Source: Streptomyces lydicus (GTDB lineage Bacteria > Actinomycetota > Actinomycetes > Streptomycetales > Streptomycetaceae). Taken from it: a stretch of DNA of 64,000 nt. Below are positions 1 to 64,000 of the stretch, in pieces. The DNA is taken from contig NZ_JNZA01000016.1 of the NCBI RefSeq assembly GCF_000717345.1, positions 1 through 64,000 on the forward strand. Direction: 5' to 3'. The notes under the pieces were generated by a model. It was given only the letters and a program-made list of their open reading frames with translations. It had not been told where the DNA came from and ran no database searches. Positions within the stretch are counted from its first letter, which is position 1. Each line of letters begins with the position of its first letter. The position numbers were made by a program, and so were the translations under genes.

Positions 1-162
1 GATGATCCGGTTCAGCGCCGCGGTGGCACTGCCCCGGCCCGCACCGGTGCCGTAGACGCGGTAGACGATGTGCAGATCGTCCGCGATCACCGTCGGGATC
101 CGGTCCTCGGCGGTCTGCGCCGGCCGGACGTCGTTGTGTCGTTCCGTCAGAAGCTCAGCCAC
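1..162 (-). CDS. ABC exporter ATP-binding subunit, N-terminal part (TagH-like), cut by window edge
   Basis: Only the first 54 codons are inside the window, read leftward from a GTG at 162. The visible peptide has the pattern IPTVIADDLHIVYRVYG followed by a Gly/Ala-rich loop, which matches the opening beta strands of O-antigen/teichoic-acid export ATPases; Walker A would lie beyond base 1. The start overlaps the last 8 bases of the permease gene, so the two are one translationally coupled operon. The expected role is to power export of a lipid-linked surface polymer. The family call rests mostly on the neighbour, because no nucleotide-binding motif is visible here. Confidence 0.72.
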   Translation of the reverse strand, partial: MAELLTERHNDVRPAQTAEDRIPTVIADDLHIVYRVYGTGAGRGSATAALNRII

Positions 163-1090
163 GTCCGTACCGCTCCTCGGCCTTCCAGAAGTACACATAG
201 CCGGCGACGCCGGCCAGCAGGGCCCATCCGCCGGCGAACGCCCACACGTGCGGCGGCAGTTGCTTGTGGGTGAAGCTGTCGATCAGCGCGAAACGCATCA
301 GGTCGATGTAGACCGCGGCCGGATTGCCGTTGAGCAGGATCTCCACGATCTTCGGGAGGTGCTTGCCCTTGAGGATCAGGTCGATGCTGAACATCACGCC
401 GGAGGCGTACATCCACGTCCGCATGATGAACGGCATCAGCTGCGCCAGGTCCGGGGTCTTGGAGCCCAGCCGCGCCATGACCATCGCCAGGCCGGTGTTG
501 AACACGAACTGCAGGGTCAGCGCCGGGAGCACCAGCAGCCACGACCAGGTCGGCACCTGCCCGAAGCACAGCAGGATGACCGCCAGTACGCCCATGGAGT
601 ACAGCAGTTGCTGGAGCTGGGCCAGGCAGAACGAGATCGGCAGGCAGGCCCGCGGGAAGTGCAGCGCCCGCACCAGGCCGAGGTTGCCGGAGATCGCCCG
701 GGTGCCGGTCATCACCGAGTTCTGCAGGAAGGTGAAGACGAAGACGCCGGTCACCAGGAACGGGATGTAGTCCGGGACACCCCTCTTCGTGCCGATCAGC
801 ACACCGAAGATCAAGTAGTAGACGCCGGCGTTGAGCAGCGGGGTGATCACCTGCCAGAGCTGGCCGAGCTTGGCGGTGGTGTACATCGCGGTGAGCTTGG
901 CGGTGGCGAAGGAGGTGATGAAGTGCCGGCGGTGCCACAGCTGGCGGGTGTACTCGCCGAGCGAGGGGCGGGCGCCGCTCACCGTGAGGCCGTGGCGTTC
1001 GGCCAGCGCGCGCAGCTCGGGGTCGGGTGCCGTACCGGGGCGGGGTGCCCGGGCGGGCGCCGGCGCCGGCGGAGTGAGGGTCTGGGGCAT
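155..1090 (-). CDS. ABC-2 type polysaccharide/polyol-phosphate exporter permease (TagG-like)
   Basis: This 311-residue protein has a Pro/Ala-rich cytoplasmic N-terminus (about 1-60) and then the ABC-2 permease layout: an amphipathic stretch ending TAMYTTAKLGQLWQVITPLL (about 67-86) and about six hydrophobic segments through residue 305. The TKRGVPDYIPFLVTGVF region is typical of TagG/Wzm exporters, which move undecaprenyl-linked teichoic acid or O-antigen across the membrane with a TagH/Wzt ATPase. That ATPase follows with an 8-base overlap. The gene diverges from a TetR gene 138 bases away. The two large polymerase-like genes and the glycosyltransferases up to about 22 kb probably make its substrate. 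The exact polymer cannot be read from sequence. Confidence 0.85.
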   Translation of the reverse strand: MPQTLTPPAPAPARAPRPGTAPDPELRALAERHGLTVSGARPSLGEYTRQLWHRRHFITSFATAKLTAMYTTAKLGQLWQVITPLLNAGVYYLIFGVLIGTKRGVPDYIPFLVTGVFVFTFLQNSVMTGTRAISGNLGLVRALHFPRACLPISFCLAQLQQLLYSMGVLAVILLCFGQVPTWSWLLVLPALTLQFVFNTGLAMVMARLGSKTPDLAQLMPFIMRTWMYASGVMFSIDLILKGKHLPKIVEILLNGNPAAVYIDLMRFALIDSFTHKQLPPHVWAFAGGWALLAGVAGYVYFWKAEERYGRG

Positions 1091-1216
1091 GGGGGCCGCT
1101 TTCGCTTGCGTACGGGGGCCGCAGAAACGGAAACCGACGACGGGACGGGTCCGTATCGTCGCGACGCCGACACTAAAGGGAGCTCACGTCGAAACGCAAC
1201 CGTAGCGTCGTGACGG

Positions 1217-1222
1217 TAGGCT
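1217..1222 (+). promoter_or_regulatory. -10 element of the TetR gene, leaderless transcript likely
   Basis: TAGGCT lies exactly 6 bases before the ATG at 1229 and no ribosome binding site precedes that ATG. Transcription would start at or next to the start codon, as is common in Streptomyces. The same TAGGCT-N6-start arrangement occurs at prfB in this window. No convincing -35 is seen. Confidence 0.5.
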
Positions 1223-1228
1223 CAAGCC

Positions 1229-1852
1229 ATGGCAAAAGACGGCAGCGGGAGCGACCCCGCGGCGGCGCGCCGGACCCCGGCGGGCGCCGCCGTACTACGC
1301 GAGGACAAGACCGAGGCGATCCGCGCCGCGGTCTTCGAGGAGCTGGCCGCGGTGGGCTTCGCCCGGATGTCGATCGAGGGCATCGCGCGCCGGGCGGGGG
1401 TGGGCAAGACCGCCGTCTACCGGCGGTGGCGCTCCAAGCTGCACCTCGTCCTCGACGTGGTGTCCGCGGTGGCTGCCGCCGGGCTGCCGGCGCCCGACAC
1501 CGGGTCGCTGCGCGGCGACGTGCGGATGCTGCTGGAGGTCGCGTCCCGGGCGCTGCGGCACCCGATGGCCTCGCAGATCATCCCGGACCTGCTTGCGGAG
1601 GCGGCCCGCAGCCCGGAGCTGGCGCAGGCGCTGCGGACGGCGCTGCACGACAGTCAGGAGGGCGTGGCGGCCGCGGTGGTGGCCCGTGCGGTGGAGCGCG
1701 GCGAGCTGCCGGAGGACGTGGACACCCGCCTCGCGCTGGACCTGCTGACCGGCCCGCTGTACTGGCGGCTGCTGGTCGTCCGCGACGCGCTGCCCAAGGG
1801 CTACCTCGACGCGCTGGCGGCTTCGGTGACGGCGGCGCTGGGGGCGGAGTGA
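1229..1852 (+). CDS. TetR/AcrR-family transcriptional regulator
   Basis: The 207-residue protein has an N-terminal helix-turn-helix at about 30-75 with the core SIEGIARRAGVGKTAVYRRW, the clearest TetR signature. The helical C-terminal domain (about 85-205) with LLEVASRALRHPMASQIIPDLL is of the type that binds an unknown small ligand. It is divergent from the TagGH-like exporter, so regulation of that exporter or of itself is the simplest expectation. Two related motifs in the intergenic region (GAAACG followed by ACCG at 1124-1136 and 1191-1202) could be part of an operator. The start is chosen by the leaderless promoter just upstream. Ligand and targets are unknown. Confidence 0.85.
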   Translation: MAKDGSGSDPAAARRTPAGAAVLREDKTEAIRAAVFEELAAVGFARMSIEGIARRAGVGKTAVYRRWRSKLHLVLDVVSAVAAAGLPAPDTGSLRGDVRMLLEVASRALRHPMASQIIPDLLAEAARSPELAQALRTALHDSQEGVAAAVVARAVERGELPEDVDTRLALDLLTGPLYWRLLVVRDALPKGYLDALAASVTAALGAE

Positions 1853-2251
1853 CCGAGGGGGCCTGAGGGGCCCTGAGGGGGCTCGTTTGGGGCGGGCCCC
1901 TGGAGCCCTGCAAGCCCTTAGGGCGGGGCCGAACGGATCCCGTACGGGGTCGACGGGCCCCCTGCGGAGCCACAACGGGGCGGGGTGGGGCGGTATTCCC
2001 GCGGGGCGGGGTGGGTCCGGGCGCGAGGGGTGGGGTGCGGGCCTGCCGGGGGAGTCGCGACGGGCAGGGGCGCGCGGGGGAGACCACCCGCGCAGGGGCG
2101 CGCCGGCGAGTAGGCCACCCGCGGGCTCCCCGGCCCAGAACGCCCTCATGGCAAAGGGGCAGGCTCCCCGGCCCACGAGCACCCCCGTAACAGCCCCGCC
2201 CCCGGCCGGGGGACCGGTCGGGGGCGGGGCTGTGTCCGGGGGGTGTGGGGG
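1853..2251. other. gene-free G-rich spacer between convergent TetR and polymerase genes
   Basis: No credible gene is seen in these 399 bases. The first part is very G-rich with short GGGGCC/GAGGGG runs. A 14-base string (GGCTCCCCGGCCCA) occurs twice between about 2127 and 2180. The right end carries the terminator described separately. Confidence 0.6.
2191..2232 (-). terminator. terminator hairpin of the TagF-like gene (or bidirectional)
   Basis: A perfect 13-base inverted repeat, CAGCCCCGCCCCC at 2191-2203 and its complement at 2220-2232, encloses a 16-base loop. It lies 19 bases past the stop codon of the leftward polymerase gene. There is no T-tract, as is common for Streptomyces terminators. 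Confidence 0.7.
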
Positions 2252-4609
2252 TCAGCCGGCCAGTTCGATGCCTGAGGTTTCCGTGGTGTCCTTGGCCGGG
2301 GTGTCGTCGGCCGCGGTGCGCGGGGACGGCAGTTTGATCAGGCCGGCGTCGGCGGCCGCGGCGCGCGGCGACGGTGCCACGGTCCGCTCGTCCTGCGGGA
2401 GCGGCTCGGGGAGCAGTTCCTCGCCGAGGAGGACCCGCCGCACCACGCGCTCGGCGGCGTGGCCGTCGTCCCACTGGCAGAACCGGGCGCGGAACGCGGC
2501 GCGCAGGCCGGTGGCCTTCTCGTCGTCCCAGCGGCCGCTGCGGAACGCCTCGATCAGCTCGTCCTCGGTGGTGGCGATCACGCCGGGGGTGTCGCCGGGC
2601 TTGCCCGAGAGCAGGTCGAAGGTGACGCCGCGGGAGCGGACGTAGGTGTCCCAGTCGTCGGCGTAGTTGATGATCGGCCGGTCGAGGTTGGCGTAGTCGA
2701 ACATGATCGACGAGTAGTCGGTGACCAGGGCGTCGGCGGCCAGGCACAGCTCCTCGACGACCGGGTGGCCGGAGACGTCGATCAGCGCGCCGCGCTCCTG
2801 GAGTTCCTGCAGGCCCGGGTCCTGGTCGTAGAAGTAGTGGGTGCGCACCAGCAGGACGAAGTCCTCGCCCAGCTCGCGGGAGATCTTCTCCAGGTCGAGC
2901 CGGGGGACGTAGCCGACCTGGTAGTCGCGCATGGTCGGGGCGTAGAGGACCGCGGTCCTGCCGGGGGCGATGCCCAGGCGCTCGCGGATGTCCAGGACGT
3001 CCTGGGCGCTCGCCCGGTAGTAGACGTCGTTGCGGGGGTAACCGGCGTCCACCGACTCGAAGTTGCAGGGGTAGACGCGCTCCCACTGCTCGGTGGTGTG
3101 CTGGTTGGAGGAGAGCGAGAAGTCCCAGCGGTCGGCGCGGGCCAGCAGCTTGCGGAAGCTCATGCCCTTGGCGGCGGCCGGGTAGCGCTTCTGGTCGGTG
3201 CCCATCGACTTCAGCGGGGTGCCGTGGTGGGTCTGGAGGTGGACCTGGCCCTCGCGCTTGACCACCCCGTCGGCGAAGTTGACGTTGTTGACGAGGTACT
3301 TGGCGCGGGCCATCACCTCCCAGTAGCGCGGCGAGTTCAGCACGACGTGGTCGATGCCGGCCGGGATCGCGCCGGAGTCGGCCAGCTGCTGCTTGACCAC
3401 CCACACGCCGTGCACGTGCGGGGCCAGCTCCTTGGCCTTCTCGTAGACCGCCAGCGGGTTGCAGGCCGGCAGCCGGTTCCAGTACGCGGAGTAGACCGCG
3501 AGGTTCTCGTCCAGCGGCTGGCGCAGCAGCGCCTGGTAGCGCAGGTCCATGGCCTTCTTCTTGGCCTGCTTGACCCGCTTGGTGGCGTGCTTGCGCACGG
3601 TGCGCTGCACCTTGCCGGCGACCTTGAGGCCGGCCAGCGCCGGGTAGGCGTCCTTGGCGAGCAGCGCGTACTTGCCGCCGGCCATGCCGGTGGGGCGGAC
3701 GAAGCCGGCCGGGATCCGGGTGCGGTAGTCGCGGGCGGCGCGGTGGAAGAACTCGGCCTGGGCGTTGGCCGGCAGCCGGCCGGGCTTGTCCAGCACCGTC
3801 AGGTAGTGGTCGATCATCTTGCGGAACATGTGCGGGCGCCAGCGCGACAGCTCCGGGTGCGCGTCGAGGTAGTCGAAGACCCGCTCGTACTGGTCGAAGA
3901 CGTCGAAGTGCTTGCGGCTGGTGGTGCGCAGGATGTTGCCGCCCTGCCGGCGCTGGCGGTAGTGCAGGCAGACCCGGTCGAGGACGGCTATGGACCCGGC
4001 GGTGATCAGCGTGCAGAACGTCCAGGGGGCGTCCTCGTAGTAGCCGACCGGGAAGGCGAAGCCGTGCTCCTCGATGAAGTCGCGGCGGTACGCCTTGTTC
4101 CAGACGATCTGCAGCAGGTCGAGGATCTCGGGGCGCTCGGCGAGGGTGAAGGAGGGCGCGCCGGACTCGTCGAGCAGCTCGGCGAGCGCGTTGCGCCGGG
4201 CCGAGCCGTCCCAGTAGGTCCGGGCGTAGTCGAAGATCAGGATCTCGGGGCTGTCGGTGGCGGCCAGCCGGTCGGAGAGGGCGGTGAGCGCGCCGGGCAC
4301 GAGGGTGTCGTCGCTGTCGAGGAAGAGGACGTACTCGCCGCGGACCTTCTCCAGGCCGGCGTTGCGGGCCAGGCCCAGGCCGACGTTCTCCGGGAGGTGG
4401 AGGACCTGGACGCGGTCGTCGCGGGCGGCGTACTCGTCCAGGATGGCGCCGCTGCGGTCCGGCGAGCAGTCGTCGACGGCGATGAGCTCGAAGTCCGTGT
4501 AGTCCTGCTCCAGCACCGAGTCCATGCACTCGCGCAGGAAGCCCTGCACTCTGAACACGGGAACGATGATGCTGAAGCGGGGTACGGCGTCGAGGTCTGT
4601 CTCGGACAT
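2252..4609 (-). CDS. bifunctional GT2 / CDP-glycerol-type polyol-phosphate transferase (TagF/TarL-like)
   Basis: The 785-residue protein has two enzymatic parts. Residues about 10-240 are a GT-A family-2 glycosyltransferase (FSIIVPVFR, nucleotide-binding VDDCSPD, metal motif DSDD at 98-101). Residues about 370-730 are a glycerophosphotransferase domain with the two hallmark motifs HHGTPLKSMG (about 464) and VTDYSSIMFDYANLDRPI (about 628). Such enzymes polymerise or attach glycerol- or ribitol-phosphate units from CDP-activated donors; the fused GT2 probably adds a sugar to the repeat. The C-terminal 60 residues are disordered and Pro/Ala-rich. A GAGGAG site precedes the ATG. It is the smaller of two such proteins in the locus (see 16563-20123). 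The acceptor and the polyol are not predictable. Confidence 0.85.
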   Translation of the reverse strand: MSETDLDAVPRFSIIVPVFRVQGFLRECMDSVLEQDYTDFELIAVDDCSPDRSGAILDEYAARDDRVQVLHLPENVGLGLARNAGLEKVRGEYVLFLDSDDTLVPGALTALSDRLAATDSPEILIFDYARTYWDGSARRNALAELLDESGAPSFTLAERPEILDLLQIVWNKAYRRDFIEEHGFAFPVGYYEDAPWTFCTLITAGSIAVLDRVCLHYRQRRQGGNILRTTSRKHFDVFDQYERVFDYLDAHPELSRWRPHMFRKMIDHYLTVLDKPGRLPANAQAEFFHRAARDYRTRIPAGFVRPTGMAGGKYALLAKDAYPALAGLKVAGKVQRTVRKHATKRVKQAKKKAMDLRYQALLRQPLDENLAVYSAYWNRLPACNPLAVYEKAKELAPHVHGVWVVKQQLADSGAIPAGIDHVVLNSPRYWEVMARAKYLVNNVNFADGVVKREGQVHLQTHHGTPLKSMGTDQKRYPAAAKGMSFRKLLARADRWDFSLSSNQHTTEQWERVYPCNFESVDAGYPRNDVYYRASAQDVLDIRERLGIAPGRTAVLYAPTMRDYQVGYVPRLDLEKISRELGEDFVLLVRTHYFYDQDPGLQELQERGALIDVSGHPVVEELCLAADALVTDYSSIMFDYANLDRPIINYADDWDTYVRSRGVTFDLLSGKPGDTPGVIATTEDELIEAFRSGRWDDEKATGLRAAFRARFCQWDDGHAAERVVRRVLLGEELLPEPLPQDERTVAPSPRAAAADAGLIKLPSPRTAADDTPAKDTTETSGIELAG

Positions 4610-4648
4610 GCGGTGCTAACTCCTCGTGACGATCTGAGTGCAGAACGC

Positions 4649-4672
4649 AAAAAAGGCCCCAAAGGGGTCTTT
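4649..4672 (-). terminator. hairpin plus T-tract in the leader of the TagF-like gene (possible attenuator)
   Basis: Read on the minus strand, AAAGACCCC-TTT-GGGGCCTTT forms a short hairpin followed at once by a T-run, ending about 40 bases before the ATG at 4609. A run of seven Ts is rare in this genome. Placed between promoter and gene, it could attenuate transcription. The whole stretch 4640-4770 is noticeably more AT-rich than its flanks. Confidence 0.45.
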
Positions 4673-4813
4673 GCATTGTCAGCCTTCTGACTCCCGTTCA
4701 CCCAAAAAGGTTGTTGTTCGTAACCTGAAAGTTCTGTGGTGCTCATCACGGATGTGGTCAAGTAGTGAACTTTCGGACGAGCGGGATCCGGCCGGCCACC
4801 GAATACTGAGGGG

Positions 4814-7048
4814 GTGTCACCCGCGCCTGAGCCCGGCGACTCCCGCCGCCCGCCCAGTCCTTCCCGTCGCCGGCTGCTCCAGGCCGCCGGCGGGGGAGTG
4901 CTGGCCGCGACCGCGGGCGTCGGTATCTACGCGTGGCGCACCCAGCAACTCCCCCGAACGGCCGAACCCAGCGGCGGCAGACGGCCCTTGGTGGACCCTG
5001 CCGACCAGTCCTTCCTCCAGGTCATCGCGCACGCCGACGACGGCCTGTACTTCATGAACCCCGAACTGGAGCAGTCCATCCGCGGCGGCGCCCGCTCGGT
5101 CACGGTCTGCCTCACCGGCGGCGAGGCCGACGGCCACAACGTCAGCAGACGGGCCACCGACCCCGCCGGCGTCCCCCGCAACCGGCCCGCCTTCGCCCGG
5201 GCGCGGACCAACGGGCTGCGCGCCGCGCACGCCGTGATGGCCACCGGTGACCCGGCCGCGCCCTGGGACGTGTCGGTGATCTCCCTGCTGCCCGGCTTCC
5301 AGGCGGAGCTGCACACCCTCCGCGCCGCCCCGCACCACCAGCTGATCTTCCTGGAGCTCGTGGAGTCCCGGGCCGTCTGGCAGGCCCGCGCCGTCAGCCT
5401 GCGCGGCCTGTGGCTCGGCGCCACCGACACGCTGCCCACCCTGCGCCCCGCCGGCACCCCCGTACGGCGGCAGTACCACTACACCCGCGACCAGCTCACC
5501 CACACCCTGGTCGCGGTGCTCGACCGGGTCCGCCCCACCGTCGTACGGACCCTGGACCCCAACGCGGCGCACTCCCGCAAACGCCCCCCGGCCAGCCCCG
5601 ACCGCGACCCGCGGCTCACCGGACTGCGCTACTACGACCACCAGGACCACACCGCCTCCGCCTACTTCGCCCAGGCCGCGCTGGCCGCCTACCAGGGCAG
5701 CACCCGCCACCCCCCGGCCGTCGTGGAGCACTACCTCGGCTACGAGTCCGGAGTGCTGCCCAACGACGTCGACCTGTCCACCGCCCGCCGCAAGGCCGGC
5801 CTGCTGGCGGTGTACGGCTGGGCCGACCACCGCCGCTGCGGCGACCCGGCCGGCTGCGGCGACCGCAAGGTGGGCGGCTCGGCGCTGCACGGCGGCTCCG
5901 GCAGCTGGACCCGCTCCACCCGGTTGCGCGCACCCGGCTCCAACGCCTGGATCCGGCCCGCCGCCGACGGCCGGCTCACCGCCTTCGCGGTGCTGGGCGG
6001 CGCGGCGTACTGCTGGACCGAGACCCGGCCGGGCAGCGGCACCTTCGGCGGGCCGGCCCGGGCCGGCGGGGAACTGCTGCAGGGGCAGATCCACGTGGTG
6101 CGCCGCCCCGACGGCGCGCTGCAGCTGTTCGCCACCCGCACCGTGCTGCCCGGCCGCAACGCCGCGCACCGCCGTGAGCTGGTGACCGCCGCGCAGCGCG
6201 GCACCGCCGAGGACGGCCGGCCGCTCTTCCCGCACTGGGAGTCGCTGGGCTCGCCCGACGCCGATCCGGTCCGCTCGCTGGAGATCGGCTTCCCCGCCGC
6301 GGTGGCCGCCCCGGACGGCACGGTGCACGTCTTCGTACGGACCTGGGACGGCAACATCGCCCACCGCAGCGGGCCCGGCGGCACCTACTGGTCGCTGTGG
6401 GAGCGGCTGGAGGGCCCGGTCGGCACGCTGAAGGCGTCACCGCAGGTCGTCGACGGACTGGACGCCTGCGTGGACTCCGACGGGCTGATCCACCTGGTCG
6501 CGCCGAGCACCGGGACCGTGCACCACTGGGTGTCCAAGGAGGCCGGCGAGATACCGCGGCCGGCCGCCGCCACGGGCCTGCCGCAGCCGGCCGGCCCGGT
6601 CAGCGTCGTGCCGCTGGCCGGCGGCGCCGTCCGGGTCGCCTACCGCCGCTCGGTCACCGCGCAGGTGCTGCTCGCCGAGCGGCAGCGGCTGATCGGCGGC
6701 TGGCGGGTCTCGGCGCAGTGCGCGGCGGTCGGCGGACACGGCCGGGTGGCGGCGGCACCGGTCGGCAGCGGCGACCGGATGGTGCTCGCGGCCCGCGACG
6801 ACGCCGGTGACGTGCGGATGGCGATGGCCCAGGACGCGCCCAAGCCCTGGCAGACCGGCCGGGTGCCGCACTCCGCGGCGGCCGGGGTCGCCCAGGACGC
6901 GGTGGGGCGCGCCGTGGTGGCCGTGCTGGGCACCGACGGCAGGCTGTACACCACCCGGCAGACCTCGGTCGGGCAGGGCGCGCTGTTCCGGCCCTGGCAG
7001 GGTCACGCGGAGGCCGCCGGGCGCAGGATCCGCCGGGAGACGACATAG
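4814..7048 (+). CDS. Tat-exported PIG-L family deacetylase with C-terminal beta-propeller-like domain
   Basis: The 744-residue protein starts at a GTG and has a twin-arginine signal (SRRRLLQAAGGG, about 17-27) followed by a hydrophobic stretch. The PIG-L metal site appears as IAHADDGLYFMNP (His73, Asp75, Asp76); the usual Glu after the Asp pair is Gly, as in the DDxLxFMNP subgroup. A later YDHQDHTASAYF motif (about 274-285) supplies the second metal/catalytic histidine cluster. Residues about 350-740 are repeated Trp/Gly/His-rich strands such as HWESLGSP and GNIAHRSGP, typical of secreted propeller or lectin-like modules. The likely role is removing N-acetyl groups from a wall or exported glycan, which fits this locus. 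The 3' end overlaps the convergent gtrA gene by 46 bases. The substrate is unknown. Confidence 0.8.
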   Translation: MSPAPEPGDSRRPPSPSRRRLLQAAGGGVLAATAGVGIYAWRTQQLPRTAEPSGGRRPLVDPADQSFLQVIAHADDGLYFMNPELEQSIRGGARSVTVCLTGGEADGHNVSRRATDPAGVPRNRPAFARARTNGLRAAHAVMATGDPAAPWDVSVISLLPGFQAELHTLRAAPHHQLIFLELVESRAVWQARAVSLRGLWLGATDTLPTLRPAGTPVRRQYHYTRDQLTHTLVAVLDRVRPTVVRTLDPNAAHSRKRPPASPDRDPRLTGLRYYDHQDHTASAYFAQAALAAYQGSTRHPPAVVEHYLGYESGVLPNDVDLSTARRKAGLLAVYGWADHRRCGDPAGCGDRKVGGSALHGGSGSWTRSTRLRAPGSNAWIRPAADGRLTAFAVLGGAAYCWTETRPGSGTFGGPARAGGELLQGQIHVVRRPDGALQLFATRTVLPGRNAAHRRELVTAAQRGTAEDGRPLFPHWESLGSPDADPVRSLEIGFPAAVAAPDGTVHVFVRTWDGNIAHRSGPGGTYWSLWERLEGPVGTLKASPQVVDGLDACVDSDGLIHLVAPSTGTVHHWVSKEAGEIPRPAAATGLPQPAGPVSVVPLAGGAVRVAYRRSVTAQVLLAERQRLIGGWRVSAQCAAVGGHGRVAAAPVGSGDRMVLAARDDAGDVRMAMAQDAPKPWQTGRVPHSAAAGVAQDAVGRAVVAVLGTDGRLYTTRQTSVGQGALFRPWQGHAEAAGRRIRRETT

Positions 7049-7398
7049 GTGAACGGGATGGCGAAGCCCGCCGCGACCAGCGGCGCCACCGTGCTGTTCA
7101 TCCCCAGCCAGCTCACCAGCGCCACCAGTCCCACGCTCTGCACGACGTAGTTGGTGACCTGCGTCAGCGGGAAGAGCAGGAACTTCTTCCAGGTCGGGCG
7201 GGTGCGGTAGGTGAAGTACGTGTTGAGGAAGAACGAGCAGACCAGGCTCATCAGAAAGCCGGCGGTATAGGCGGCGAAGTACGGCAGCAGCCGGTGCAGC
7301 GGCAGGTAACAGGCGTAGAACGTCAGGGTGTTGACCCCGCCGACGGCGGCGAAGCGCACCAGCTGGCCCCAGGTCGCGGACGAGGGGCGGGCGGGCAT
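7003..7398 (-). CDS. GtrA/GtcA-family flippase-like membrane protein
   Basis: This small protein (131 residues) has four predicted membrane spans (about 10-32, 38-58, 73-95, 102-122) and the GtrA pattern QLVRFAAVGGVNTLTFYAC, then SFFLNTYFTYR between helices 2 and 3. GtrA/GtcA proteins are thought to flip polyprenyl-phosphate-linked monosaccharides to the outer membrane face. Its ATG overlaps the stop of the upstream glycosyltransferase (TGATG), so it is translationally coupled. Together with the GT2 and YfhO genes it completes a three-component external glycosylation system. Confidence 0.9.
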   Translation of the reverse strand: MPARPSSATWGQLVRFAAVGGVNTLTFYACYLPLHRLLPYFAAYTAGFLMSLVCSFFLNTYFTYRTRPTWKKFLLFPLTQVTNYVVQSVGLVALVSWLGMNSTVAPLVAAGFAIPFTYVVSRRILRPAASA

Positions 7399-8369
7399 CA
7401 GCGGGCCTGCGAGCCGGCGGCGACGTCCGCCGTTTCGGGCGCGGGAGGCAGCCCGTCGGTCTCCTTGAGCAGGAAGTGCGGCCGCCGCTTGGTCTCGTAG
7501 TAGATCCGGCCGATGTACTCGCCGATCAGCCCCAGCATCACCATCTGCAGCCCGCCCAGGCCCACGATGATGGCCACCAGCGTCACATAGCCGGGGGCCG
7601 TCACCCCGCCGACGACTGCCGCGCCGATGATCCACAGGGTGTAGACGGTGGCGAGCGCCGCCAGGCCCAGACCGGCGTAGATGGCCAGCCGCAGCGGCCG
7701 GCAGTTGAAGGACAGCATCCCGTCGATGCCGTAGTTCACCAGTGAGCCGAACCGCCACTTGGTCTCGCCGGCGCCCCGGGCGGCGTTGCGGTAGTCGAAG
7801 GTGACGGTGTCGAAGCCGATCCAGGAGAACAGGCCCTTGGAGAACCGGTTGTACTCCGGCAGCGACAGCAGCGCGTCCACGGCCTTGCGGGACAGCAGCC
7901 GGAAGTCGCCCACCCCGTCGGTGAGTTCCACATCGACCCAGGTGTTGACGGCCCGGTAGTAGAGCCGGCTGAGCGCGGTCCGCAGCCGCCGGTCGCCGTC
8001 CCGGCTGCGCTTGGCGACGACCTGGTCGTGGCCGAGCTGGTAGAGGTCGAGCATCCGCTCGATGAGTTCGGGCGGATGCTGGAGATCGGCGTCCATGAGG
8101 ATCACCGCGTCGCCGGTGGCCGCCCGGAGGCCGGCCAGCATGGCGGGCTCCTTGCCGAAGTTGCGGCTGAAGGAGAGGTAGCGGGTGGTGGCCCGGTGCC
8201 GCTGGGCCAGGCCGCGCAGCCGCGCCAGGGTGCCGTCGGCGCTGCCGTCGTCCACGTAGCACACCTCGTAGACGATGCCGAGGCGCTCCAGGACCGCGCG
8301 GAGCGCCGCGTCGAACCGGGTCACCACGGCCTCTTCGTTGTAGCAGGGGACGACGACGGAGAGCTTCAT
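7398..8369 (-). CDS. polyprenyl-phosphate sugar synthase, GT2 with two C-terminal TM helices (CsbB/GtrB/DPM1-like)
   Basis: The 323-residue protein has a soluble GT2 domain (VVVPCYNEE at 6-14, VDDGSADGT, metal motif DAD at 93-95, LTDGVGDFRLLSRKA at about 170) and two hydrophobic segments near 238-260 and 272-296 that anchor the C-terminus, the classic GtrB/ArnC/CsbB layout. The family moves a sugar from UDP or GDP onto undecaprenyl phosphate on the cytoplasmic side. The start overlaps the stop of the YfhO gene as ATGA and its stop overlaps gtrA, so all three are stoichiometrically coupled. The sugar could be Glc, GlcNAc or Man. Confidence 0.9.
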   Translation of the reverse strand: MKLSVVVPCYNEEAVVTRFDAALRAVLERLGIVYEVCYVDDGSADGTLARLRGLAQRHRATTRYLSFSRNFGKEPAMLAGLRAATGDAVILMDADLQHPPELIERMLDLYQLGHDQVVAKRSRDGDRRLRTALSRLYYRAVNTWVDVELTDGVGDFRLLSRKAVDALLSLPEYNRFSKGLFSWIGFDTVTFDYRNAARGAGETKWRFGSLVNYGIDGMLSFNCRPLRLAIYAGLGLAALATVYTLWIIGAAVVGGVTAPGYVTLVAIIVGLGGLQMVMLGLIGEYIGRIYYETKRRPHFLLKETDGLPPAPETADVAAGSQAR

Positions 8370-10996
8370 GCCCGGGCCTCCTTGCTGGGGCGGGGCCGTG
8401 AGCGGCCCCGCAGGCGTCCCCCGAACGCGACCGCGGCGAGCACCAGCCCGGCCGCACCGCTCACCGCCAGCCCCGGTCGCAGACCCGGCGGGACGTACGC
8501 ACACGACAACCGGCCGGCGCCCCGGCCGAGCGGGACGGCCAGCAGCCCGCCGTCCGACGCCGGCGCCCTGGAAGGACCGCCGTCCACCGCGCAACTCCAC
8601 CCCGCCACGGCCGGCACCGCCAGCACCGCGCGGCCGGCGGCACCCCGGGGCAGCCGCGCCGTCAGGCGGTGCCCGTCGGCGGTCAGCGTGCGCGGCCCGC
8701 GCAGCGCGCCGACCGCCGCGGCGAGCCGGCGCGGCGACAGACAGCCCACCGCGCGTTCGGGCACCACCTGCCAGCCCTGCCCGTGCACCCGCACGGTGAC
8801 CTTGCCGTCGGCGGGCACCCGGCCCAGCACACTCGCCGCGTTGGCGGTGATGTCGTACTTCCCGGCCCCCTCGACGTGCCCGCCCGGCCCGCCGACCCGC
8901 CCGGCGAACCACGGGGCGGACCACACCACGACACCGCCCGGGGCGCACCGCGCGGTGAAGGCGGTCCCCGCGGCGTCCGGGCCCGCCACCTGCCGGCCCG
9001 CGGCGGGCAGCGGCGCGGGCGGCAGCAGCCACCCGCCGCGGACCGGCAGCGGGACCGCGCCCCCGGCGGGCGTCAGGCGCGGCACCTCGTAGACGGCCGC
9101 GCCCAGCAGCCGCTCCTGCCGGGCGAAGACGGTGGACGGCTCGCCGCCCGCGGCGGGCGGCGGCCCGTCGCGGACCGTCAGCAGCGGGGCGTGCGGCGCG
9201 CGGTAGGCGGTGAGCCGGCCGTGCGCGGCCGACAGATAACTGCCCACGCCCATCACCGCCCGGCCCACCGGGTCCTCGAAGCTGAGCGTGTGACGGCCCC
9301 GCATGTACCAGCCCGCGCCCAGCGCCTGCAGGGTGCGGGCGGTGACGGCCGGCACATAGCTGCTGTAGTACGAGCCGCCCTCGCCGCCCAGCAGCAGCGG
9401 ATCGTTGTTGGCGAACTCGTGCGGACCGGGGTCGGTGCGCGAGCGCGGCCATTCGGCGCGCCCGGCGAGCCCCGCCCGGACCGCCAGGGACGCCGGGGTC
9501 AGCGTGGTCTTCGGCCGGAACCAGGCGATCCGGTCGCGCGCCGCGGTCACCGAGAACGCCGTGTACGCCGAGCCGAGCAGCACCGTCCCGGTCAGCGCGG
9601 CGGTGACCGCGGTCCGGGTGCGGTCGGTGCGCGCACCGGACGGCACCGTCAGTACAGCCAGCGCCGCCAGCGTCGCGGCGCCCCCGCCGGCCACCAGCAC
9701 CCAGGTCGCCGTCGAGACCGCCCCCTGATCGCGGCACAGCACGGCCAGCAGCGCCACCAGCCCGGCGCCCGCGGCCAGCTCCCGCGGCCGCGGGCGGTGC
9801 GCCAGCGCCAGCCAGGAGATCATCACCAGGATCCCGCTGAGCACGAACGCGGCGCGGTACGGGCTGCCGTTGGGCAGCGCCAGGCCGTGCCACAGCAGGA
9901 CCGTCGGCTTCCACACGAACGAGACGGCGACCCCCGCGGCCAGCGCGTACCAGCCGATCCGCACCCGCGGCGGCACCGCGCGCACGAACGGGAAGGCGGC
10001 GACCAGCAGCAGTCCGGGCACCCCGATGAAGATGTTGGGGGCGGGCGACCCGCCGTGCCCGCCGGGCAGCAGCTGCGCCAACTGGTACAGCGGCGGCGGC
10101 CGGTGACGGTAGAGGACCTCGGGTGCCGGCTGCGCCGCCCGGCTGGCCAGCAGACTGACGGTCAGCACCGGTGCCGTCAGCGCGATGCCGACCGCCGCCA
10201 TGGCCGCCGCCCGGCCCGCCGCCCGCAGCCGGTCGCCCCGGGCCCCCGGCGGGGCGGTCAGCAGCCGCACGCCGAGCACCAGCGCCATCGCCAGCGTCGC
10301 CATCGCCGCGGTGTAGAAGTTGCCCGCCCAGGCGAGGGCGACCAGGAGGGTGCCGGCCACCCAGCGGGTGCGGCGCACACACCAGTCCGCCGCGATCCCG
10401 ACCAGCGGCAGCGCGACCAGCCCCCACATCCACATCGGGTCGGCGAAACCGTCGTTCAGCACCCAGCCGCACAGCCCGTACCCCACCGACAGCAGCGCCC
10501 GCAGCCACCCGGAGCCGGGCTGCAGCAGCCCCAGGAAGACGGTCATCAGGGCGGCGCCCAGCCCGATGCTCGCCAGCGTGACCAGGAACACCGGGAAGTC
10601 GGCCAGCGCCCGCGGGAAGAGCCCGACCAGCCAGGAGAACGGATTCATCAGATACGTGAAGAAGTCCGCGAGGAAGGGAACTCCGTACCCGCTGCTCCAG
10701 TTGAAGTACAGGTCCCCGTTCGCGGTGCCGTGCAGCAGGTCCCACAGCCGGGCGTGGAACGGGACGAACTGGTTGCCGAGGTCGTTGACGGCGCGTGAGC
10801 GCGGCCCCAGGGGGTAGCTGCCGTGCAGGGCCAGCGCCAGGCAGTACGCCCCCATCGACAGCACCGCGGCCAGCCAGGGGGCGCCGAGCCGCCGCAGGGC
10901 CCCGCGCAGCGCCGCCGGGAGTGGCCTGCCGGGGCGGGACGGGGCAACCTCCTGGGGCCGGGCCGCCTCTTGTGGGGTGGCGGGCGTCGGAGCCAC
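8366..10996 (-). CDS. YfhO-family multi-pass membrane protein, probable GT-C glycosyltransferase
   Basis: The 876-residue protein has about twelve hydrophobic helices in residues 35-510 and a large extracytoplasmic C-terminal part (about 520-850) ending with one more helix. The stretch LGNQFVPFHARLWDLLHG followed by GDLYFNWSSGYG is the characteristic first-loop region of YfhO proteins. In Bacillus and Listeria YfhO-like proteins take sugars from undecaprenyl phosphate and glycosylate lipoteichoic acid. I chose the GTG at 10996 because GGAGGA lies 6 bases upstream; the GTG at 11002 abuts that site directly. It is the first gene of a coupled trio with the GT2 and gtrA genes. The acceptor here is inferred to be the polymer made by the surrounding genes. 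Confidence 0.8.
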   Translation of the reverse strand: MAPTPATPQEAARPQEVAPSRPGRPLPAALRGALRRLGAPWLAAVLSMGAYCLALALHGSYPLGPRSRAVNDLGNQFVPFHARLWDLLHGTANGDLYFNWSSGYGVPFLADFFTYLMNPFSWLVGLFPRALADFPVFLVTLASIGLGAALMTVFLGLLQPGSGWLRALLSVGYGLCGWVLNDGFADPMWMWGLVALPLVGIAADWCVRRTRWVAGTLLVALAWAGNFYTAAMATLAMALVLGVRLLTAPPGARGDRLRAAGRAAAMAAVGIALTAPVLTVSLLASRAAQPAPEVLYRHRPPPLYQLAQLLPGGHGGSPAPNIFIGVPGLLLVAAFPFVRAVPPRVRIGWYALAAGVAVSFVWKPTVLLWHGLALPNGSPYRAAFVLSGILVMISWLALAHRPRPRELAAGAGLVALLAVLCRDQGAVSTATWVLVAGGGAATLAALAVLTVPSGARTDRTRTAVTAALTGTVLLGSAYTAFSVTAARDRIAWFRPKTTLTPASLAVRAGLAGRAEWPRSRTDPGPHEFANNDPLLLGGEGGSYYSSYVPAVTARTLQALGAGWYMRGRHTLSFEDPVGRAVMGVGSYLSAAHGRLTAYRAPHAPLLTVRDGPPPAAGGEPSTVFARQERLLGAAVYEVPRLTPAGGAVPLPVRGGWLLPPAPLPAAGRQVAGPDAAGTAFTARCAPGGVVVWSAPWFAGRVGGPGGHVEGAGKYDITANAASVLGRVPADGKVTVRVHGQGWQVVPERAVGCLSPRRLAAAVGALRGPRTLTADGHRLTARLPRGAAGRAVLAVPAVAGWSCAVDGGPSRAPASDGGLLAVPLGRGAGRLSCAYVPPGLRPGLAVSGAAGLVLAAVAFGGRLRGRSRPRPSKEARA

Positions 10997-11030
10997 CGGC
11001 ACTCCTCCACACTCGGGCGAACGTTCACCT

Positions 11031-11060
11031 CACGTTATATGTCTTAATAGTCCCTTTTGC
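11031..11060. promoter_or_regulatory. AT-rich promoter patch between divergent yfhO operon and GT2 gene
   Basis: A 30-base AT-rich island sits in an otherwise GC-rich 118-base divergent spacer. On the minus strand it contains TATAAC (11039 to 11034), a near-consensus -10 for the yfhO operon; on the plus strand it contains TTAATA at 11044-11049, a possible -10 for the rightward gene. No good -35 was found for either. Confidence 0.4.
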
Positions 11061-11114
11061 TCTGCGGGGACGCGGGGCTTTCGAGGGATTGCCACGACGA
11101 CCGACGGAGGCGGA

Positions 11115-13160
11115 GTGCCGATATCCGACGAAGCCGCGAACCCGGCGCACGGCGGGCCGGCCGACCCTGCCCCCGCCGTCTCCGTGATCGTCCCCGTCCA
11201 CAACACCCGCCCCTACCTCCCCCGTAGCCTCGGCTCGGTCTTCGCGCAGACCCTCGACCAGCGCCGCATCGAAGTGATCGCCGTCGACGACGGCTCCACC
11301 GACGGCAGCGCCGCCTGGCTCACCGGACAGGCCCGCCACCACCCCAACCTGACGGTCATCACCCAGCCCGCCTCGGGCGGCGCCGGCCGCCCCCGCAACG
11401 TCGGCCTGAGCCTCGCCACCGGCGACTACGTCTTCTTCCTCGACTCCGACGACCACCTCGGCCCCGAGGCCCTGGACCGGCTCACCCGCATGGCCCAGAC
11501 CCACGGCTCCGACGTCGTCCACGGCCGGATCGTCGGCGTCGACGGCCGCGCCGCCCCCGTCGACCTGCGCACCACCCGCGCCCGCGTCACCCCCTTCGAC
11601 TCCCCCGTCTACTGGACCCTGGCCGCCTACAAACTCTTCCGCCGCGCCTTCCTCGAACGGCACCGCCTGCGCTTCGTCGAGGGCCGGCTGCTGGCCGAGG
11701 ACCTCCCCTTCGGCATCGCCGCGCTGCTCCGCGCCGACACCGTCTCCGTGCTCGCCGACTACGACTGCTACTACCTGCACGGCCGCCCCGACGACAGCAA
11801 CGCCAGCCGCCAGGACCTCGACTGGTGCGAGTACCTGCACTACATCGGCACCGTCCTCGCCACCGTCGAGGCCGAGGTCCCGCCGGGCCCCGACCGCGAC
11901 GCCCTGATGGTCCGCCACTTCCACGGCGAGATCCTCATGCCGTTCGCCGCCCCCTACCTCGCCCGCCCCCCGGCCGGCCGCCGCGCCATGGCCGCCGCCG
12001 CCCGCCCCCTCGTCGAGCGCTACCTCACCGACCGGGTGCAGGCCGCCCTGCCGCCCCGGCTGCGGCTGCGCGCCCACTGCCTGCGCGCCGCCCTCGACGA
12101 CGCACTCACCGCCGTCGTCCGCGCCGACACCGAGGACACCCCACCCGAGCCGCCGTACGCCGCCGGCGGGCGGCTCTACGCCCGCTACCCCGGCTTCCGC
12201 GACCCCCACCACGCCCTCCCCGACACCTGCTACGACCTCACCGACCGCGTCGCGCTGCGCCAGCGGCTGACGGGCCGGCAGTGGGCGGGCGGCGTCCTGC
12301 ACCTGCGGGGCACCGCCACCCTCCCCGGCCTCCGCGGCACCACCGCCGAGGTGCTGCTGCACGGCCCCGGCGCCCACTACCGGATACCGGCGCGCTACGA
12401 CGGCGAGCGGTGGCGGGCCGCCGTCGACCCGGCGACCGCCGCCGACGGGGCGCCGCTGCCCGCCGGCCTGTGGGGCCTGAAGATCGCGCTCACCGCCCAC
12501 GGGGCGCCCGCCCCGGACGCCGGCCCCGACGCCACTGCCGCCGACACCGCCGTCCACCGCGAGGCATGGCTACCGGAACCCGACGGGCCCGACGAGCCGG
12601 CCGCCGCACCCGCCGGCGCCCGGCGCCCCCGCCTCGTCGGCCACGGCCCCGACGGCCCCGCCGTCGCCGCCCTCCTCCCCGCGGGCCCGCACCACCACCT
12701 CCACCTCGACCTGGACCCCGACGGCCGCCGCCACCCCCTCGGCACCGACCTCCGCGGCACCGTCATCACCACCCGCACCGGCCGCGCCACCCTCACCGCC
12801 CACCTCACCCTGCCCGGCTGCCCCACCGATGCCGGCCTGCACCTGACCCTCCGGGCCGGTGACCGCACGCTCGTCGCCCGCGGCACCACCGTCGAACCGG
12901 CCGCCGCCGACCGCTACACCCTCCGCTGCTCCCTGCGCGGCGTCCCGCCCGGCACCTGGCAGGTCGCCGTCCGCCTGACCGCCGGGCCGTTCCGCCACGA
13001 CCTCCCCGTCCGCACCGCCGACGACCGGACCCCCCTGACCGTCACCGTGCCCCGGCCGGCCCGCCGGATCCGCCTCCGCCGACCGGCACGGTGGGCCGCC
13101 ACGCACACCGTGCGCCGGGCCGCGTCCAGGAGCACCCTGGTATCAGCGGTTGGGAGGTGA
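11115..13160 (+). CDS. family-2 glycosyltransferase with large C-terminal beta-rich extension
   Basis: The start is a GTG with GGAGGCGGA just upstream, giving 681 residues. Residues about 22-240 form a GT-A domain (VSVIVPVHN, VDDGSTDGS, SGGAGRPRNVG, metal motif DSD at 110-112), followed by a helical stretch to about 350. The remaining 330 residues are Arg/Pro/His-rich strands without a recognised motif, resembling the middle domains of the other wall-polymer transferases in this locus. It probably adds a sugar to the polymer or its linkage unit on the cytoplasmic side. It is followed 5 bases later by a DUF1876 gene. Donor and acceptor are unknown. Confidence 0.8.
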   Translation: MPISDEAANPAHGGPADPAPAVSVIVPVHNTRPYLPRSLGSVFAQTLDQRRIEVIAVDDGSTDGSAAWLTGQARHHPNLTVITQPASGGAGRPRNVGLSLATGDYVFFLDSDDHLGPEALDRLTRMAQTHGSDVVHGRIVGVDGRAAPVDLRTTRARVTPFDSPVYWTLAAYKLFRRAFLERHRLRFVEGRLLAEDLPFGIAALLRADTVSVLADYDCYYLHGRPDDSNASRQDLDWCEYLHYIGTVLATVEAEVPPGPDRDALMVRHFHGEILMPFAAPYLARPPAGRRAMAAAARPLVERYLTDRVQAALPPRLRLRAHCLRAALDDALTAVVRADTEDTPPEPPYAAGGRLYARYPGFRDPHHALPDTCYDLTDRVALRQRLTGRQWAGGVLHLRGTATLPGLRGTTAEVLLHGPGAHYRIPARYDGERWRAAVDPATAADGAPLPAGLWGLKIALTAHGAPAPDAGPDATAADTAVHREAWLPEPDGPDEPAAAPAGARRPRLVGHGPDGPAVAALLPAGPHHHLHLDLDPDGRRHPLGTDLRGTVITTRTGRATLTAHLTLPGCPTDAGLHLTLRAGDRTLVARGTTVEPAAADRYTLRCSLRGVPPGTWQVAVRLTAGPFRHDLPVRTADDRTPLTVTVPRPARRIRLRRPARWAATHTVRRAASRSTLVSAVGR

Positions 13161-13165
13161 TCGGG

Positions 13166-13438
13166 ATGTTGCAGACCGCTGTCGGATGGCATGTGGAGCT
13201 GGAATTCGAGGAGGACACGCACCGCACGCGTGCCGCCGCCATGGTGAGGCTCGCCGACGGGAGTGAGGTCCGGGCCCACGGCTACGCCAGCCGCCACCCC
13301 GCCGACTCCAACCAGGCGCGGGTCGGCGAGGAGATCGCGGGAGCCAGAGCGCTCAACGAACTGGCGATGAAGCTGCTGACCAAGGCCCACGACGAGATCG
13401 ACGAGGCGTCCGGCCGGACGTCGTACCCACTGACCTGA
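13166..13438 (+). CDS. DUF1876 family small protein
   Basis: This 90-residue acidic/basic protein matches the Streptomyces DUF1876 pattern, with WHVELEFEEDTHRTRA at the N-terminus, a middle ADGSEVRAHGYASRHP and a helical end containing ALNELAMKLLTKAHDEI. The family is compact alpha/beta, without a known catalytic motif and of unknown function. GGGAGGTGA precedes the ATG, and the gene begins 5 bases after the GT2 stop, so it is probably co-transcribed. Nothing in it suggests a direct role in glycan synthesis. Confidence 0.8.
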   Translation: MLQTAVGWHVELEFEEDTHRTRAAAMVRLADGSEVRAHGYASRHPADSNQARVGEEIAGARALNELAMKLLTKAHDEIDEASGRTSYPLT

Positions 13439-13573
13439 GCGGCACACCCGGGCACCCCCGCCGTGGGCCCGACCCCCGCGGAGCAGGGTGCCCGGCCGTG
13501 CTCGACGAACCGGCACTCCGCACCGGGACGCCACACCGCGCGCGCCCGACTGCCGGATATCCTTCCCGCCGGG

Positions 13574-14551
13574 TCAGCCCTGCGGGTGGTGGTGGCGCCA
13601 GCCCGCCCACGCCGAGGTGATCATGTCGCGGACGTCGTGGCGGGCCTTCCAGCCCAGCTCGGACCCGATGCGGTCGGCGGCCGCGACCACCCGGGCCGGG
13701 TCGCCCGGACGCCGCGGGGTGACCTCCGCGGTGACGCCCTCATGGCCCGTCAGCTCGGTGATCAGGTCGATCAACTCCCGTACGGAGACGCCCTCCCCGC
13801 GCCCGATGTTGAGCGTCAGATCCCGCACCGGGCCCGGCTCGGCGAGCTTGCGGGCCGCCGCCACATGCGCCTCCGCGAGATCCGCGACGTGGATGTAGTC
13901 GCGGATGCAGGTGCCGTCCGCGGTGGCGTAGTCATCGCCGAAGATGCGCGGCGCGGCGCCCTCGGTCAGCTTCTCGAAGACCATCGGCACGATGTTGAAG
14001 ACACCGGTGTCGGCGAGTTCCGGGGTGGCCGCGCCCGCCACGTTGAAGTACCGCAGGCACGCCGTGGAGATCCCGTGCGCCCGGCCCGCCGCCCGGGCCA
14101 TCCACTCCCCGACCAGCTTCGTCTCACCGTACGGATTGATCGGCACGCAGGGGGTGTCCTCGGTGACCAGGTCGACGTCCGGCATGCCGTAGACCGCCGC
14201 GGACGAGGAGAACACCAGCCGGCCGACACCGCCCGCCGCCATCGCCTCCAGCAGGATCTGCAGGCCGTGGACGTTCTCCCGGTAGTACAGCAGCGGCATC
14301 TCCACCGACTCGCCGACCTGCTTCTTCGCGGCCAGGTGCACCACGTCGGTGACGCCGTGCGCGGCGATCGTCTCGTCGAGCAGCGCACGGTTCAGGGTCG
14401 AGCCGACGACCAGCGGGACGTCCTCGGGGAGGCGGGCGGCCACGCCCGTCGTCAGGTCGTCCAGCACCACGACCTGCTCGCCGGCCTGCCGCAGGGCCCG
14501 TACGACATGGGCGCCGATGTAGCCGGCACCACCCGTGATCAAGTAAGACAT
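13574..14551 (-). CDS. galE: UDP-glucose 4-epimerase
   Basis: The 325-residue extended SDR protein has the NAD motif GGAGYIG (7-13), the catalytic pair YGETK (Tyr141, Lys145) with SSSAAVYG (115-122), and the substrate-binding run LRYFNVAGA, all standard for GalE. It interconverts UDP-Glc/UDP-Gal (possibly the N-acetyl forms) and would supply galactose-type donors to the neighbouring transferases. I chose the ATG at 14551 over one 9 bases upstream, because a -10 like TAGGAT ends 7 bases before it, implying a leaderless mRNA, and MSYLITGG is the usual N-terminus. Confidence 0.92.
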   Translation of the reverse strand: MSYLITGGAGYIGAHVVRALRQAGEQVVVLDDLTTGVAARLPEDVPLVVGSTLNRALLDETIAAHGVTDVVHLAAKKQVGESVEMPLLYYRENVHGLQILLEAMAAGGVGRLVFSSSAAVYGMPDVDLVTEDTPCVPINPYGETKLVGEWMARAAGRAHGISTACLRYFNVAGAATPELADTGVFNIVPMVFEKLTEGAAPRIFGDDYATADGTCIRDYIHVADLAEAHVAAARKLAEPGPVRDLTLNIGRGEGVSVRELIDLITELTGHEGVTAEVTPRRPGDPARVVAAADRIGSELGWKARHDVRDMITSAWAGWRHHHPQG

Positions 14552-14558
14552 AGCGCCC

Positions 14559-14564
14559 ATCCTA
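14559..14564 (-). promoter_or_regulatory. -10 element of galE, leaderless transcript likely
   Basis: TAGGAT on the minus strand is separated by 7 bases from the galE ATG, with no Shine-Dalgarno between. The spacing matches other leaderless starts in this window (1217, 34410, 38924). Confidence 0.5.
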
Positions 14565-14596
14565 GGCTCGGGGTCGGACAGTCAAGGGGCAGCGGG

Positions 14597-16279
14597 TCAG
14601 CGGCCCAGCCGGCGGGCCGCTATCCGCCAGACGCTGCGCAGACCGGACGCCACCCGCAGCGACAGCGCGCCGCCGGTCGTTGCGTACGGCTGGACCAGCA
14701 GCACCGCGTGGCGCCGGCTGGGCAGCACCCGCCGCCGCAGCCCCGGCCCGGTGGCCCGTAGCGCCGCCCGGAACCCGTCGCCGTCGGCACAGCTGACCCG
14801 GGCCGTCAGATCCCACGGCTCGGGCTCGGCGGACGAGCTGCCGTCGTCGGCCAGCGCCCCTATGTCGAGCACCACCTCCGCGGTCCAGCCGGCGCCCGGC
14901 CCGCTGCCCACCGGGGTGAGCGCCGCGGTGTGCACCGGGCCGCGGCGGTCGTCGCGGCGGCGGCGCAGCTCCACGTCGATGCTCTCCGGCACCGCCTCGG
15001 CCAGCCGCCCGTACAGATCGTGCACCCGCAGCCGCAGCACCCCGCGGCCGGACACCGACGGCTCCGCGTCGATCGTCACCGGCAGCCGGTGCAGCGGCTT
15101 GCTGCCCAGGTCCTCCAGCTCGATCCCGGGAAGGTCCGCCGACCACACCGCCTGCCCCCCGGCCTCCGCGTACGGCGGCAGCAGCCGGCCGGGACGCGCC
15201 GCCAGCTGCGTGAGCCGGTCCAGGTCCCGGGGCGCGGGGGACGCCAGGATGACCCGGGCCAGCCAGCGGGCCGGCGCGCGGGCCGCCCGCAGCGCGGCCT
15301 CGTCGAAACCGGACAGGTACTCCCGGGTCAGCCGCCACCACTCGGCGCGGTAGTCGCCGCCGCGGGTGTGCAGCTCCCGGACGTACATCCGCAGATCATG
15401 GTCGAGGAACTTGGTGGCCGCCGCCTCCGCCATCACCTTGTGCCCGGCGTCCCGGAAGATCTGCACGCTGGTGCGGTGCGCCTCGATCCGCGCCCGCCAG
15501 TTCGCGACGTCCTTGCGGTCCAGCGAGATCGACTGCTTGGCGGCGGAACGGCGCACGTGCCAGATGTAGACGCTGTCGGGAATCGTCGCGATCCGCGGCG
15601 CGGCCGCCAGCACCCGCGCCGTGAACACGAAGTCCTCGTACGTGAAACGGCCCTCGGGGAAGGTGATGCCGTGCCCGTCCAGGAACGCCCGCTCGTACAG
15701 CTTGTTGACGCACAGGGTGTCCCGCACCAGCTGGGCACCGGACCCGGCCGCCTCGTGCACCGCCGCCTCCCGGTACAGCGCCGGCTGCCACGGCACGTCC
15801 CGCCGCGCCGGCAGCTCCCGGCGCACACAGGCACCCGCCGCGACCGGCACGTCGTGCTCCAGCGCCGCCGCCAGCAGCGCCCGGACCGCGCCCGCCGGCA
15901 GCACGTCGTCGCTGTCCAGGAACATCACGAAACGCCCGGTGGCCGCCCGCAGACCGTCGTTGCGCGGCGTCCCGCAGCCGCCGCTGTTCTCGTCGCGGTG
16001 CAGGACCCGCAGCCGCGGCTCGGTGCGGGCCAGCGCGTCCAGCGCGGCGCCGGTGCCGTCGGTGGACGCGTCGTTCACCGCGATCACCTCGACACCGGAC
16101 CCCCCGGGCCCCGGCTCCCCGGCTTCTGCCGGCTGCCCCGGCAGCTCCTGCGCGAGCGCCGAGCGCACCGCATCGCAGACGTGGACGGCATCGTTGAACG
16201 CGATGACGACGATGCTGACCTGCGCTGACGGCGTGATGGTGGGCCCTGGCAGCGGCTCTAGGGCTTCTTTCACAGTCAC
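14597..16279 (-). CDS. family-2 glycosyltransferase with C-terminal extension
   Basis: The 560-residue protein starts at a GTG. Residues 20-240 form a GT-A domain with VSIVVIAFND, VNDASTDGT, the metal motif DSDD (122-125) and a later FTYEDFVFTARVL stretch typical of wall-polymer GT2 enzymes. Residues about 250-360 are helical and 380-550 beta-rich, like the middle domain of the 1186-residue protein next to it. It ends 45 bases before galE begins, on the same strand. The likely role is transfer of a sugar to the surface polymer repeat. A weak ribosome binding site leaves the start slightly uncertain (GTG codons at 16279 and 16273). Confidence 0.78.
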   Translation of the reverse strand: MTVKEALEPLPGPTITPSAQVSIVVIAFNDAVHVCDAVRSALAQELPGQPAEAGEPGPGGSGVEVIAVNDASTDGTGAALDALARTEPRLRVLHRDENSGGCGTPRNDGLRAATGRFVMFLDSDDVLPAGAVRALLAAALEHDVPVAAGACVRRELPARRDVPWQPALYREAAVHEAAGSGAQLVRDTLCVNKLYERAFLDGHGITFPEGRFTYEDFVFTARVLAAAPRIATIPDSVYIWHVRRSAAKQSISLDRKDVANWRARIEAHRTSVQIFRDAGHKVMAEAAATKFLDHDLRMYVRELHTRGGDYRAEWWRLTREYLSGFDEAALRAARAPARWLARVILASPAPRDLDRLTQLAARPGRLLPPYAEAGGQAVWSADLPGIELEDLGSKPLHRLPVTIDAEPSVSGRGVLRLRVHDLYGRLAEAVPESIDVELRRRRDDRRGPVHTAALTPVGSGPGAGWTAEVVLDIGALADDGSSSAEPEPWDLTARVSCADGDGFRAALRATGPGLRRRVLPSRRHAVLLVQPYATTGGALSLRVASGLRSVWRIAARRLGR

Positions 16280-16562
16280 TCAATCTACATTTCGTGTCGA
16301 CAGCATCTCTTGGCGCGAGCGGGTACGGACCTGACCCCATACCGATGGATCAGAGGGCGAAACCCGCCGCACGGTTGCACCCGTCCCCCCGCTTTTCCCG
16401 CGTCTTGCCGTCTTCTTACCTCGCGGGACCCGGGGCGCTCCGGGTGTGCGAAGGCCCCGCAGGACGCCCGCACATGCTGTAACGACGCGAGTGGCGTGCG
16501 ATGCCGATCCGCGCGCCATGACCTTGCCGCGGACCGGCCGCCCGGTCACCGCCCCATCCGCA

Positions 16563-19500
16563 TCACCGCTCCATCAGGTCCGCGACCCGCCCCGCCGCAC
16601 CGCCGTCGTCCCGGTGGCAGAACGTCTCCCGGAAGTCCTCGTACGCCTCCGCCGACGCCGCCGCGATGGCGTCCAGATCGCCCAGCGCGTCGATCAGTTC
16701 ACCCGTCGTGGCCAGCAGCGGACCCGGCACCCGCGCCTCGAAGTCCAGCGTGAAACCGCGCAACGTGTCGCGGTAGTGCGGCAGATCCGGCGTGAGGAAC
16801 AGCAGCGGACGCCCGGTGTTCGCGAAGTCCACGGCCAGCGACGAATAGTCCGTGACCAGCACATCCGCGGCCAGCAGCAGCTCGGTGGCGTCCGGGTGGG
16901 CGGACACGTCCAGCGCGAACGGCGCATGATGCGCCGGCAACCGGTCGGCGACCAGCGGATGACCGCGCACCAGCAGCACGTGCCCGTCGCCCAGCTCCTC
17001 GCGCGCCAGCCGCAGATCCAGCGGCAGATGCAGCCGGTGCTGCCCCGTGTCGTACGCCAGGTCGTCCCGCGGCGTCGGCGCGTACAGCACCACCTTCCGG
17101 CCCGGCTCGATGCCCAGCCGCTCCCGCACCGCCGCCGCCCGCAGCTCACGGTCCGCCGCGAACAGCGCATCGGTACGCGGCAGCCCCGTCTCCATCAGCC
17201 GCCCCGAAAAACCCAGCGCCGAACGCAGCACCGGCGTGCTGTGCGCGTTCGGCGACAGCAGCACGCTCCACTGCCGGCTCACCCGCGGCCGCGCCGCCAG
17301 GTGCGCCAGGCCCGCGCACAGCGTGCCCGCCAGATCCGCGCCGATCCGCTTCAGCGGCGTGCCGTGCCAGGTCTGGATGATGCGCTGCCCGCCACGCCGG
17401 GTGAACCACCGCGGCAGATGGGTGTTGGTGACCACCCAGCGGCTGTGCGCCAGCGCCCCGTGCCACTCGGCGCTGCCCACCACCACCGCCCGCACCGTGT
17501 CCGGCACCGCGGTCTGCGCGTCACGCACCGCCCACAGGTGCTCCACGTCCGCCCCCCGGCGCACCAGCTCCTCGTGCACCGCCCGCGGCGAATCCCCGTA
17601 CGCCCGGCCACCGAAACTGCTGTACAGCACGGTGTCCCGCAGCGGGCGGGAGCGGTGCAGCGCATAGTGCTGCTCGCGCAGCACCCGCCGCCGGTACGGG
17701 CCCCGGTCACCCGCCGGCACCGCCGGCCCCGCGATCACCAGCGCCTCGTCGTACCGCTGCCGGTCCAGGGCCAGCGGCTTGCCGCGCACCGTACGCGACG
17801 CCGGCAGCCCGTCCAGGACCGACGGCGCGATCCGCACCGGCGCGTCCGGCACCGCACCCGGCACGCCCCGCTCCCGCAGGTGCAGCGTCCACCGGCCCTC
17901 ACGCAGCGGCACCGGCCCCGCCAGCGACGGCACCGCCCCCAGCGGCAGCACCCCGTGGAACCGGCCCTCCTCGTGCCGGGTCGCGAACACCAGCTCCGCG
18001 TCGTGCGCGGCGTCCTTCAGCACCAGCTCGGAGGCGTGCGGCGCGGCGTCCGGCAGCCGCCCCGACACCAGCAGCGTGCCGTCCGCACGCCACAGCACCC
18101 GGTCCAGATACGGCTGCGGCGTACGGTCGTGCAGCACCAGATCCCCGCCCGGGGTGGCCGCCACGACCAGCTCCCGGCCGTGCGGCAGCGGATACGCCAC
18201 CGGCGCCGCGCACGGATCGCAGGCCACCGCGTCCGTACCGCCGTCGGCGAGCACCAGCTGCGCCAGCCAGCTCTCGGTGTGCGCCGCCGGAATCGCCGCC
18301 GGCGCCCCGTCCCGCGGCGGACGCGCCGCCGCCACCGCCTCCGCACGGACCCGCACCGTCACCTCGCCGCCGTCCCGCGGCGCCACCTCCACCGGGAACG
18401 ACACCACCGTGCCCGTCCCCCGGTGCGTCAGCCGCAGCGCCGTCGGCGCCGGCCCCGGCGCCTCCACCGTCACCTCCACGTCGCCGCCCGCCGCCCGATG
18501 CCCCACCAGCCACCGCGTACGGCGCGCCACCGACAGCCGCAGCCGCCCCTCCTCGTACCACGGCGTGACCCGCACCCGGCCCGCCGCGCCCTCGTCCGCC
18601 ACGTCCCGGGCCGACGGCGCGGCACCCGACCCCGTCTCCGGCGCGCCCAGGGCCGCCGCCCGCACCACACCCCCCGACGCGAGCAGCACCCCCACCGCCC
18701 AGTCGCCCTCCTCGAAGCGGCCGCCCCGCCGCAACCGGGCCGGATCCACCCGCACCTCGAAGCCCGACCAGTCGTAGCAGTGCAGCTCCTGACCGGACTC
18801 GGCGGTCGCCTCCGGCATCAGCACCGGCCGCAGCGGCAGCAGCACCCGGCGCCGCCCGCACGACAGCACCACCGTCCGCAGATAACCGTGCCGGTGCGCG
18901 GCATCCACATTGCGCAGATACGCATAGCCGCGCAGGCGCAGCGCACCGTCCCGCCACACCGCCTCCACCACCCGCGCCCGCGCCGGGAAATCGGCCCGCT
19001 CCAGCCGCGTCACCCCCGGCGGCAGCTCCAGCGACGGACGCAGCGGCAGCACCGCCCGCTTCCGCAGCGGCGGCCCCGCCACCGTGAACCCGGCCGGATT
19101 GCGCGCCTCGTGCCCCAGCAGCGTCAGCAGATCCGCCGGCCGCCCCGCACGGATCAGGTACCAGCGCATCCGCAGCTCCACCGGAAGCCCCGGGAACAAC
19201 CCCGGATCGACGTCCGACAGGAAACCCCGCGCACAGTCCAGGAACGCCGTCCGCGCCTCGGACGCCGCCCCCGGCAGCCCCTCCACCAGATCCAGCAGCC
19301 CACCGGTGAGCAGCCACCGGTCGTAGTCCGCCGCATACGCGTTCAAGTGCACCCGCGCCGGATCGGCGAGGAACCGGCGCACCCCCGCCACCGCCGCGAA
19401 CCGGTCCCGCACCCCCCGCGCATCGGGACGCCGGTGCCGGTCCGGGCCCTCCGGCAGACGCCAGTAACACACGTGCTCGTGCAGGACGTCGACCGTCCTG

Positions 19501-20123
19501 GCGAGGAAGTGCGCGGGCAGCGTCACCGCCTCGTCATGGCACAACTCGCCCTCCGGGAAAGCGAATGCGCAACGGTCCCAGAACGCCCGGCGGAACACCT
19601 TGTTGCGGGCGAAATGATCCCGCAGCAGCGTCAGATCCTCGGTGACGTGCGTCCGCAACACCGTCCGGTGCGCCACCGGATGCTCCGCCGACTGACTGCG
19701 GCCGCCCGCCCCCAGCCGGTACACGTTGCCGGTCGCCAGATCCGAACCGGACGCGTCCAGCAGCCCCACCAGATCCTCGTACGCCCGCGGCAGCAGCACA
19801 TCGTCCGCGTCCAGGAACGCCAGGTAGTCGGTGTGCGGAAAGGCGTGCCGGGCACCGGTGTTGCGGACCGCGCCGCACCCCGGCGCCGCACCCGCCCCCG
19901 GATGGTGCACGATCCGGAACCGCGGATCCCGCTCCGCGAACCGGCGGGCCACCGCCGACGGCGTACCCGGCACCGCACCCCGCTCCGCGGGCCCGGTGTC
20001 CACCATCACCACATCCAGCTCGGCCAGCGTCTGCGCCGCCACCGACTCCAGGCACTCCTCCACATTCCGCTCGGACCCCTCGCTGCGATGGACCGGGACG
20101 ACGACCGTGAGTCGAGGCTTCAT
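16563..20123 (-). CDS. giant GT2 / polyol-phosphate transferase (TagF-like), 1186 residues
   Basis: The N-terminus (about 1-290) is a GT2 domain (LTVVVPVHR, metal motif DADD at 105-108). The C-terminus (about 790-1180) is a CDP-glycerol-type glycerophosphotransferase with WHGTPLKRIG (about 918) and VTDYSSLAVDFANTGRP (about 1089). Between them are about 400 residues of beta-rich sequence (SLELPPG, LRGYAYLRN, WLVGHRA) without catalytic motifs, probably two or more Ig-like modules for chain or membrane contact. The ATG at 20123 is chosen because the GT2 core begins at once; the open frame upstream is non-conserved low-complexity sequence. Having two enzymes of this class fits a primer/polymerase split or a copolymer of two polyol-phosphate units. 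Its exact substrate is unknown. Confidence 0.83.
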   Translation of the reverse strand: MKPRLTVVVPVHRSEGSERNVEECLESVAAQTLAELDVVMVDTGPAERGAVPGTPSAVARRFAERDPRFRIVHHPGAGAAPGCGAVRNTGARHAFPHTDYLAFLDADDVLLPRAYEDLVGLLDASGSDLATGNVYRLGAGGRSQSAEHPVAHRTVLRTHVTEDLTLLRDHFARNKVFRRAFWDRCAFAFPEGELCHDEAVTLPAHFLARTVDVLHEHVCYWRLPEGPDRHRRPDARGVRDRFAAVAGVRRFLADPARVHLNAYAADYDRWLLTGGLLDLVEGLPGAASEARTAFLDCARGFLSDVDPGLFPGLPVELRMRWYLIRAGRPADLLTLLGHEARNPAGFTVAGPPLRKRAVLPLRPSLELPPGVTRLERADFPARARVVEAVWRDGALRLRGYAYLRNVDAAHRHGYLRTVVLSCGRRRVLLPLRPVLMPEATAESGQELHCYDWSGFEVRVDPARLRRGGRFEEGDWAVGVLLASGGVVRAAALGAPETGSGAAPSARDVADEGAAGRVRVTPWYEEGRLRLSVARRTRWLVGHRAAGGDVEVTVEAPGPAPTALRLTHRGTGTVVSFPVEVAPRDGGEVTVRVRAEAVAAARPPRDGAPAAIPAAHTESWLAQLVLADGGTDAVACDPCAAPVAYPLPHGRELVVAATPGGDLVLHDRTPQPYLDRVLWRADGTLLVSGRLPDAAPHASELVLKDAAHDAELVFATRHEEGRFHGVLPLGAVPSLAGPVPLREGRWTLHLRERGVPGAVPDAPVRIAPSVLDGLPASRTVRGKPLALDRQRYDEALVIAGPAVPAGDRGPYRRRVLREQHYALHRSRPLRDTVLYSSFGGRAYGDSPRAVHEELVRRGADVEHLWAVRDAQTAVPDTVRAVVVGSAEWHGALAHSRWVVTNTHLPRWFTRRGGQRIIQTWHGTPLKRIGADLAGTLCAGLAHLAARPRVSRQWSVLLSPNAHSTPVLRSALGFSGRLMETGLPRTDALFAADRELRAAAVRERLGIEPGRKVVLYAPTPRDDLAYDTGQHRLHLPLDLRLAREELGDGHVLLVRGHPLVADRLPAHHAPFALDVSAHPDATELLLAADVLVTDYSSLAVDFANTGRPLLFLTPDLPHYRDTLRGFTLDFEARVPGPLLATTGELIDALGDLDAIAAASAEAYEDFRETFCHRDDGGAAGRVADLMER

Positions 20124-20370
20124 ACGCGGACCAAGCCTTTCCGGACTGGCGATGCACAAGACCGGTCCCTTCAACTCGCCACCGCCACCACGGTCACCGG
20201 ATCTGCGCTGAAAGGGTGAGAGACCCCCGCACGCGCACCCGCCCGGCAGATCACGCCCCGTGGTGAGCGCTCGGCGCGCCGTGACCACCGGCCGCGTCCG
20301 ATGCCGTAGACCCGAGACACCGCGTCAAGGCGCCCCCGCGCCGCGTCCCAGGGAAGGTGACCGCGTCCCG

Positions 20371-21057
20371 ATGCCCGGCCGAACCGACAGCTCCGCCACC
20401 ACCGACAGCTCCGACGCCCAGCCACCCGGCAGCGACCCCCGCCCCGTCCACCCCACCGACACCACGGGCACCGCACCGGCCGCCTCCACCGCACGCCTGC
20501 CCGCCGAGCAGCCCCACAGCTGCCTCACCCGCCTGCTGCCCACCCGCACCCCCTACCGCCGCCAACTCCGGCGGATCGGCGCCGGACGCGTCCTGGAGAT
20601 CGGCTGCGGCGACGGCGACACCCTCGCCGGCTGCGCCCCCGGCAGCGTCGGCATCGACCACGACCCGCAGGCCGTCGCCCGCTGCCGCACCCGCGGCCTG
20701 ACCGCCTGCACCCCCGCCGCCTTCCTCGCCGGCCCGCACGCCCGGCCCGGCGCCTTCGACGCCCTGCTCTCCGCCCACGTCCTGGAACACCTCGACGACG
20801 AACAGGCCGAAAGCCTGCTGCGCGCCTACCTCCCCTACGTACGGCCCGGCGGCGCCGCCGTACTGATCACCCCGCAGGAAGCCGGCCACCGCGCCGGCCC
20901 CGACCCCGTCCGCTTCACCGACTTCCCCCTGCTCCGCGCCTTCGCCGAATCCGCCGGCCTGATCGTCCGGCGCACCTACTCCCACCCGCTGCCCCGGCCC
21001 GCCGGACTGCTGCTCCGCGCCAACGCGTTCGTCCTGATCGCCCAGGTACCGGCCTGA
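20371..21057 (+). CDS. class I SAM-dependent methyltransferase
   Basis: The 228-residue protein has a disordered N-terminus (about 1-50) and a small Rossmann methyltransferase fold: motif I RVLEIGCGDGDT (about 71-82), an acidic GIDHD after strand 2, then LLSAHVLEHLDDEQ and YLPYVRPGGAAVLITP. It resembles Methyltransf_11/23 enzymes of polysaccharide loci. It diverges from the giant TagF-like gene and converges with another methyltransferase across a shared terminator, so methylation of a polymer sugar is a reasonable guess. The ATG at 20371 is preceded by GGGAAGG at a rather long distance, so the start is moderately certain. Confidence 0.78.
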   Translation: MPGRTDSSATTDSSDAQPPGSDPRPVHPTDTTGTAPAASTARLPAEQPHSCLTRLLPTRTPYRRQLRRIGAGRVLEIGCGDGDTLAGCAPGSVGIDHDPQAVARCRTRGLTACTPAAFLAGPHARPGAFDALLSAHVLEHLDDEQAESLLRAYLPYVRPGGAAVLITPQEAGHRAGPDPVRFTDFPLLRAFAESAGLIVRRTYSHPLPRPAGLLLRANAFVLIAQVPA

Positions 21058-21088
21058 CCGCACCGGCCCGCCCGGCCCCGGACACACC

Positions 21089-21121
21089 GCGGGCCGGGAC
21101 GGCCACCCCGTCCCGGCCCGC
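21089..21121. terminator. bidirectional terminator between two methyltransferase genes
   Basis: A perfect 14-base inverted repeat (GCGGGCCGGGACGG at 21089-21102 and its complement at 21108-21121) with a 5-base loop lies in the 75-base gap between convergent genes, so it can serve both strands. Confidence 0.75.
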
Positions 21122-21132
21122 GCCCACCGTCC

Positions 21133-22092
21133 TCAGCGCGTACGCGCCCGCCGACGGGCCCGCACGATCGCCCGCGTGACGATCGGCGGCAGCACGTCCA
21201 GCGCCACCTTCCGCACCGTGCCGCGCGTCGGCACCGGCGGCCGGGACACCGGGCGGGCCGCCGACGCCCGCGGCTCCCGCGCCGCCGGCCCCGGCACCAC
21301 CCGCGCGGCCGGCGCCGCCTTGTACCGGGACACCGGCTGCGCCGGCTCCTTGGCACCCTTGGCGCTCAGCCGCACCAGCGGCGCGTCATTGACGTACTGC
21401 ACCTCGTGCCAGATGTCGCCCCGGCCCTTGATCCACTCCACCAGCGCCTTCTGCAGCGGCTCGGGATCACCCCAGGTCCCGTAGAACTTGGTGCCCGTGA
21501 TGCAGATGGGGCGCAGTCCCTCGTTCGACACCGCCTGCCACGTGGCCGCGGCCACCCCCGGACAGTGCTCCGCGCGGTAGTCGTCCAGCACCACCACGCC
21601 GCTGCCGGAGAGCAGCTCACGCACCGCGAGGATGTCGCCGTGCACGTGCTCGTACAGATGCGAGGCGTCGATGTGGGCGAACCGCACCGACCCCGCCTCG
21701 ACATGATCGCTGACGACCGAACTCAGCCCCTGCACGATCGTCGGCAACTCGTCATGGAACGCAAGGTAGTTCGCCTCGAAGGCGCGGCGGGTCAGCGTCG
21801 CGTAGGACTTCTTCATCTCCTTGGAGTTCGAGGCGTCCTCGGCGGGGGAGTCGAAGAGGTCGCAGACCGTGAAGCGCTCACCGTCCCGCAGCCGGGCACC
21901 CAGGAAGATCGCGCTCTTGCCCATGTACGCGCCCAGTTCCAGCAGATCACCCCGCTCGGAACGGTCCTGCTGATACGCCAGGAACCAGTCGAACAGCAGC
22001 TGATCGGCGGTGAAGAACCAGCCTTTGACGTCGGACAGCCGGGTGGGGCGCGGGAGTTGTTCGGCACTCTGGTCTGCGATGGGGGCAGTCAT
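21133..22092 (-). CDS. SAM-dependent methyltransferase (Methyltransf_24 type)
   Basis: The 319-residue protein has a helical N-terminus with WFFTADQLLFDWFL, then motif I DLLELGAYMGKSAIFLG (about 52-68), TVCDLFDSP, RFAHIDASHLYEHVHGDI and GVVVLDDYRAEHCPG, the pattern of CmcI/macrocin-type O-methyltransferases. The last 60 residues are basic and Pro/Ala-rich. Such enzymes methylate sugars or small polymers in surface-glycan clusters. The ATG at 22092 begins MTAPIADQS; an upstream GTG would add a non-conserved stretch. It is the last gene on the glycan side of the window. Confidence 0.78.
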   Translation of the reverse strand: MTAPIADQSAEQLPRPTRLSDVKGWFFTADQLLFDWFLAYQQDRSERGDLLELGAYMGKSAIFLGARLRDGERFTVCDLFDSPAEDASNSKEMKKSYATLTRRAFEANYLAFHDELPTIVQGLSSVVSDHVEAGSVRFAHIDASHLYEHVHGDILAVRELLSGSGVVVLDDYRAEHCPGVAAATWQAVSNEGLRPICITGTKFYGTWGDPEPLQKALVEWIKGRGDIWHEVQYVNDAPLVRLSAKGAKEPAQPVSRYKAAPAARVVPGPAAREPRASAARPVSRPPVPTRGTVRKVALDVLPPIVTRAIVRARRRARTR

Positions 22093-22434
22093 GTGCGGTC
22101 CGTCTCCAGACGGTCGGGAACGTAGGGCCATGTGCGCTGTAGGAGAGGCAAAAAAGAGGGTGAGGGGATACGGAGAACCTGTGCAGTTATGGACGGCGCC
22201 CGGCACACACCGTGGCGCAGGGCGCGGCCCGCACCGGGACCAGGGCGCCCTCGCTCGTCACGCAAACGTGCGAGCCCCGCCCGTCAGTCTCCCCGACGAG
22301 GCGCCGCCGCACCATGCGTTTCACGGCAGTGACCGACATCGTAGGGGGACGGACATGAACGGGAGATAACAACGGACGGACCGCCGGGGGCCCGCCCCGC
22401 CGCCCGGGGGCGCCCGCCGCCGGACCGCCCCGCC
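22093..22434. other. gene-free spacer between methyltransferase and sugar transporter
   Basis: These 342 bases show no credible gene. They must hold the methyltransferase promoter (reading left) and the end of the ABC transporter transcript. A purine-rich run (GAGAGGCAAAAAAGAGGG, about 22143-22160) precedes the methyltransferase start. A GC-rich stretch near 22382-22434 could form a hairpin just past the permease stop, but no clean inverted repeat was confirmed. Confidence 0.5.
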
Positions 22435-23343
22435 TCACTTCACCGCGCCCGCCATCACACCCGACACGAACTGCCGCTGGAACGCGAAGAACACGATCAA
22501 CGGCACCACCATCGACACGAACGCCCCCGGCGCCAGCACATCGATGTTGTTGCCGAACTGCCGCACCTCCTGCTGCAGCGCCACCGTGATCGGCGGACTG
22601 CCGCTGTCCGCGAAGATCAACGCGACCAGCATGTCGTTCCACACCCACAGGAACTGGAAGATCCCCAGCGAAGCGATCGCCGGACCCCCCAGCGGCATCA
22701 CCACCCGGGTGAAAAGCCGCAGCTCACCCGCCCCGTCCAGCCGGGCCGCCTCCAGCAGCTCCCGCGGGATCTCCGCGAAGAAGTTCCGCAGCAGGAACAC
22801 CGCGAACGGCAGCCCGAACGCCGTATGGAACAGGACCACCCCGGCCGTCGTCTCGAACAGCCCCACCGCACCGAACAACTTCGCCACCGGGATCAGCGCC
22901 ACCTGCACCGGCACCACCAGCAACCCCACGACGACCATGAACCAGCCGTCCCGGCCCGGAAAATCCATCCACGCGAAGGCATAACCCGCCAGCGAACCGA
23001 TGACCACCACCAGCACCGTCGCCGGCACCGTGATCTCCGCCGTGGTCAGCAGCGACCCCATCACCTTCCCGTTCGACAGCAACTGGCCGTAGTTGTCGAA
23101 CGTGATCTCCGCCGGCTTCGTGAACACCTCCCACCAGCCGGACTCCGCGATCTGCTGCGGACTGCGCAACGACGACAGCAACAGCCCCACCGAAGGCATC
23201 AACCAGAACAGCGCCACCAGCACCAGGAACACCCGCACCGCGCCGCCACCGGTCCGCGCCGCCAGACGCCCCGCGATCGACCGCCCCGCCCGCACCGCGC
23301 CCCCGCCGCGCCGGCCCGCCACCACACCCCCCACGGACGTCAT
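22435..23343 (-). CDS. carbohydrate ABC transporter permease, MalG-like
   Basis: The 302-residue protein has six membrane segments and the inner-membrane permease EAA loop, here ELLEAARLDGAGELRLFTRVVMP, about 80 residues from the end. The N-terminal 35 residues are Gly/Arg-rich and cytoplasmic. MalG-type permeases pair with a MalF-type partner, which overlaps its start by 4 bases (ATGA). Both work with the solute-binding lipoprotein upstream. The sugar is not identifiable, and a shared ATPase (MsiK-type in Streptomyces) must be encoded elsewhere. Confidence 0.9.
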   Translation of the reverse strand: MTSVGGVVAGRRGGGAVRAGRSIAGRLAARTGGGAVRVFLVLVALFWLMPSVGLLLSSLRSPQQIAESGWWEVFTKPAEITFDNYGQLLSNGKVMGSLLTTAEITVPATVLVVVIGSLAGYAFAWMDFPGRDGWFMVVVGLLVVPVQVALIPVAKLFGAVGLFETTAGVVLFHTAFGLPFAVFLLRNFFAEIPRELLEAARLDGAGELRLFTRVVMPLGGPAIASLGIFQFLWVWNDMLVALIFADSGSPPITVALQQEVRQFGNNIDVLAPGAFVSMVVPLIVFFAFQRQFVSGVMAGAVK

Positions 23344-24731
23344 CGGCGAGGCTCCTTCCGCAGGCGCCGGAGATTCACGTACATCACCGGCAGCACCAGC
23401 AACAGCAGGAACACAGCGATCGCACTGCCCAGCCCCTCGTCCACATCCGTCCCGAACGACGACTGGAACAACTGCAGCGCCAGCACATTCGCCGACCTGA
23501 GGCTCGACCCCGGCGCGATGATGTACACCAGATCGAAGATCTTCAGCACATTGATCATCAACGTGACCAGCACCACCACCAGAACCGGCGCCAGCAACGG
23601 CACCGTGATCCGACGGAACACCTGCCACTCACCCGCCCCGTCCACCCGCGCCGCCTCCAACAACTCCCGCGGCACCCCCGCCAGGCCCGCCGCGATCAAC
23701 ACCATCGCGAAACCCGCCCACATCCACACATACGACCCGATGATGGCCGGCGTCACCAACGCCGGACCCAGCCACTCCACCCCGTGGTACGCCGCCGCGA
23801 AATTCGCCCCCGGCAACCGCAGCCGGGCACCGTCCGCCGCCCCGGCCGGCAGCACGAACGTCCCGTCCGCCGCCGTCGTCGCCGACGCCACCACCGCCCC
23901 GCCCCGGACCGCCTCCACCCGCAGCCCCGCCAGCGCCTTCTCGTTCCCGTCGATCACCCCCGGCCGGCCGCCACCACCCCGCGTGAAGTCCAGCCACACC
24001 GAGCCCGACACCACCCCCGGCCGCCGCACCGCCGCCACCGCCGGCCGCGCCCCCCGCAGATCGTCCTGCCGCACCGCCACCAACGGCAGATCCACCCGCG
24101 CACCGGCCCGCACCACCGACTCCGTGGTGAACCCGCCACCACCCGACGGCCGCAACGCCGAACGAGGCCGCGGCTTCGCCCCCGGAAACGGCGCCGGATC
24201 ACTGAACGTGTCATGCACCGACACCCACACCGCGTTCGCCACCCCGCGCTCCGGCGCCTGGTCGTACACCAGCCGGAAGATGATCCCCGCCGCCAGCATC
24301 GAGATCGCCATCGGCATGAAGACCACCAGCTTGAACGCGGTCCCCCAACGGATCCGCTCCGTCAGCACCGCGAACACCAGCCCCAGCGCCGTCGACACCG
24401 TCGGCGCCACCACCACCCACACCACGTTGTTCCGCAAAGCGGTACGAATGCCCTCGTCAGAGAACATCTCCCCGTAATTACCCAGCCCCACGAAACCGCT
24501 GCCCGACGCGTCGAACAGACTCCGGTAGACCGAGAACACGATGGGATACACCACCAGCGCCCCCAGCAACACCAGCGCCGGCAGCAAAAACACCACCGCC
24601 ACCCACCGCCGGGTCCCCGTCACCCGCCGCCGCCCACCGCGCCGCCCGTCACCGTCCCGGCCACCCGGGCGGCTCACCGTGCTGACCCCTGCGTCCTTGC
24701 TGACCCCTGCGTCGCGCATCGCGTCGCTCAT
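23340..24731 (-). CDS. carbohydrate ABC transporter permease, MalF-like, with inserted extracytoplasmic domain
   Basis: The 463-residue protein has a cytoplasmic N-terminus with a duplicated DAGVS, TM helices at about 43-66, 102-122 and 134-153, then about 170 non-membrane residues (155-325), and three more helices (328-350, 383-405, 434-455). The EAA loop ELLEAARVDGAGEWQVFRRI (356-375) identifies the family. The insert contains a Cna-B/carboxypeptidase-regulatory-like beta sandwich (SVWLDFT, ALAGLRVEAVRGG, TTAADGTFVLP, about 243-310). Ordinary permeases of this class are near 300 residues. E. coli MalF also carries an Ig-like loop between TM3 and TM4 that contacts its binding protein, so a similar docking role is inferred. 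Confidence 0.88.
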   Translation of the reverse strand: MSDAMRDAGVSKDAGVSTVSRPGGRDGDGRRGGRRRVTGTRRWVAVVFLLPALVLLGALVVYPIVFSVYRSLFDASGSGFVGLGNYGEMFSDEGIRTALRNNVVWVVVAPTVSTALGLVFAVLTERIRWGTAFKLVVFMPMAISMLAAGIIFRLVYDQAPERGVANAVWVSVHDTFSDPAPFPGAKPRPRSALRPSGGGGFTTESVVRAGARVDLPLVAVRQDDLRGARPAVAAVRRPGVVSGSVWLDFTRGGGGRPGVIDGNEKALAGLRVEAVRGGAVVASATTAADGTFVLPAGAADGARLRLPGANFAAAYHGVEWLGPALVTPAIIGSYVWMWAGFAMVLIAAGLAGVPRELLEAARVDGAGEWQVFRRITVPLLAPVLVVVLVTLMINVLKIFDLVYIIAPGSSLRSANVLALQLFQSSFGTDVDEGLGSAIAVFLLLLVLPVMYVNLRRLRKEPRR

Positions 24732-24776
24732 CGTGACGATCCCCCGGTCCCGGTCGAGACGGTCGGCGGCGGACGC

Positions 24777-26165
24777 TCAGCGCCCGAACGACTTCGCGGC
24801 GTCCTTCTCCAGCCGCGCCTGCGTCCCCGCGATGTCCTTGGGACTCTTCAAGAAATCCTGCAGGTCCTTCCACTCGCCCTGCCCCGGCTTGCCGCCGAAG
24901 GACGCCGGCGCCTGGTCCGACATGTCGAACCGGAAATCGTCACCCGCCGCGATCAACGCCTTCGCGATCTCACGCATCACCCCATCGGCATACGCCGCCT
25001 GATCCAGCGCCTTGTTCGGCGAGACAAAACCCCCCGCCTGCGCCCAGATCTTCGCCGCGTCCGTCGACGCCAGAAACGTCAGCAACGCCTGCGCCGCCTT
25101 GTTGTCCTTCAGCGCCACCGCCACGTCCCCACCCGTCACCACCGGCGACTTCGCCCCCACCGCCGGGAACGGGAACACCTTCGCGTCCGTACCGACCTTC
25201 GCCTTCGTCTGCGCGATGTTGGCCGCCGCGAAATCCGCCGACGACACCATCGCCGCCTTCGGCGCGTCCCCACCGCTGAACGTCTGCGTCACCGACGTCG
25301 GGAAATCCGTCTGCAGGGCCCCCGCGTTACCGCCCGCGAGCAGATCCTTCCGGCCGAACAGCTGACCCAACGTGGTCAGCGCCTGCTTCACCGAGGCATC
25401 GGTCCACTTGATCCGGTGCTGCGCCAGCCGGTCGTACTTCTCCGGCCCGGCCTGCGACAGATAGATGTTCTCGAACCAGTCCGTCAGCGTCCACCCGTCC
25501 GCACCCCCCACCGACACCGGCTCGACCCCCGACTCGGAGATCGTCTGCGCCGCCTTGAGGAACTCCGGCCAGGTCTTCGGCTCCTTCACCCCCGCGTTGC
25601 CGAACGCCTGGGTGTTGTACCAGACCAGCGACTTGTTGCTGGCCTTGAAGTACACGCCGTACGCGGTGCCCTTGTGCGCGCCGAGGTCCTGCCAGCCCTT
25701 GGAGTAGTTCTTCGCGAGCTGCGCCTTGGCGTCCGGGCCCAGCGGCTTCAGCCAGCCCTTCGCGGCGAACTCGTTGAGCACGCCCACCTGCTGAAGCATC
25801 GCCACATCCGGCGGACCCCCACCGGCGATCTTCGACCCGACGAACCCGGCCATGTCGTCACCGCTGGGCACGAAGTCGACCTTGGCGCCGGTCCGCCGCT
25901 CGAACTCGTCCAGCACCTTGACGAAGTTCTCCCGCTCCGGCCCCGTCCACACCGCAGTGACCTGCAACTTCTGCCCATCAAGCTTCGGCAGCCGCACGGT
26001 GGGCGCAGTCGACCCGCCGCCCTTGCCCCCACCACTCCCGCCACCCTCGGAACCGCCGCCACCGCTGCCTCCGCTGCAGCCGGCCAACCCCAACACCAGG
26101 GCGACCGCCGCACCCCCCGCCAGCACCCTCCCGGCCGTCCCCGTACGCCCAAGTCCTCTATGCAT
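24777..26165 (-). CDS. extracellular sugar-binding lipoprotein of the ABC transporter
   Basis: The 462-residue protein has a lipoprotein signal (MHRGLGRTGT, hydrophobic core, lipobox LAGC with Cys30) followed by a long Gly/Ser linker. The mature part follows the family-1 solute-binding fold: LQVTAVWTGPERENFVKVLDEFE, then GGGPPDVAML, DWFENIYLSQAG and GGDVAVALKDN. It would capture a mono- or oligosaccharide for the two permeases downstream. The stop is 45 bases from the MalF-like gene. I prefer the ATG at 26165, preceded by GGGGG, over one 24 bases upstream. The long Gly/Ser linker is notable. Confidence 0.9.
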   Translation of the reverse strand: MHRGLGRTGTAGRVLAGGAAVALVLGLAGCSGGSGGGGSEGGGSGGGKGGGSTAPTVRLPKLDGQKLQVTAVWTGPERENFVKVLDEFERRTGAKVDFVPSGDDMAGFVGSKIAGGGPPDVAMLQQVGVLNEFAAKGWLKPLGPDAKAQLAKNYSKGWQDLGAHKGTAYGVYFKASNKSLVWYNTQAFGNAGVKEPKTWPEFLKAAQTISESGVEPVSVGGADGWTLTDWFENIYLSQAGPEKYDRLAQHRIKWTDASVKQALTTLGQLFGRKDLLAGGNAGALQTDFPTSVTQTFSGGDAPKAAMVSSADFAAANIAQTKAKVGTDAKVFPFPAVGAKSPVVTGGDVAVALKDNKAAQALLTFLASTDAAKIWAQAGGFVSPNKALDQAAYADGVMREIAKALIAAGDDFRFDMSDQAPASFGGKPGQGEWKDLQDFLKSPKDIAGTQARLEKDAAKSFGR

Positions 26166-26816
26166 CCCCGTAACCCCCTGTCGCTCCATGCCACACCGGC
26201 AACAAACCGGTGCCCTGCCGTGGTGACCTGTCCGGTGTGCGGTAGTGCTGGTGGTGCGGTGGTGCTGGTGGTGCGATGTGCGGCGCGCCGGGTGGTGCGC
26301 TGTAGCGGTGCCGCTCGGTGGTGCTTCGGTGCCGTTCGGTGGTGCGGTGGTGCCCGGCGACGCGGTGTCGCTGCTTGTGGTGGTGCTTGTGGTGGTGCTC
26401 GTGGTGGTGCGAGGGTGCCGCTTGCGGTGGTGCCGGCGAGCTGCGGGCCGTGGGCTGATGCCCCAAGAACCGCGCTCCACGTGCGAATGAAGAACCGCGC
26501 CTTGCGTGCGTGTGAAGCATCGTGCTCTGCGTGTGGGTGTGCGACAGGTCTACGCCCTGCCCACGGCCTCCGCAATACCGCGTCCGGCGTCAACTCACCT
26601 TTTGTGATCGGGCTGTTACGGCCCCACCGCCCCACCCCACCCCCACCGCACGCCCCACACCCCCGCGCCGCCTCAAACGGGCCCCGGCCCCAGCTCACCC
26701 CGGGCACCTCACCCGCCCCGACTCCCACCCGGACGCACCCCGCCGGCCACGCCCGAACACCACCCCAGCCCGGCCGCCCACCCCAACCGCAACAGCAGCC
26801 AACTCAGCCCCACCCA

Positions 26817-26930
26817 GACCAGGCCGCTTCACACGGACCAGCCCACCCCACACAGACCAGGCCACCCCACACAGACCAGGCCACCCCACACGGACCAGGC
26901 CACCCCACACGGACCAGGCCACGGACACCC
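26817..26930. repeat. 19-base tandem repeat array, six copies
   Basis: The unit GACCAGGCCACCCCACACR begins at 26817, 26836, 26855, 26874, 26893 and 26912, exactly 19 bases apart. The first unit is diverged; the last five are nearly identical. The period is not a multiple of three and there are no unique spacers, so it is neither coding nor CRISPR. Confidence 0.85.
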
Positions 26931-26960
26931 AGCCCACAGTCACCCCAGCCCGCAACTACC

Positions 26961-27043
26961 CCCAAGCCCACAGCTGCACCCAAGCGCACAGCTGCACCCA
27001 AGCGCACAGCTGCACCCAAGCGCACAGCTACACCCAAGCCCCG
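26961..27043. repeat. 18-base tandem repeat array, four to five copies
   Basis: The unit CCCAAGCGCACAGCTGCA is repeated at 26961, 26979, 26997 and 27015, with a partial fifth copy at 27033. Copies differ by one or two bases. It lies directly downstream of the 19-base array and just past the stop of the FHA-FtsK gene. Confidence 0.85.
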
Positions 27044-27086
27044 CAACTCAGGAACTCAGGTCCCAGGCCACCAAGGCAGCCCGACC

Positions 27087-30000
27087 TCACACCAGCGGCG
27101 GCGGGGCGGTCGCGCCCGAGGACTGGGCTGCCCGCTGGAGCGCGCTGGCCAGCAGGGCGAGGTCCGTCGGGCCGTTGCCCAGCTCGCGCAGCGGACGGCG
27201 GGCCGGCGGGTCGCCCATCCGCTGCCACTCCAACGGCACGACCGTCGGGCGCAGCGTGGACGTACGGGGTATGCGGCCGGTCACCCGCCCGGCCTGGAAC
27301 GGCGTCGAGGAGCCGTCCGCCGCGCGGTGCAGTCGGCCTCGGCCGGCCGGCGCCGGCTCGGGCGCGTCGGCGGCCGCGCCCAACTCGATGCGCAGTTCCG
27401 CGAATTGGCTGGTGGCGGTGTCGGCCGTGCGGTCCGGGTGGCTGGTCGCGGCTATCAGGTGGACGCCGAGGGCCGCGCCTTCCCGGGCCACCGCTTCGAG
27501 CGCGCGCACGACGGACCCGGCGGCGGGGCGGCCCGGGCTGCCCAGGGCGGGGGCGACGAGCGCGTCGAAGTCGTCGACGAGGACGAACAGGCGGGGCAGG
27601 GGCAGGGCCGGGTCAGGGCCGGGGGCTCCGGAGTGGCCAGGGGGCCCGGGGCGTCCGGCGGACCCGGTGGGGCCCGGGGAGCTGGAGTGACCGGTGGGGC
27701 CGGGGGAGGCGGAGGGGCCCGGGGGGCCGGCGGGGGCGCGTAGGCGCAGTGTGCCGGTCGTTGGGGGGTCCGCCGGGGTGCCGCCTTCCTCCTCCTTGTT
27801 ACGGCAACGATTACGGAGAGTAGTTAGTTCCTGCTGTCCGTCACCGTCGTGAGCGTTGCTCTCCCCGTCGCCGGTGCCATAACGGTCACGGTTGCGGTCA
27901 AGGTTGCGGTCAAGGTCGGGGGCGCCGGATTCGGTGGAGCGGCGCGGGGCGATGACGCGGGGCGCGGGCAGGTGCTCGGCGCGCCATTCGGCGAACGGGG
28001 TGCCGGCCAGTATCTCCGTCCGGCGCTTCAGTTCCGAGGACAGGGCCTGGGCGAACTCCCGCATGCGGACCGGGTCCGAGGCCGCGAGGTAGGTCGTGAC
28101 GTGCGGCAGGTCCGTGCACACCCGCAGGCCGTCGCCGCGTTCGCTGCCGCCGCCGTCCACCAGGACCAGCGACAACAGGTCGGGCCGGTCCGCGGCGGCG
28201 AGGGAGGCCGCCAGGGAGCGCAGCAGTTCGGTCTTGCCGGTGGCGGCCGCGCCTTCCACGAGCAGATGGGTGCCGTCGGCGGCGAGGTCGGCGTGCACCG
28301 GGCCGTGCGGGCCCGCGCCGAGCACCGCGGGGGCGCTGGGGCGGTCGGTGTCCAGTGCGGCGGCCCAGCGTGCCATCAGGGACGCCGGGGTGGCGCGGGC
28401 CAGCCCCAGTTCGTCCAGCAGCCGGGTGGTGTCGGGCAGGGGAACGGCCGGGCGCTGCACCGTACGGCCTCCGGCGGGGGCGGCCGGCTCGGCCTCGCGC
28501 AGCGGCGCGAGCGCCCGTGCGAAGCGTTCGGCCCAGGCGCCGGAGACCGCGTCGACCGTTCCGACGGTGCCGTTGGGGCCGGAGCCGGGCTGGACGACGC
28601 GCAGCGCGGTGGCGACGTCGCCGCTGAGGACCGCGACCGCACCGCACTCGCCGAAGGCGGGCGAGGCCGCGCGGGCCGCTTCGTATGTCGCGGCGAGCGG
28701 GAAGGCGGGGGAGGCGGCGGGCGTTTCGGCCAGGCACAGGAGGTGGATGCCGGCCGCCGCGCCGCCCGACGCGAGCCGGGCGGTGGTCTCACGCAGCGCG
28801 GACGAGCCGGGGTCGCCGTCGACGATCAGCAGGGTGTACGGGCCGTGGTGACGGGCGGCGGCGAGGGAGACCTCGGCGCGCTCGGCGCTGGGCCAGCCGG
28901 GGCCGAGCGGGCCGTCGTCGAGCCGCCGGACGAGTTCGGCGGCGCGGGCGGTGGCCTGTTCCTTGTCGTAGGCGAGGAGCAGGCGGCAGTCCTGGCCGTG
29001 GCCGGGGCGGACGTGCGGCAGCCAGCCGAGCCAGGACCAGTCCGCGATCCGCTCCTCGGTGCTGCGTGCCCGGTCCGTGCTGATCAGCACGATGTCGAGG
29101 GTGCCGGGGGAGTGCAGGGCGGCGAGCTGGGCGACCGCGGAGCGGACCAGTCCGGTGAGCCGGGCGCGCGGGCCCGCCAGGCCCAGGGAGCCGGCCCGGC
29201 GCAGCTCGACGGTGACGGGGACGGCGGCCCGGCCGCCGCTGCGGCTCGCGGTGCCCAGCCGGACGGTCAGTGCGTCGGGGTGGTCGGGGCCGCGTTCCCA
29301 CAGGCGGGTGCCGGGGCCCAGGGCGGTGAGCAGGACCGTGGCGGCGTCCGGCCAGCGTTCGTGGTCGGCGGTCCCGTAGGGGGCGGTGACCGCCTCCGGG
29401 CCGCCGGGGGCGCCGGGGTGGGGGGAGGGGTGGCCGCCGGCCGGTTCGTAGGGGTCGGTGAGGGGGCCGTCCGGGTGGTCCGTGGCGGGCCGGCCGCCGG
29501 CCAGCCGCCGTGCCCAGGCGCCGAGGCCGCCGCGCCGGCCACCCCTGCGGGGTGCTTCGTCGGCGGGTGCCGCGTGTGGCCCGTCGGCCGGGGCCAGCGG
29601 CTGCCCGCCGCCGTGGGTGCGGTCCGTCGCGCCTGCCGGGGCGTCGTGGGTGAGTTCCTCGCGGACGCCGGCGCCGTGGCCGGGGCCGTGCCCGTAGCCG
29701 TGGGAGGTGGCGGCGTCCGGGTACGGGGCGGGGGTGTGTGGGGAGGCGTAGCCGTGGTCGGCGGAGGGTGGCTGCGACCACGCGGGCCGGCCGGCCTCGG
29801 CCGGTGCCGGGGACCACGAGGGGCGGCCGGCGTCGGAGGGCGGCGCCCCGGCGGGCCGCTCGATCTCCCGTTGCCCTTCGGTGCCCTGGGTCGGCGTGCC
29901 GCGCAGGGGGGTGTCCCGTCGGGCTGTGGCGCCGGGCCGCGGGGGCGTACGGGGGGCCGGTACGGGGGAGGCCGCGGCGGGGTCCCGGGGGTCCGGCGGG

Positions 30001-30704
30001 TACGCGGCGGGGCCGGACGGGGCGTAGGTGCCGTCGGGGCCCGGGGTGATCCGCAGGTGGCCCTCGCCGTCGGGGGCGGTCTGCAGGGCCGGGTCCGGGG
30101 AGCCGGGGGCGGACTGGACGCGGAGGGTGGATTCGCCGATGCGCAGCAGGGCGCCGGGCCGGAGGGGTGCGGGCTGTTCGTCGAGGCCGGTGCCGTCGAC
30201 GGCGGTGCCGTTGGTGGAGCGCAGGTCCGCGACGTACACGGCGCCGTCCGGTTCGACGGTGACGGCGCAGTGCAGCCGGGAGACGTCGGGGTCGTCGAGG
30301 GGGACGTCGGCGTCGGCGGAGCGGCCGATGCGGATCTGGCCGCCGTGCAGCAGGTGGACGCCGCCGGCGTCGGGGCCGGAGACGACGCGCAGGCGGGCGG
30401 TGCCGTGCGGGAGGCCGTGGGCGGGGGCCGGGCCGGGGCCCTGGAGGGTGAGGACCGCGCCGTCGATGAGCGGGGGTTCGCCGAGGGCGGCGCGCTGGGG
30501 GTCGAGCCGCTCGGTGCCGGCGTAGAGGACGACCGGTCCGCTGCCGCCCGCGCCGCCGACGTCCGCGCCGGAGCCCGCCACGGAGGCGGCGAGCGAGCCG
30601 GCCACCGCGGCCAGGGCGGTCCCGGCGGGGGCCGTCACGAGCACGTCGCAGGCCCGTGTGGTGTGGCCGCTGCGCGGCCCGAGGACGGTCAGCCGGATCT
30701 GCAT
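27087..30704 (-). CDS. FHA domain - FtsK/EccC-like ATPase fusion
   Basis: The 1205-residue protein opens with a beta-grasp-like stretch (1-90), then an FHA domain (about 105-195) with IRIGRSADADVPLDDPDVSR and LRSTNGT, the phosphothreonine-binding signature. A long Pro/Gly linker (200-440) follows. The C-terminal half is a single FtsK/EccC-type ATPase with Walker A GAAATGKTE (818-826), LVLVDGGGSERGDGLRVC, DLPHVTTYLA and Walker B LFVLVDDFDAL near 1040. EccC proteins of type VII secretion usually have three such domains and membrane helices; none are seen here, so it is a soluble relative. Divergent from two Ser/Thr kinases, it is a likely phospho-reader. Residues about 925-1035 are an odd insert (see findings). 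AAGGGA precedes the ATG. Confidence 0.8.
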   Translation of the reverse strand: MQIRLTVLGPRSGHTTRACDVLVTAPAGTALAAVAGSLAASVAGSGADVGGAGGSGPVVLYAGTERLDPQRAALGEPPLIDGAVLTLQGPGPAPAHGLPHGTARLRVVSGPDAGGVHLLHGGQIRIGRSADADVPLDDPDVSRLHCAVTVEPDGAVYVADLRSTNGTAVDGTGLDEQPAPLRPGALLRIGESTLRVQSAPGSPDPALQTAPDGEGHLRITPGPDGTYAPSGPAAYPPDPRDPAAASPVPAPRTPPRPGATARRDTPLRGTPTQGTEGQREIERPAGAPPSDAGRPSWSPAPAEAGRPAWSQPPSADHGYASPHTPAPYPDAATSHGYGHGPGHGAGVREELTHDAPAGATDRTHGGGQPLAPADGPHAAPADEAPRRGGRRGGLGAWARRLAGGRPATDHPDGPLTDPYEPAGGHPSPHPGAPGGPEAVTAPYGTADHERWPDAATVLLTALGPGTRLWERGPDHPDALTVRLGTASRSGGRAAVPVTVELRRAGSLGLAGPRARLTGLVRSAVAQLAALHSPGTLDIVLISTDRARSTEERIADWSWLGWLPHVRPGHGQDCRLLLAYDKEQATARAAELVRRLDDGPLGPGWPSAERAEVSLAAARHHGPYTLLIVDGDPGSSALRETTARLASGGAAAGIHLLCLAETPAASPAFPLAATYEAARAASPAFGECGAVAVLSGDVATALRVVQPGSGPNGTVGTVDAVSGAWAERFARALAPLREAEPAAPAGGRTVQRPAVPLPDTTRLLDELGLARATPASLMARWAAALDTDRPSAPAVLGAGPHGPVHADLAADGTHLLVEGAAATGKTELLRSLAASLAAADRPDLLSLVLVDGGGSERGDGLRVCTDLPHVTTYLAASDPVRMREFAQALSSELKRRTEILAGTPFAEWRAEHLPAPRVIAPRRSTESGAPDLDRNLDRNRDRYGTGDGESNAHDGDGQQELTTLRNRCRNKEEEGGTPADPPTTGTLRLRAPAGPPGPSASPGPTGHSSSPGPTGSAGRPGPPGHSGAPGPDPALPLPRLFVLVDDFDALVAPALGSPGRPAAGSVVRALEAVAREGAALGVHLIAATSHPDRTADTATSQFAELRIELGAAADAPEPAPAGRGRLHRAADGSSTPFQAGRVTGRIPRTSTLRPTVVPLEWQRMGDPPARRPLRELGNGPTDLALLASALQRAAQSSGATAPPPLV

Positions 30705-31235
30705 CGCCGTCAACGGTCCCTTCTGCCGGGGATCCGGCAGGGGTCCGCTCACTCCCCCCGCCAACCCGGGCACGTCGGCACGTACAAGTCCCTTGTGCAC
30801 GTTGCGACACAGACCGCGCGCCCCCACCGCTTCGTGCTGGGTGCATCCTCGCACCTGCCACTGACAACACGCCCGCCGACCGTCCATCAGTGATCTTGAT
30901 TGGTCTTGTACGGGCGAAAAAGTGCCTGCTTGCGCGCGGTGCCCGGCCGGATTCGGACCGTCGTGGTCAGCTCGGAAGCGTCCGCGGCCGTATGGCGCGT
31001 CCGCCCCGCGTGTGCGCCGGAGGCGACCGGCACGGAGGGGCAACCATCTGTCCGGAACGCGCGTCTTCCCCACAAGTCCGGGCCGGTTCGCCGGACCGAA
31101 AAGCTTGTGCGACGGCACTACAGTGGATCGGACGGGCCGCGCGGAGATGACCTTGGGTCGGACCGGCCGCGCGGAGCTGGCGCAGCTGAACCCAGTGGCC
31201 CGGGGAAGAGATCCATCGACCAGGGAGCGCATGAC
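30705..31235. promoter_or_regulatory. divergent promoter region between FHA-FtsK gene and pkaA, with direct repeats
   Basis: These 531 bases have no convincing gene. A 19-base direct repeat (TCGGACGGGCCGCGCGGAG) occurs at 31128-31146 and, with one difference, at 31158-31176. The copies are exactly 30 bases apart (about three helical turns), ending 60 bases before the pkaA start. This spacing suits a regulator that binds one face of the DNA. The AT-richest part (30885-30935) probably contains promoters. Confidence 0.5.
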
Positions 31236-32870
<1,635 letters not shown>

Positions 32871-33069
32871 GCGAAGCCGCCCCGGAGACCGATGGTCCCG
32901 GGGCGGCTTCGTAGATTTGTCGACTTCTGGCCGGCTTCCGGTGGGAAATTCGCCCGCAGAAGTGAAGGTTGCCGCCGTCCTGGGCACTGAACCCCCTGGC
33001 ATCCGCGTAGCTTTGACGCCAACCTCAGCCCCCGCAGGACGCTCGGGGGCCCGACACGTCGGAGCAGTC

Positions 33070-34341
33070 TTGGCACGGAAGATCGGCAGCCGGTACACCG
33101 CCCACCAGATCCTGGGGCGCGGCAGTGCCGGCACGGTATGGCTGGGCGAGGGTCCCGAGGGGGCCGTGGCCATCAAGCTGTTGCGTGAGGACCTCGCCTC
33201 CGACCAGGAGCTCGTCGGCCGCTTCGTGCAGGAGCGGGCGGCGCTGCTGGGTCTGGAGGACCCGCATGTCGTCGGGGTCCGGGATCTGGTCGTCGACGGC
33301 AACGACCTGGCGCTGGTCATGGACCTCGTACGGGGCACCGACCTGCGCACCCGTCTGGAGCGGGAGCGCCGGCTGGCCCCGGAGGCCGCGGTCGCGATCG
33401 CCGCCGACGTCGCCGACGGGCTCGTCGCCGCGCACGCCGCGCGGATCGTGCACCGCGACGTCAAACCGGAGAACGTCCTGCTGGACATGCAGGGCCCGCT
33501 CGGCCCCGGTGGCGCGCACCCCGCCCTGCTGACCGACTTCGGCATCGCCCGGCTGGTGGACTCCCCGCGCCGCACCAAGGCCACCAAGGTCATCGGCACG
33601 CCCGACTACCTCGCCCCGGAGATCATCGAGGGCCTGCCGCCGCGCGCCTCGGTGGACGTCTACGCGCTGGCGACCGTCCTGTACGAGATGCTCGCCGGGT
33701 TCACGCCCTTCGGGGGCGGCCACCCCGGCGCGGTGCTGCGCCGCCACGTCACCGAGAGCGTCGCGCCGCTGCCCGGCATCCCCGACGAGCTGTGGCAGCT
33801 GCTGGTGCAGTGCCTGGCCAAGGCGCCCGCCTCCCGGCTGCGCGCCCCGGAGCTCGCCGCCCGGCTGCGGGAGCTGCTGCCCGGCCTGGCCGGGATGCCG
33901 CCGCTGGACATCGACGAGCCGGACGGCGAGCAGCCGGAGGACGACGCGGACGGCGCCGCCGGGGCCCGCGAGGAGGCGTTCTACCCGTCCTCCGGGGCGG
34001 GCGAGGCCACACCGCCGCGCGGCGCGGTCCCGCTGGTGCAGGGTTCGGCCCCGGATTCCAACCGGGAGACGCACACCAGCATGCGGGTGCCGGGCCCGGA
34101 CGAGCTGGCGGGCGGTGCGCACGGCACGGCGCGGGCCCCGCGGGCGGCCGGTGAGCGCCGGGCGGGCTCGGCGCGGCACCGCGCGTCGCCGGAGGCGGTG
34201 CGCCGGCGCCGGATCAGGCTGGGCGCCGCGGCCGCCGCGGTGGTGGTGGCCGCGGGCCTGGGCGGCTGGCTGGCCTCCGGCGACGACGGTTCCGGCGACG
34301 CGACCCCGGGGGTCCACCAGCAGGAGCCGGACGCGCCGTGA
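33070..34341 (+). CDS. pkaB: Ser/Thr protein kinase with C-terminal TM helix
   Basis: I chose a TTG start at 33070 because GGAG lies 5 bases upstream and the kinase fold begins immediately (IGSRYTAHQILGRGSAGTVW). The 423-residue product has Lys36, HRDVKPEN (Asp130), DFG (156-158), GTPDYLAPE, then a Pro/Ala/Asp-rich linker and one TM helix near 387-407 with an external tail of only about 20 residues. It is about 34% identical by eye to the neighbouring kinase and lies 199 bases downstream on the same strand, matching the pkaA-pkaB arrangement. Both may act on the FHA-FtsK protein or on the adjacent division and translation genes, but that is inference. Confidence 0.83.
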   Translation: MARKIGSRYTAHQILGRGSAGTVWLGEGPEGAVAIKLLREDLASDQELVGRFVQERAALLGLEDPHVVGVRDLVVDGNDLALVMDLVRGTDLRTRLERERRLAPEAAVAIAADVADGLVAAHAARIVHRDVKPENVLLDMQGPLGPGGAHPALLTDFGIARLVDSPRRTKATKVIGTPDYLAPEIIEGLPPRASVDVYALATVLYEMLAGFTPFGGGHPGAVLRRHVTESVAPLPGIPDELWQLLVQCLAKAPASRLRAPELAARLRELLPGLAGMPPLDIDEPDGEQPEDDADGAAGAREEAFYPSSGAGEATPPRGAVPLVQGSAPDSNRETHTSMRVPGPDELAGGAHGTARAPRAAGERRAGSARHRASPEAVRRRRIRLGAAAAAVVVAAGLGGWLASGDDGSGDATPGVHQQEPDAP

Positions 34342-34409
34342 CGGCCCGGTGACCCGGCCCGGGCGGCGTGGTCCTGCCGGGGCCGGGTCACGCCGCCGGT
34401 GGTTGCCGT

Positions 34410-34415
34410 TAGGCT
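34410..34415 (+). promoter_or_regulatory. -10 element of prfB, leaderless transcript likely
   Basis: TAGGCT ends 6 bases before the GTG at 34422 with no ribosome binding site, identical in form and spacing to the TetR gene at 1217. Confidence 0.55.
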
Positions 34416-34421
34416 GGGTGC

Positions 34422-35528
34422 GTGGCAGTCGTCGATGTATCCGAAGAGCTGAAGTCCCTCTCCTCGACCATGGGGTCGATCGAGGCCGTCCTGGACCTCG
34501 ACAAGATGAGGGCCGACATCGCCGTGCTTGAGGAGCAAGCGGCGGCGCCGTCCCTGTGGGACGACCCGGAGAGCGCACAGAAGGTCACCAGCCAGCTGTC
34601 CTACCTCCAGGGCCAGCTGCGCCGGGCCGAGGAGCTGCGCGGCCGGGTCGACGACCTGGAAGTCCTCTTCGAGCTCGCCGAGGCCGAGGGTGACGAGGAG
34701 GCCCGGGCCGAGGCCGAGACCGAGCTGACCGACGTCCGCAAGGCCGTCGAGGAGCTGGAGGTCCGCACCCTCCTGTCCGGCGAGTACGACTCCCGTGAGG
34801 CCCTCGTCAACATCCGTGCCGAGGCCGGCGGGGTGGACGCCGCCGACTTCGCCGAGAAGCTCCAGCGCATGTACCTGCGCTGGGCCGAGCGGCACGGCTA
34901 CAAGACCGAGCTCTACGAGACCTCGTATGCGGAAGAGGCCGGCATCAAGTCGACCACCTTCGCGGTCAACGTCCCGTACGCCTACGGCACCCTCTCCGTC
35001 GAGCAGGGCACGCACCGCCTGGTGCGCATCTCGCCGTTCGACAACCAGGGCCGCCGCCAGACGTCCTTCGCCGGCGTCGAGGTGCTCCCCGTCGTCGAGC
35101 AGACCGACCACGTCGACATCGACGAGTCGGACCTGCGCGTGGACGTCTACCGCTCGTCGGGCCCCGGCGGCCAGGGCGTGAACACGACGGACTCCGCGGT
35201 CCGGCTGACCCACATCCCCACCGGCATCGTGGTCTCCTGCCAGAACGAGCGTTCGCAGATCCAGAACAAGGCCACGGCGATGAATGTGCTGCAGGCCAAG
35301 CTCCTTGAGCGCCAGCGCCAGGAGGAGCGCGCCAAGATGGACGCGCTCAAGGGCGACGGCGGCAGCTCCTGGGGCAACCAGATGCGGTCGTACGTCCTGC
35401 ACCCGTACCAGATGGTCAAGGACCTCCGTACGGAGTTCGAGGTCGGCAATCCGCAGGCCGTGCTCGACGGTGAGATCGACGGCTTCATCGAGGCCGGAAT
35501 CCGCTGGCGCAAGCAGCAGGAGAAGTAA
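34422..35528 (+). CDS. prfB: peptide chain release factor 2
   Basis: The 368-residue protein has the N-terminal coiled domain, the stop-codon-recognition SPF tripeptide ([15 protein letters not shown]) and the catalytic GGQ loop ([17 protein letters not shown]). It releases peptides at UGA and UAA. The frame is continuous: the usual CTTTGA autoregulatory frameshift site near codon 25 is absent, as in other high-GC actinobacteria, so levels are not set by programmed frameshifting. A leaderless GTG start is likely. A textbook terminator follows. It separates the kinase pair from the ftsEX block. Confidence 0.97.
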
Positions 35529-35858
35529 CCGCGCCGCCCTCGGCGGGCGCTTTCTGACACCGGAACAACTGCCTCCCTCGGGGAGGCAGTTGTTTTTGTC
35601 GTGGCGGTTTGGTCACAGTCGTATGTCCATGTACCGCGCAACCGACGCGAATTCGGGCATCCGGCCTTTAATCGGCCTTGACGATGTTCGTCTGACTGGG
35701 AAGGCTGAGCGCGGCATGCGTATGTTCTGGGGCGCGTGTAGGAACGGGGAGATGAGTGGCCTACCGGCAGTCCGGGGCCACAACACGCGTCCCCCTCGGC
35801 CCGTCGCCCCGTACAGCGGTGCTCCAATGACGAGTTCAGCTACTGGGGGTAGCAGTAC
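35529..35858 (+). other. 330-base gap upstream of the LAETG protein gene
   Basis: The left part holds the prfB terminator. The rest is gene-free and must carry the promoter of the wall-protein gene; TTGACG at about 35678 could be a -35 but no matched -10 was found. The last bases, TACTGGGGGTAGCAGTAC, contain GGGGG about 9 bases before the ATG at 35859, the likely ribosome binding site. Confidence 0.45.
35564..35597 (+). terminator. intrinsic terminator of prfB
   Basis: A perfect 14-base stem (AACAACTGCCTCCC at 35564-35577 and its complement at 35581-35594) with a 3-base loop is followed by more Ts: a full factor-independent terminator. Confidence 0.92.
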
Positions 35859-36692
35859 ATGACGAAGAAGACGCGGCTGCGCGTAGCGCGCATTGCGGCC
35901 GGTGCGGTGATCGCGGCGGGTGCGTCGCTCACCGCGGCCGGCGTGGCCTCCGCGGCTCCCGCCGACGGTTCGGGCGGTGAAAGCGGCGGCATCATCGGCG
36001 GCCTCCTCGGCGGTGTCCTCGGCGGCGGCGACTCCGGTGGCAGCACCACCGGCGACACCACCGGCGCCACCGACGGTGGCGAGACCGCCGGCCAGGTCGG
36101 CGGCGACGACAGCTCCGGCGGCGAGATCGGCGGCGACAGCGGCGCCACCACGATCGGCGGCGAGACCACGACCGGTGGCGAGACCACCGGCGGCGACACC
36201 ACGACCGGTGGCGAGACCACCGGCGGTGACACCACCACGGGTGGCGAGACCACGGGTGGCGAGACCACCGGTGGCCACAACAGCGGTGGCCAGTCCACCG
36301 GCGGCGACAGCACCGGTGGCCACAACAGCGGTGGCCAGTCCACCGGCGGTGGCTCCACCACCGGCGGCCACTCCTCCACCGGCGGTGGCTCCACCACCGG
36401 TGGCGACTCCACCACCGGCGGCGACTCCGCCACCGGCGGCGACTCCACCGGCACCGGTACCGACAACGAGGGCTCCAAGCCGATCGAGCAGCCCGGCAAG
36501 GGCAAGGAGCAGATCGCTGACACGCCCGGCCAGGCCAAGCAGCAGGCGAAGGGCGGGGAGCTGGCCGAGACCGGTTCCTCCGGCACCACCTTCCTGCTGG
36601 TCGGTGCGGCCACGATGATCGCGGGCGGTGTGGGCTTCCGTATGCTGCCCCGCCTGATCAACAAGAACGGCGGCGGCGCGGCAGCGGCCTGA
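35859..36692 (+). CDS. secreted Thr/Gly-rich LAETG (sortase-type) cell-wall protein
   Basis: The 277-residue protein has a Sec signal peptide (basic start, hydrophobic core, cleavage after SLTAAGVASA near residue 33), then about 150 residues of low-complexity Gly/Thr/Ser/Asp repeats, a short charged segment (KPIEQPGKGKEQ) and a sorting signal: LAETG, hydrophobic TFLLVGAATMIAGGVGF and a positively charged tail. Streptomyces class E sortases attach LAxTG proteins to peptidoglycan; no sortase gene is in the window. The repeats look like a flexible stalk rather than an enzyme. Its exact function is unknown. Confidence 0.85.
   Translation: MTKKTRLRVARIAAGAVIAAGASLTAAGVASAAPADGSGGESGGIIGGLLGGVLGGGDSGGSTTGDTTGATDGGETAGQVGGDDSSGGEIGGDSGATTIGGETTTGGETTGGDTTTGGETTGGDTTTGGETTGGETTGGHNSGGQSTGGDSTGGHNSGGQSTGGGSTTGGHSSTGGGSTTGGDSTTGGDSATGGDSTGTGTDNEGSKPIEQPGKGKEQIADTPGQAKQQAKGGELAETGSSGTTFLLVGAATMIAGGVGFRMLPRLINKNGGGAAAA
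36267..36349. repeat. 45-base-period repeat inside the LAETG stalk
   Basis: A 38-base segment encoding GGHNSGGQSTGG is identical at 36267-36304 and 36312-36349. The surrounding 36166-36440 is a run of shorter imperfect GGETT/GGDTT/GGDST units. Such in-frame repeats are prone to copy-number change. Confidence 0.75.
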
Positions 36693-36709
36693 CGCTGACG
36701 CGGCACCAC

Positions 36710-36746
36710 GAGGGGCCCGGGACGCACTCAGCGTCCCGGGCCCCTC
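36710..36746. terminator. strong hairpin terminator between the wall-protein and zinc-ribbon genes
   Basis: A perfect 16-base inverted repeat (36710-36725 and 36731-36746, GAGGGGCCCGGGACGC) with a 5-base loop lies between convergent genes and can end both transcripts. Confidence 0.85.
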
Positions 36747-36811
36747 GGCGTTCACACTCCCGCCACGGGCGGGACAGTCTCCTACGCGCCCCGTAAAGGG
36801 CGCGGCAAGCG

Positions 36812-37006
36812 TCAGACGGCCTGGTGAAGCAGCACACCGACCGCGATGAGCACGATCATCAATGCCACCAGCATCGCGGGGCTGAGCTGGGCGAATACGC
36901 CGCCCGCTTGCTGCTGGAGCCGTTCCCTGCTCGCCCGGCACACAGGGCAGCGGCCCTCGCTCACAGGGGCCGCGCAGTTGGCGCACACCAGTCGGTCGTA
37001 CGTCAT
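36812..37006 (-). CDS. small zinc-ribbon, single-TM membrane protein
   Basis: The 64-residue protein begins MTYDRLVCANCAAPVSEGRC and has two CxxC pairs (Cys8/Cys11 and Cys20/Cys23), a likely zinc ribbon. A C-terminal hydrophobic helix spans about 44-61. GAAGGAGGT lies 5 bases before the ATG, a near-perfect ribosome binding site that fixes the start despite a longer open frame. It is divergent from ftsE (251-base gap). No enzymatic motif is present; it may be a membrane adaptor. Function unknown. Confidence 0.8.
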   Translation of the reverse strand: MTYDRLVCANCAAPVSEGRCPVCRASRERLQQQAGGVFAQLSPAMLVALMIVLIAVGVLLHQAV

Positions 37007-37257
37007 GCGACCTCCTTCTTCACTGCACCAACGCACCGGGGGGCACATTGGTTCCCCCTTCCACTGTGCCAGCTCCCCGGCGGAACGGCGCGTCCCGCAG
37101 GATTGTGCGGCTTTTTGTCCCAAAGGTGCCGTGAAGAAACGCACCATCCCCCCACGCCGACTGCACCGTCCCGCGAGGTTCGCGTATGGTCACGCACACC
37201 GACGGGAGCCGCAACTCGGCAACCCGTGCCGCTATCCAGGTCGACCGTGGTGCATCA

Positions 37258-37947
37258 GTGATCCGATTCGACAACGTCTCCAAGACCTACCCGAAGCAGA
37301 ACCGCCCTGCACTCAGGGACGTCTCGCTCGAGATCGAGCGCGGCGAGTTCGTCTTCCTGGTGGGCTCCTCGGGCTCCGGCAAGTCCACCTTCCTGAGGCT
37401 GCTGCTGCGCGAGGAGCGGGCCAGCCACGGCCATGTGCACGTACTCGGCAAGGACCTCGCCAAGCTCTCCAACTGGAAGGTCCCGCAGATGCGGCGCCAG
37501 GTGGGCACGGTCTTCCAGGACTTCCGGCTGCTCCCCAACAAGACCGTCGGGGAGAACGTCGCCTTCGCCCTCGAAGTCATCGGCAAGCCGCGGGGCCAGA
37601 TCCGCAAGACGGTCCCCGAGGTCCTCGACCTCGTCGGGCTCGGCGGCAAGGAGGACCGGATGCCGGGCGAGCTGTCCGGTGGTGAGCAGCAGCGCGTCGC
37701 CATCGCCCGGGCCTTCGTCAACCGCCCGATGCTGCTCATCGCGGACGAACCCACCGGCAACCTCGACCCGCAGACCTCGGTCGGCATCATGAAGCTGCTG
37801 GACCGGATCAACCGGACCGGTACGACGGTGGTCATGGCCACCCACGACCAGCAGATCGTCGACCAGATGCGCAAGCGGGTCATGGAACTCGAGAAGGGCC
37901 GGCTCGTACGCGACCAGTCGCGCGGCGTGTACGGCTACCAGCACTGA
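37258..37947 (+). CDS. ftsE: cell-division ABC transporter ATP-binding protein
   Basis: The 229-residue ATPase has Walker [10 protein letters not shown] (44-52), [14 protein letters not shown] signature and Walker [14 protein letters not shown], all intact, with the FtsE-typical start [12 protein letters not shown]. FtsE drives FtsX to activate peptidoglycan hydrolases at the division site. I chose the GTG at 37258, which gives the family length; an in-frame ATG 72 bases upstream adds non-conserved residues. A possible -10 (TATGGT) lies at 37185-37190. It is followed after 9 bases by ftsX. Confidence 0.96.
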
Positions 37948-37956
37948 AAGGACGCC

Positions 37957-38868
37957 ATGCGCGCCCAGTTCGTCCTGTCGGAGATCGGCGTCGGTCTCCG
38001 CCGAAACCTCACGATGACCTTCGCGGTCATCGTCTCCGTAGCCCTCTCGCTGGGCCTGTTCGGCGCCTCGCTGCTGATGCGCGACCAGGTCAGCACGATG
38101 AAGGGCTACTGGTACGACAAGGTCAACGTCTCCATCTTCTTCTGCAACAAGAACGACGCCGAAACCGGCGCCAACTGCGCCAAGGGCGCGGCCACCCAGC
38201 AGCAGAAGAACGACATCAAGGCGGAGCTGGACCGGCTGCCGATCGTCCAGAGCGTGACGCACGAGTCCAGCGACCAGGCGTACAAGCACTACAAGGAGCA
38301 GTTCGGCGACACGCCCGTGGCCGGACTGGTGACGCCCGACCAGCTTCCGGAGTCCTTCCGCGTCAAGCTCAAGGACCCCACCAAGTTCACGGTCATCAAG
38401 TCGGCGTTCTCCGAGCGGCCCGGCGTGCAGGAGGTGCAGGACCAACGGGACACCGTTGAGCCGCTGTTCAACCTCCTGAACGGCATGAACATCGCCGCGC
38501 TGTGCGTGATGGGGCTGATGCTCGTCGTTGCGCTGATGCTGATCGTCAACACCGTGCGGGTGTCGGCGTTCAGCCGTCGGCGGGAGACCGGCATCATGCG
38601 GCTGGTGGGAGCGTCCAGCTTCTACATCCAGATGCCGTTCATCCTGGAGGCCGCCATCGCGGGCCTGCTGGGCGCCGCGTTCGCCTGTGTGCTGATCGTC
38701 GGCGGCAAGTACGTCCTCATCAACAACTGGCTGGCGAAGAAGATCCAGGTGATCAACTTCATCGGCTGGGACTCGGTGGCGGCGGTGCTTCCGCTGGTGC
38801 TGCTGATCGGGCTGCTGATGCCCGCGCTCGCCGCGTTCTTCGCGCTGCGCAAGTACCTCAAGGTGTGA
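37957..38868 (+). CDS. ftsX: cell-division protein, ABC-type permease
   Basis: The 303-residue protein has a TM helix near 20-42, an extracytoplasmic domain of about 120 residues containing two Cys (FFCNKNDAETGANCAKG, likely a disulphide) and three C-terminal helices with the FtsX motif VRVSAFSRRRETGIMRLVGAS. The external domain binds and activates cell-wall hydrolases when FtsE cycles ATP. GAAAGGA precedes the ATG by 5 bases. It is in one operon with ftsE and followed by a terminator. Confidence 0.96.
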   Translation: MRAQFVLSEIGVGLRRNLTMTFAVIVSVALSLGLFGASLLMRDQVSTMKGYWYDKVNVSIFFCNKNDAETGANCAKGAATQQQKNDIKAELDRLPIVQSVTHESSDQAYKHYKEQFGDTPVAGLVTPDQLPESFRVKLKDPTKFTVIKSAFSERPGVQEVQDQRDTVEPLFNLLNGMNIAALCVMGLMLVVALMLIVNTVRVSAFSRRRETGIMRLVGASSFYIQMPFILEAAIAGLLGAAFACVLIVGGKYVLINNWLAKKIQVINFIGWDSVAAVLPLVLLIGLLMPALAAFFALRKYLKV

Positions 38869-38880
38869 CCCTTGCCAAGA

Positions 38881-38917
38881 GGCGCCGTACGGACAACTTC
38901 CCGTACGGCGCCTTTTT
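38881..38917 (+). terminator. intrinsic terminator of ftsEX
   Basis: A perfect 12-base stem GGCGCCGTACGG (38881-38892; partner 38901-38912) with an 8-base loop is followed by TTTTT. Confidence 0.92.
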
Positions 38918-38923
38918 GTCCCC

Positions 38924-38929
38924 TAGACT
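38924..38929 (+). promoter_or_regulatory. -10 element of the S41 protease gene, leaderless transcript likely
   Basis: TAGACT lies 7 bases before the ATG at 38937 and directly after the ftsEX terminator; no ribosome binding site is present. Confidence 0.5.
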
Positions 38930-38936
38930 CACCGGC

Positions 38937-40157
38937 ATGTCGGGCCCGTGTTCGTACGTCCGGCCCCGCCGCATTCGCCGCGGGGCGGCCCTGACCTTGT
39001 TCCTCGCGAGTGTGCTCGCCACCGGCGCGGTGACCGGCACATGGAGCGACAAGGCGGAGGGCGCGGCCGGCCGCGCCGCCCCGGACCGCGCGGTTCCGAG
39101 CGCTCACGGCTCCGCGTCCGCACGGTCCTCCGCCACCGCCGACCGCGCGGCCGTGGAGCGGGCCGCCACCGAAGCCATCGAGGACGGCAAGTCCGGTTCC
39201 CAGGCGGCCGCCGAGGTGGTCAGCCGCAGCGGCGACCGCTGGTCGACGATCTACACGCCGGGCGAGTTCGAGGATTTCCAGGCGCAGTTGGACGGCCGTT
39301 ACGTCGGTGTCGGGCTGTGGGTGCGGCAGGTGGCGGGCCGGACCGAGGTGTCCCGGGTCCGGCCGGGCAGCCCCGCGGCCGGCGCCGGGATCGCCGTCGG
39401 TGACCGGCTGCGGGCCGTCGACGGCCGCGCCACGCGGGACCGTCCGGTCACCGAGACCGTCGCGGCGCTGCGCGGCGAGACGCACCGCGGCGCCCGGGCC
39501 GCGGTCGGCACGGCCGTACGGCTCGACCTGCAGCGCGGTGACCGGCGCTGGAGCGTGACCCTGCACCGTGTCCGGCTGCGCACCCCCAACGTCGTCACCG
39601 ACCGGCCGGCCGGGCCGCACGGCCCTACCCGCGTCAAGATCACCTCGTTCGCGAGGGGCACCGGCGCCGCGGTCCGCCGCGCGGTGCGCCGCGCCTCGCC
39701 GCACGGTGGTCTGCTGCTCGACCTGCGGGGCAACACGGGCGGGCTGGTCACCGAGGCCGTCGCCACCGCCTCCGCCTTCCTGGACGGCGGCCTGGTCGCC
39801 ACCTACGACATGCGGGGCGCCCAGCGCGCGCTGTACGCCGAGCGCGGCGGCAACACCCGGCTGCCGCTGGTGGTGCTCGTCGACGGTGGCACGATGAGCG
39901 CCGCCGAGCTGCTGACCGGGGCGCTCCAGGACCGCGGCCGGGCCGTGGTGGTGGGCTCCCCGACCTTCGGCAAGGGCTCGGTGCAGATGCCCAGCCGGCT
40001 GCCGGACGGTTCGGTCGCCGAGCTGACCGTCGGCCACTACCGCACCCCGTCGGGGCGGATCGTCGACGATGCCGGCATCACCCCCGACCTGGTGGTGGGG
40101 GATCATGCCGAGCGGCGGGCCCGCACAGTATTGAGTGGCCTCGGAGCGGGTGCGTAG
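38937..40157 (+). CDS. S41 family C-terminal processing protease, secreted or membrane-anchored
   Basis: The 406-residue protein has an N-terminal signal-anchor (RRGAALTLFLASVLATGAV, about 15-33), a linker, a PDZ domain (about 120-200; VGVGLWVR, AGAGIAVGDRLRAVDG) and the tail-specific protease core with GLLLDLRGNTGG, the nucleophile Ser321 in GGTMSAAE and Lys346 in GKGSVQ (Ser/Lys dyad). Such CtpA-like enzymes trim extracytoplasmic proteins. It sits between ftsX and smpB, a common actinobacterial order. The link to division is positional only. Confidence 0.93.
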   Translation: MSGPCSYVRPRRIRRGAALTLFLASVLATGAVTGTWSDKAEGAAGRAAPDRAVPSAHGSASARSSATADRAAVERAATEAIEDGKSGSQAAAEVVSRSGDRWSTIYTPGEFEDFQAQLDGRYVGVGLWVRQVAGRTEVSRVRPGSPAAGAGIAVGDRLRAVDGRATRDRPVTETVAALRGETHRGARAAVGTAVRLDLQRGDRRWSVTLHRVRLRTPNVVTDRPAGPHGPTRVKITSFARGTGAAVRRAVRRASPHGGLLLDLRGNTGGLVTEAVATASAFLDGGLVATYDMRGAQRALYAERGGNTRLPLVVLVDGGTMSAAELLTGALQDRGRAVVVGSPTFGKGSVQMPSRLPDGSVAELTVGHYRTPSGRIVDDAGITPDLVVGDHAERRARTVLSGLGAGA

Positions 40158-40175
40158 TGCGAAAATGGCCGCACT

Positions 40176-40673
40176 ATGGCTAAGGACAAGGGCAAGGACA
40201 AGACTCCCGGGCGCAAGCTCGTCGCACAGCACAAGAAGGCGCGGCACGACTACCACATCCTGGACACCTACGAGTGCGGTCTGGTGCTGACCGGTACCGA
40301 GGTGAAGTCGCTGCGCCAGGGCCGGGCGTCGTTGGTGGACGGTTTCGTGCAGATCGACGGCAACGAGGCGTGGCTGCACAACGTGCACATCCCCGAGTAC
40401 GCCCAGGGCACCTGGACCAACCACGCGGCGCGGCGGAAGCGGAAGCTGCTGATGCACCGCTACGAGATCGACAAGCTGGCGTCCAAGAGCAACGAGACGG
40501 GGCACACGATCGTGCCGCTGGCCCTCTACTTCAAGGACGGCCGGGCCAAGGTCGAGATCGCGCTGGCCAAGGGCAAGAAGGAGTTCGACAAGCGGCAGAC
40601 GCTCCGCGAGCAGCAGGACCGCCGCGAGGCGGACCGGGCGGTGTCCGCGGCCCGTCGGCGGCAGCGGGCCTGA
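40176..40673 (+). CDS. smpB: SsrA-binding protein
   Basis: The 165-residue protein has the SmpB fold: [43 protein letters not shown] and a basic tail. It delivers tmRNA to stalled ribosomes. The tmRNA gene follows 104 bases downstream, the usual pairing. The gene follows the S41 gene by 18 bases and may share its transcript. Confidence 0.97.
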
Positions 40674-40700
40674 CCTGCGGGTGCGGCCCCGGGAATACGC

Positions 40701-40730
40701 TGGCAACCGCACCTGTTGTTCACGTACGAT
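40701..40730 (+). promoter_or_regulatory. candidate promoter of ssrA
   Basis: TACGAT (40725-40730) is a good -10; TGGCAA 18 bases upstream is a weak -35. Transcription would start near 40737, leaving a leader of about 40 bases for RNase P to remove. Confidence 0.45.
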
Positions 40731-40777
40731 GGCTGAGCACCCCACGGAGGGTGTGCACCACATTGAAAAATCAACAT

Positions 40778-41145
40778 GGGGATGATCGGTTTCGACAGCG
40801 GATGTCGAAGCAGGGGAAGCGTGTCGAGGAAGCGGCAATGATCTCGTAAACCATATGCCGAAACCAATAATCGCCAACACCAAGCGCGATTCCTTCGCCC
40901 TCGCTGCCTAAGTAGCGACTTGCGAAGTGTCAGCCCGGGGATGATCCCGACCCGGTTCCTGGCATCAGCTAGGGGTCTTATCCGTTGAGCCCGGTCACGG
41001 GGCGCAGCGGAGACATCAAACAGTGACTGAGCCCGTCGGAGACTTGTTCGCGTGATCTCCGGGGCTGAGAAAATCGCAGCGAACTGCACACGGAGAAGCC
41101 CTGATTCCACACCGTTGGACGCGGGTTCGATTCCCGCCATCTCCA
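40778..41145 (+). ncRNA. ssrA: transfer-messenger RNA
   Basis: The 5' end GGGGATGATCGGTTTCGACA and the 3' end with the TPsiC arm (GGGTTCGATTCCC) and ATCTCC are typical. GGGGAT pairs with ATCTCC (one G-U) to form the acceptor stem; the CCA end is not encoded, as usual in Streptomyces. The tag frame begins at GCC 40872 and reads ANTKRDSFALAA followed by TAA, then TAG. It rescues stalled ribosomes and marks products for degradation, with SmpB encoded just upstream. The 3' end is placed at the discriminator base. Confidence 0.96.
40872..40910 (+). other. tmRNA tag-peptide reading frame
   Basis: Resume codon GCC and eleven further codons give ANTKRDSFALAA, ending in TAA. It is four residues shorter than the S. 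coelicolor tag as I recall it (ANTKRDSSQQAFALAA). The conserved FALAA end is the protease degron. Confidence 0.95.
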
Positions 41146-41159
41146 CTCATCCCATGTAG

Positions 41160-41201
41160 CGCAGCGCCCTCGCGAGATTCTCGCGGGGGCGCTGCGTTTT
41201 T
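41160..41201 (+). terminator. intrinsic terminator of ssrA
   Basis: Left arm 41160-41175 (CGCAGCGCCCTCGCGA) pairs with 41181-41196 (TCGCGGGGGCGCTGCG) with one G-T mispair, followed by TTTTT. Confidence 0.9.
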
Positions 41202-41220
41202 GTGCCCGCGCCCGGCCGGC

Positions 41221-42498
41221 TCACCAGGACCGACGGCCCGACCACGCGAGGGTGAGGGCGAGGGCGGCCGCCGCGGCGGGGACCCCGTACGCGGCCGCCG
41301 GGGCCGCCAGGTGGTCCACCGCGAAGCCGCCGGCCGCCGAGCCGGCCGCGATCCCGCCCAGCAGGGCCGTCACCGCCAGCGTCATCCCTTCGTTCAGCCG
41401 GTCCGCCGGGGTGCGGGCCTGGACCAGTCCCATGCCGGTGACCATGGTCGGTGCGGTGGCCATGCCGGCCGCGAGCAGCGCGGCGGCCAGTGCCGGCGCG
41501 CTCCCGGTGGCCGCGGCCGCGAGCGGCAGCAGCATCAGTACGGTCATCGCGCCGACACAGGTCAGGAAGCGTGCTCCGAGGCGGCCGGCCGGGCGCAGCA
41601 GGCCGTACAGCAGCCCGGCCGCGCCGGAGCCGGCCGCCTGGAGGGCCAGCATGCCGCCAGCGGCGGAGCGGATGCCGTGGTCGTCGGCGTAGGCGAGGGT
41701 GACGACCTCCAGGGAGCCGAAGATCGCGCCGGTGGCGAGGAAGGTGAGCAGCAGCGGGGGGAGGCCGGGCAGCCGCAGCGGTGCCGCGGCCCGCTGCTCG
41801 TCGCGGGTGCCGGCCGGCCGTGCGGCCACCGGTGGTTCGGTGTCGCGGCGGCCGGCGAACAGCAGCATGCCGGTCAGCAGCAGCGCCGCGGCGACCGCGG
41901 TCCCCGCCTCGGGGAAGAGGGTGGTGCACAGCAGCGTCGCGAGTACCGGTCCGAGCATGAAGCACAGTTCGTCCGCGGCCTGTTCGAAGGAGTTGGCGGT
42001 GTGCCGGGCGGCCGGGTCGTCGCGGAAGAGGTGTGCCCAGCGGGCGCGGGACATGCCGCCGGTGTTGGGTGTGGTGGCGGTGGCGGCGTACGACGCGAAC
42101 AGGGTCCAGTCGGGCGCCCGGAGGTGGACGCACAGCAGCAGCGAGAGCGAGCCGAGGACGGCGACCGCGGTGGCCGGGACGGCGACGCGGGACTGGCCGT
42201 GGCGGTCGACCATGCGGGCGGTCCACGGCCCTGCCAGCGCCGTCGCCGCGAGGCCGGTCGCGGTGACCGCCCCGGCCAGCGCGTAGGAGCCGCGCGAGCC
42301 GGCGATCATCAGCACCGCGCTGACGCTGAACATCCCCATGGGCAGCCGGGCCAGCAGGTTGGCGGCGGTGAAGGCGCGGGCGCCGGGGGCGGCGAAGATC
42401 CGGCGGTAGGGGGCGAGCGGGCGGAAGCGGGGGCGGCGGCGCGGGGCAGGGCGTACGGGGGGCGCAGTGACGGGGCGGGCGGCGAGGAAGAGGATCAT
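41221..42498 (-). CDS. MFS transporter, drug-efflux-like
   Basis: The 425-residue protein has about twelve hydrophobic segments and a basic N-terminus. FTAANLLARLPMGMFSVSAVLMIAG near the start and the loop ARMVDRHGQSRVAVPA between TM2 and TM3 are MFS-like (inner-gate motif). It is divergent from a LysR regulator that begins 122 bases away, so an inducible efflux pair is likely. Substrate cannot be predicted. Confidence 0.8.
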   Translation of the reverse strand: MILFLAARPVTAPPVRPAPRRRPRFRPLAPYRRIFAAPGARAFTAANLLARLPMGMFSVSAVLMIAGSRGSYALAGAVTATGLAATALAGPWTARMVDRHGQSRVAVPATAVAVLGSLSLLLCVHLRAPDWTLFASYAATATTPNTGGMSRARWAHLFRDDPAARHTANSFEQAADELCFMLGPVLATLLCTTLFPEAGTAVAAALLLTGMLLFAGRRDTEPPVAARPAGTRDEQRAAAPLRLPGLPPLLLTFLATGAIFGSLEVVTLAYADDHGIRSAAGGMLALQAAGSGAAGLLYGLLRPAGRLGARFLTCVGAMTVLMLLPLAAAATGSAPALAAALLAAGMATAPTMVTGMGLVQARTPADRLNEGMTLAVTALLGGIAAGSAAGGFAVDHLAAPAAAYGVPAAAAALALTLAWSGRRSW

Positions 42499-42620
42499 GC
42501 CTCATACGGTCGCGGCAGCGGCCGGTGCCGGTCCAACACCTGATGAGCACCGATTCACGCGGCTGTGTTGTCAATGGCGGCGGGGTCGGCAGGGGCGGCC
42601 GGCACTGCCAGGATGGCCCG

Positions 42621-43625
42621 GTGCCGTCCGACATCGATCCGCGTCTGCTCCGGGCCTTCACCGCCGTCGCCGAGGAGCTGCACTTCACCCGCGCCGCGGC
42701 CCGGCTGTACGTGGCCCAGCAGGCGCTGAGCCGCGACATCCGGCGGCTGGAGCGGGAGGTGGGCGCCGCGCTGTTCGTGCGGACCACCCGCCAGGTCTCC
42801 CTGACCGCCGACGGGGCGCGGCTGCTGCCGTACGCGCGGCGGGTGCTGACCGCGCACGAGGAGCTGACCGCGGCCTTCCGGCCGGCCCCCGAGCGGCCGC
42901 TGCTGGTCGATGTGGGGGTGCCGGTCGGCACCGCCTACCGGGTGCTGGAGGAGGCCAGGGTCCGGCTGCCGGACAGCTGCGAGCTGGTGGCCCGCTTCCA
43001 CAGCGGACTGACCGGCGCGGCGGGGGAGTTGCTGGCCGGGCGGCTGGACGTCTCCTTCGGGCGGTACGCGGGGCTGCCGGCGGCCGTGCGGGCGGGGCTG
43101 GAGCACCAGCCGGTCCGGCTGGAGCCGATGGCGGTGCTGCTGCGCGAGGACCATCCGCTGGCGGCGCGGCCGGTGGTCCCGCTCGCGGAGCTGGCCGGCG
43201 AGACGCTGTACGCGGCCGCCGGGAATCCGCAGACGGTGGAGTGGACGGAGCTGGCGGCGCACCTCTTCGCGGGGCGGGGCATCGCGATGGCGGAGCCGTT
43301 CCCGGAGATCGACGGCTCGCAGGAGTTCGTACGGGTGGTGCGCAAGCGGGGCTGGTCGGTACTGGCAAGCGTGGAGTTCATCGAGGTACCGGGGATGGTG
43401 CTGCGCCCGGTGGTGGAGCCGGTGCCACTGTCGCCGGTGTCGATGGTGTGGCGGCGGGGGCTGGGGCATCCCGGGCTGGCGGCGCTGCGCGCGGTGGCGG
43501 GCCAACTGGGGCGCCGGGACGGCTGGTTGACGGTCCCGGAGGGCGGCTGGCTGCCGCCGGAGGACGCCCGTGCGATGGGTGTGGCCGGGCCGGCGCGGGG
43601 CGGCGCGGCGCTCACGGAACGCTGA
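42621..43625 (+). CDS. LysR-family transcriptional regulator
   Basis: From the GTG at 42621 (AGGATGG just upstream) the product has 334 residues. Residues 5-62 are the winged HTH (LLRAFTAVAEELHFTRAAARLYVAQQALSRDIRRLE), and 90-300 the periplasmic-binding-like effector domain. It probably controls the divergent MFS gene, since LysR regulators usually act on a divergent neighbour. The 3' end overlaps the convergent B2 protease gene by 14 bases. The effector is unknown. Confidence 0.88.
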   Translation: MPSDIDPRLLRAFTAVAEELHFTRAAARLYVAQQALSRDIRRLEREVGAALFVRTTRQVSLTADGARLLPYARRVLTAHEELTAAFRPAPERPLLVDVGVPVGTAYRVLEEARVRLPDSCELVARFHSGLTGAAGELLAGRLDVSFGRYAGLPAAVRAGLEHQPVRLEPMAVLLREDHPLAARPVVPLAELAGETLYAAAGNPQTVEWTELAAHLFAGRGIAMAEPFPEIDGSQEFVRVVRKRGWSVLASVEFIEVPGMVLRPVVEPVPLSPVSMVWRRGLGHPGLAALRAVAGQLGRRDGWLTVPEGGWLPPEDARAMGVAGPARGGAALTER

Positions 43626-44070
43626 GCACGCGGTGGTAGAAGGCCGTGTCGGAGGGTTCGCCGACGGGGCGGCCGTCGACCGCGACCCAGGCGTGGGTGC
43701 GGAAGGGCGCGGTGCGTACGCCGGTGCACCACTGCGGCCAGTGGCCGCGGGCGCGGCACAGGAGCGCGGTGGCCAGGGAGCGGGGGAGGCAGCCGTCGCC
43801 GGCGCAGTGCGGGCTGACCGTGACCACGGCGTGCCGGGCCCGCAGCGCCTCGGGCGCGGTGGCGGACCGGGCGCCGCGCCGGATCCGCTCCAGGAGGCGG
43901 CACAGCCGGTGCGGCGGCAGCGCCGTCAGGACGCGGGCGACGGCCACCGCCGCGCGGGCGGCGCAGCGTTCGCGGAAGGTGAGCCGGGCACCGGTGAGGA
44001 GCGGGGCGGGGCCGGTCACCGGGTCGCCGGGCGGGCGGTGCGGGGGAGGGACGGCGGGGACGGCGGTCAT
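43612..44070 (-). CDS. lasso-peptide B2-type transglutaminase-like leader peptidase
   Basis: The 152-residue protein contains the PF13471-type cysteine protease core: GDGCLPRSLATALLCR (catalytic Cys94), then RTHAWVAVDGRPVGEP (His126, Asp132). In lasso peptide pathways B2 cleaves the leader from the precursor before cyclisation. The ATG overlaps the stop of the cyclase-like gene (ATGA). The family normally acts with B1 (RRE, PqqD-like) and a cyclase; only the cyclase relative is present here. The three catalytic residues are intact, unlike those of its partner. Confidence 0.8.
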   Translation of the reverse strand: MTAVPAVPPPHRPPGDPVTGPAPLLTGARLTFRERCAARAAVAVARVLTALPPHRLCRLLERIRRGARSATAPEALRARHAVVTVSPHCAGDGCLPRSLATALLCRARGHWPQWCTGVRTAPFRTHAWVAVDGRPVGEPSDTAFYHRVLSVP

Positions 44071-46178
44071 GGGGAGTGCGCTCCTTTCGCCGGGGCGGCG
44101 CGGGGGACGGGGACGGCGGGTACCGGCACGGCCGGCGCGGGCGTGGGGGCGGGGGCGACGGCGCGCAGCCAGTACTCGGTGGCGAGGGTGGCGTCCAGGG
44201 CCCGCAGGGTGGGGTCCGGCGGCTGCGGTGCGGTGAGGTGGCGCCGCAGGACGTCGGGGTGGATCAGGCCGCGGGCGGCGAGCGGGGAGTCGTCGCAGAG
44301 GGCGGCCAGGGCGTCGCGGTGGGCGCGCAGGCCGGTGCGGGCCCCGGGGCCGGGCGCGGCGGGCGTACCGCGGCCGAGGACGCCGTCGGGGACGACGCCG
44401 CGCAGCGCGCGGGTCAGCAGCGGCTGGTGGACGCCGGCCCGGCCGCGGTCGGCGAGGTCGAGGGCGAGCGCCGCCTCCACGACCGCGTCGTCGAGGAACG
44501 GCGCCTCGTGGCCGACGCCGTGCGGGGCGGTCAGGGCGTCGGCGCCGCGGACGGTCTCCGCGGCGTGCAGGGCGGCGCGGAGGATCTCGTGCTGGGCGCG
44601 CAGCGGCGCGAACGGTTCGGGGGCCTCGTCGGCGGCCTCGCGCAGCAGCCGGCGGACGGTGGCGACGGCGTCCGGGTGGGCCCACGGCGGCAGGGCGGGT
44701 GGCGCCTCCCAGTCGGCGCCGCCGGCCCGCCGTCCGCGGCCTGACGCCCGGGGTGCGCTGCCGGCCAGCCACCGGGGGTAGGAGCGGCCGCCGAGGAGCG
44801 TGCGCAGGGTGTCGCGGGCCGTCCAGCGGCAGAGGTGGTGGGCGGTCCAGGCGCGCCGGGCGGCGGTGCGCAGGTCGCCGCGGGCAAGGGAGTTGAGGGC
44901 CGCCGGGCGGTGCCCGAACAGTGCGTCGGCGCCGGCGTCGACGAGGTGCAGCCGGGAGCCGCGCTCGGCGACCAGCCGGGCCCGGTGGGCGAGGCGGGCC
45001 GCCTCGCGGAAGACGGCGAGCGGGCCGGCCGGGTCGGCGGGGGTGCCGTGGCGGGCGTCGGTGGGCGGGGTGTAGCAGGTGGGGGCGTCGGCGTACGGCA
45101 GCGCGAGGTGCGCCCCGGGCGGGGGTCCGGCCGGGGCCCCGGAGACGCGCCGGTCGCCGCTCCTTCCGCGGGTCTCGCCCTTGCCCTTCCCCTTGTTCTT
45201 GCGCTTGCCGCTGTTCCCGTCCGGTTCCTCGGCGGTGTCCTGCCCCGCGCGCCGCCGGCGCTGCCGTTCCGCCGCGGCGAGGGCGGCGGCGCCGTGGGCG
45301 CTCCACCGGGTGTCCTCGTCGCCGGGCCGGCGGGACGTCCAGGAGGTGGTGAGCAGCCGGACGTCCTCGCGGGCGGTGAGGAAGCACAGTCCGGTGGCGC
45401 CGGTGGAGTCGGAGAGGCCGGCGCTGAGCGTGCCGCGGCCCGCGGTCCCGTCGGCGGCGGCCTGCCGCTGTGCGCGCCGGGCGCGGGCCGCCACCGCGTC
45501 GGCCAGTGCCCCGCCCAGGTGCTCCGCGGCGCGCTCCAGGGGGACGTCCGGTTCCGGCGGGCTCCACCAACGGGCCAGGGAGTGCCGCCCGTTGGCGTAC
45601 AGGGTGAGGTGGTGGCCCGGGGGTACGGCGGACACCGCGCGCCAGGCCGGGCGGAGGGCCGGCGGGAGCGGGGCGAAGGGGAACAGCAGGCGCAGTGCCG
45701 GCGCGTCCTCGTCGAGGAAGCCGAGGCCGGGGGCGCCGGCCGGCAGTCCGGCCGCGGCGGCGGCGCGGGCGAGCGCCGCCAGGTCCTGGGGGCGGTTGCC
45801 GGCGACGGTGACGCCGGCGATCCGGGCGTGGTGGAGCAGGCGGACGCCGGCGAGATCGCCCCGGCACCGCAGGTCGCCCTCGGCGGCGGTCAGCAGGAAG
45901 GCGCTGCCGGGGAGGGGGCGGGCGCGGCGGCCGATGCCGTCGAGGTGGCCGGGCCCCGGCAGCAGCCGGGCCAGCGTGCCGGGGGTCGCCGGGGTGGTGC
46001 CGAGCAGCAGCGCGCGGCGCGGTCCGGCCTCGGCCGCCACGGCCTCGTCGGGCGACCAGTGCCCGGTGATCCAGGGGCGTCCGGAGGGGTGGCGGAGGGT
46101 GCGACGGGACGGGCTCGCCGGCAGGCAGCGGCCGAGCGCGTCGGAGGCGGGGTGATCGGGGAGGACGAGGAAATCCAC
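44067..46178 (-). CDS. divergent asparagine-synthetase-like lasso cyclase homologue
   Basis: I place the start at the GTG (46178) opening VDFLVLPDHPAS; an upstream GTG at 46190 is possible. The 703-residue product has a GATase-like N-terminus without nucleophile Cys2 (as in lasso C proteins), and a C-terminal synthetase half. The ATP-pyrophosphatase loop reads LSAGLSDST (251-259) where LSGGLDS is expected: one residue inserted and Gly to Ala. The second motif reads DAGADALF (414-421) instead of GxGGDxLF. HEAPFLDDAVVEAAL (557-571) is conserved. Residues about 300-355 are a Lys/Gly/Arg-rich insert. Activity is doubtful from the altered loop; it may be decayed or neofunctionalised. It is coupled to the B2 gene. 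Confidence 0.75.
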   Translation of the reverse strand: MDFLVLPDHPASDALGRCLPASPSRRTLRHPSGRPWITGHWSPDEAVAAEAGPRRALLLGTTPATPGTLARLLPGPGHLDGIGRRARPLPGSAFLLTAAEGDLRCRGDLAGVRLLHHARIAGVTVAGNRPQDLAALARAAAAAGLPAGAPGLGFLDEDAPALRLLFPFAPLPPALRPAWRAVSAVPPGHHLTLYANGRHSLARWWSPPEPDVPLERAAEHLGGALADAVAARARRAQRQAAADGTAGRGTLSAGLSDSTGATGLCFLTAREDVRLLTTSWTSRRPGDEDTRWSAHGAAALAAAERQRRRRAGQDTAEEPDGNSGKRKNKGKGKGETRGRSGDRRVSGAPAGPPPGAHLALPYADAPTCYTPPTDARHGTPADPAGPLAVFREAARLAHRARLVAERGSRLHLVDAGADALFGHRPAALNSLARGDLRTAARRAWTAHHLCRWTARDTLRTLLGGRSYPRWLAGSAPRASGRGRRAGGADWEAPPALPPWAHPDAVATVRRLLREAADEAPEPFAPLRAQHEILRAALHAAETVRGADALTAPHGVGHEAPFLDDAVVEAALALDLADRGRAGVHQPLLTRALRGVVPDGVLGRGTPAAPGPGARTGLRAHRDALAALCDDSPLAARGLIHPDVLRRHLTAPQPPDPTLRALDATLATEYWLRAVAPAPTPAPAVPVPAVPVPRAAPAKGAHSP

Positions 46179-46420
46179 GGTGGGGGGCACTCCACTGGAG
46201 GGGCCGGTACGGCGCCGGGCGGGCCGGGTGGACGCAGGGCGCACTGAGCGGGGTCACGCAAAGCGTTCGACTGGATGCTGACAGTGTTCACGTCAATTTC
46301 CATTGCCTCGAAGGGGTGATCACGGGGGCGTGCGAGGCAAACCGGCGCGGGCCCACGGGGCGCGCGCGCCGGAGCGCCCGAGATCGCTCACGGGGCCCCC
46401 GCACGCCCGGTGAGCGCGAG

Positions 46421-46457
46421 GTTTCGCGGCGGTCACCTCACGCCACCGCGCCGAAAC
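46421..46457. promoter_or_regulatory. GlnR-box-like sites upstream of narK
   Basis: The minus strand reads GTGAC-N6-GAAAC (46436 to 46421), a perfect match to the GlnR a/b half-site (GTnAC-N6-GAAAC). Six bases further on it reads CTCAC (46414-46410), one base from the next GTnAC element. On the plus strand GCCAC-N6-GAAAC lies at 46442-46457 (one mismatch). GlnR activates nitrate genes in Streptomyces. The rest of the 328-base spacer between narK and the cyclase-like gene shows no gene. Confidence 0.6.
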
Positions 46458-46467
46458 CCGCGGTCCC

Positions 46468-46473
46468 TATGTT
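46468..46473 (+). promoter_or_regulatory. candidate -10 of narK
   Basis: TATGTT lies 34 bases before the narK ATG and about 40 bases right of the centre of the GlnR-like site. No -35 is visible, as expected for an activator-dependent promoter. Confidence 0.45.
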
Positions 46474-46506
46474 CGGGGCAGACGACCCGACCCCCTGGGA
46501 GGCGCG

Positions 46507-47946
46507 ATGACGGCCGAGGCCGCGGCAGGCACCCGTACCGACAGTCCCGGCGCAAGCCGTACCGACGGCCGTGCGCGGCGAGGGGGGCGGTGGATCGAGC
46601 ACTGGGAGCCGGAGGACGAGGGGTGGCGGGAGACCGGTGAGCGGATCGCCCGGCGGAACCTGGCCTTCTCCGTGCTGTCCGAGCACATCGGCTTCTCCGT
46701 CTGGAGCCTGTGGTCGGTGATGGTGCTGTTCATGGGGCCGGAGTACGGCATCGACCCGGCCGGGAAGTTCTTCCTGGTGGCGATACCGACGCTGGTGGGC
46801 GGGGTGCTGCGGGTGCCGTACACCTTCGCGGTGGCGCTGTTCGGGGGGCGCAACTGGACGGTGATCAGCGCGCTGCTGCTGCTGGTGCCGACCGCGGCGG
46901 CCGCGGTGGTGATGCACCCGGGCACGTCGTACTCCACGTTCATCGTGGTCGCGATGGTGGCGGGCGTCGGCGGCGGGAACTTCGCCTCCTCGATGACGAA
47001 CATCAACTCGTTCTTCCCGCTGCGCAAGAAGGGGTTCGCGCTGGGGCTGAACGCGGGCGGCGGCAACATCGGGGTGCCGGTGATCCAGCTGCTGGGGCTG
47101 CTGGTGATCGGGACGGCGGGGGCCGGCCATCCGCGGCTGGTGCTGGCCGTGTACGTGCCGCTGATCGTGCTGGCGGCGGTGCTCGCGGCGCTGTTCATGG
47201 ACAACCTCGCGCCGGTCACCCACGACACCGGGGCGGCCCTGGACGCCGCCCGGCAGCCGCACACCTGGGTGATGTCGCTGCTGTACATCGGCACCTTCGG
47301 GTCGTTTATCGGCTACAGCTTCGCCTTCGGGCTGGTGCTGCAGAGCCAGTTCGCCCGCACCCCCCTGCAGGCCGCGTCGCTGACCTTCGTCGGCCCGCTG
47401 CTGGGTTCGCTGGTGCGGCCGGTCGGCGGGCGGCTGGCGGACCGCTTCGGCGGCGCCCGGATCACGCTGGGGACCTTCGCGGCGATGGCCCTGGCCACCG
47501 GCGTGGTCATCCACGCCTCGGGGATCGCCTCGCTGCCGGTGTTCCTCGTCGGCTTCTTCGCGCTGTTCGTGCTGTCGGGGCTCGGCAACGGCTCCACGTA
47601 CAAGATGATCCCGGGGATCTTCCAGGCGCAGGCGCTGCGCCGCGGTCTGACGGGCGAGGCGGCGGCGGCCTACGGGCGGCGGCTGTCGGGCGCGGCGATG
47701 GGGCTGATCGGCGCGGTGGGCGCGCTCGGCGGGCTGGCCATCAACCTCGCGTTCCGGCAGGCGTTCCTGACCGGCGGCTCGGGCACCCCCGCCTTCGTCT
47801 CCTTCCTGGCCTGCTACGCCGTGTGCGCCGCGGTGACCTGGGCCGTATACCTCCGTCCCGCGGCGCGGGCGCGGCGTACCGCGCAGGCCGGGGCGGCCGG
47901 GGCGGCCGCGGAGGGGGAGCGGCACCCGGTCCACGCGGAGGTGTGA
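46507..47946 (+). CDS. narK: nitrate/nitrite transporter, MFS NarK type
   Basis: The 479-residue protein has a long hydrophilic N-terminus (1-55) and twelve TM helices. The two nitrate-signature runs are clear: GGGNFASSMTNINSFFP (about 157) and GLGNGSTYKMIP (about 359). It imports nitrate (or exports nitrite) for assimilation. GGGAGGCGCG precedes the ATG. The next gene is nnaR, and both have GlnR-like boxes, so they are probably induced under nitrogen limitation. No nitrate or nitrite reductase genes are in the window. Confidence 0.9.
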   Translation: MTAEAAAGTRTDSPGASRTDGRARRGGRWIEHWEPEDEGWRETGERIARRNLAFSVLSEHIGFSVWSLWSVMVLFMGPEYGIDPAGKFFLVAIPTLVGGVLRVPYTFAVALFGGRNWTVISALLLLVPTAAAAVVMHPGTSYSTFIVVAMVAGVGGGNFASSMTNINSFFPLRKKGFALGLNAGGGNIGVPVIQLLGLLVIGTAGAGHPRLVLAVYVPLIVLAAVLAALFMDNLAPVTHDTGAALDAARQPHTWVMSLLYIGTFGSFIGYSFAFGLVLQSQFARTPLQAASLTFVGPLLGSLVRPVGGRLADRFGGARITLGTFAAMALATGVVIHASGIASLPVFLVGFFALFVLSGLGNGSTYKMIPGIFQAQALRRGLTGEAAAAYGRRLSGAAMGLIGAVGALGGLAINLAFRQAFLTGGSGTPAFVSFLACYAVCAAVTWAVYLRPAARARRTAQAGAAGAAAEGERHPVHAEV

Positions 47947-47956
47947 GGCGCCCGGC

Positions 47957-47972
47957 GTAACGGTGTGGAAAT
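47957..47972 (+). promoter_or_regulatory. GlnR-box-like site upstream of nnaR
   Basis: GTAAC-GGTGTG-GAAAT matches the GlnR half-site consensus (GTnAC-N6-GAAAC) at all but the last base. It begins 11 bases after the narK stop and 140 before the nnaR start. Confidence 0.6.
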
Positions 47973-48096
47973 ACTGGAGGACCCGGGCTGTCACCTGCCG
48001 TTGGCAGCCTGGGCACCCTGGCACTCCGTGCCGCCCGAGCCGCGGCGGTCGGGGTGCGGAACGCGGCACAACCACTCTGGGCGGAGCGGGACGACC

Positions 48097-49320
48097 ATGG
48101 ACGAGCAGCATCAGGAGCGCGAGGAGCGGGAGCGGACGGAGCCGGGCACGGCACCGGCGGTCCGGCCGCTGGACGGGTTCACCATCGGGGTGACCGCCGC
48201 CCGGCGGGCGGAGGAGCTGGGCGCGCTGCTGGAGCGGCGCGGCGGGCAGGTGCTGCACGCCCCCGCGCTGCGCATCGTGCCGCTGCCGGACGACACCGAG
48301 CTGCTCGCGGTGACCCGGGCGCTGATCGACGACGCCCCCGACGTCGTCGTGGCCACCACCGCCATCGGGTTCCGCGGCTGGGTGGAGGCCGCCGAGGGCT
48401 GGGGGCTGGGCGAGGCGCTGCTGAACCGGCTGGCCGGGGTGGAGCTGCTGGCGCGCGGGCCGAAGGTGCGCGGCGCGATCCGGGCCGCCGGGCTGACCGA
48501 GAAGTGGTCACCGGCCTCCGAGTCGATGGCCGAGGTGCTGGACCGGCTCCTGGAGGAGGGCGTCGACGGGCGGCGGATCGCGCTGCAGCTGCACGGGGAG
48601 CCGCTGCCGGGGTTCGTCGAGGCGCTGCGGGCCGGCGGCGCGGAGGTCGTCGGCGTCCCCGTGTACCGCTGGATGCCGCCGGAGGACCTCGGTCCGGTCG
48701 ACCGGCTGCTGGACGCGACGCTCGCCGGCGGCCTGGACGCGGTGACGTTCACCAGCGCGCCGGCCGCCGCCTCGCTGCTGCGCCGCGCGGAGGAGCGCGG
48801 CATCCGCGACGCGCTGCTGGCGGCGCTGCGCACGGACGTGCTGCCGGTGTGCGTGGGGCCGGTGACCGCGCTGCCGCTGGAGGCCGAGGACGTCGCCACG
48901 CTCCAGCCGGAGCGCTTCCGGCTCGGGCCGCTGGTGCAGCTGCTGTGCCGCGAACTGCCGGGCCGGGTACGGACGTTGCCGGTGGCCGGGCGGCGACTGG
49001 AGATCCGTGGGCACGCCGTCGTGGTGGACGGCGTGCTGCGGCCGGTGCCGCCGGCCGGGATGGCGCTGCTGCGGGCGCTGGCCCGCCGCCCCGGCTGGGT
49101 CGTTCCCCGCGCCGAGCTGCTGCGTGCGCTGCCGGGCGCGGGCCGCGACGAGCACGCGGTGGAGACCGCGATGGCCCGGCTGCGGGTGGCGCTGGGCGCG
49201 CCCAAGCTGATCCAGACGGTCGTCAAGCGCGGCTACCGGCTGGCGCTGGACCCGCACGCGGACACCGACAAGTACGGCGGGGAGGACGCGCAGGTCAGGC
49301 GGGTTGCGCCGGGTTGCTGA
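48097..49320 (+). CDS. nnaR: HemD-like (uroporphyrinogen-III synthase fold) regulator with C-terminal winged helix
   Basis: The 407-residue protein begins MDEQHQERE. Residues about 25-265 form the two-domain uroporphyrinogen-III synthase fold (FTIGVTAARRAEELGALL, VVATTAIGFRGW, LQLHGEP, FTSAPAAASLLRRA). Residues about 295-390 are an OmpR/Trans_reg_C-like DNA-binding wing ending in IQTVVKRGYRLAL. This fusion and the place after narK match NnaR, a nitrate-assimilation regulator in S. coelicolor that works with GlnR. Whether it keeps synthase activity is unknown. It overlaps the convergent methyltransferase gene by 26 bases. Confidence 0.85.
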   Translation: MDEQHQEREERERTEPGTAPAVRPLDGFTIGVTAARRAEELGALLERRGGQVLHAPALRIVPLPDDTELLAVTRALIDDAPDVVVATTAIGFRGWVEAAEGWGLGEALLNRLAGVELLARGPKVRGAIRAAGLTEKWSPASESMAEVLDRLLEEGVDGRRIALQLHGEPLPGFVEALRAGGAEVVGVPVYRWMPPEDLGPVDRLLDATLAGGLDAVTFTSAPAAASLLRRAEERGIRDALLAALRTDVLPVCVGPVTALPLEAEDVATLQPERFRLGPLVQLLCRELPGRVRTLPVAGRRLEIRGHAVVVDGVLRPVPPAGMALLRALARRPGWVVPRAELLRALPGAGRDEHAVETAMARLRVALGAPKLIQTVVKRGYRLALDPHADTDKYGGEDAQVRRVAPGC

Positions 49321-50080
49321 CGCGGATCTTGGACTGGCCGTGCGGCCGGGTCTCCCAGTCGTCCATGAAGCGGGCCTCCAGGCCGTGTCCGCGGGCCAGC
49401 CGCAGCAGGGTGTCGGTCCGGTAGTAGAAGTCCTCGCGCAGCACCTGGTGCTCGGCGCCCTCGGTGCGGTCGAAGGTGAAGTCGAAGAACCCGTCGGGGG
49501 CCAGGATCCGGCCGACGTGGGCGAGGCATTCGTCGATCACTTCGAGCGGGGAGTGCGAGAAGACGCTGTGCGCGTGCACCACGTCGAAGTACCCGGCCGG
49601 CAGGAAGTCCAGTGTCAGGTCCTGCGTGATCGTCAGGTGCGGCAGCTTGTCCTGGAGTTCGTACGTCGTCAGGGTGCGCTTGGCGGCAATCAGGATGTCC
49701 GGCGAGATGTCGATGCCGTAGTAGTTGCCGGTGTCGAGGTGGGCGATGAAGCGCCAGCCGGCCCGCAGGTTGCCGCAGCCGATGTCCAGCATCCGGTGCT
49801 CCGGCCGGAGCCCGTGCTCGGCCAGGTACGCGAACTGCATCTCGCCGAGCGCCAGCCACCGCTCGTGGCTGCGGCTGCCCACCGCGGCCTCGGGGCTGCG
49901 GCCGGCGTCGGAGGCCATCACCGCCCGGTAGTACGCGACGTGGTCGGGGTGCTTGAGGCGCAGCCAGGTGTCGCGGGCGGTGCGCTTGACGTACGGGGTG
50001 ATGCGGGCGGGGTTGCGGACCGCGTAGCCGATCTTGTGGGTCAGGCTGGCGCGATTCGTGAGCAGGGACTTGCGCGACAT
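49295..50080 (-). CDS. class I SAM-dependent methyltransferase
   Basis: The 261-residue protein starts MSRKSLLTNRASLTH at 50080 (AAGG 8 bases before). Motif I is RMLDIGCGNLRAGW (about 93-106), followed by YYGIDISPDIL, FDVVHAHSVFSHSP and GRILAPDGFFDFTFD. It belongs to the Methyltransf_25/11 group seen next to glycan genes. The 3' end overlaps nnaR. No partner genes help to identify its substrate. Confidence 0.78.
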   Translation of the reverse strand: MSRKSLLTNRASLTHKIGYAVRNPARITPYVKRTARDTWLRLKHPDHVAYYRAVMASDAGRSPEAAVGSRSHERWLALGEMQFAYLAEHGLRPEHRMLDIGCGNLRAGWRFIAHLDTGNYYGIDISPDILIAAKRTLTTYELQDKLPHLTITQDLTLDFLPAGYFDVVHAHSVFSHSPLEVIDECLAHVGRILAPDGFFDFTFDRTEGAEHQVLREDFYYRTDTLLRLARGHGLEARFMDDWETRPHGQSKIRVSNPAQPA

Positions 50081-50358
50081 GGAGACCTTCGTCCTGGAGG
50101 CGTCGAAAGGTGCGGTGACGTGCGGGGCGGGCCGGTGCGCGGGCCCGCGGGCCGCCACGCCGCGGACTATACATCAGATGTATACGTGCAGAGTCTACGT
50201 ACGGTGTCTACCTGTGCCGCCCGCCCGCGGCGCGTACCCGGCGGCTCCCGGAGGCCCGCCTCCCGCCGTACGGAGTGGCTGCTTCCGGAGGGTTCCGGGC
50301 GGACCGCGCGCCGGGCACTCTGGGAGCACACGCGTTTGGTCTAAGGAGTGACAGGCAC

Positions 50359-51063
50359 ATGGCAGCGGCGTGCGACCTGCGGTTCGACTGCGGCCGGACC
50401 TGCCTGGACCTGGTGGCCACGGCCGGCGGCGCGCCCGCCGAACGGCTCACCGGCCCCGAGCAGTTGGCGGCCTGGCTGGTCGGCGCGGGGCTGGTGCCGC
50501 GCGGCGTCCCGCTGGACGCCGTAGACGTCCGCTGGGTCGTCCGCTTCCGGGCGCTGCGCGACCTGCTGCGCCGCGTGGTGCACGACGAGCTGCGGGACCG
50601 GGCGGCCGACGCCGACCTGGACCGGCTCAACTCCGCGGCCGCCGCCGGCCCGCCGCCCGCCCCGCGTGCGGTGCGCGATGCCGACGGCACCCTGGCCCGT
50701 ACGCTCTGCGCCCCGCCCGACTGCGCCGGGCTGCTGGCCGCGGTCGCCCGGGACGCGGTCGGGCTGCTCACCGACCCGGCGGCGCGCGGGCAACTGCGGC
50801 AGTGCGCGGGCGAGCACTGCTCGCTGGTCTACCTGGACACCTCGCGCGGCCGGCGCCGCCGCTGGTGCTCCAGCGAGGTGTGCGGCAACCGGGAGCGGGT
50901 GGCGCGCCACCGCAGACGCACGACCGTACGGGGCGCGCCCGGCCCCGCGGGCGCCCCCGCCCCGGCCGCGGCCGCCACCGGACCGGCCCGCATCCCGGTC
51001 CCGGAGCCCGCCGCCCCGGCCCCCGTCACGTCCGGAAAAAATTTCCGGCCGGCGGCTGAGTGA
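50359..51063 (+). CDS. ABATE/CGNR zinc-finger regulator
   Basis: The 234-residue protein has an N-terminal ABATE-like helical domain (about 5-140) and a CGNR zinc finger: Cys149, Cys154, Cys170 and Cys175 within QCAGEHCSLVYLD and RWCSSEVCGNRERVARHR. AAGGAG lies 10 bases before the ATG. The Pro/Ala-rich tail (190-234) looks disordered. Family members are probable DNA-binding regulators of unknown ligand. It precedes the sigU gene by 97 bases on the same strand. Confidence 0.85.
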   Translation: MAAACDLRFDCGRTCLDLVATAGGAPAERLTGPEQLAAWLVGAGLVPRGVPLDAVDVRWVVRFRALRDLLRRVVHDELRDRAADADLDRLNSAAAAGPPPAPRAVRDADGTLARTLCAPPDCAGLLAAVARDAVGLLTDPAARGQLRQCAGEHCSLVYLDTSRGRRRRWCSSEVCGNRERVARHRRRTTVRGAPGPAGAPAPAAAATGPARIPVPEPAAPAPVTSGKNFRPAAE

Positions 51064-51160
51064 CCCGCCCGTCCCGTCCGTACTCCTCACCGCAAGTCCG
51101 ATTTCATGGCCAGGTCCCCGGCGATCTTGGGTGATACGGGCTATCGACCCGGGAGTTGGA

Positions 51161-51700
51161 GTGCGTAAGGATGCCGTCGTGGCAGACAGGACGACACCTG
51201 ACGAGGAGCTCATGCGAGCCCTCTATGACGAGCACGCGGGCCCGCTCCTCGCTTTCGTCCTGCGGCTGGTGGCGGGCGACCGGCACCGCGCGGAGGACGT
51301 GGTGCAGGAGACGCTGGTGCGCGCCTGGCGCAACGCCGACCAGCTGCAGCGGGCCACCGGGTCCATCCGCCCGTGGCTGGTGACGGTCGCCCGGCGGATA
51401 GTGATCGACGGTCACCGCAGCCGGAAGGCCAGACCCCAGGAGGTCGACGCGACACCTCTGGAGACGATGCCCGCCGCGGACGTGATCGACCGGGCGCTGC
51501 GCATGATGACGATCTCCGAGGCGCTGAGCGACCTGAGCCAGGCCCACCGAGAGGCCCTCGTCGAGACGTACTTCAAGGAGCGTACGGTCAACGAGGCAGC
51601 GGAGGTGCTGCGCGTGCCGGCCGGAACCGTGCGGTCCCGGGTCTTCTACGCGCTGCGCTCCCTGAAGCTCTCGCTTCAAGAACGAGGAGTGACGGAGTGA
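51161..51700 (+). CDS. sigU: ECF RNA polymerase sigma factor
   Basis: The 179-residue protein has sigma region 2 (LYDEHAGPLLAFVLRLVAGDRHRAEDVVQETLVRAWRNAD) and region 4 (about 115-175; SDLSQAHREALVETYF, RVPAGTVRSRVFYALRSLK), with no region 3. Directly downstream is a zinc-containing anti-sigma factor whose start overlaps the stop, the arrangement of SigU-RsuA in S. coelicolor. The GTG at 51161 has GGGAG upstream; a second GTG at 51179 with AAGGA is also plausible. Confidence 0.82.
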   Translation: MRKDAVVADRTTPDEELMRALYDEHAGPLLAFVLRLVAGDRHRAEDVVQETLVRAWRNADQLQRATGSIRPWLVTVARRIVIDGHRSRKARPQEVDATPLETMPAADVIDRALRMMTISEALSDLSQAHREALVETYFKERTVNEAAEVLRVPAGTVRSRVFYALRSLKLSLQERGVTE

Positions 51701-52443
51701 TCCCGCCCACGCAGCCGGACCGGCACACCGACGTCGGCGCCTACGCGCTGGGCGTCCTGGACGCCGCCGACGCGGAACGGTTCGAGGCGCACCTGGTCGG
51801 CTGTGACCGGTGCGCGGCCGAACTGGAGGAGCTGATGGGGCTCACGCCCGCACTCGCCGAGTTCAAGGCGTCCGCCCCCACCCCGGAGACCCTCACCGCC
51901 GTCCCCGGCCCGAGGCTGCTGAACGGACTCCTCGACGAGGTCGCCGGCACCCGCCGCGGCCGTGCCCGGCGCCGGCTGTTCCTGGTCGCCGCCGCCGTCG
52001 TGCTGATCGTCGGCGGACCGCTCGCCGCCCTGTCCCTCAAGGGGGGCACCGACGCGCCGCCGACCGCGGCGCCGCCGCTGGCGAACGCCGTGCGCGCCCA
52101 GTACGCCGAGGGCGAGAAGGCCGGCTCCGTCGACCCGGTCACCAAGGTCTCGGCCGGCGTCTCCATGGCGCCCCGCCCCTGGGGCACCCAGGTCGTCCTC
52201 GAACTCGCCAACGTCAAGGGACCGCTCGCCTGCGACCTGGTGGCCGTCGGCAAGGACGGCCGGCGGCAGACCGTCACCACCTGGGCGGTGCCCAAGGGCG
52301 GCTACGGCATCCCCGGCAGCGCCGCCAAGTGGAACCGCGAGCCCCTCTACGCGGCGGGCGGCGCGGCCCTCGACCGCGCCGACATCGACCACTTCGAGAT
52401 CAGCACGCTGGAGGGCAGGCGACTGGCCACCGTGAAGGTCTGA
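51697..52443 (+). CDS. rsuA: anti-sigma factor, membrane-anchored, zinc-binding (RsuA-like)
   Basis: The 248-residue protein has a ZAS-type zinc motif, His32-x3-Cys36-x2-Cys39, in the cytoplasmic N-terminus, one TM helix at about 90-110 and an extracytoplasmic C-terminal domain with an anti-sigma-K-like beta fold (VLELANVKGPLACDLVAVG). It would sequester the sigma factor encoded immediately upstream (GTGA overlap) until an envelope signal triggers release. The signal is not known from this sequence. Confidence 0.85.
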   Translation: MIPPTQPDRHTDVGAYALGVLDAADAERFEAHLVGCDRCAAELEELMGLTPALAEFKASAPTPETLTAVPGPRLLNGLLDEVAGTRRGRARRRLFLVAAAVVLIVGGPLAALSLKGGTDAPPTAAPPLANAVRAQYAEGEKAGSVDPVTKVSAGVSMAPRPWGTQVVLELANVKGPLACDLVAVGKDGRRQTVTTWAVPKGGYGIPGSAAKWNREPLYAAGGAALDRADIDHFEISTLEGRRLATVKV

Positions 52444-52584
52444 GACGCCCGAAGTGACGGTCTGACGCAACATCCGATGGAATCTGTAGAAATCTGCCCG
52501 ATTTTGTCCCTCTCGCCAGGTGCGCGCGGTGCCCGGTTCGCGTACGGTTGACGGCTGCCCTACGCACAGCAGAAGGGGGCCTGG

Positions 52585-55068
52585 GTGGCCGCGCACAACG
52601 CCACGCACGCACCGGACCACGCACCGGATTCCGTTCGCGACCGCGAGATCGACGCCGAGCAGACGCACCTCGACCGCGTCTACCGGCGCCTCGAGGAGAA
52701 GATCCACGAGGCCGAGTTCCTGATGGACGACGCCGCCAAGCGCGGCCAGGTCGGCACGCCCGGCGCGCTCGCCGAGCGGGACGCCCAGGTCTTCCAGGCC
52801 GGAGTCCATCTCCACCGGCTGAACTCCGAGTACGAGGACTTCCTCTTCGGGCGGATCGACCTGCTCCTCGGCAAGGACGGCAAGAAGGGCCCGGACGGCG
52901 CGTACACCTCGGTCGAGCCCGCCGAGGGGGCCATCGAGAACAACCGCGCCGCGATCGCCGAGACGCTGCACATCGGGCGTCTCGGCGTCCTCGACGCGGA
53001 CTACTCCCCGCTGGTCATCGACTGGCGGGCGCCGGCCGCCGCGCCCTTCTACCGCGCCACCCCGGTCGCCCCCGGCCGGGTCGTCCGGCGGCGGGTGATC
53101 CGCTCCAAGGGCCGCCGGGTCCTCGGCGTCGAGGACGACCTGATGCGCCCGGAGGTCACCGCGACGCTGGACGGCCGCGAGCTGCCGGCGATCGGCGACG
53201 GCGCGCTGATGGCCGCACTCGGCCGGGCCCGCAGCCACACCATGCGGGACATCGTCGCCTCCATCCAGGCCGAGCAGGACATGGTCATCCGGGCGCCCGC
53301 CGCCTCCGTCACCGAGGTCGAGGGCGGGCCCGGCACCGGCAAGACCGCGGTCGCCCTGCACCGCGCCGCCTACCTCCTCTACCAGGACCGCCGCCGCTAC
53401 GCGGGCGGCATCCTCATCGTCTCCCCGACGCCGCTGCTGGTCGCCTACACCGAGGGCGTGCTGCCGTCGCTCGGCGAGGAGGGCCAGGTCGCCATCCGCG
53501 CGCTCGGCTCGCTCGTCGACGGCGCGGAGGCGACCGCGTACGACCCGCCCGCGGTCGCCCGGATCAAGGGCTCCTCGCGGATGCAGAAGCTGCTGCGCAA
53601 GGCGGCCCGCGGCGCGCTGGAGCTGGCGGCACCGCCGGCGGACGGGCCGGCGAAGGACGCCGGGCCGGACACCCAGCTGTCCCTGGAGGACCTCGTCCGG
53701 GCGCCCGCCGAGCCGGCCCCCCGGGGCGGCGACCGCCGCCGGACCCGGGCCAGATCCGCCCGGCCCGCCTCCGCCGCGCCCGCCCGGCTGCGGGTCGTCG
53801 CGTTCGGCACCCGCCTCGAACTGGACGCCGACGAACTCCACGCCATCCGCCAGTCGGCCCTCGGCGGCACCGCCCCGGTCAACCTGCTGCGCCCGCGCGC
53901 CCGCCGGCTGATCCTGGACGCCCTCTGGGCCAAGTCCGGCGCCGGCCGCCGCTACACCGACCCCGAGCTCGCCGCCGAGGCCCGCGAGGGCTTCGACGAG
54001 GACCTCACCACCGAGCCCGTCCTCCAGGAGTTCCTGGACGCCTGGTGGCCCGAGCTGACCCCGCGCGGCGTGCTGTCCGCGATGGCCGACGAGCGCCTGC
54101 TGAGCCGCTGGGCGCGCCGCGTCCTCAACCCCCGCGAGGTGCGCCAACTGGCCCGCTCCCTGGGGCGGTTGGACGCCCGTGGGCAGGGCCCGCTGTCGGT
54201 GCACGACATCGCGCTGCTGGACGAGCTCCAGCAGATCCTCGGCGCCCCGATGCGCCCGGCCCGCCCCCGCGAGGCCGACCCGCTGGACCAGCTCACCGGC
54301 CTGGAGGAGCTGACGACCTGGGCGGACCGCAACGGCGGCGGCCGCGGCCGGCGCGAACGCCTGGAGGAGGAGCGCACCGACTACGCCCACGTCATCGTCG
54401 ACGAGGCGCAGGACCTGACGCCGATGCAGTGGCGGATGGTCGGCCGCCGCGGCCGGCAGGCGACCTGGACCGTCGTCGGCGACCCGGCGCAGTCCTCGTG
54501 GTCGGACCCCGACGAGGCCGCCCTCGCCCGGGACGAGGCGCTCGGCACCCGCCCGCGCCGCCGCTTCACACTGACCGTGAACTACCGCAACCCCGCGGAG
54601 ATCGCCGAACTCGCCGGCAAGGTGCTCGCGCTGGCGATGCCCGGGATGCAGTCCCCGAAGGCGGTCCGCTCGACGGGCCTCCGGCCGCGCTTCGCGCTCG
54701 CCGGGGACGGCGCGGGCCCGACGGGCGACAAGGAGCTGGCGCGGGCCACCGTCGCGGCGGCCGAGCGGCTGCTGGACGAGGTGGACGGCACGGTCGGCGT
54801 CGTGGTGGCGATGAACCGCCGCGAGCAGGCCCGCCGCTGGCTGGCCCCGCTGGGCGACCGGGTGGTGGCCCTGGGCTCCCTGGAGGCCAAGGGCCTGGAG
54901 TACGACGCCACGCTGGTGGTCTCGCCCGCCGAGATCGCCGACGAGTCGCCGGCCGGCCTGCGGGTGCTCTACGTGGCGCTGACCCGCGCCACCCAGCAGC
55001 TGACCGTGCTCTCCACCGCGCGCGACGAGCCGGACGCCGCGGGGGTGCCCGACCTGCTGCGGGACTGA
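52585..55068 (+). CDS. HelD-type RNA polymerase-associated SF1 helicase/ATPase
   Basis: The 827-residue protein has an N-terminal coiled coil (about 20-80; HLDRVYRRLEEKIHEAEFL), a split ATPase domain with Walker A EGGPGTGKTAVAL (about 246-258), Walker B VIVDEAQDL (about 603) and later motifs WTVVGDPAQSSW and TVNYRN. This matches HelD/HelR proteins, which bind RNA polymerase, clear stalled complexes and in some Streptomyces protect against rifamycins. GTG start with AAGGGGG about 6 bases upstream. No rifamycin-associated element was seen upstream, so a housekeeping role is more likely. A Pro/Ala insert lies about 340-390. Confidence 0.85.
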   Translation: MAAHNATHAPDHAPDSVRDREIDAEQTHLDRVYRRLEEKIHEAEFLMDDAAKRGQVGTPGALAERDAQVFQAGVHLHRLNSEYEDFLFGRIDLLLGKDGKKGPDGAYTSVEPAEGAIENNRAAIAETLHIGRLGVLDADYSPLVIDWRAPAAAPFYRATPVAPGRVVRRRVIRSKGRRVLGVEDDLMRPEVTATLDGRELPAIGDGALMAALGRARSHTMRDIVASIQAEQDMVIRAPAASVTEVEGGPGTGKTAVALHRAAYLLYQDRRRYAGGILIVSPTPLLVAYTEGVLPSLGEEGQVAIRALGSLVDGAEATAYDPPAVARIKGSSRMQKLLRKAARGALELAAPPADGPAKDAGPDTQLSLEDLVRAPAEPAPRGGDRRRTRARSARPASAAPARLRVVAFGTRLELDADELHAIRQSALGGTAPVNLLRPRARRLILDALWAKSGAGRRYTDPELAAEAREGFDEDLTTEPVLQEFLDAWWPELTPRGVLSAMADERLLSRWARRVLNPREVRQLARSLGRLDARGQGPLSVHDIALLDELQQILGAPMRPARPREADPLDQLTGLEELTTWADRNGGGRGRRERLEEERTDYAHVIVDEAQDLTPMQWRMVGRRGRQATWTVVGDPAQSSWSDPDEAALARDEALGTRPRRRFTLTVNYRNPAEIAELAGKVLALAMPGMQSPKAVRSTGLRPRFALAGDGAGPTGDKELARATVAAAERLLDEVDGTVGVVVAMNRREQARRWLAPLGDRVVALGSLEAKGLEYDATLVVSPAEIADESPAGLRVLYVALTRATQQLTVLSTARDEPDAAGVPDLLRD

Positions 55069-55179
55069 GGCGCTCGCCGCCCGGCCGCCGGCCGCCGCCG
55101 GTGGCCGACGGCCGTCCGGGCGGTTGTGGAAATCGGCCCCGTGGGACGGGATTCGCTTCCGGGGATGGTTTGTTAGCCT

Positions 55180-55320
55180 GGGTGACGGCACCGGCTCGAT
55201 CCAAGCCCCCGGGCCCAACCATCGTCGCTACGAGCGACCACTTGCCGCGAGGCGAGCATGGCGGGTCGGTGCCGCTGACGCAGAGAGGTCCACGCCACTC
55301 CGGTGGCGTGGACCTCTTTT
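55180..55320 (+). ncRNA. candidate structured small RNA between the helicase and malic enzyme genes
   Basis: A -10-like TAGCCT (55174-55179) precedes a stretch in which CGGCACCG (about 55185-55192) pairs with CGGTGCCG (about 55267-55274), enclosing hairpins TCGCT-ACG-AGCGA and GCC-GCGA-GGC. It ends in a perfect 14-base terminator stem. No open frame is present and the next gene begins 160 bases later with its own leader, so a free-standing RNA of about 130 bases is more likely than a riboswitch. I do not recognise the family. The rest of this 411-base gap (55321-55479) holds no gene, only a short TACCGCG/CGCGGTA hairpin before the malic enzyme gene. Confidence 0.5.
55284..55320 (+). terminator. 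intrinsic terminator of the candidate small RNA
   Basis: AGAGGTCCACGCCA (55284-55297) pairs perfectly with 55304-55317, 6-base loop, followed by TTT. Confidence 0.88.
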
Positions 55321-55479
55321 CTGTGTGCGCTCACTCTCGTATGGTGGAAGTCGTTTTCCGAAGATCCCGTCCCGGACGAACAAAACGTTCGCAATGCGGG
55401 GCGGCTACCGCGTACTGCGCGGTAGGTGCGACGATCGGACGGCAATCCAGCTACACGGTGAAAGCAGAGGAAGTCGGCC

Positions 55480-56913
55480 ATGGCAACGGCGCCCAGCGTC
55501 TCCTACTCGATGACGGTCCGGCTGGAGGTGCCCGCGAGCGGAACCGCGGTGTCCCAGCTCACCACGGCCGTCGAGTCCCACGGAGGCTCGGTGACCGGCC
55601 TCGACGTCACGGCGTCCGGACACGAGAAGCTCCGTATCGACGTCACCATCGCGGCGACGTCCACGGCCCACGCCGACGAGATCGTCGAGCAGCTGCGCCG
55701 CATCGAGGGCGTCGCCGTCGGCAAGGTCTCCGACCGTACGTTCCTCATGCACCTCGGCGGCAAGATCGAGATGTCGTCGAAGCACCCCATCCGCAACCGT
55801 GACGACCTGTCCATGATCTACACCCCCGGCGTCGCCCGGGTCTGCCAGGCCATCGCCGACAACCCCGAGGACGCCCGCCGCCTGACCATCAAGCGCAACA
55901 GCGTCGCCGTGGTCACCGACGGCTCCGCCGTGCTGGGCCTGGGCAACATCGGCCCCAAGGCCGCGCTGCCCGTCATGGAGGGCAAGGCGGCCCTCTTCAA
56001 GCGCTTCGCCGGCATCGACGCCTGGCCGATCTGCCTGGACACCCAGGACTCCGACGCGATCGTCGAGATCGTCAAGGCCATCGCCCCCGGCTTCGCCGGC
56101 ATCAACCTGGAGGACATCTCCGCGCCCCGCTGCTTCGAGATCGAGGCGCGGCTGCGCGAGGCCCTGGACATCCCGGTCTTCCACGACGACCAGCACGGCA
56201 CCGCCATCGTGGTGCTCGCCGCGCTCACCAACGCGCTGCGCGTCGTCGGCAAGAAGATCGAGGACGTCCGGGTCGTGATGTCCGGCGCCGGCGCGGCCGG
56301 TACCGCCATCCTCAAACTGCTGCTCGCCGCCGGCGTCCGGCACGCCGTCGTCGCCGACATCCACGGCGTCGTGCACGCCGGCCGCACCGACCTGGTCGAC
56401 GCCGACCCGGACTCCGCGCTGCGCTGGATCGCCGACAACACCAACCCCGAGGGCGTCACCGGCACCCTCAAGGAGGCCGTGGTCGGCGCGGACGTCTTCA
56501 TCGGCGTCTCCGCGCCCAACGTCCTGGACGGCGACGACGTCGCGCGGATGGCCGACGGCGCGATCGTGTTCGCACTCGCCAACCCCGACCCGGAGGTCGA
56601 CCCGGCGATCGCCCGGCAGACCGCCGCGGTCGTGGCCACCGGCCGCTCCGACTTCCCGAACCAGATCAACAACGTCCTGGTGTTCCCCGGCGTCTTCCGC
56701 GGCCTCCTGGACGCCCACTCCCGTACCGTGAACACCGACATGATGCTGGCTGCGGCAGGCGCCCTGGCGAACGTCGTCCTGGAGGACGAGGTCAACCCGA
56801 ACTACATCATCCCCAGCGTCTTCAACGAGAAGGTCGCGGGCGCGGTGGCCGGTGCGGTCCGGGAAGCGGCCAAGGGCAGCGAGCCCGCTGTGACGGCGGC
56901 CACGACGGTCTGA
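55480..56913 (+). CDS. NAD-dependent malic enzyme with N-terminal ACT domain
   Basis: The 477-residue enzyme has an ACT-like regulatory domain (about 8-85) and a malic enzyme body: catalytic Tyr114 in MIYTPGV, Lys169 in MEGKAALFK, metal ligands Glu211-Asp212 and Asp236-Asp237 (HDDQHGT), and the NAD motif GAGAAG (269-274). It decarboxylates malate to pyruvate, feeding acetyl-CoA and anaplerosis; the ACT domain suggests allosteric control, possibly by an amino acid. GAGGAAG lies 7 bases before the ATG. It matches the short bacterial form. Confidence 0.93.
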   Translation: MATAPSVSYSMTVRLEVPASGTAVSQLTTAVESHGGSVTGLDVTASGHEKLRIDVTIAATSTAHADEIVEQLRRIEGVAVGKVSDRTFLMHLGGKIEMSSKHPIRNRDDLSMIYTPGVARVCQAIADNPEDARRLTIKRNSVAVVTDGSAVLGLGNIGPKAALPVMEGKAALFKRFAGIDAWPICLDTQDSDAIVEIVKAIAPGFAGINLEDISAPRCFEIEARLREALDIPVFHDDQHGTAIVVLAALTNALRVVGKKIEDVRVVMSGAGAAGTAILKLLLAAGVRHAVVADIHGVVHAGRTDLVDADPDSALRWIADNTNPEGVTGTLKEAVVGADVFIGVSAPNVLDGDDVARMADGAIVFALANPDPEVDPAIARQTAAVVATGRSDFPNQINNVLVFPGVFRGLLDAHSRTVNTDMMLAAAGALANVVLEDEVNPNYIIPSVFNEKVAGAVAGAVREAAKGSEPAVTAATTV

Positions 56914-57219
56914 GAACGGCGCGTCGCGGGACACGCCGTCGTTGATGCGCCCATAGGGTGGCGGACAGTAAGCGACCGCCGCCCTGTGGGGCCGGCCCGG
57001 AGCGGGATTGGCACGGAGCGTCACCACTGACGAGGCAGTGGCGCTTTTCGTGTGACCCTCCTGGGTGCCGGATTGGCTTTACCGCCGCAGGTAGGGGCAG
57101 GATGCGTAATCGGGCGAGAGGGTCTGCACCAGACCCGGGTCCGGGGACTGTCCGAGGACCCTGGCAGCATCGGCTTCGATCTCACGCCTCATTGGCAAGA
57201 AGAACACGGGAGTACAAAC
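56914..57219 (+). other. 306-base gap between malic enzyme and HU genes
   Basis: No gene is seen. ACGGCG...CGCCGT at about 56916-56939 is an imperfect hairpin just past the malic enzyme stop, and a further terminator-like hairpin lies at 57017-57048. The right half must carry the HU promoter; TTGGCT at 57073 is a possible -35, but no well-spaced -10 was found. Confidence 0.45.
57017..57048 (+). terminator. terminator-like hairpin after malic enzyme
   Basis: CCACTG (57024-57029) pairs with CAGTGG (57036-57041) and AGCG with CGCT across a 3-base bulge, followed by TTTT. Moderate strength. Confidence 0.5.
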
Positions 57220-57501
57220 ATGAACCGCAGTGAGCTGGTGGCCGCTCTGGCCGATCGCGCCGAGGTGACCCGCAAGGACGCCGACGCCGTTCTGGCCGCT
57301 CTCGCCGAGGTGATCGGCGAGGTCGTCGCCAAGGGCGACGAGAAGGTCACCATCCCCGGCTTCCTGACCTTCGAGCGCACCCACCGTGCCGCTCGTACCG
57401 CGCGCAACCCGCAGACCGGTGACCCGATCCAGATCCCGGCCGGCTACAGCGTGAAGGTCTCCGCGGGCTCCAAGCTCAAGGAAGCCGCCAAGGGCAAGTA
57501 A
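57220..57501 (+). CDS. hupA: HU-family DNA-binding protein
   Basis: The 93-residue protein is a canonical HU without the long Lys-rich tail of the second Streptomyces HU: MNRSELVAALADRAEVTRKDAD, then KVTIPGFLTFERTHRAARTARNPQTGDPIQIPA, including the beta-arm. It bends and compacts chromosomal DNA as a dimer. GGGAG lies before the ATG. Two hairpins separate it from murA. Confidence 0.96.
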   Translation: MNRSELVAALADRAEVTRKDADAVLAALAEVIGEVVAKGDEKVTIPGFLTFERTHRAARTARNPQTGDPIQIPAGYSVKVSAGSKLKEAAKGK

Positions 57502-57520
57502 GACCCTCCGTACGGCGTGA

Positions 57521-57557
57521 GAAAGGCGGCCACCCCCTCCAGGGGCGGCCGCCTTTC
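57521..57557 (+). terminator. terminator of the HU gene
   Basis: A 16-base stem (57521-57536 and 57542-57557) with one A-C mismatch and a 5-base loop lies 19 bases past the stop. Confidence 0.8.
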
Positions 57558-57699
57558 CCGTGCCGCCGCCCTGCCGCCCTGCTGCCCGCCTGCGGGCCGG
57601 GGACGGCGCGGGGGGCCACTGGGTGGCCGGCGGCGCCCGGCGGCCCGCCACGGGCCGCCGCAGCGCCACCATGGGGCCGCGCACCGCGGCACCCCGCCC

Positions 57700-57753
57700 G
57701 CACGCACGAGGGGCGGCCACCCGGAACCCCGGGTGGCCGCCCCTCGTGCGTGC
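57700..57753. terminator. very strong 25-base perfect inverted repeat between hup and murA
   Basis: Bases 57700-57724 are perfectly complementary to 57729-57753 with a loop of only 4 bases. The repeat lies 19 bases beyond the murA stop and would terminate it; it also stops read-through from the left. The 271-base gap has no gene. Confidence 0.85.
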
Positions 57754-57772
57754 GCCGCTCAGCCGGCCGGCG

Positions 57773-59119
57773 TCAGTTGCGCAGCTCCCCGTTGGGCAGC
57801 TCCACCTGGGCGCCCAGCTCGACGAGCTTCGCCATGAAGTTCTCGTAGCCGCGGTTGATCAGGTCGATGCCGTGCACCCGCGAGGTGCCCTGCGCGGCCA
57901 GCGCCGCGATCAGGTACGAGAAGCCGCCGCGCAGGTCGGGGATGACCAGGTCGGCGCCCTGCAGCTTGGTGGGGCCGGAGACGACCGCGGAGTGCAGGAA
58001 GTTGCGCTGGCCGAAGCGGCAGGCGGAGCCGCCCAGGCACTCGCGGTAGAGCTGGATGTGCGCGCCCATCTGGTTGAGCGCGGAGGTGAAGCCGAGCCGG
58101 GACTCGTAGACCGTCTCGTGCACGATCGACAGGCCCGACGCCTGGGTCAGCGCGACCACCAGCGGCTGCTGCCAGTCGGTCTGGAAGCCGGGGTGCACGT
58201 CGGTCTCCAGGGCGATCGCGTTGAGCGAGCCGCCCGGGTGCCAGAAGCGGATGCCCTCGTCACCGATCTCGAAGGCGCCGCCGACCCTCCGGAAGGTGTT
58301 CAGGAAGGTCATCATCGAGCGCTGGTGCGCCCCGCGGACGAAGATGTTGCCCTCGGTGGCCAGCGCCGCCGACGCCCAGGAGGCGGCCTCCAGCCGGTCC
58401 GGGAGCGCCCGGTGGGTGTAGCCGTCGAGCTTGTCGACACCGGTGATCCGGATCGTCCGGTCGGTGTCCATCGAGATGATCGCGCCCATTTTCTGCAGGA
58501 CGCAGATCAGGTCCTCGATCTCCGGCTCCACGGCGGCGTTCGACAGCTCGGTCACGCCCTCGGCCAGGACGGCCGTCAGCAGGACCTGCTCGGTCGAGCC
58601 GACCGACGGGTACGGCAGCCGGATCTTGGTGCCGCGCAGCCGGTGCGGGGCCTCCAGGTACTGCCCGTCGTCGCGCTTCTCGATCTTCGCGCCGAACTGG
58701 CGCAGCACGTCGAAGTGGAAGTCCACCGGCCGGCCGCCGATGTCGCAGCCGCCCAGGCCCGGGATGAAGGCGTGGCCGAGGCGGTGCAGCAGCGGGCCGC
58801 AGAACAGGATCGGGATCCGGGAGGAGCCGGCGTGCGCGTCGATGTCCGCGACGTTGGCGCTCTCGACGTGCGAGGGGTCGAGGATCAGCTCACCGGGCTC
58901 GTCGCCCGGGCGGACCGTGACCCCGTGCAGCTGGAGCAGCCCGCGCACCACGCGTACGTCGCGGATGTCGGGCACATTGCGCAGCCGGCTGGGGCCGCTG
59001 CCGAGCAGGGCGGCGACCATGGCCTTGGGCACAAGGTTCTTCGCACCGCGAACCCGGATCTCGCCCTCCAGCGGGGTGCCGCCGTGGACAAGCAGTACGT
59101 CGTCAGTAGAGACGGTCAT
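57773..59119 (-). CDS. murA: UDP-N-acetylglucosamine 1-carboxyvinyltransferase
   Basis: The 448-residue enzyme transfers enolpyruvate from PEP to UDP-GlcNAc, the first committed step of peptidoglycan synthesis. It has RVRGAKN (Lys27, Asn28), and the catalytic loop is GLGGCDIGGRPVD with Cys125 present, the residue attacked by fosfomycin (M. tuberculosis has Asp there). The ATG at 59119 (CAGGAA upstream) gives the family length; the longer open frame is not conserved. Streptomyces often has a second murA elsewhere. Confidence 0.96.
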   Translation of the reverse strand: MTVSTDDVLLVHGGTPLEGEIRVRGAKNLVPKAMVAALLGSGPSRLRNVPDIRDVRVVRGLLQLHGVTVRPGDEPGELILDPSHVESANVADIDAHAGSSRIPILFCGPLLHRLGHAFIPGLGGCDIGGRPVDFHFDVLRQFGAKIEKRDDGQYLEAPHRLRGTKIRLPYPSVGSTEQVLLTAVLAEGVTELSNAAVEPEIEDLICVLQKMGAIISMDTDRTIRITGVDKLDGYTHRALPDRLEAASWASAALATEGNIFVRGAHQRSMMTFLNTFRRVGGAFEIGDEGIRFWHPGGSLNAIALETDVHPGFQTDWQQPLVVALTQASGLSIVHETVYESRLGFTSALNQMGAHIQLYRECLGGSACRFGQRNFLHSAVVSGPTKLQGADLVIPDLRGGFSYLIAALAAQGTSRVHGIDLINRGYENFMAKLVELGAQVELPNGELRN

Positions 59120-59436
59120 GGATCTCGCGTTCCTGGAGACGGGCAGGGGCCAAGCCAAAATGGTAAGGGCGTCCGAGGGTGAGTCCGTAGGCCCGTGCAG
59201 GCTCTGGGCATGTAATGGCTTTGTCACAACACGCTCGGCTACTATCCGCCTTTGATCTGTAATCGCCTTTTGGGGTAAAGGTCACCGGATGTCTTGAATG
59301 TGTGGTCCGGTGCCGCGTCCGGGGCGACGCCCCCGGGCCCGTGCGCCGGCGGCTGCCGCCGTACGCCCTGCCCTGCTCTCGCACGGGACCGGGCGTTGAC
59401 TCCCCGCTCGGGGCAGAAGTGCGGGATCATGTGGCC
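59120..59436. other. 317-base divergent promoter region, murA / yqgE
   Basis: No gene is seen. The AT-rich part (59210-59300) should hold promoters for both directions. I could not identify a well-spaced -35/-10 pair. Confidence 0.45.
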
Positions 59437-60108
59437 ATGACCGAGGTGTCCTCGCTCACAGGCCGGCTGCTCGTCGCGACGCCCGCGCTCGCCGATCCGA
59501 ATTTCGACCGCGCGGTGGTGCTGCTCCTCGACCACGACGAGGAGGGCTCCCTCGGCGTGGTCCTCAACCGCCCCACGCCGGTCGGCGTCGCGGACATCCT
59601 CGCGCCCTGGGCCGCACTGGCCGGTGAGCCGGGAGTGGTCTTCCAGGGCGGTCCGGTCTCGCTGGACTCGGCGCTCGGGGTGGCCGTGGTGCCCGGCGGG
59701 CCGTCCGGCGACGGCGGCGTCCCGGCCGTGGACGGCGGCGCCCGGCCCGACGACGACGGCGCGGAGGCGACCGGCGTGGCGGCCGCGGACCGCGCCGACG
59801 TCGCGGCGGGCGACGAGCCGCTGGGCTGGCGCAGGGTGCACGGCGCGATCGGTCTCGTCGACCTGGAGGCCCCGCCGGAGCTGCTCGCCGCGGTGCTCGG
59901 CAGTCTGCGGATCTTCGCCGGCTACGCGGGCTGGGGGCCGGGCCAGCTGGAGGACGAGCTGGTCGAGGGCGCCTGGTACGTCGTCGAGTCCGAGCCCGGT
60001 GACGTCTCCTCGCCCGATCCCGAGCAGCTGTGGCGGGCGGTGCTGCGGCGGCAGCGCAACGAACTGGCGATGGTGGCGACGTATCCGGACGATCCCTCGC
60101 TGAACTGA
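59437..60108 (+). CDS. YqgE/AlgH family protein (UPF0301)
   Basis: The 223-residue protein starts MTEVSSLTGRLLVATP and has the UPF0301 pattern FDRAVVLLLDHDEEGSLGVVLNRP, FQGGPVSLDSALGV and GWRRVHGAIGLVDLE, ending with ELAMVATYPDDPSLN. About 42 Gly/Asp/Ala-rich residues are inserted after ALGVAVVPGG. The function of the family is unresolved. The start has a weak ribosome binding site; a GTG 6 bases upstream is an alternative. Confidence 0.92.
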   Translation: MTEVSSLTGRLLVATPALADPNFDRAVVLLLDHDEEGSLGVVLNRPTPVGVADILAPWAALAGEPGVVFQGGPVSLDSALGVAVVPGGPSGDGGVPAVDGGARPDDDGAEATGVAAADRADVAAGDEPLGWRRVHGAIGLVDLEAPPELLAAVLGSLRIFAGYAGWGPGQLEDELVEGAWYVVESEPGDVSSPDPEQLWRAVLRRQRNELAMVATYPDDPSLN

Positions 60109-60308
60109 GGCCGGGGACGGCCCGAGCCGCGTGGGTGAGGGAGGAACGGCGTCCTTCGCGCGCCCGCCCGGATTTTGGTTGACCGCTGGATTATTGTGAC
60201 GGCTTCGTCATGGGGGATTGTCAGTCCCCGTCGCTATGGTGCGAGATGACAGGGGACGGCGCGCGGCCGCGTGGGGCGGGGCCGCGCCGGACAGCGGGGG
60301 AGAGTGCC

Positions 60309-60989
60309 ATGCACAGGCCGAGTGTGCCCGGGGACCTGGACCGTCCGGAGCGGGTGTGGGCCCGCGCCGCGACGCTCGCGGTGGTCGCCGCCGCGATGGA
60401 CGACGGCGACGAGTTCTCCTGGGGCGAGCAGGGGCTGGAGTGCTGGAACGGCGGCGGCAGCTACTGGTGGCGGCTGAAACTGTTCGAGGGCGGCCGGGCG
60501 CTGCTGTGCGGCCAGGATTCGGACGGCAGCTACACCCACGACGGGGACCGGCAGATCGACTTCCTGGCCGGCGGCCCCGAGTGGCTGCCCTGGGAGCGGT
60601 TGCGGCACGACGCCGACGGCAATCTCTTCGGGTTCGTCTACTGGTGGCAGGACGGCGCCTGGGCGCGTGCGCCGTATCCCGAGAAGCTGCCGGACGACGG
60701 CCTGAAGATGGCGCTGAGCTGGGCCGCGCCCGGCGAGGACGCGGTCCGGCGGATCATCGACGACCTCGTGGCGCTCACCGAGACCGAGGTCGACGCGGCG
60801 GCCGGGGTGCGGGCCTTCCTCTCCGCGGCCGAGTCCCGCACGGTCGGCGAGGCGGACGTCGCCGCGCTGCTGGACGCGGTCTGCGACAAGGACTCCTGGT
60901 ACGACGTCCGGCCGGAGGCCGCGCTGGCCTTCGCCGAGAAGCTCGGCCTGACGGCCGGCGAGCGGAACGGGGCAGCGGTGGCCTCGTAG
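60309..60989 (+). CDS. uncharacterised Trp-rich protein
   Basis: I do not recognise this 226-residue protein. GGGGGAGAG lies 5 bases before the ATG, and codon use is typical, so it is real. It is acidic with many aromatics: FSWGEQGLECWNGGGSYWWRLKL and GFVYWWQDGAWARAP. The C-terminal third is helical (EAALAFAEKLGLTAG). The N-terminal half resembles a compact beta-sandwich. No TM helix or signal is present, so it is cytoplasmic. The 200 bases upstream contain TTGACC at about 60179, a possible -35. Confidence 0.7.
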   Translation: MHRPSVPGDLDRPERVWARAATLAVVAAAMDDGDEFSWGEQGLECWNGGGSYWWRLKLFEGGRALLCGQDSDGSYTHDGDRQIDFLAGGPEWLPWERLRHDADGNLFGFVYWWQDGAWARAPYPEKLPDDGLKMALSWAAPGEDAVRRIIDDLVALTETEVDAAAGVRAFLSAAESRTVGEADVAALLDAVCDKDSWYDVRPEAALAFAEKLGLTAGERNGAAVAS

Positions 60990-61011
60990 CGCCGCCCAGG
61001 GCGTGTCCGCC

Positions 61012-62058
61012 CTAGGGCCGCGCCGCCAGGGCGAGGAAGCGCTCGGCGAGCGGATGGGCGTCGCGGGCGGGCAGTGCCAGGTGGACGGGCACGGCCGGCG
61101 CGTTCTTGAGCCGTACGTAGCGGATCCCGGGATGCGGATGGCGCTCGGCCACCGGTTCCGGGGCCACGCCGACGCCGTGCCCGGCGGCGACCGCCTCCAG
61201 CCACTCGTCGAAGTTCCCCGCGGTGCACACCGGTTGGGGCCGCCGGTCCGCCGGCCACAGCTCCGGCCGGGTGCTGCCGGTGACGGTGTTGACCACCAGC
61301 GGCAGATCGGCCAGCTCGGCCCAGTCCAGCACCCGGCGGCGCGCCACGGCCCGCAGGGCGGCCTGCCGGGCGGCGGCCGGGCCCCTGCCGCCGGGGCGGG
61401 GCGGCGGACCCGGCGTGCGGTGCGCGGCGGAGTCCCCGGCGGGCGGCAGCGGCGTACGGGGCAGCGCGGCGACCCGCGGCTCGTGGAGCAGCAGCGCGGT
61501 GCGCAGCCCGGCGTCGCCGGGGACCTCGCCGCGCACCACCGCGACGTCCGACTCCCCGGTCTCCAGCCCGGCGAGCGGGGAGTCCCGGCGCACCAGCCGC
61601 ACCCCGGCCCCGGTCGCCGCCTCGAAGGCCGCGGTGAGCGGGGTGCACGCGGCGGGCAGCAGCGAGGTGAAGCCCAGCCGCAGCAGCGCGCGGCCGGTGG
61701 GCGGGCGCAGCGCGGCGGCCAGCCGGGGGAGCAGCGGGGCCAGTTCGGCGTGCAGCCGCCGGCCGGCGTCGGTGAGTTCGACGCGGCGGGTCGTACGGTC
61801 CAGCAGCCGGGCGCCGAGCGTGGTCTCCAGCGCGCGGACGGTCCGGGTCAGCGCCGGCTGGCCGATCCGCAGCCGGTCGGCGGCGTGGGTGAAGCTGCGT
61901 TCCTCGGCGACCGCGAGGAAGCCGCGCAGATGCCGCAGGGCGATGCCGTCCAGACCGCCGAGGGCGTCGAGCACCCCGCCGTCCCCGCCCTCGTCCCCGC
62001 CGCCGGACCGGCCCCGGACCCCGGTTCCGTCGCTGTCCCCGCCTCCGCCGTCATTCAT
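61012..62058 (-). CDS. LysR-family transcriptional regulator
   Basis: The 348-residue protein has a Gly/Asp-rich N-terminal extension (1-37), then the winged HTH (LRHLRGFLAVAEERSFTHAADRLRIGQPALTRTVRALE, about 42-79) and an effector domain. A Pro/Ala/Arg-rich insert lies at about 210-240. It diverges from an MFS gene whose start is 133 bases away, a regulator/target pair. Methionines inside the extension could be later starts, but none is seen before the HTH except MNDGG. Confidence 0.86.
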   Translation of the reverse strand: MNDGGGGDSDGTGVRGRSGGGDEGGDGGVLDALGGLDGIALRHLRGFLAVAEERSFTHAADRLRIGQPALTRTVRALETTLGARLLDRTTRRVELTDAGRRLHAELAPLLPRLAAALRPPTGRALLRLGFTSLLPAACTPLTAAFEAATGAGVRLVRRDSPLAGLETGESDVAVVRGEVPGDAGLRTALLLHEPRVAALPRTPLPPAGDSAAHRTPGPPPRPGGRGPAAARQAALRAVARRRVLDWAELADLPLVVNTVTGSTRPELWPADRRPQPVCTAGNFDEWLEAVAAGHGVGVAPEPVAERHPHPGIRYVRLKNAPAVPVHLALPARDAHPLAERFLALAARP

Positions 62059-62191
62059 GCCGCCTCAGCATAAGTGCACCCCACCAGGCATTTCCCCGGG
62101 CATCCGGAGACTTCCTACGTTTCCCCCGTCGGTCCATCCACCCGGAGCGCGGCACCCCCGGCGCTCCGCACGATCACGGGAGTTGAGCACG

Positions 62192-63448
62192 GTGCGCAAG
62201 GTCTGGCTGCTGACGCTGGGGGCGTTCACCCTCGGCCTGGACGCCTATGTGATGGCCGGGCTGCTGCCGGTCCTCGCGGACGACATCGGCACCCGGGTGT
62301 CGCTGGCGGGCCAGCTGGTGACGGTCTTCACGCTGGCCTACGCCCTCTCCGCGCCCCTGGTCGCCGGCCTGTTCTCCGGCGTACGGCCCCGGGTGCTGCT
62401 GCTCGCCGCGCTGGCCGTCTTCACGCTCGGCAACGCCGCGACCGCCCTGGCCCCTTCGCTGGGCGCCCTGCTCGCCGCCCGCGCCGTGGCGGGCGCCGGG
62501 GCCGGGGTCTACTCCGCGCTGTCCACGGCCGCGGCCGCCGCGCTGGCGCCCGAGGGGCGGCGCGGGCGGGCGCTGGCGGTGGTGATGGGCGGGATGAGTG
62601 CGGGCACCGTCCTCGGCGTGCCGATCGGGGTGCTGCTGGCCGAGCACACCGGCTGGCGGGCCACGATGTGGCTGCTCACGGGCCTCGGCGCGGTGGCGCT
62701 CGCCGGTCTCGCGGCCCGGCTGCCCGAGGTGCCGGCCGGGCCCGCGGTGCCGGTGCGGGAGCGGCTGGCGGCGCTCACGGACCGCGCGCTGGCGCCCGTC
62801 GTCGGGGTGTCCTTCCTGGCCGCGGTGGCCAGCCTCGGCCTGTACACCTACCTCGCGCCGGTGCTGGCCGCGGCGGGCGGCATCGGCGGGGTCGCGCCGT
62901 ACCTGTGGGCCTGGGGTGCCGGCGGGGTGCTGGGCAGTGTCCTGGCCGGGCCGCTGGTGGACCGTACGGGACCCGCCCGGGTGCCGTTCCGGCGGGCCGG
63001 GCGGACCCCGGCGCACCCGGCGGGCGGCGGGACGGACCGGGGCGGGCGGGCCCGGGCCCTGGTCGGCGGCGTGCTGGTGGTCGTCGTCGCCGCGCAGGCC
63101 CTGCTGCCCCGGCTGGCCGCCGTGGCGCTGCCCGGCGCGGTGGCCGCGCTGGTGGCGTGGGGCGCGGCGGGCTGGGCGCTGCAGGTGCCCCAGCAGCACC
63201 GGCTGCTGGAACTGGCCGGACCGCGCGGCACGGTCGCCCTCGCGCTGAACAACTCGGCGCTCTACCTGGGCAGTGCGGTCGGCTCCGCGCTCGGCGGACT
63301 GGCGCTCGGGGCGGGCCTGGCGCCGGACGCGCTGCCGTGGGCGGCCGCCGCGGTGGCGGCGGCCGCCCTCGCCGTCCACCTGGCGGCGGGCCGACGCTCC
63401 CGGGTTGCCGCGGGCGTGAGTACCCTTGGCAGTTATGAGCACTCTTGA
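62192..63448 (+). CDS. MFS transporter (drug/sugar efflux-like)
   Basis: From the GTG at 62192 (GGGAG 9 bases before) the product is 418 residues with twelve helices. The motif LDAYVMAGLLPVLADDIG in TM1 and RAVAGAGAGVYSALSTAAAAAL in TM4 resemble the AraJ/arabinose-efflux and CmlA-type group. A Gly/Arg-rich loop lies in the middle (RAGRTPAHPAGGGTDRGGR). The divergent LysR regulator probably controls it. Its last 14 bases overlap the DUF3039 gene. The substrate is unknown. Confidence 0.85.
   Translation: MRKVWLLTLGAFTLGLDAYVMAGLLPVLADDIGTRVSLAGQLVTVFTLAYALSAPLVAGLFSGVRPRVLLLAALAVFTLGNAATALAPSLGALLAARAVAGAGAGVYSALSTAAAAALAPEGRRGRALAVVMGGMSAGTVLGVPIGVLLAEHTGWRATMWLLTGLGAVALAGLAARLPEVPAGPAVPVRERLAALTDRALAPVVGVSFLAAVASLGLYTYLAPVLAAAGGIGGVAPYLWAWGAGGVLGSVLAGPLVDRTGPARVPFRRAGRTPAHPAGGGTDRGGRARALVGGVLVVVVAAQALLPRLAAVALPGAVAALVAWGAAGWALQVPQQHRLLELAGPRGTVALALNNSALYLGSAVGSALGGLALGAGLAPDALPWAAAAVAAAALAVHLAAGRRSRVAAGVSTLGSYEHS
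63421..63426 (+). promoter_or_regulatory. -10 element of the DUF3039 gene, leaderless transcript likely
   Basis: TACCCT lies 8 bases before the ATG at 63435, inside the 3' end of the MFS gene, with no ribosome binding site. Confidence 0.4.
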
Positions 63449-63728
63449 GCCCGAGCGCGGGGCAGGCACGGGGACCCTCGTAGAGCCGACACCACAGGTG
63501 TCGCACGGCGACGGCGACCACGAGCGCTTCGCCCACTACGTCCAGAAGGACAAGATCATGGCGAGCGCGCTCGACGGTACCCCCGTCGTGGCGCTCTGCG
63601 GCAAGGTCTGGGTACCGGGCCGTGACCCCAAGAAGTACCCGGTCTGCCCCATGTGCAAGGAGATCTTCGAGTCCATGGGCGCCGGTGGCGACAAGGACAA
63701 GGGCGGCAAGGACGGCGGCAAGAAGTAA
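63435..63728 (+). CDS. DUF3039 family small protein
   Basis: The 97-residue protein has an acidic N-terminus, then HERFAHYVQKDKIMASALDGTPVVALCGKVWVP and YPVCPMCKEIF, a Cys-rich pattern (CGK...CPMC) that probably binds zinc. The tail is Gly/Lys/Asp-rich. DUF3039 proteins are actinobacterial and of unknown function. It is probably transcribed from its own leaderless promoter within the MFS gene. Confidence 0.88.
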   Translation: MSTLEPERGAGTGTLVEPTPQVSHGDGDHERFAHYVQKDKIMASALDGTPVVALCGKVWVPGRDPKKYPVCPMCKEIFESMGAGGDKDKGGKDGGKK

Positions 63729-63815
63729 CGCCGCGGGCCGCACGCCCCAGCAGAACAGCAGGAGCCGCAGGACGTCGTGACCGGTGTCGTGCGGTGGCGG
63801 TGCCCCGCCGTGGGT

Positions 63816-63846
63816 ACGGGCCCGGGCCCTCGTGGACCGGGCCCGT
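63816..63846 (+). terminator. hairpin terminator of the DUF3039 gene
   Basis: ACGGGCCCGG (63816-63825) pairs with CCGGGCCCGT (63837-63846) across an 11-base loop. Bases 63847-64000 show no gene. Confidence 0.7.
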
Positions 63847-64000
63847 CGGCGTTCCCGCGCGCGGCCGGCGCCGCGGACGGGCCCGGCCGCCCGCCGCGGC
63901 GCACAACCGCCCCCGCCGCCCCGGGGATTGCGCCGCCTCCCGCCCCGGCCCGCCCCTCGTGACGGCCCTCTTCGGGTGAACGGGAAACGGCCGGGGCGGG

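Follow-up and report, generated by a model that had tools for sequence, protein, structure and literature searches.

The window, the 64,000-nucleotide stretch of DNA analyzed here, encodes a lasso cyclase (C) homologue that, on balance, appears to be a pseudoenzyme kept for a non-adenylating role. Its ATP-binding and adenylation residues are lost, and therefore no isopeptide bond is expected from it. The rest of the protein is under purifying selection, which makes it, most likely, a pseudoenzyme with a fold that serves a purpose other than adenylation. Lost catalytic residues in a fold kept under selection are the mark of a pseudoenzyme, and the loss of activity is a prediction from the sequence. 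RiPP genome mining would class such loci as broken clusters; here a maturation enzyme appears to survive its pathway, stay constrained and lose chiefly its catalytic loops. An earlier note on this DNA had offered three options: a decayed locus, a pair acting on a remote precursor, or a repurposed pair that does not use canonical ATP chemistry. The first holds as an account of origin, given the syntenic operons in relatives, and the second is disfavored. The third is favored for the present state by a dN/dS well below 1 and by losses concentrated at the active site, the role itself being putative.

The B2/C gene pair and its altered motifs

The pair consists of a B2 leader-peptidase homologue (152 aa; 43612..44070, minus strand), identified by translation, profile and alignment, and the C homologue (703 aa; 44067..46178, minus strand), for which a structural model was also used. 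In this part of Streptomyces, the site is flanked by one LysR-type and one MFS gene. The two frames overlap by ATGA, and the translation of C starts at a GTG codon. With a cut-off of 33, B2 matches NF033537 at 112.9 bits, as expected for the leader peptidase of a lasso operon, and its Cys-His-Asp residues (Cys94, His126 and Asp132) are all present and common to two aligned relatives. C has an open frame, an AsnB/β-lactam-synthetase fold and an eroded active site. Its best NCBIfam match is NF033561 with 133.6 bits, below the cut-off of 300, which tells little because the motif-intact S. rimosus cyclase scores only 246.9 and the S. noursei orphan cyclase 209.2.

All four cyclase motifs are altered, and the intact ATP-binding/adenylation motifs of a lasso operon C protein are thus missing. 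The PP-loop of the window cyclase reads LSAGLSDSTGATG. Alignment places the degenerate PP-loop segment SDSTGA (45396..45413, minus strand) opposite SGGxDS of the four-gene loci, and the degenerate second motif VDAGADALF (44916..44942, minus strand) opposite VGVGGDELF. Two further changes go beyond the earlier note. YKPLL has become HQPLL, with HQP replacing YKP and the conserved Lys lost (44421..44429, minus strand), and TPAAPG replaces TKGEHS with loss of a second conserved Lys (44349..44366, minus strand). The translations and alignments bear out the altered PP-loop and second motif described in that note, together with the ATGA overlap of B2 with a 703-residue asparagine-synthetase-like protein, the intact B2 residues and a Lys/Gly/Arg-rich insert between the first two motifs. 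Alignment and model place this low-complexity insert at residues ~305–355 (45114..45266, minus strand), partly with low model confidence. Because it also occurs in motif-intact homologues, it was rejected as a cause or mark of lost function.

Three homologues named S. lydicus have altered motifs, as does genome G137; S. lydicus P0013 is identical to the window in both motifs reported earlier, and P0014 and P0015 are changed at the same sites. Sequence clusters with 29, 5 and 3 members exist for C of S. lydicus. Sequencing error was rejected as the source of the altered motifs since homologues have the same changes. P0034, which has a late start, was left out of the cyclase tree, and both P0034 and P0003 were left out of alignment A4. 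A retained and constrained reading frame would also fit a cyclase that is still catalytic through new ATP-site chemistry using the altered motifs, but this is very improbable. Such chemistry should fix one new motif, and the replacement residues vary among close relatives, whose PP-loop variants are SDSTGA, SASTGA, SGSTGA, SGSTGS, SADTAA and SPHTAA.

Absence of a precursor and B1 at the locus

The locus has no precursor with a YxxPxL leader and no B1 (RRE/PqqD-like) gene, both of which belong to a lasso operon, in agreement with the earlier note. Neither occurs among the small ORFs adjacent to B2/C on either strand. The 328-bp gap at 46179..46506 (minus strand) is the position of precursor gene A in relatives, as located by tblastn and ORF scan. 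C-strand ORFs of ≥20 aa in the gap upstream of C were scanned in the window and 13 relatives, and none in the window is lasso-like. A tblastn search with seven queries against 18 loci and window positions 40001–50000 found no precursor or B1 in the window. Matches in C-only loci were at chance level (L042, E = 0.04, antisense inside C; L053, E = 0.49), and those in the G727 C-only locus had E values of 0.12 or worse. B1 has been deleted, and a short relic of about 50 nt probably remains. In one short and weak pairwise alignment, made with NRRL S-337, this probable remnant lies at 44020..44070 (minus strand), where it now lengthens the B2 frame at its N-terminal end. The ancestral B2 start is probably the GTG at 44017–44019.

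The earlier note had suggested searching the whole genome for RRE proteins and precursors. A genome-wide profile search places the single B1 match and the single above-cut-off lasso leader on contig C41, which would allow the pair to act in trans by sharing the partners of a second lasso operon, its precursor and B1. This is very improbable: the C41 operon already has its own C and B2 next to these partners, and the window C lacks the ATP motifs. Family searches for remote partners covered 13 genomes, and the orphan-C genome G311 gave no match to the B1, B2 or lasso leader models; therefore a remote partner is unlikely in G311. The same observations weigh against the remote-precursor option of the earlier note.

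Syntenic loci in related genomes

A lasso operon with the gene order A-C-B1-B2 occupies the same site in seven related genomes; in two of these, either B1 or B2 has a damaged frame. The S. rimosus precursor, B1 and B2 all score above the NCBIfam cut-offs, and the window and S. rimosus cyclases are 60% identical in protein sequence. The motifs SGGxDS, GVGGDELF, KP and TKG are intact in 7/7 four-gene loci, and part of at least one motif is lost in 10 of the 11 cyclases from loci without A and B1. Judged from these syntenic operons and their intact motifs, the window pair is by origin a degenerate A-C-B1-B2 lasso operon. It resembles actinobacterial operons of this type in its direct syntenic ancestry and its identity to the S. 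rimosus cyclase but differs in having no A and no intact B1, in the loss of the ATP motifs and two conserved lysines from C, and in the insert, which closer homologues also carry. The search for relatives among 61 genomes returned only the window's own genome and G036.

Several stages of gene loss are seen. In S. nigrescens A and C persist, B1 is a stub and B2 is absent; B1 of S. endophytica and B2 of NRRL S-337 look damaged, and NBRC 110611 retains C only. In the S. noursei group (eight genomes) the cyclase alone remains at the site, and alignment did not establish a shared deletion breakpoint. In the window lineage, the operon at the LysR/MFS site has lost precursor A and B1, the latter probably down to the putative relic, and the cyclase is predicted to be inactive given the observed loss of its ATP-binding and adenylation residues. 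If so, one chromosomal site holds a natural series from a four-gene operon to an orphan pseudoenzyme. Such a series lets one ask what other uses a lasso cyclase has, and bears on the extent to which the C fold is there for peptide threading or B2 docking as against ATP chemistry.

Distribution of losses and selection

Simple decay is a possible though doubtful account in which C and B2 drift after the loss of A and B1, and the frames are open only because GC-rich DNA seldom makes stops. The staged gene losses in S. nigrescens, S. endophytica, NRRL S-337 and NBRC 110611 are in its favor. Decay should strike formerly invariant sites evenly, but of the 290 positions that do not vary among four-gene loci, the window has changed 21/31 in active-site loops (68%) and 23/259 elsewhere (9%; p = 7.9e-13), with a loop set that was partly picked after the losses were seen. 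In the S. noursei group, just 4/8 members show a significant excess in the loops.

A maximum-likelihood codon model was fit to 19 sequences and 600 codons, with the C41 and G055 cyclases left out and genomes found twice (e.g., G048 = L044, L031) entered once. The dN/dS of C was 0.179 on four-gene loci and other background branches, 0.165 on the S. noursei crown and 0.287 on the window/S. lydicus/NBRC branches. Fixing dN/dS at 1 gave 2ΔlnL values of 469.0 for the crown and 100.1 for the window/S. lydicus/NBRC branches. A refit to convergence gave 0.257 for the window and G137 tips, a single genome pair, and rejected neutrality on these post-loss tips (2ΔlnL = 31.5) and very strongly in the crown (468.9), which counts as post-loss only if a single loss preceded the split of the group. 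The first codon, B2 and flanking-gene fits were limited to 40–80 iterations, and the two key tests showed no notable change at convergence.

Three flanking genes analyzed with the same code had dN/dS values of 0.096–0.227 (crown) and 0.103–0.152 (window/G137 tips). These fits left out S. endophytica, C41 and G055, kept shortened gene models of other taxa and dropped gapped columns; high pairwise dN/dS values were not used where the flanking model was short or misaligned (MFSa of noursei and G727; LysR of CT34). The S. noursei crown value lies within the flanking-gene range while the motifs erode. In the window lineage C is less constrained than the flanking genes are, as decay would have it. 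The window lineage combines many lost residues with moderate constraint, and the S. noursei group combines partial residue loss with strong constraint. For B2, fit without NRRL S-337 and G055, dN/dS on the tips was 0.378 and neutrality was rejected only marginally (2ΔlnL = 4.02).

Neutral simulations gave mean nonsynonymous/synonymous ratios of 2.45–3.72 for window–G137 (observed 1.47) and ratios of 2.59–4.03 for noursei–G727 (observed 0.62). At an equilibrium GC of 0.65, some neutral runs reach the window ratio (minimum 1.17). Zero stops are common under neutrality at the window–G137 distance (P = 0.235–0.545), which is compatible with decay, but GC3 holds at 0.955. The cyclase shows neither the disrupted frame nor the neutral dN/dS of a pseudogene. 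The earlier note had named high dN/dS or frameshifts as signs of decay; the former is contradicted by values well below 1, and damaged B1 or B2 frames do occur in some relatives. Plain decay does not fit these data well.

Fold and possible role of the cyclase

The fold was predicted confidently (pLDDT 86.2 and 87.9), and the cyclase matches PF00733 with 64.6 bits. A structure search of the PDB recovered the AsnB-type fold. The matches span model residues 1–677 and include the N-terminal Ntn-like and C-terminal synthetase domains of the AsnB/β-lactam synthetase superfamily. They comprise TsnB9 hydroxyamidotransferase (7ylz), carbapenam synthetase, β-lactam synthetase and AsnB/ASNS, with 12–19% sequence identity, all of which are known to be active and to use ATP. 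A PDB sequence search with the S. rimosus cyclase returned nothing at E ≤ 0.001; the family is closest to NF033561 (albusnodin/ikarugamycin macrolactam cyclases).

In the S. lydicus/window lineage, the likeliest job for a pseudoenzyme would perhaps be to support the retained B2 protease as a structural partner, by analogy with McjB, which needs McjC. The S. noursei loci have no B2, so partnership with it does not account for that group, whose orphan cyclase would have to serve some other role. The chances are about even that the cyclase was exapted in two Streptomyces lineages, outliving the precursor, the RRE protein and, in one lineage, the protease, with parallel loss of adenylation residues and retention by selection as a non-catalytic AsnB-fold protein that has some cellular function.

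A literature search by title and abstract opening, with subscription journals mostly outside its scope so that publication is possible, found no orphan or pseudo lasso cyclase. Graspetide loci encode inactive ATP-grasp homologues, according to PMC8939145. These and the window cyclase are alike as catalytically inactive (here predicted) RiPP macrocyclase relatives encoded in a genome. The graspetide homologue described there is truncated and lies in ATP-grasp loci, whereas the window cyclase has a full-length fold and appears to outlive its pathway.

The cyclase and B2 genes

The minus strand of the window encodes a 703-residue asparagine synthetase-like protein with a GTG start (44067-46178) and a 152-residue B2 leader peptidase (43612-44070) that scores over the curated NF033537 cut-off. 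Translation bore out the altered ATP-binding motifs, the B2 residues, and the ATGA overlap joining the two frames that were reported in the earlier note, and two further conserved lysine motifs are gone from the cyclase. The best NCBIfam family of the 703-residue protein is NF033561 (albusnodin/ikarugamycin macrolactam cyclases), with a score below a cut-off that is also missed by its motif-intact S. rimosus relative and by an S. noursei orphan cyclase. The insert rich in Gly, Ser, Lys, Arg, and Asn (columns ~460-600 of alignment A3; residues ~305-355 of the window cyclase, P0001) varies in make-up and in length, from a few to >100 residues, among aligned homologues. The cyclase gene is divergently transcribed from an MFS gene, behind which lies a regulator combining HemD and winged-helix domains (46507-49320); the two are reminiscent of a nitrate/nitrite transporter and NnaR pair.

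Four-gene lasso operons occupy the same site in relatives

Among 61 searched genomes of the genus, the two closest cyclases outside the window's genome are those of G036 and G048 (taken as S. rimosus NRRL WC-3904), with 59-61% identity. The two loci match the window in their flanks, where FtsX, SmpB, MFS, and LysR-type genes lie to one side and MFS and HemD/winged-helix genes to the other, and they encode a 47-residue precursor (A), the cyclase (C), an 85-residue RRE protein (B1), and B2. The S. rimosus A, B1, and B2 proteins score 29.2, 98.4, and 113.9 bits against NCBIfam cut-offs of 19, 70, and 33. The set was extended by scanning named genomes (14 loci) and by DNA searches of 392, 61, 393, and 391 genomes, which gave 11, 2, 3, and 7 genomes with a match, counting the window's own genome and repeats. 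Classes were assigned by tblastn for A, B1, and B2. The C and B2 pair lies at the same site in the window and G137; all four genes are present in seven genomes (S. rimosus, G036, S. monomycini, CB02923, NRRL S-337, S. endophytica, and G090); S. nigrescens retains A, C, and a B1 stub; and C stands alone in NBRC 110611 and eight S. noursei-group genomes (CT34, MspMP-M5, CB02959, S. albospinus, S. rhizoryzae, S. noursei, G311, and G727).

The S. nigrescens HEK616 site (L051:9755-12534) is caught mid-loss, with a precursor and an insert-bearing SGGTDS cyclase, a B1 match confined to about the first 45 residues, and no B2 match at the site. The NRRL S-337 B2 frame (L041:12678-13079) is shortened to 111 residues, with the contig ending just beyond, and the S. 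endophytica B1 frame (L046:12373-12626) is broken near residue 76; these two operons may also be failing. In the precursor-like ORF of G090 (93 residues, L087:10772-11053), the stretch before the lasso leader motif is repetitive and unusually long. A 27-sequence cluster whose representative is named S. lydicus holds a full-length 152-residue B2. In a short alignment of the C-B2 junction with NRRL S-337, the first bases and last ~25 bases of B1 are apparently left, which suggests that the ATG of the present B2 frame is a relic of the B1 start and that the ancestral B2 start would be the GTG at 44017-44019.

Motif erosion accompanies operon gene loss

Erosion of the cyclase motifs goes with loss of operon genes. 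SGGxDS, GVGGDELF, YKP, and TKG are present in all seven four-gene-locus cyclases, and part of at least one is lost in 10 of the 11 cyclases without A and B1, the exception being S. albospinus, which only has GIGGDELF. The partly degraded S. nigrescens locus has a cyclase reading TKNEHS. Replacement residues vary among close relatives, and in the protein tree the cyclases with eroded motifs fall into at least two distinct clades, on the S. lydicus and S. noursei sides, and possibly into three, support inside the S. lydicus side being weak.

Among 290 sites invariant in the four-gene loci, the 31 assigned to active-site loops, a set picked partly after the losses had been seen, include 21 changed in the window cyclase versus 23 of the 259 elsewhere (p = 7.9e-13). 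The corresponding counts are 18 and 23 in G137, 18 and 26 in NBRC 110611, and 3 and 4 in S. nigrescens (p = 0.029). Loop losses in the S. noursei group range from 2/31 (S. albospinus) to 14/31 (S. rhizoryzae), and the excess is significant in S. rhizoryzae, S. noursei, G727, and CB02959 and not in CT34, S. albospinus, MspMP-M5, or G311. In leave-one-out controls among the four-gene loci, losses came to 0-1 at the 31-32 loop sites and 0-42 at the remaining sites.

The cyclase remains under constraint

With a purpose-written MG94-type codon model (600 gap-free codons, 19 sequences), the cyclase ω was estimated at 0.179 for the background, comprising the four-gene loci and S. nigrescens, at 0.165 for the C-only S. 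noursei crown, and at 0.287 for the window/S. lydicus/NBRC branches. Constraining ω to 1 gave 2ΔlnL of 469.0 for the crown and 100.1 for the window/S. lydicus/NBRC branches. Converged refits gave 0.165 (2ΔlnL = 468.9) for the crown and 0.257 (2ΔlnL = 31.5) for the window and G137 tips alone. Three flanking genes run with the same code gave 0.103-0.152 on these tips and 0.096-0.227 in the crown. The window lineage thus shows a roughly twofold relaxation of constraint, and the S. noursei group none that is visible. The crown counts as post-loss only if the partners had already vanished when the group split, presumably the case on the simplest reading. For B2, the tips have ω = 0.378, with neutrality marginally rejected (2ΔlnL = 4.02), and the background 0.137.

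Neutral simulations used four equilibrium GC values with 200 runs each. The window-G137 nonsynonymous/synonymous ratio of 1.47 compares with simulated means of 2.45-3.72; the lowest simulated values were 1.17 at GC 0.65 and at least 1.5 at the others, and 2% of the GC 0.65 runs, but no run at another GC value, matched the third-position excess. Ratios in the S. noursei group were 0.62 (S. noursei-G727), 0.80 (MspMP-M5-G311), and 1.40 (CT34-S. albospinus) versus neutral means of 2.55-4.12, and the four-gene pair S. rimosus-G036 gave 0.81. Lack of stop codons at these distances is weak evidence.

The decayed locus suggested in the earlier note holds insofar as relatives carry four-gene operons at the site and A and B1 are lost. 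Simple decay of the remnant is a less likely alternative, opposed by the rejection of neutrality for the cyclase, a window-G137 ratio below the neutral means, and the concentration of window losses in active-site loops. The locus descends from a lasso operon that lost genes, and its cyclase lost catalytic-loop residues preferentially and kept constraint. We therefore lean toward a lasso operon remnant whose cyclase is kept as a pseudoenzyme, perhaps as a B2 partner in S. lydicus. Such a cyclase would no longer adenylate, and hence would form no isopeptide bond, and in S. lydicus its body may serve B2. Passages of PMC11420955 describe McjB as inactive without McjC and their active sites as facing each other in a predicted complex. 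In the S. noursei group, the cyclase would have to serve some purpose other than B2 support.

Lasso partners elsewhere in the genomes

In G311, whose two-contig genome carries an orphan C, family-model searches gave no match to B1, leader, or B2, which makes a lasso role with remote partners unlikely there at the sensitivity of these models. This does not extend to the orphan-C genomes G727, G175, G191, and G265, since they have lasso genes elsewhere. The same models found one B2 and no B1 or above-cut-off leader in G707. The genome-wide RRE and precursor search proposed in the earlier note returned a single B1 and a single above-cut-off leader in the window's genome, both on another contig (C41) beside C and B2. 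This second operon (L028, C41:7000-19000, about 2389-7010) consists of precursor, C, B1, and B2, followed by an ABC transporter (PF00664 and PF00005); its leader, B1, and B2 each pass the relevant family cut-off.
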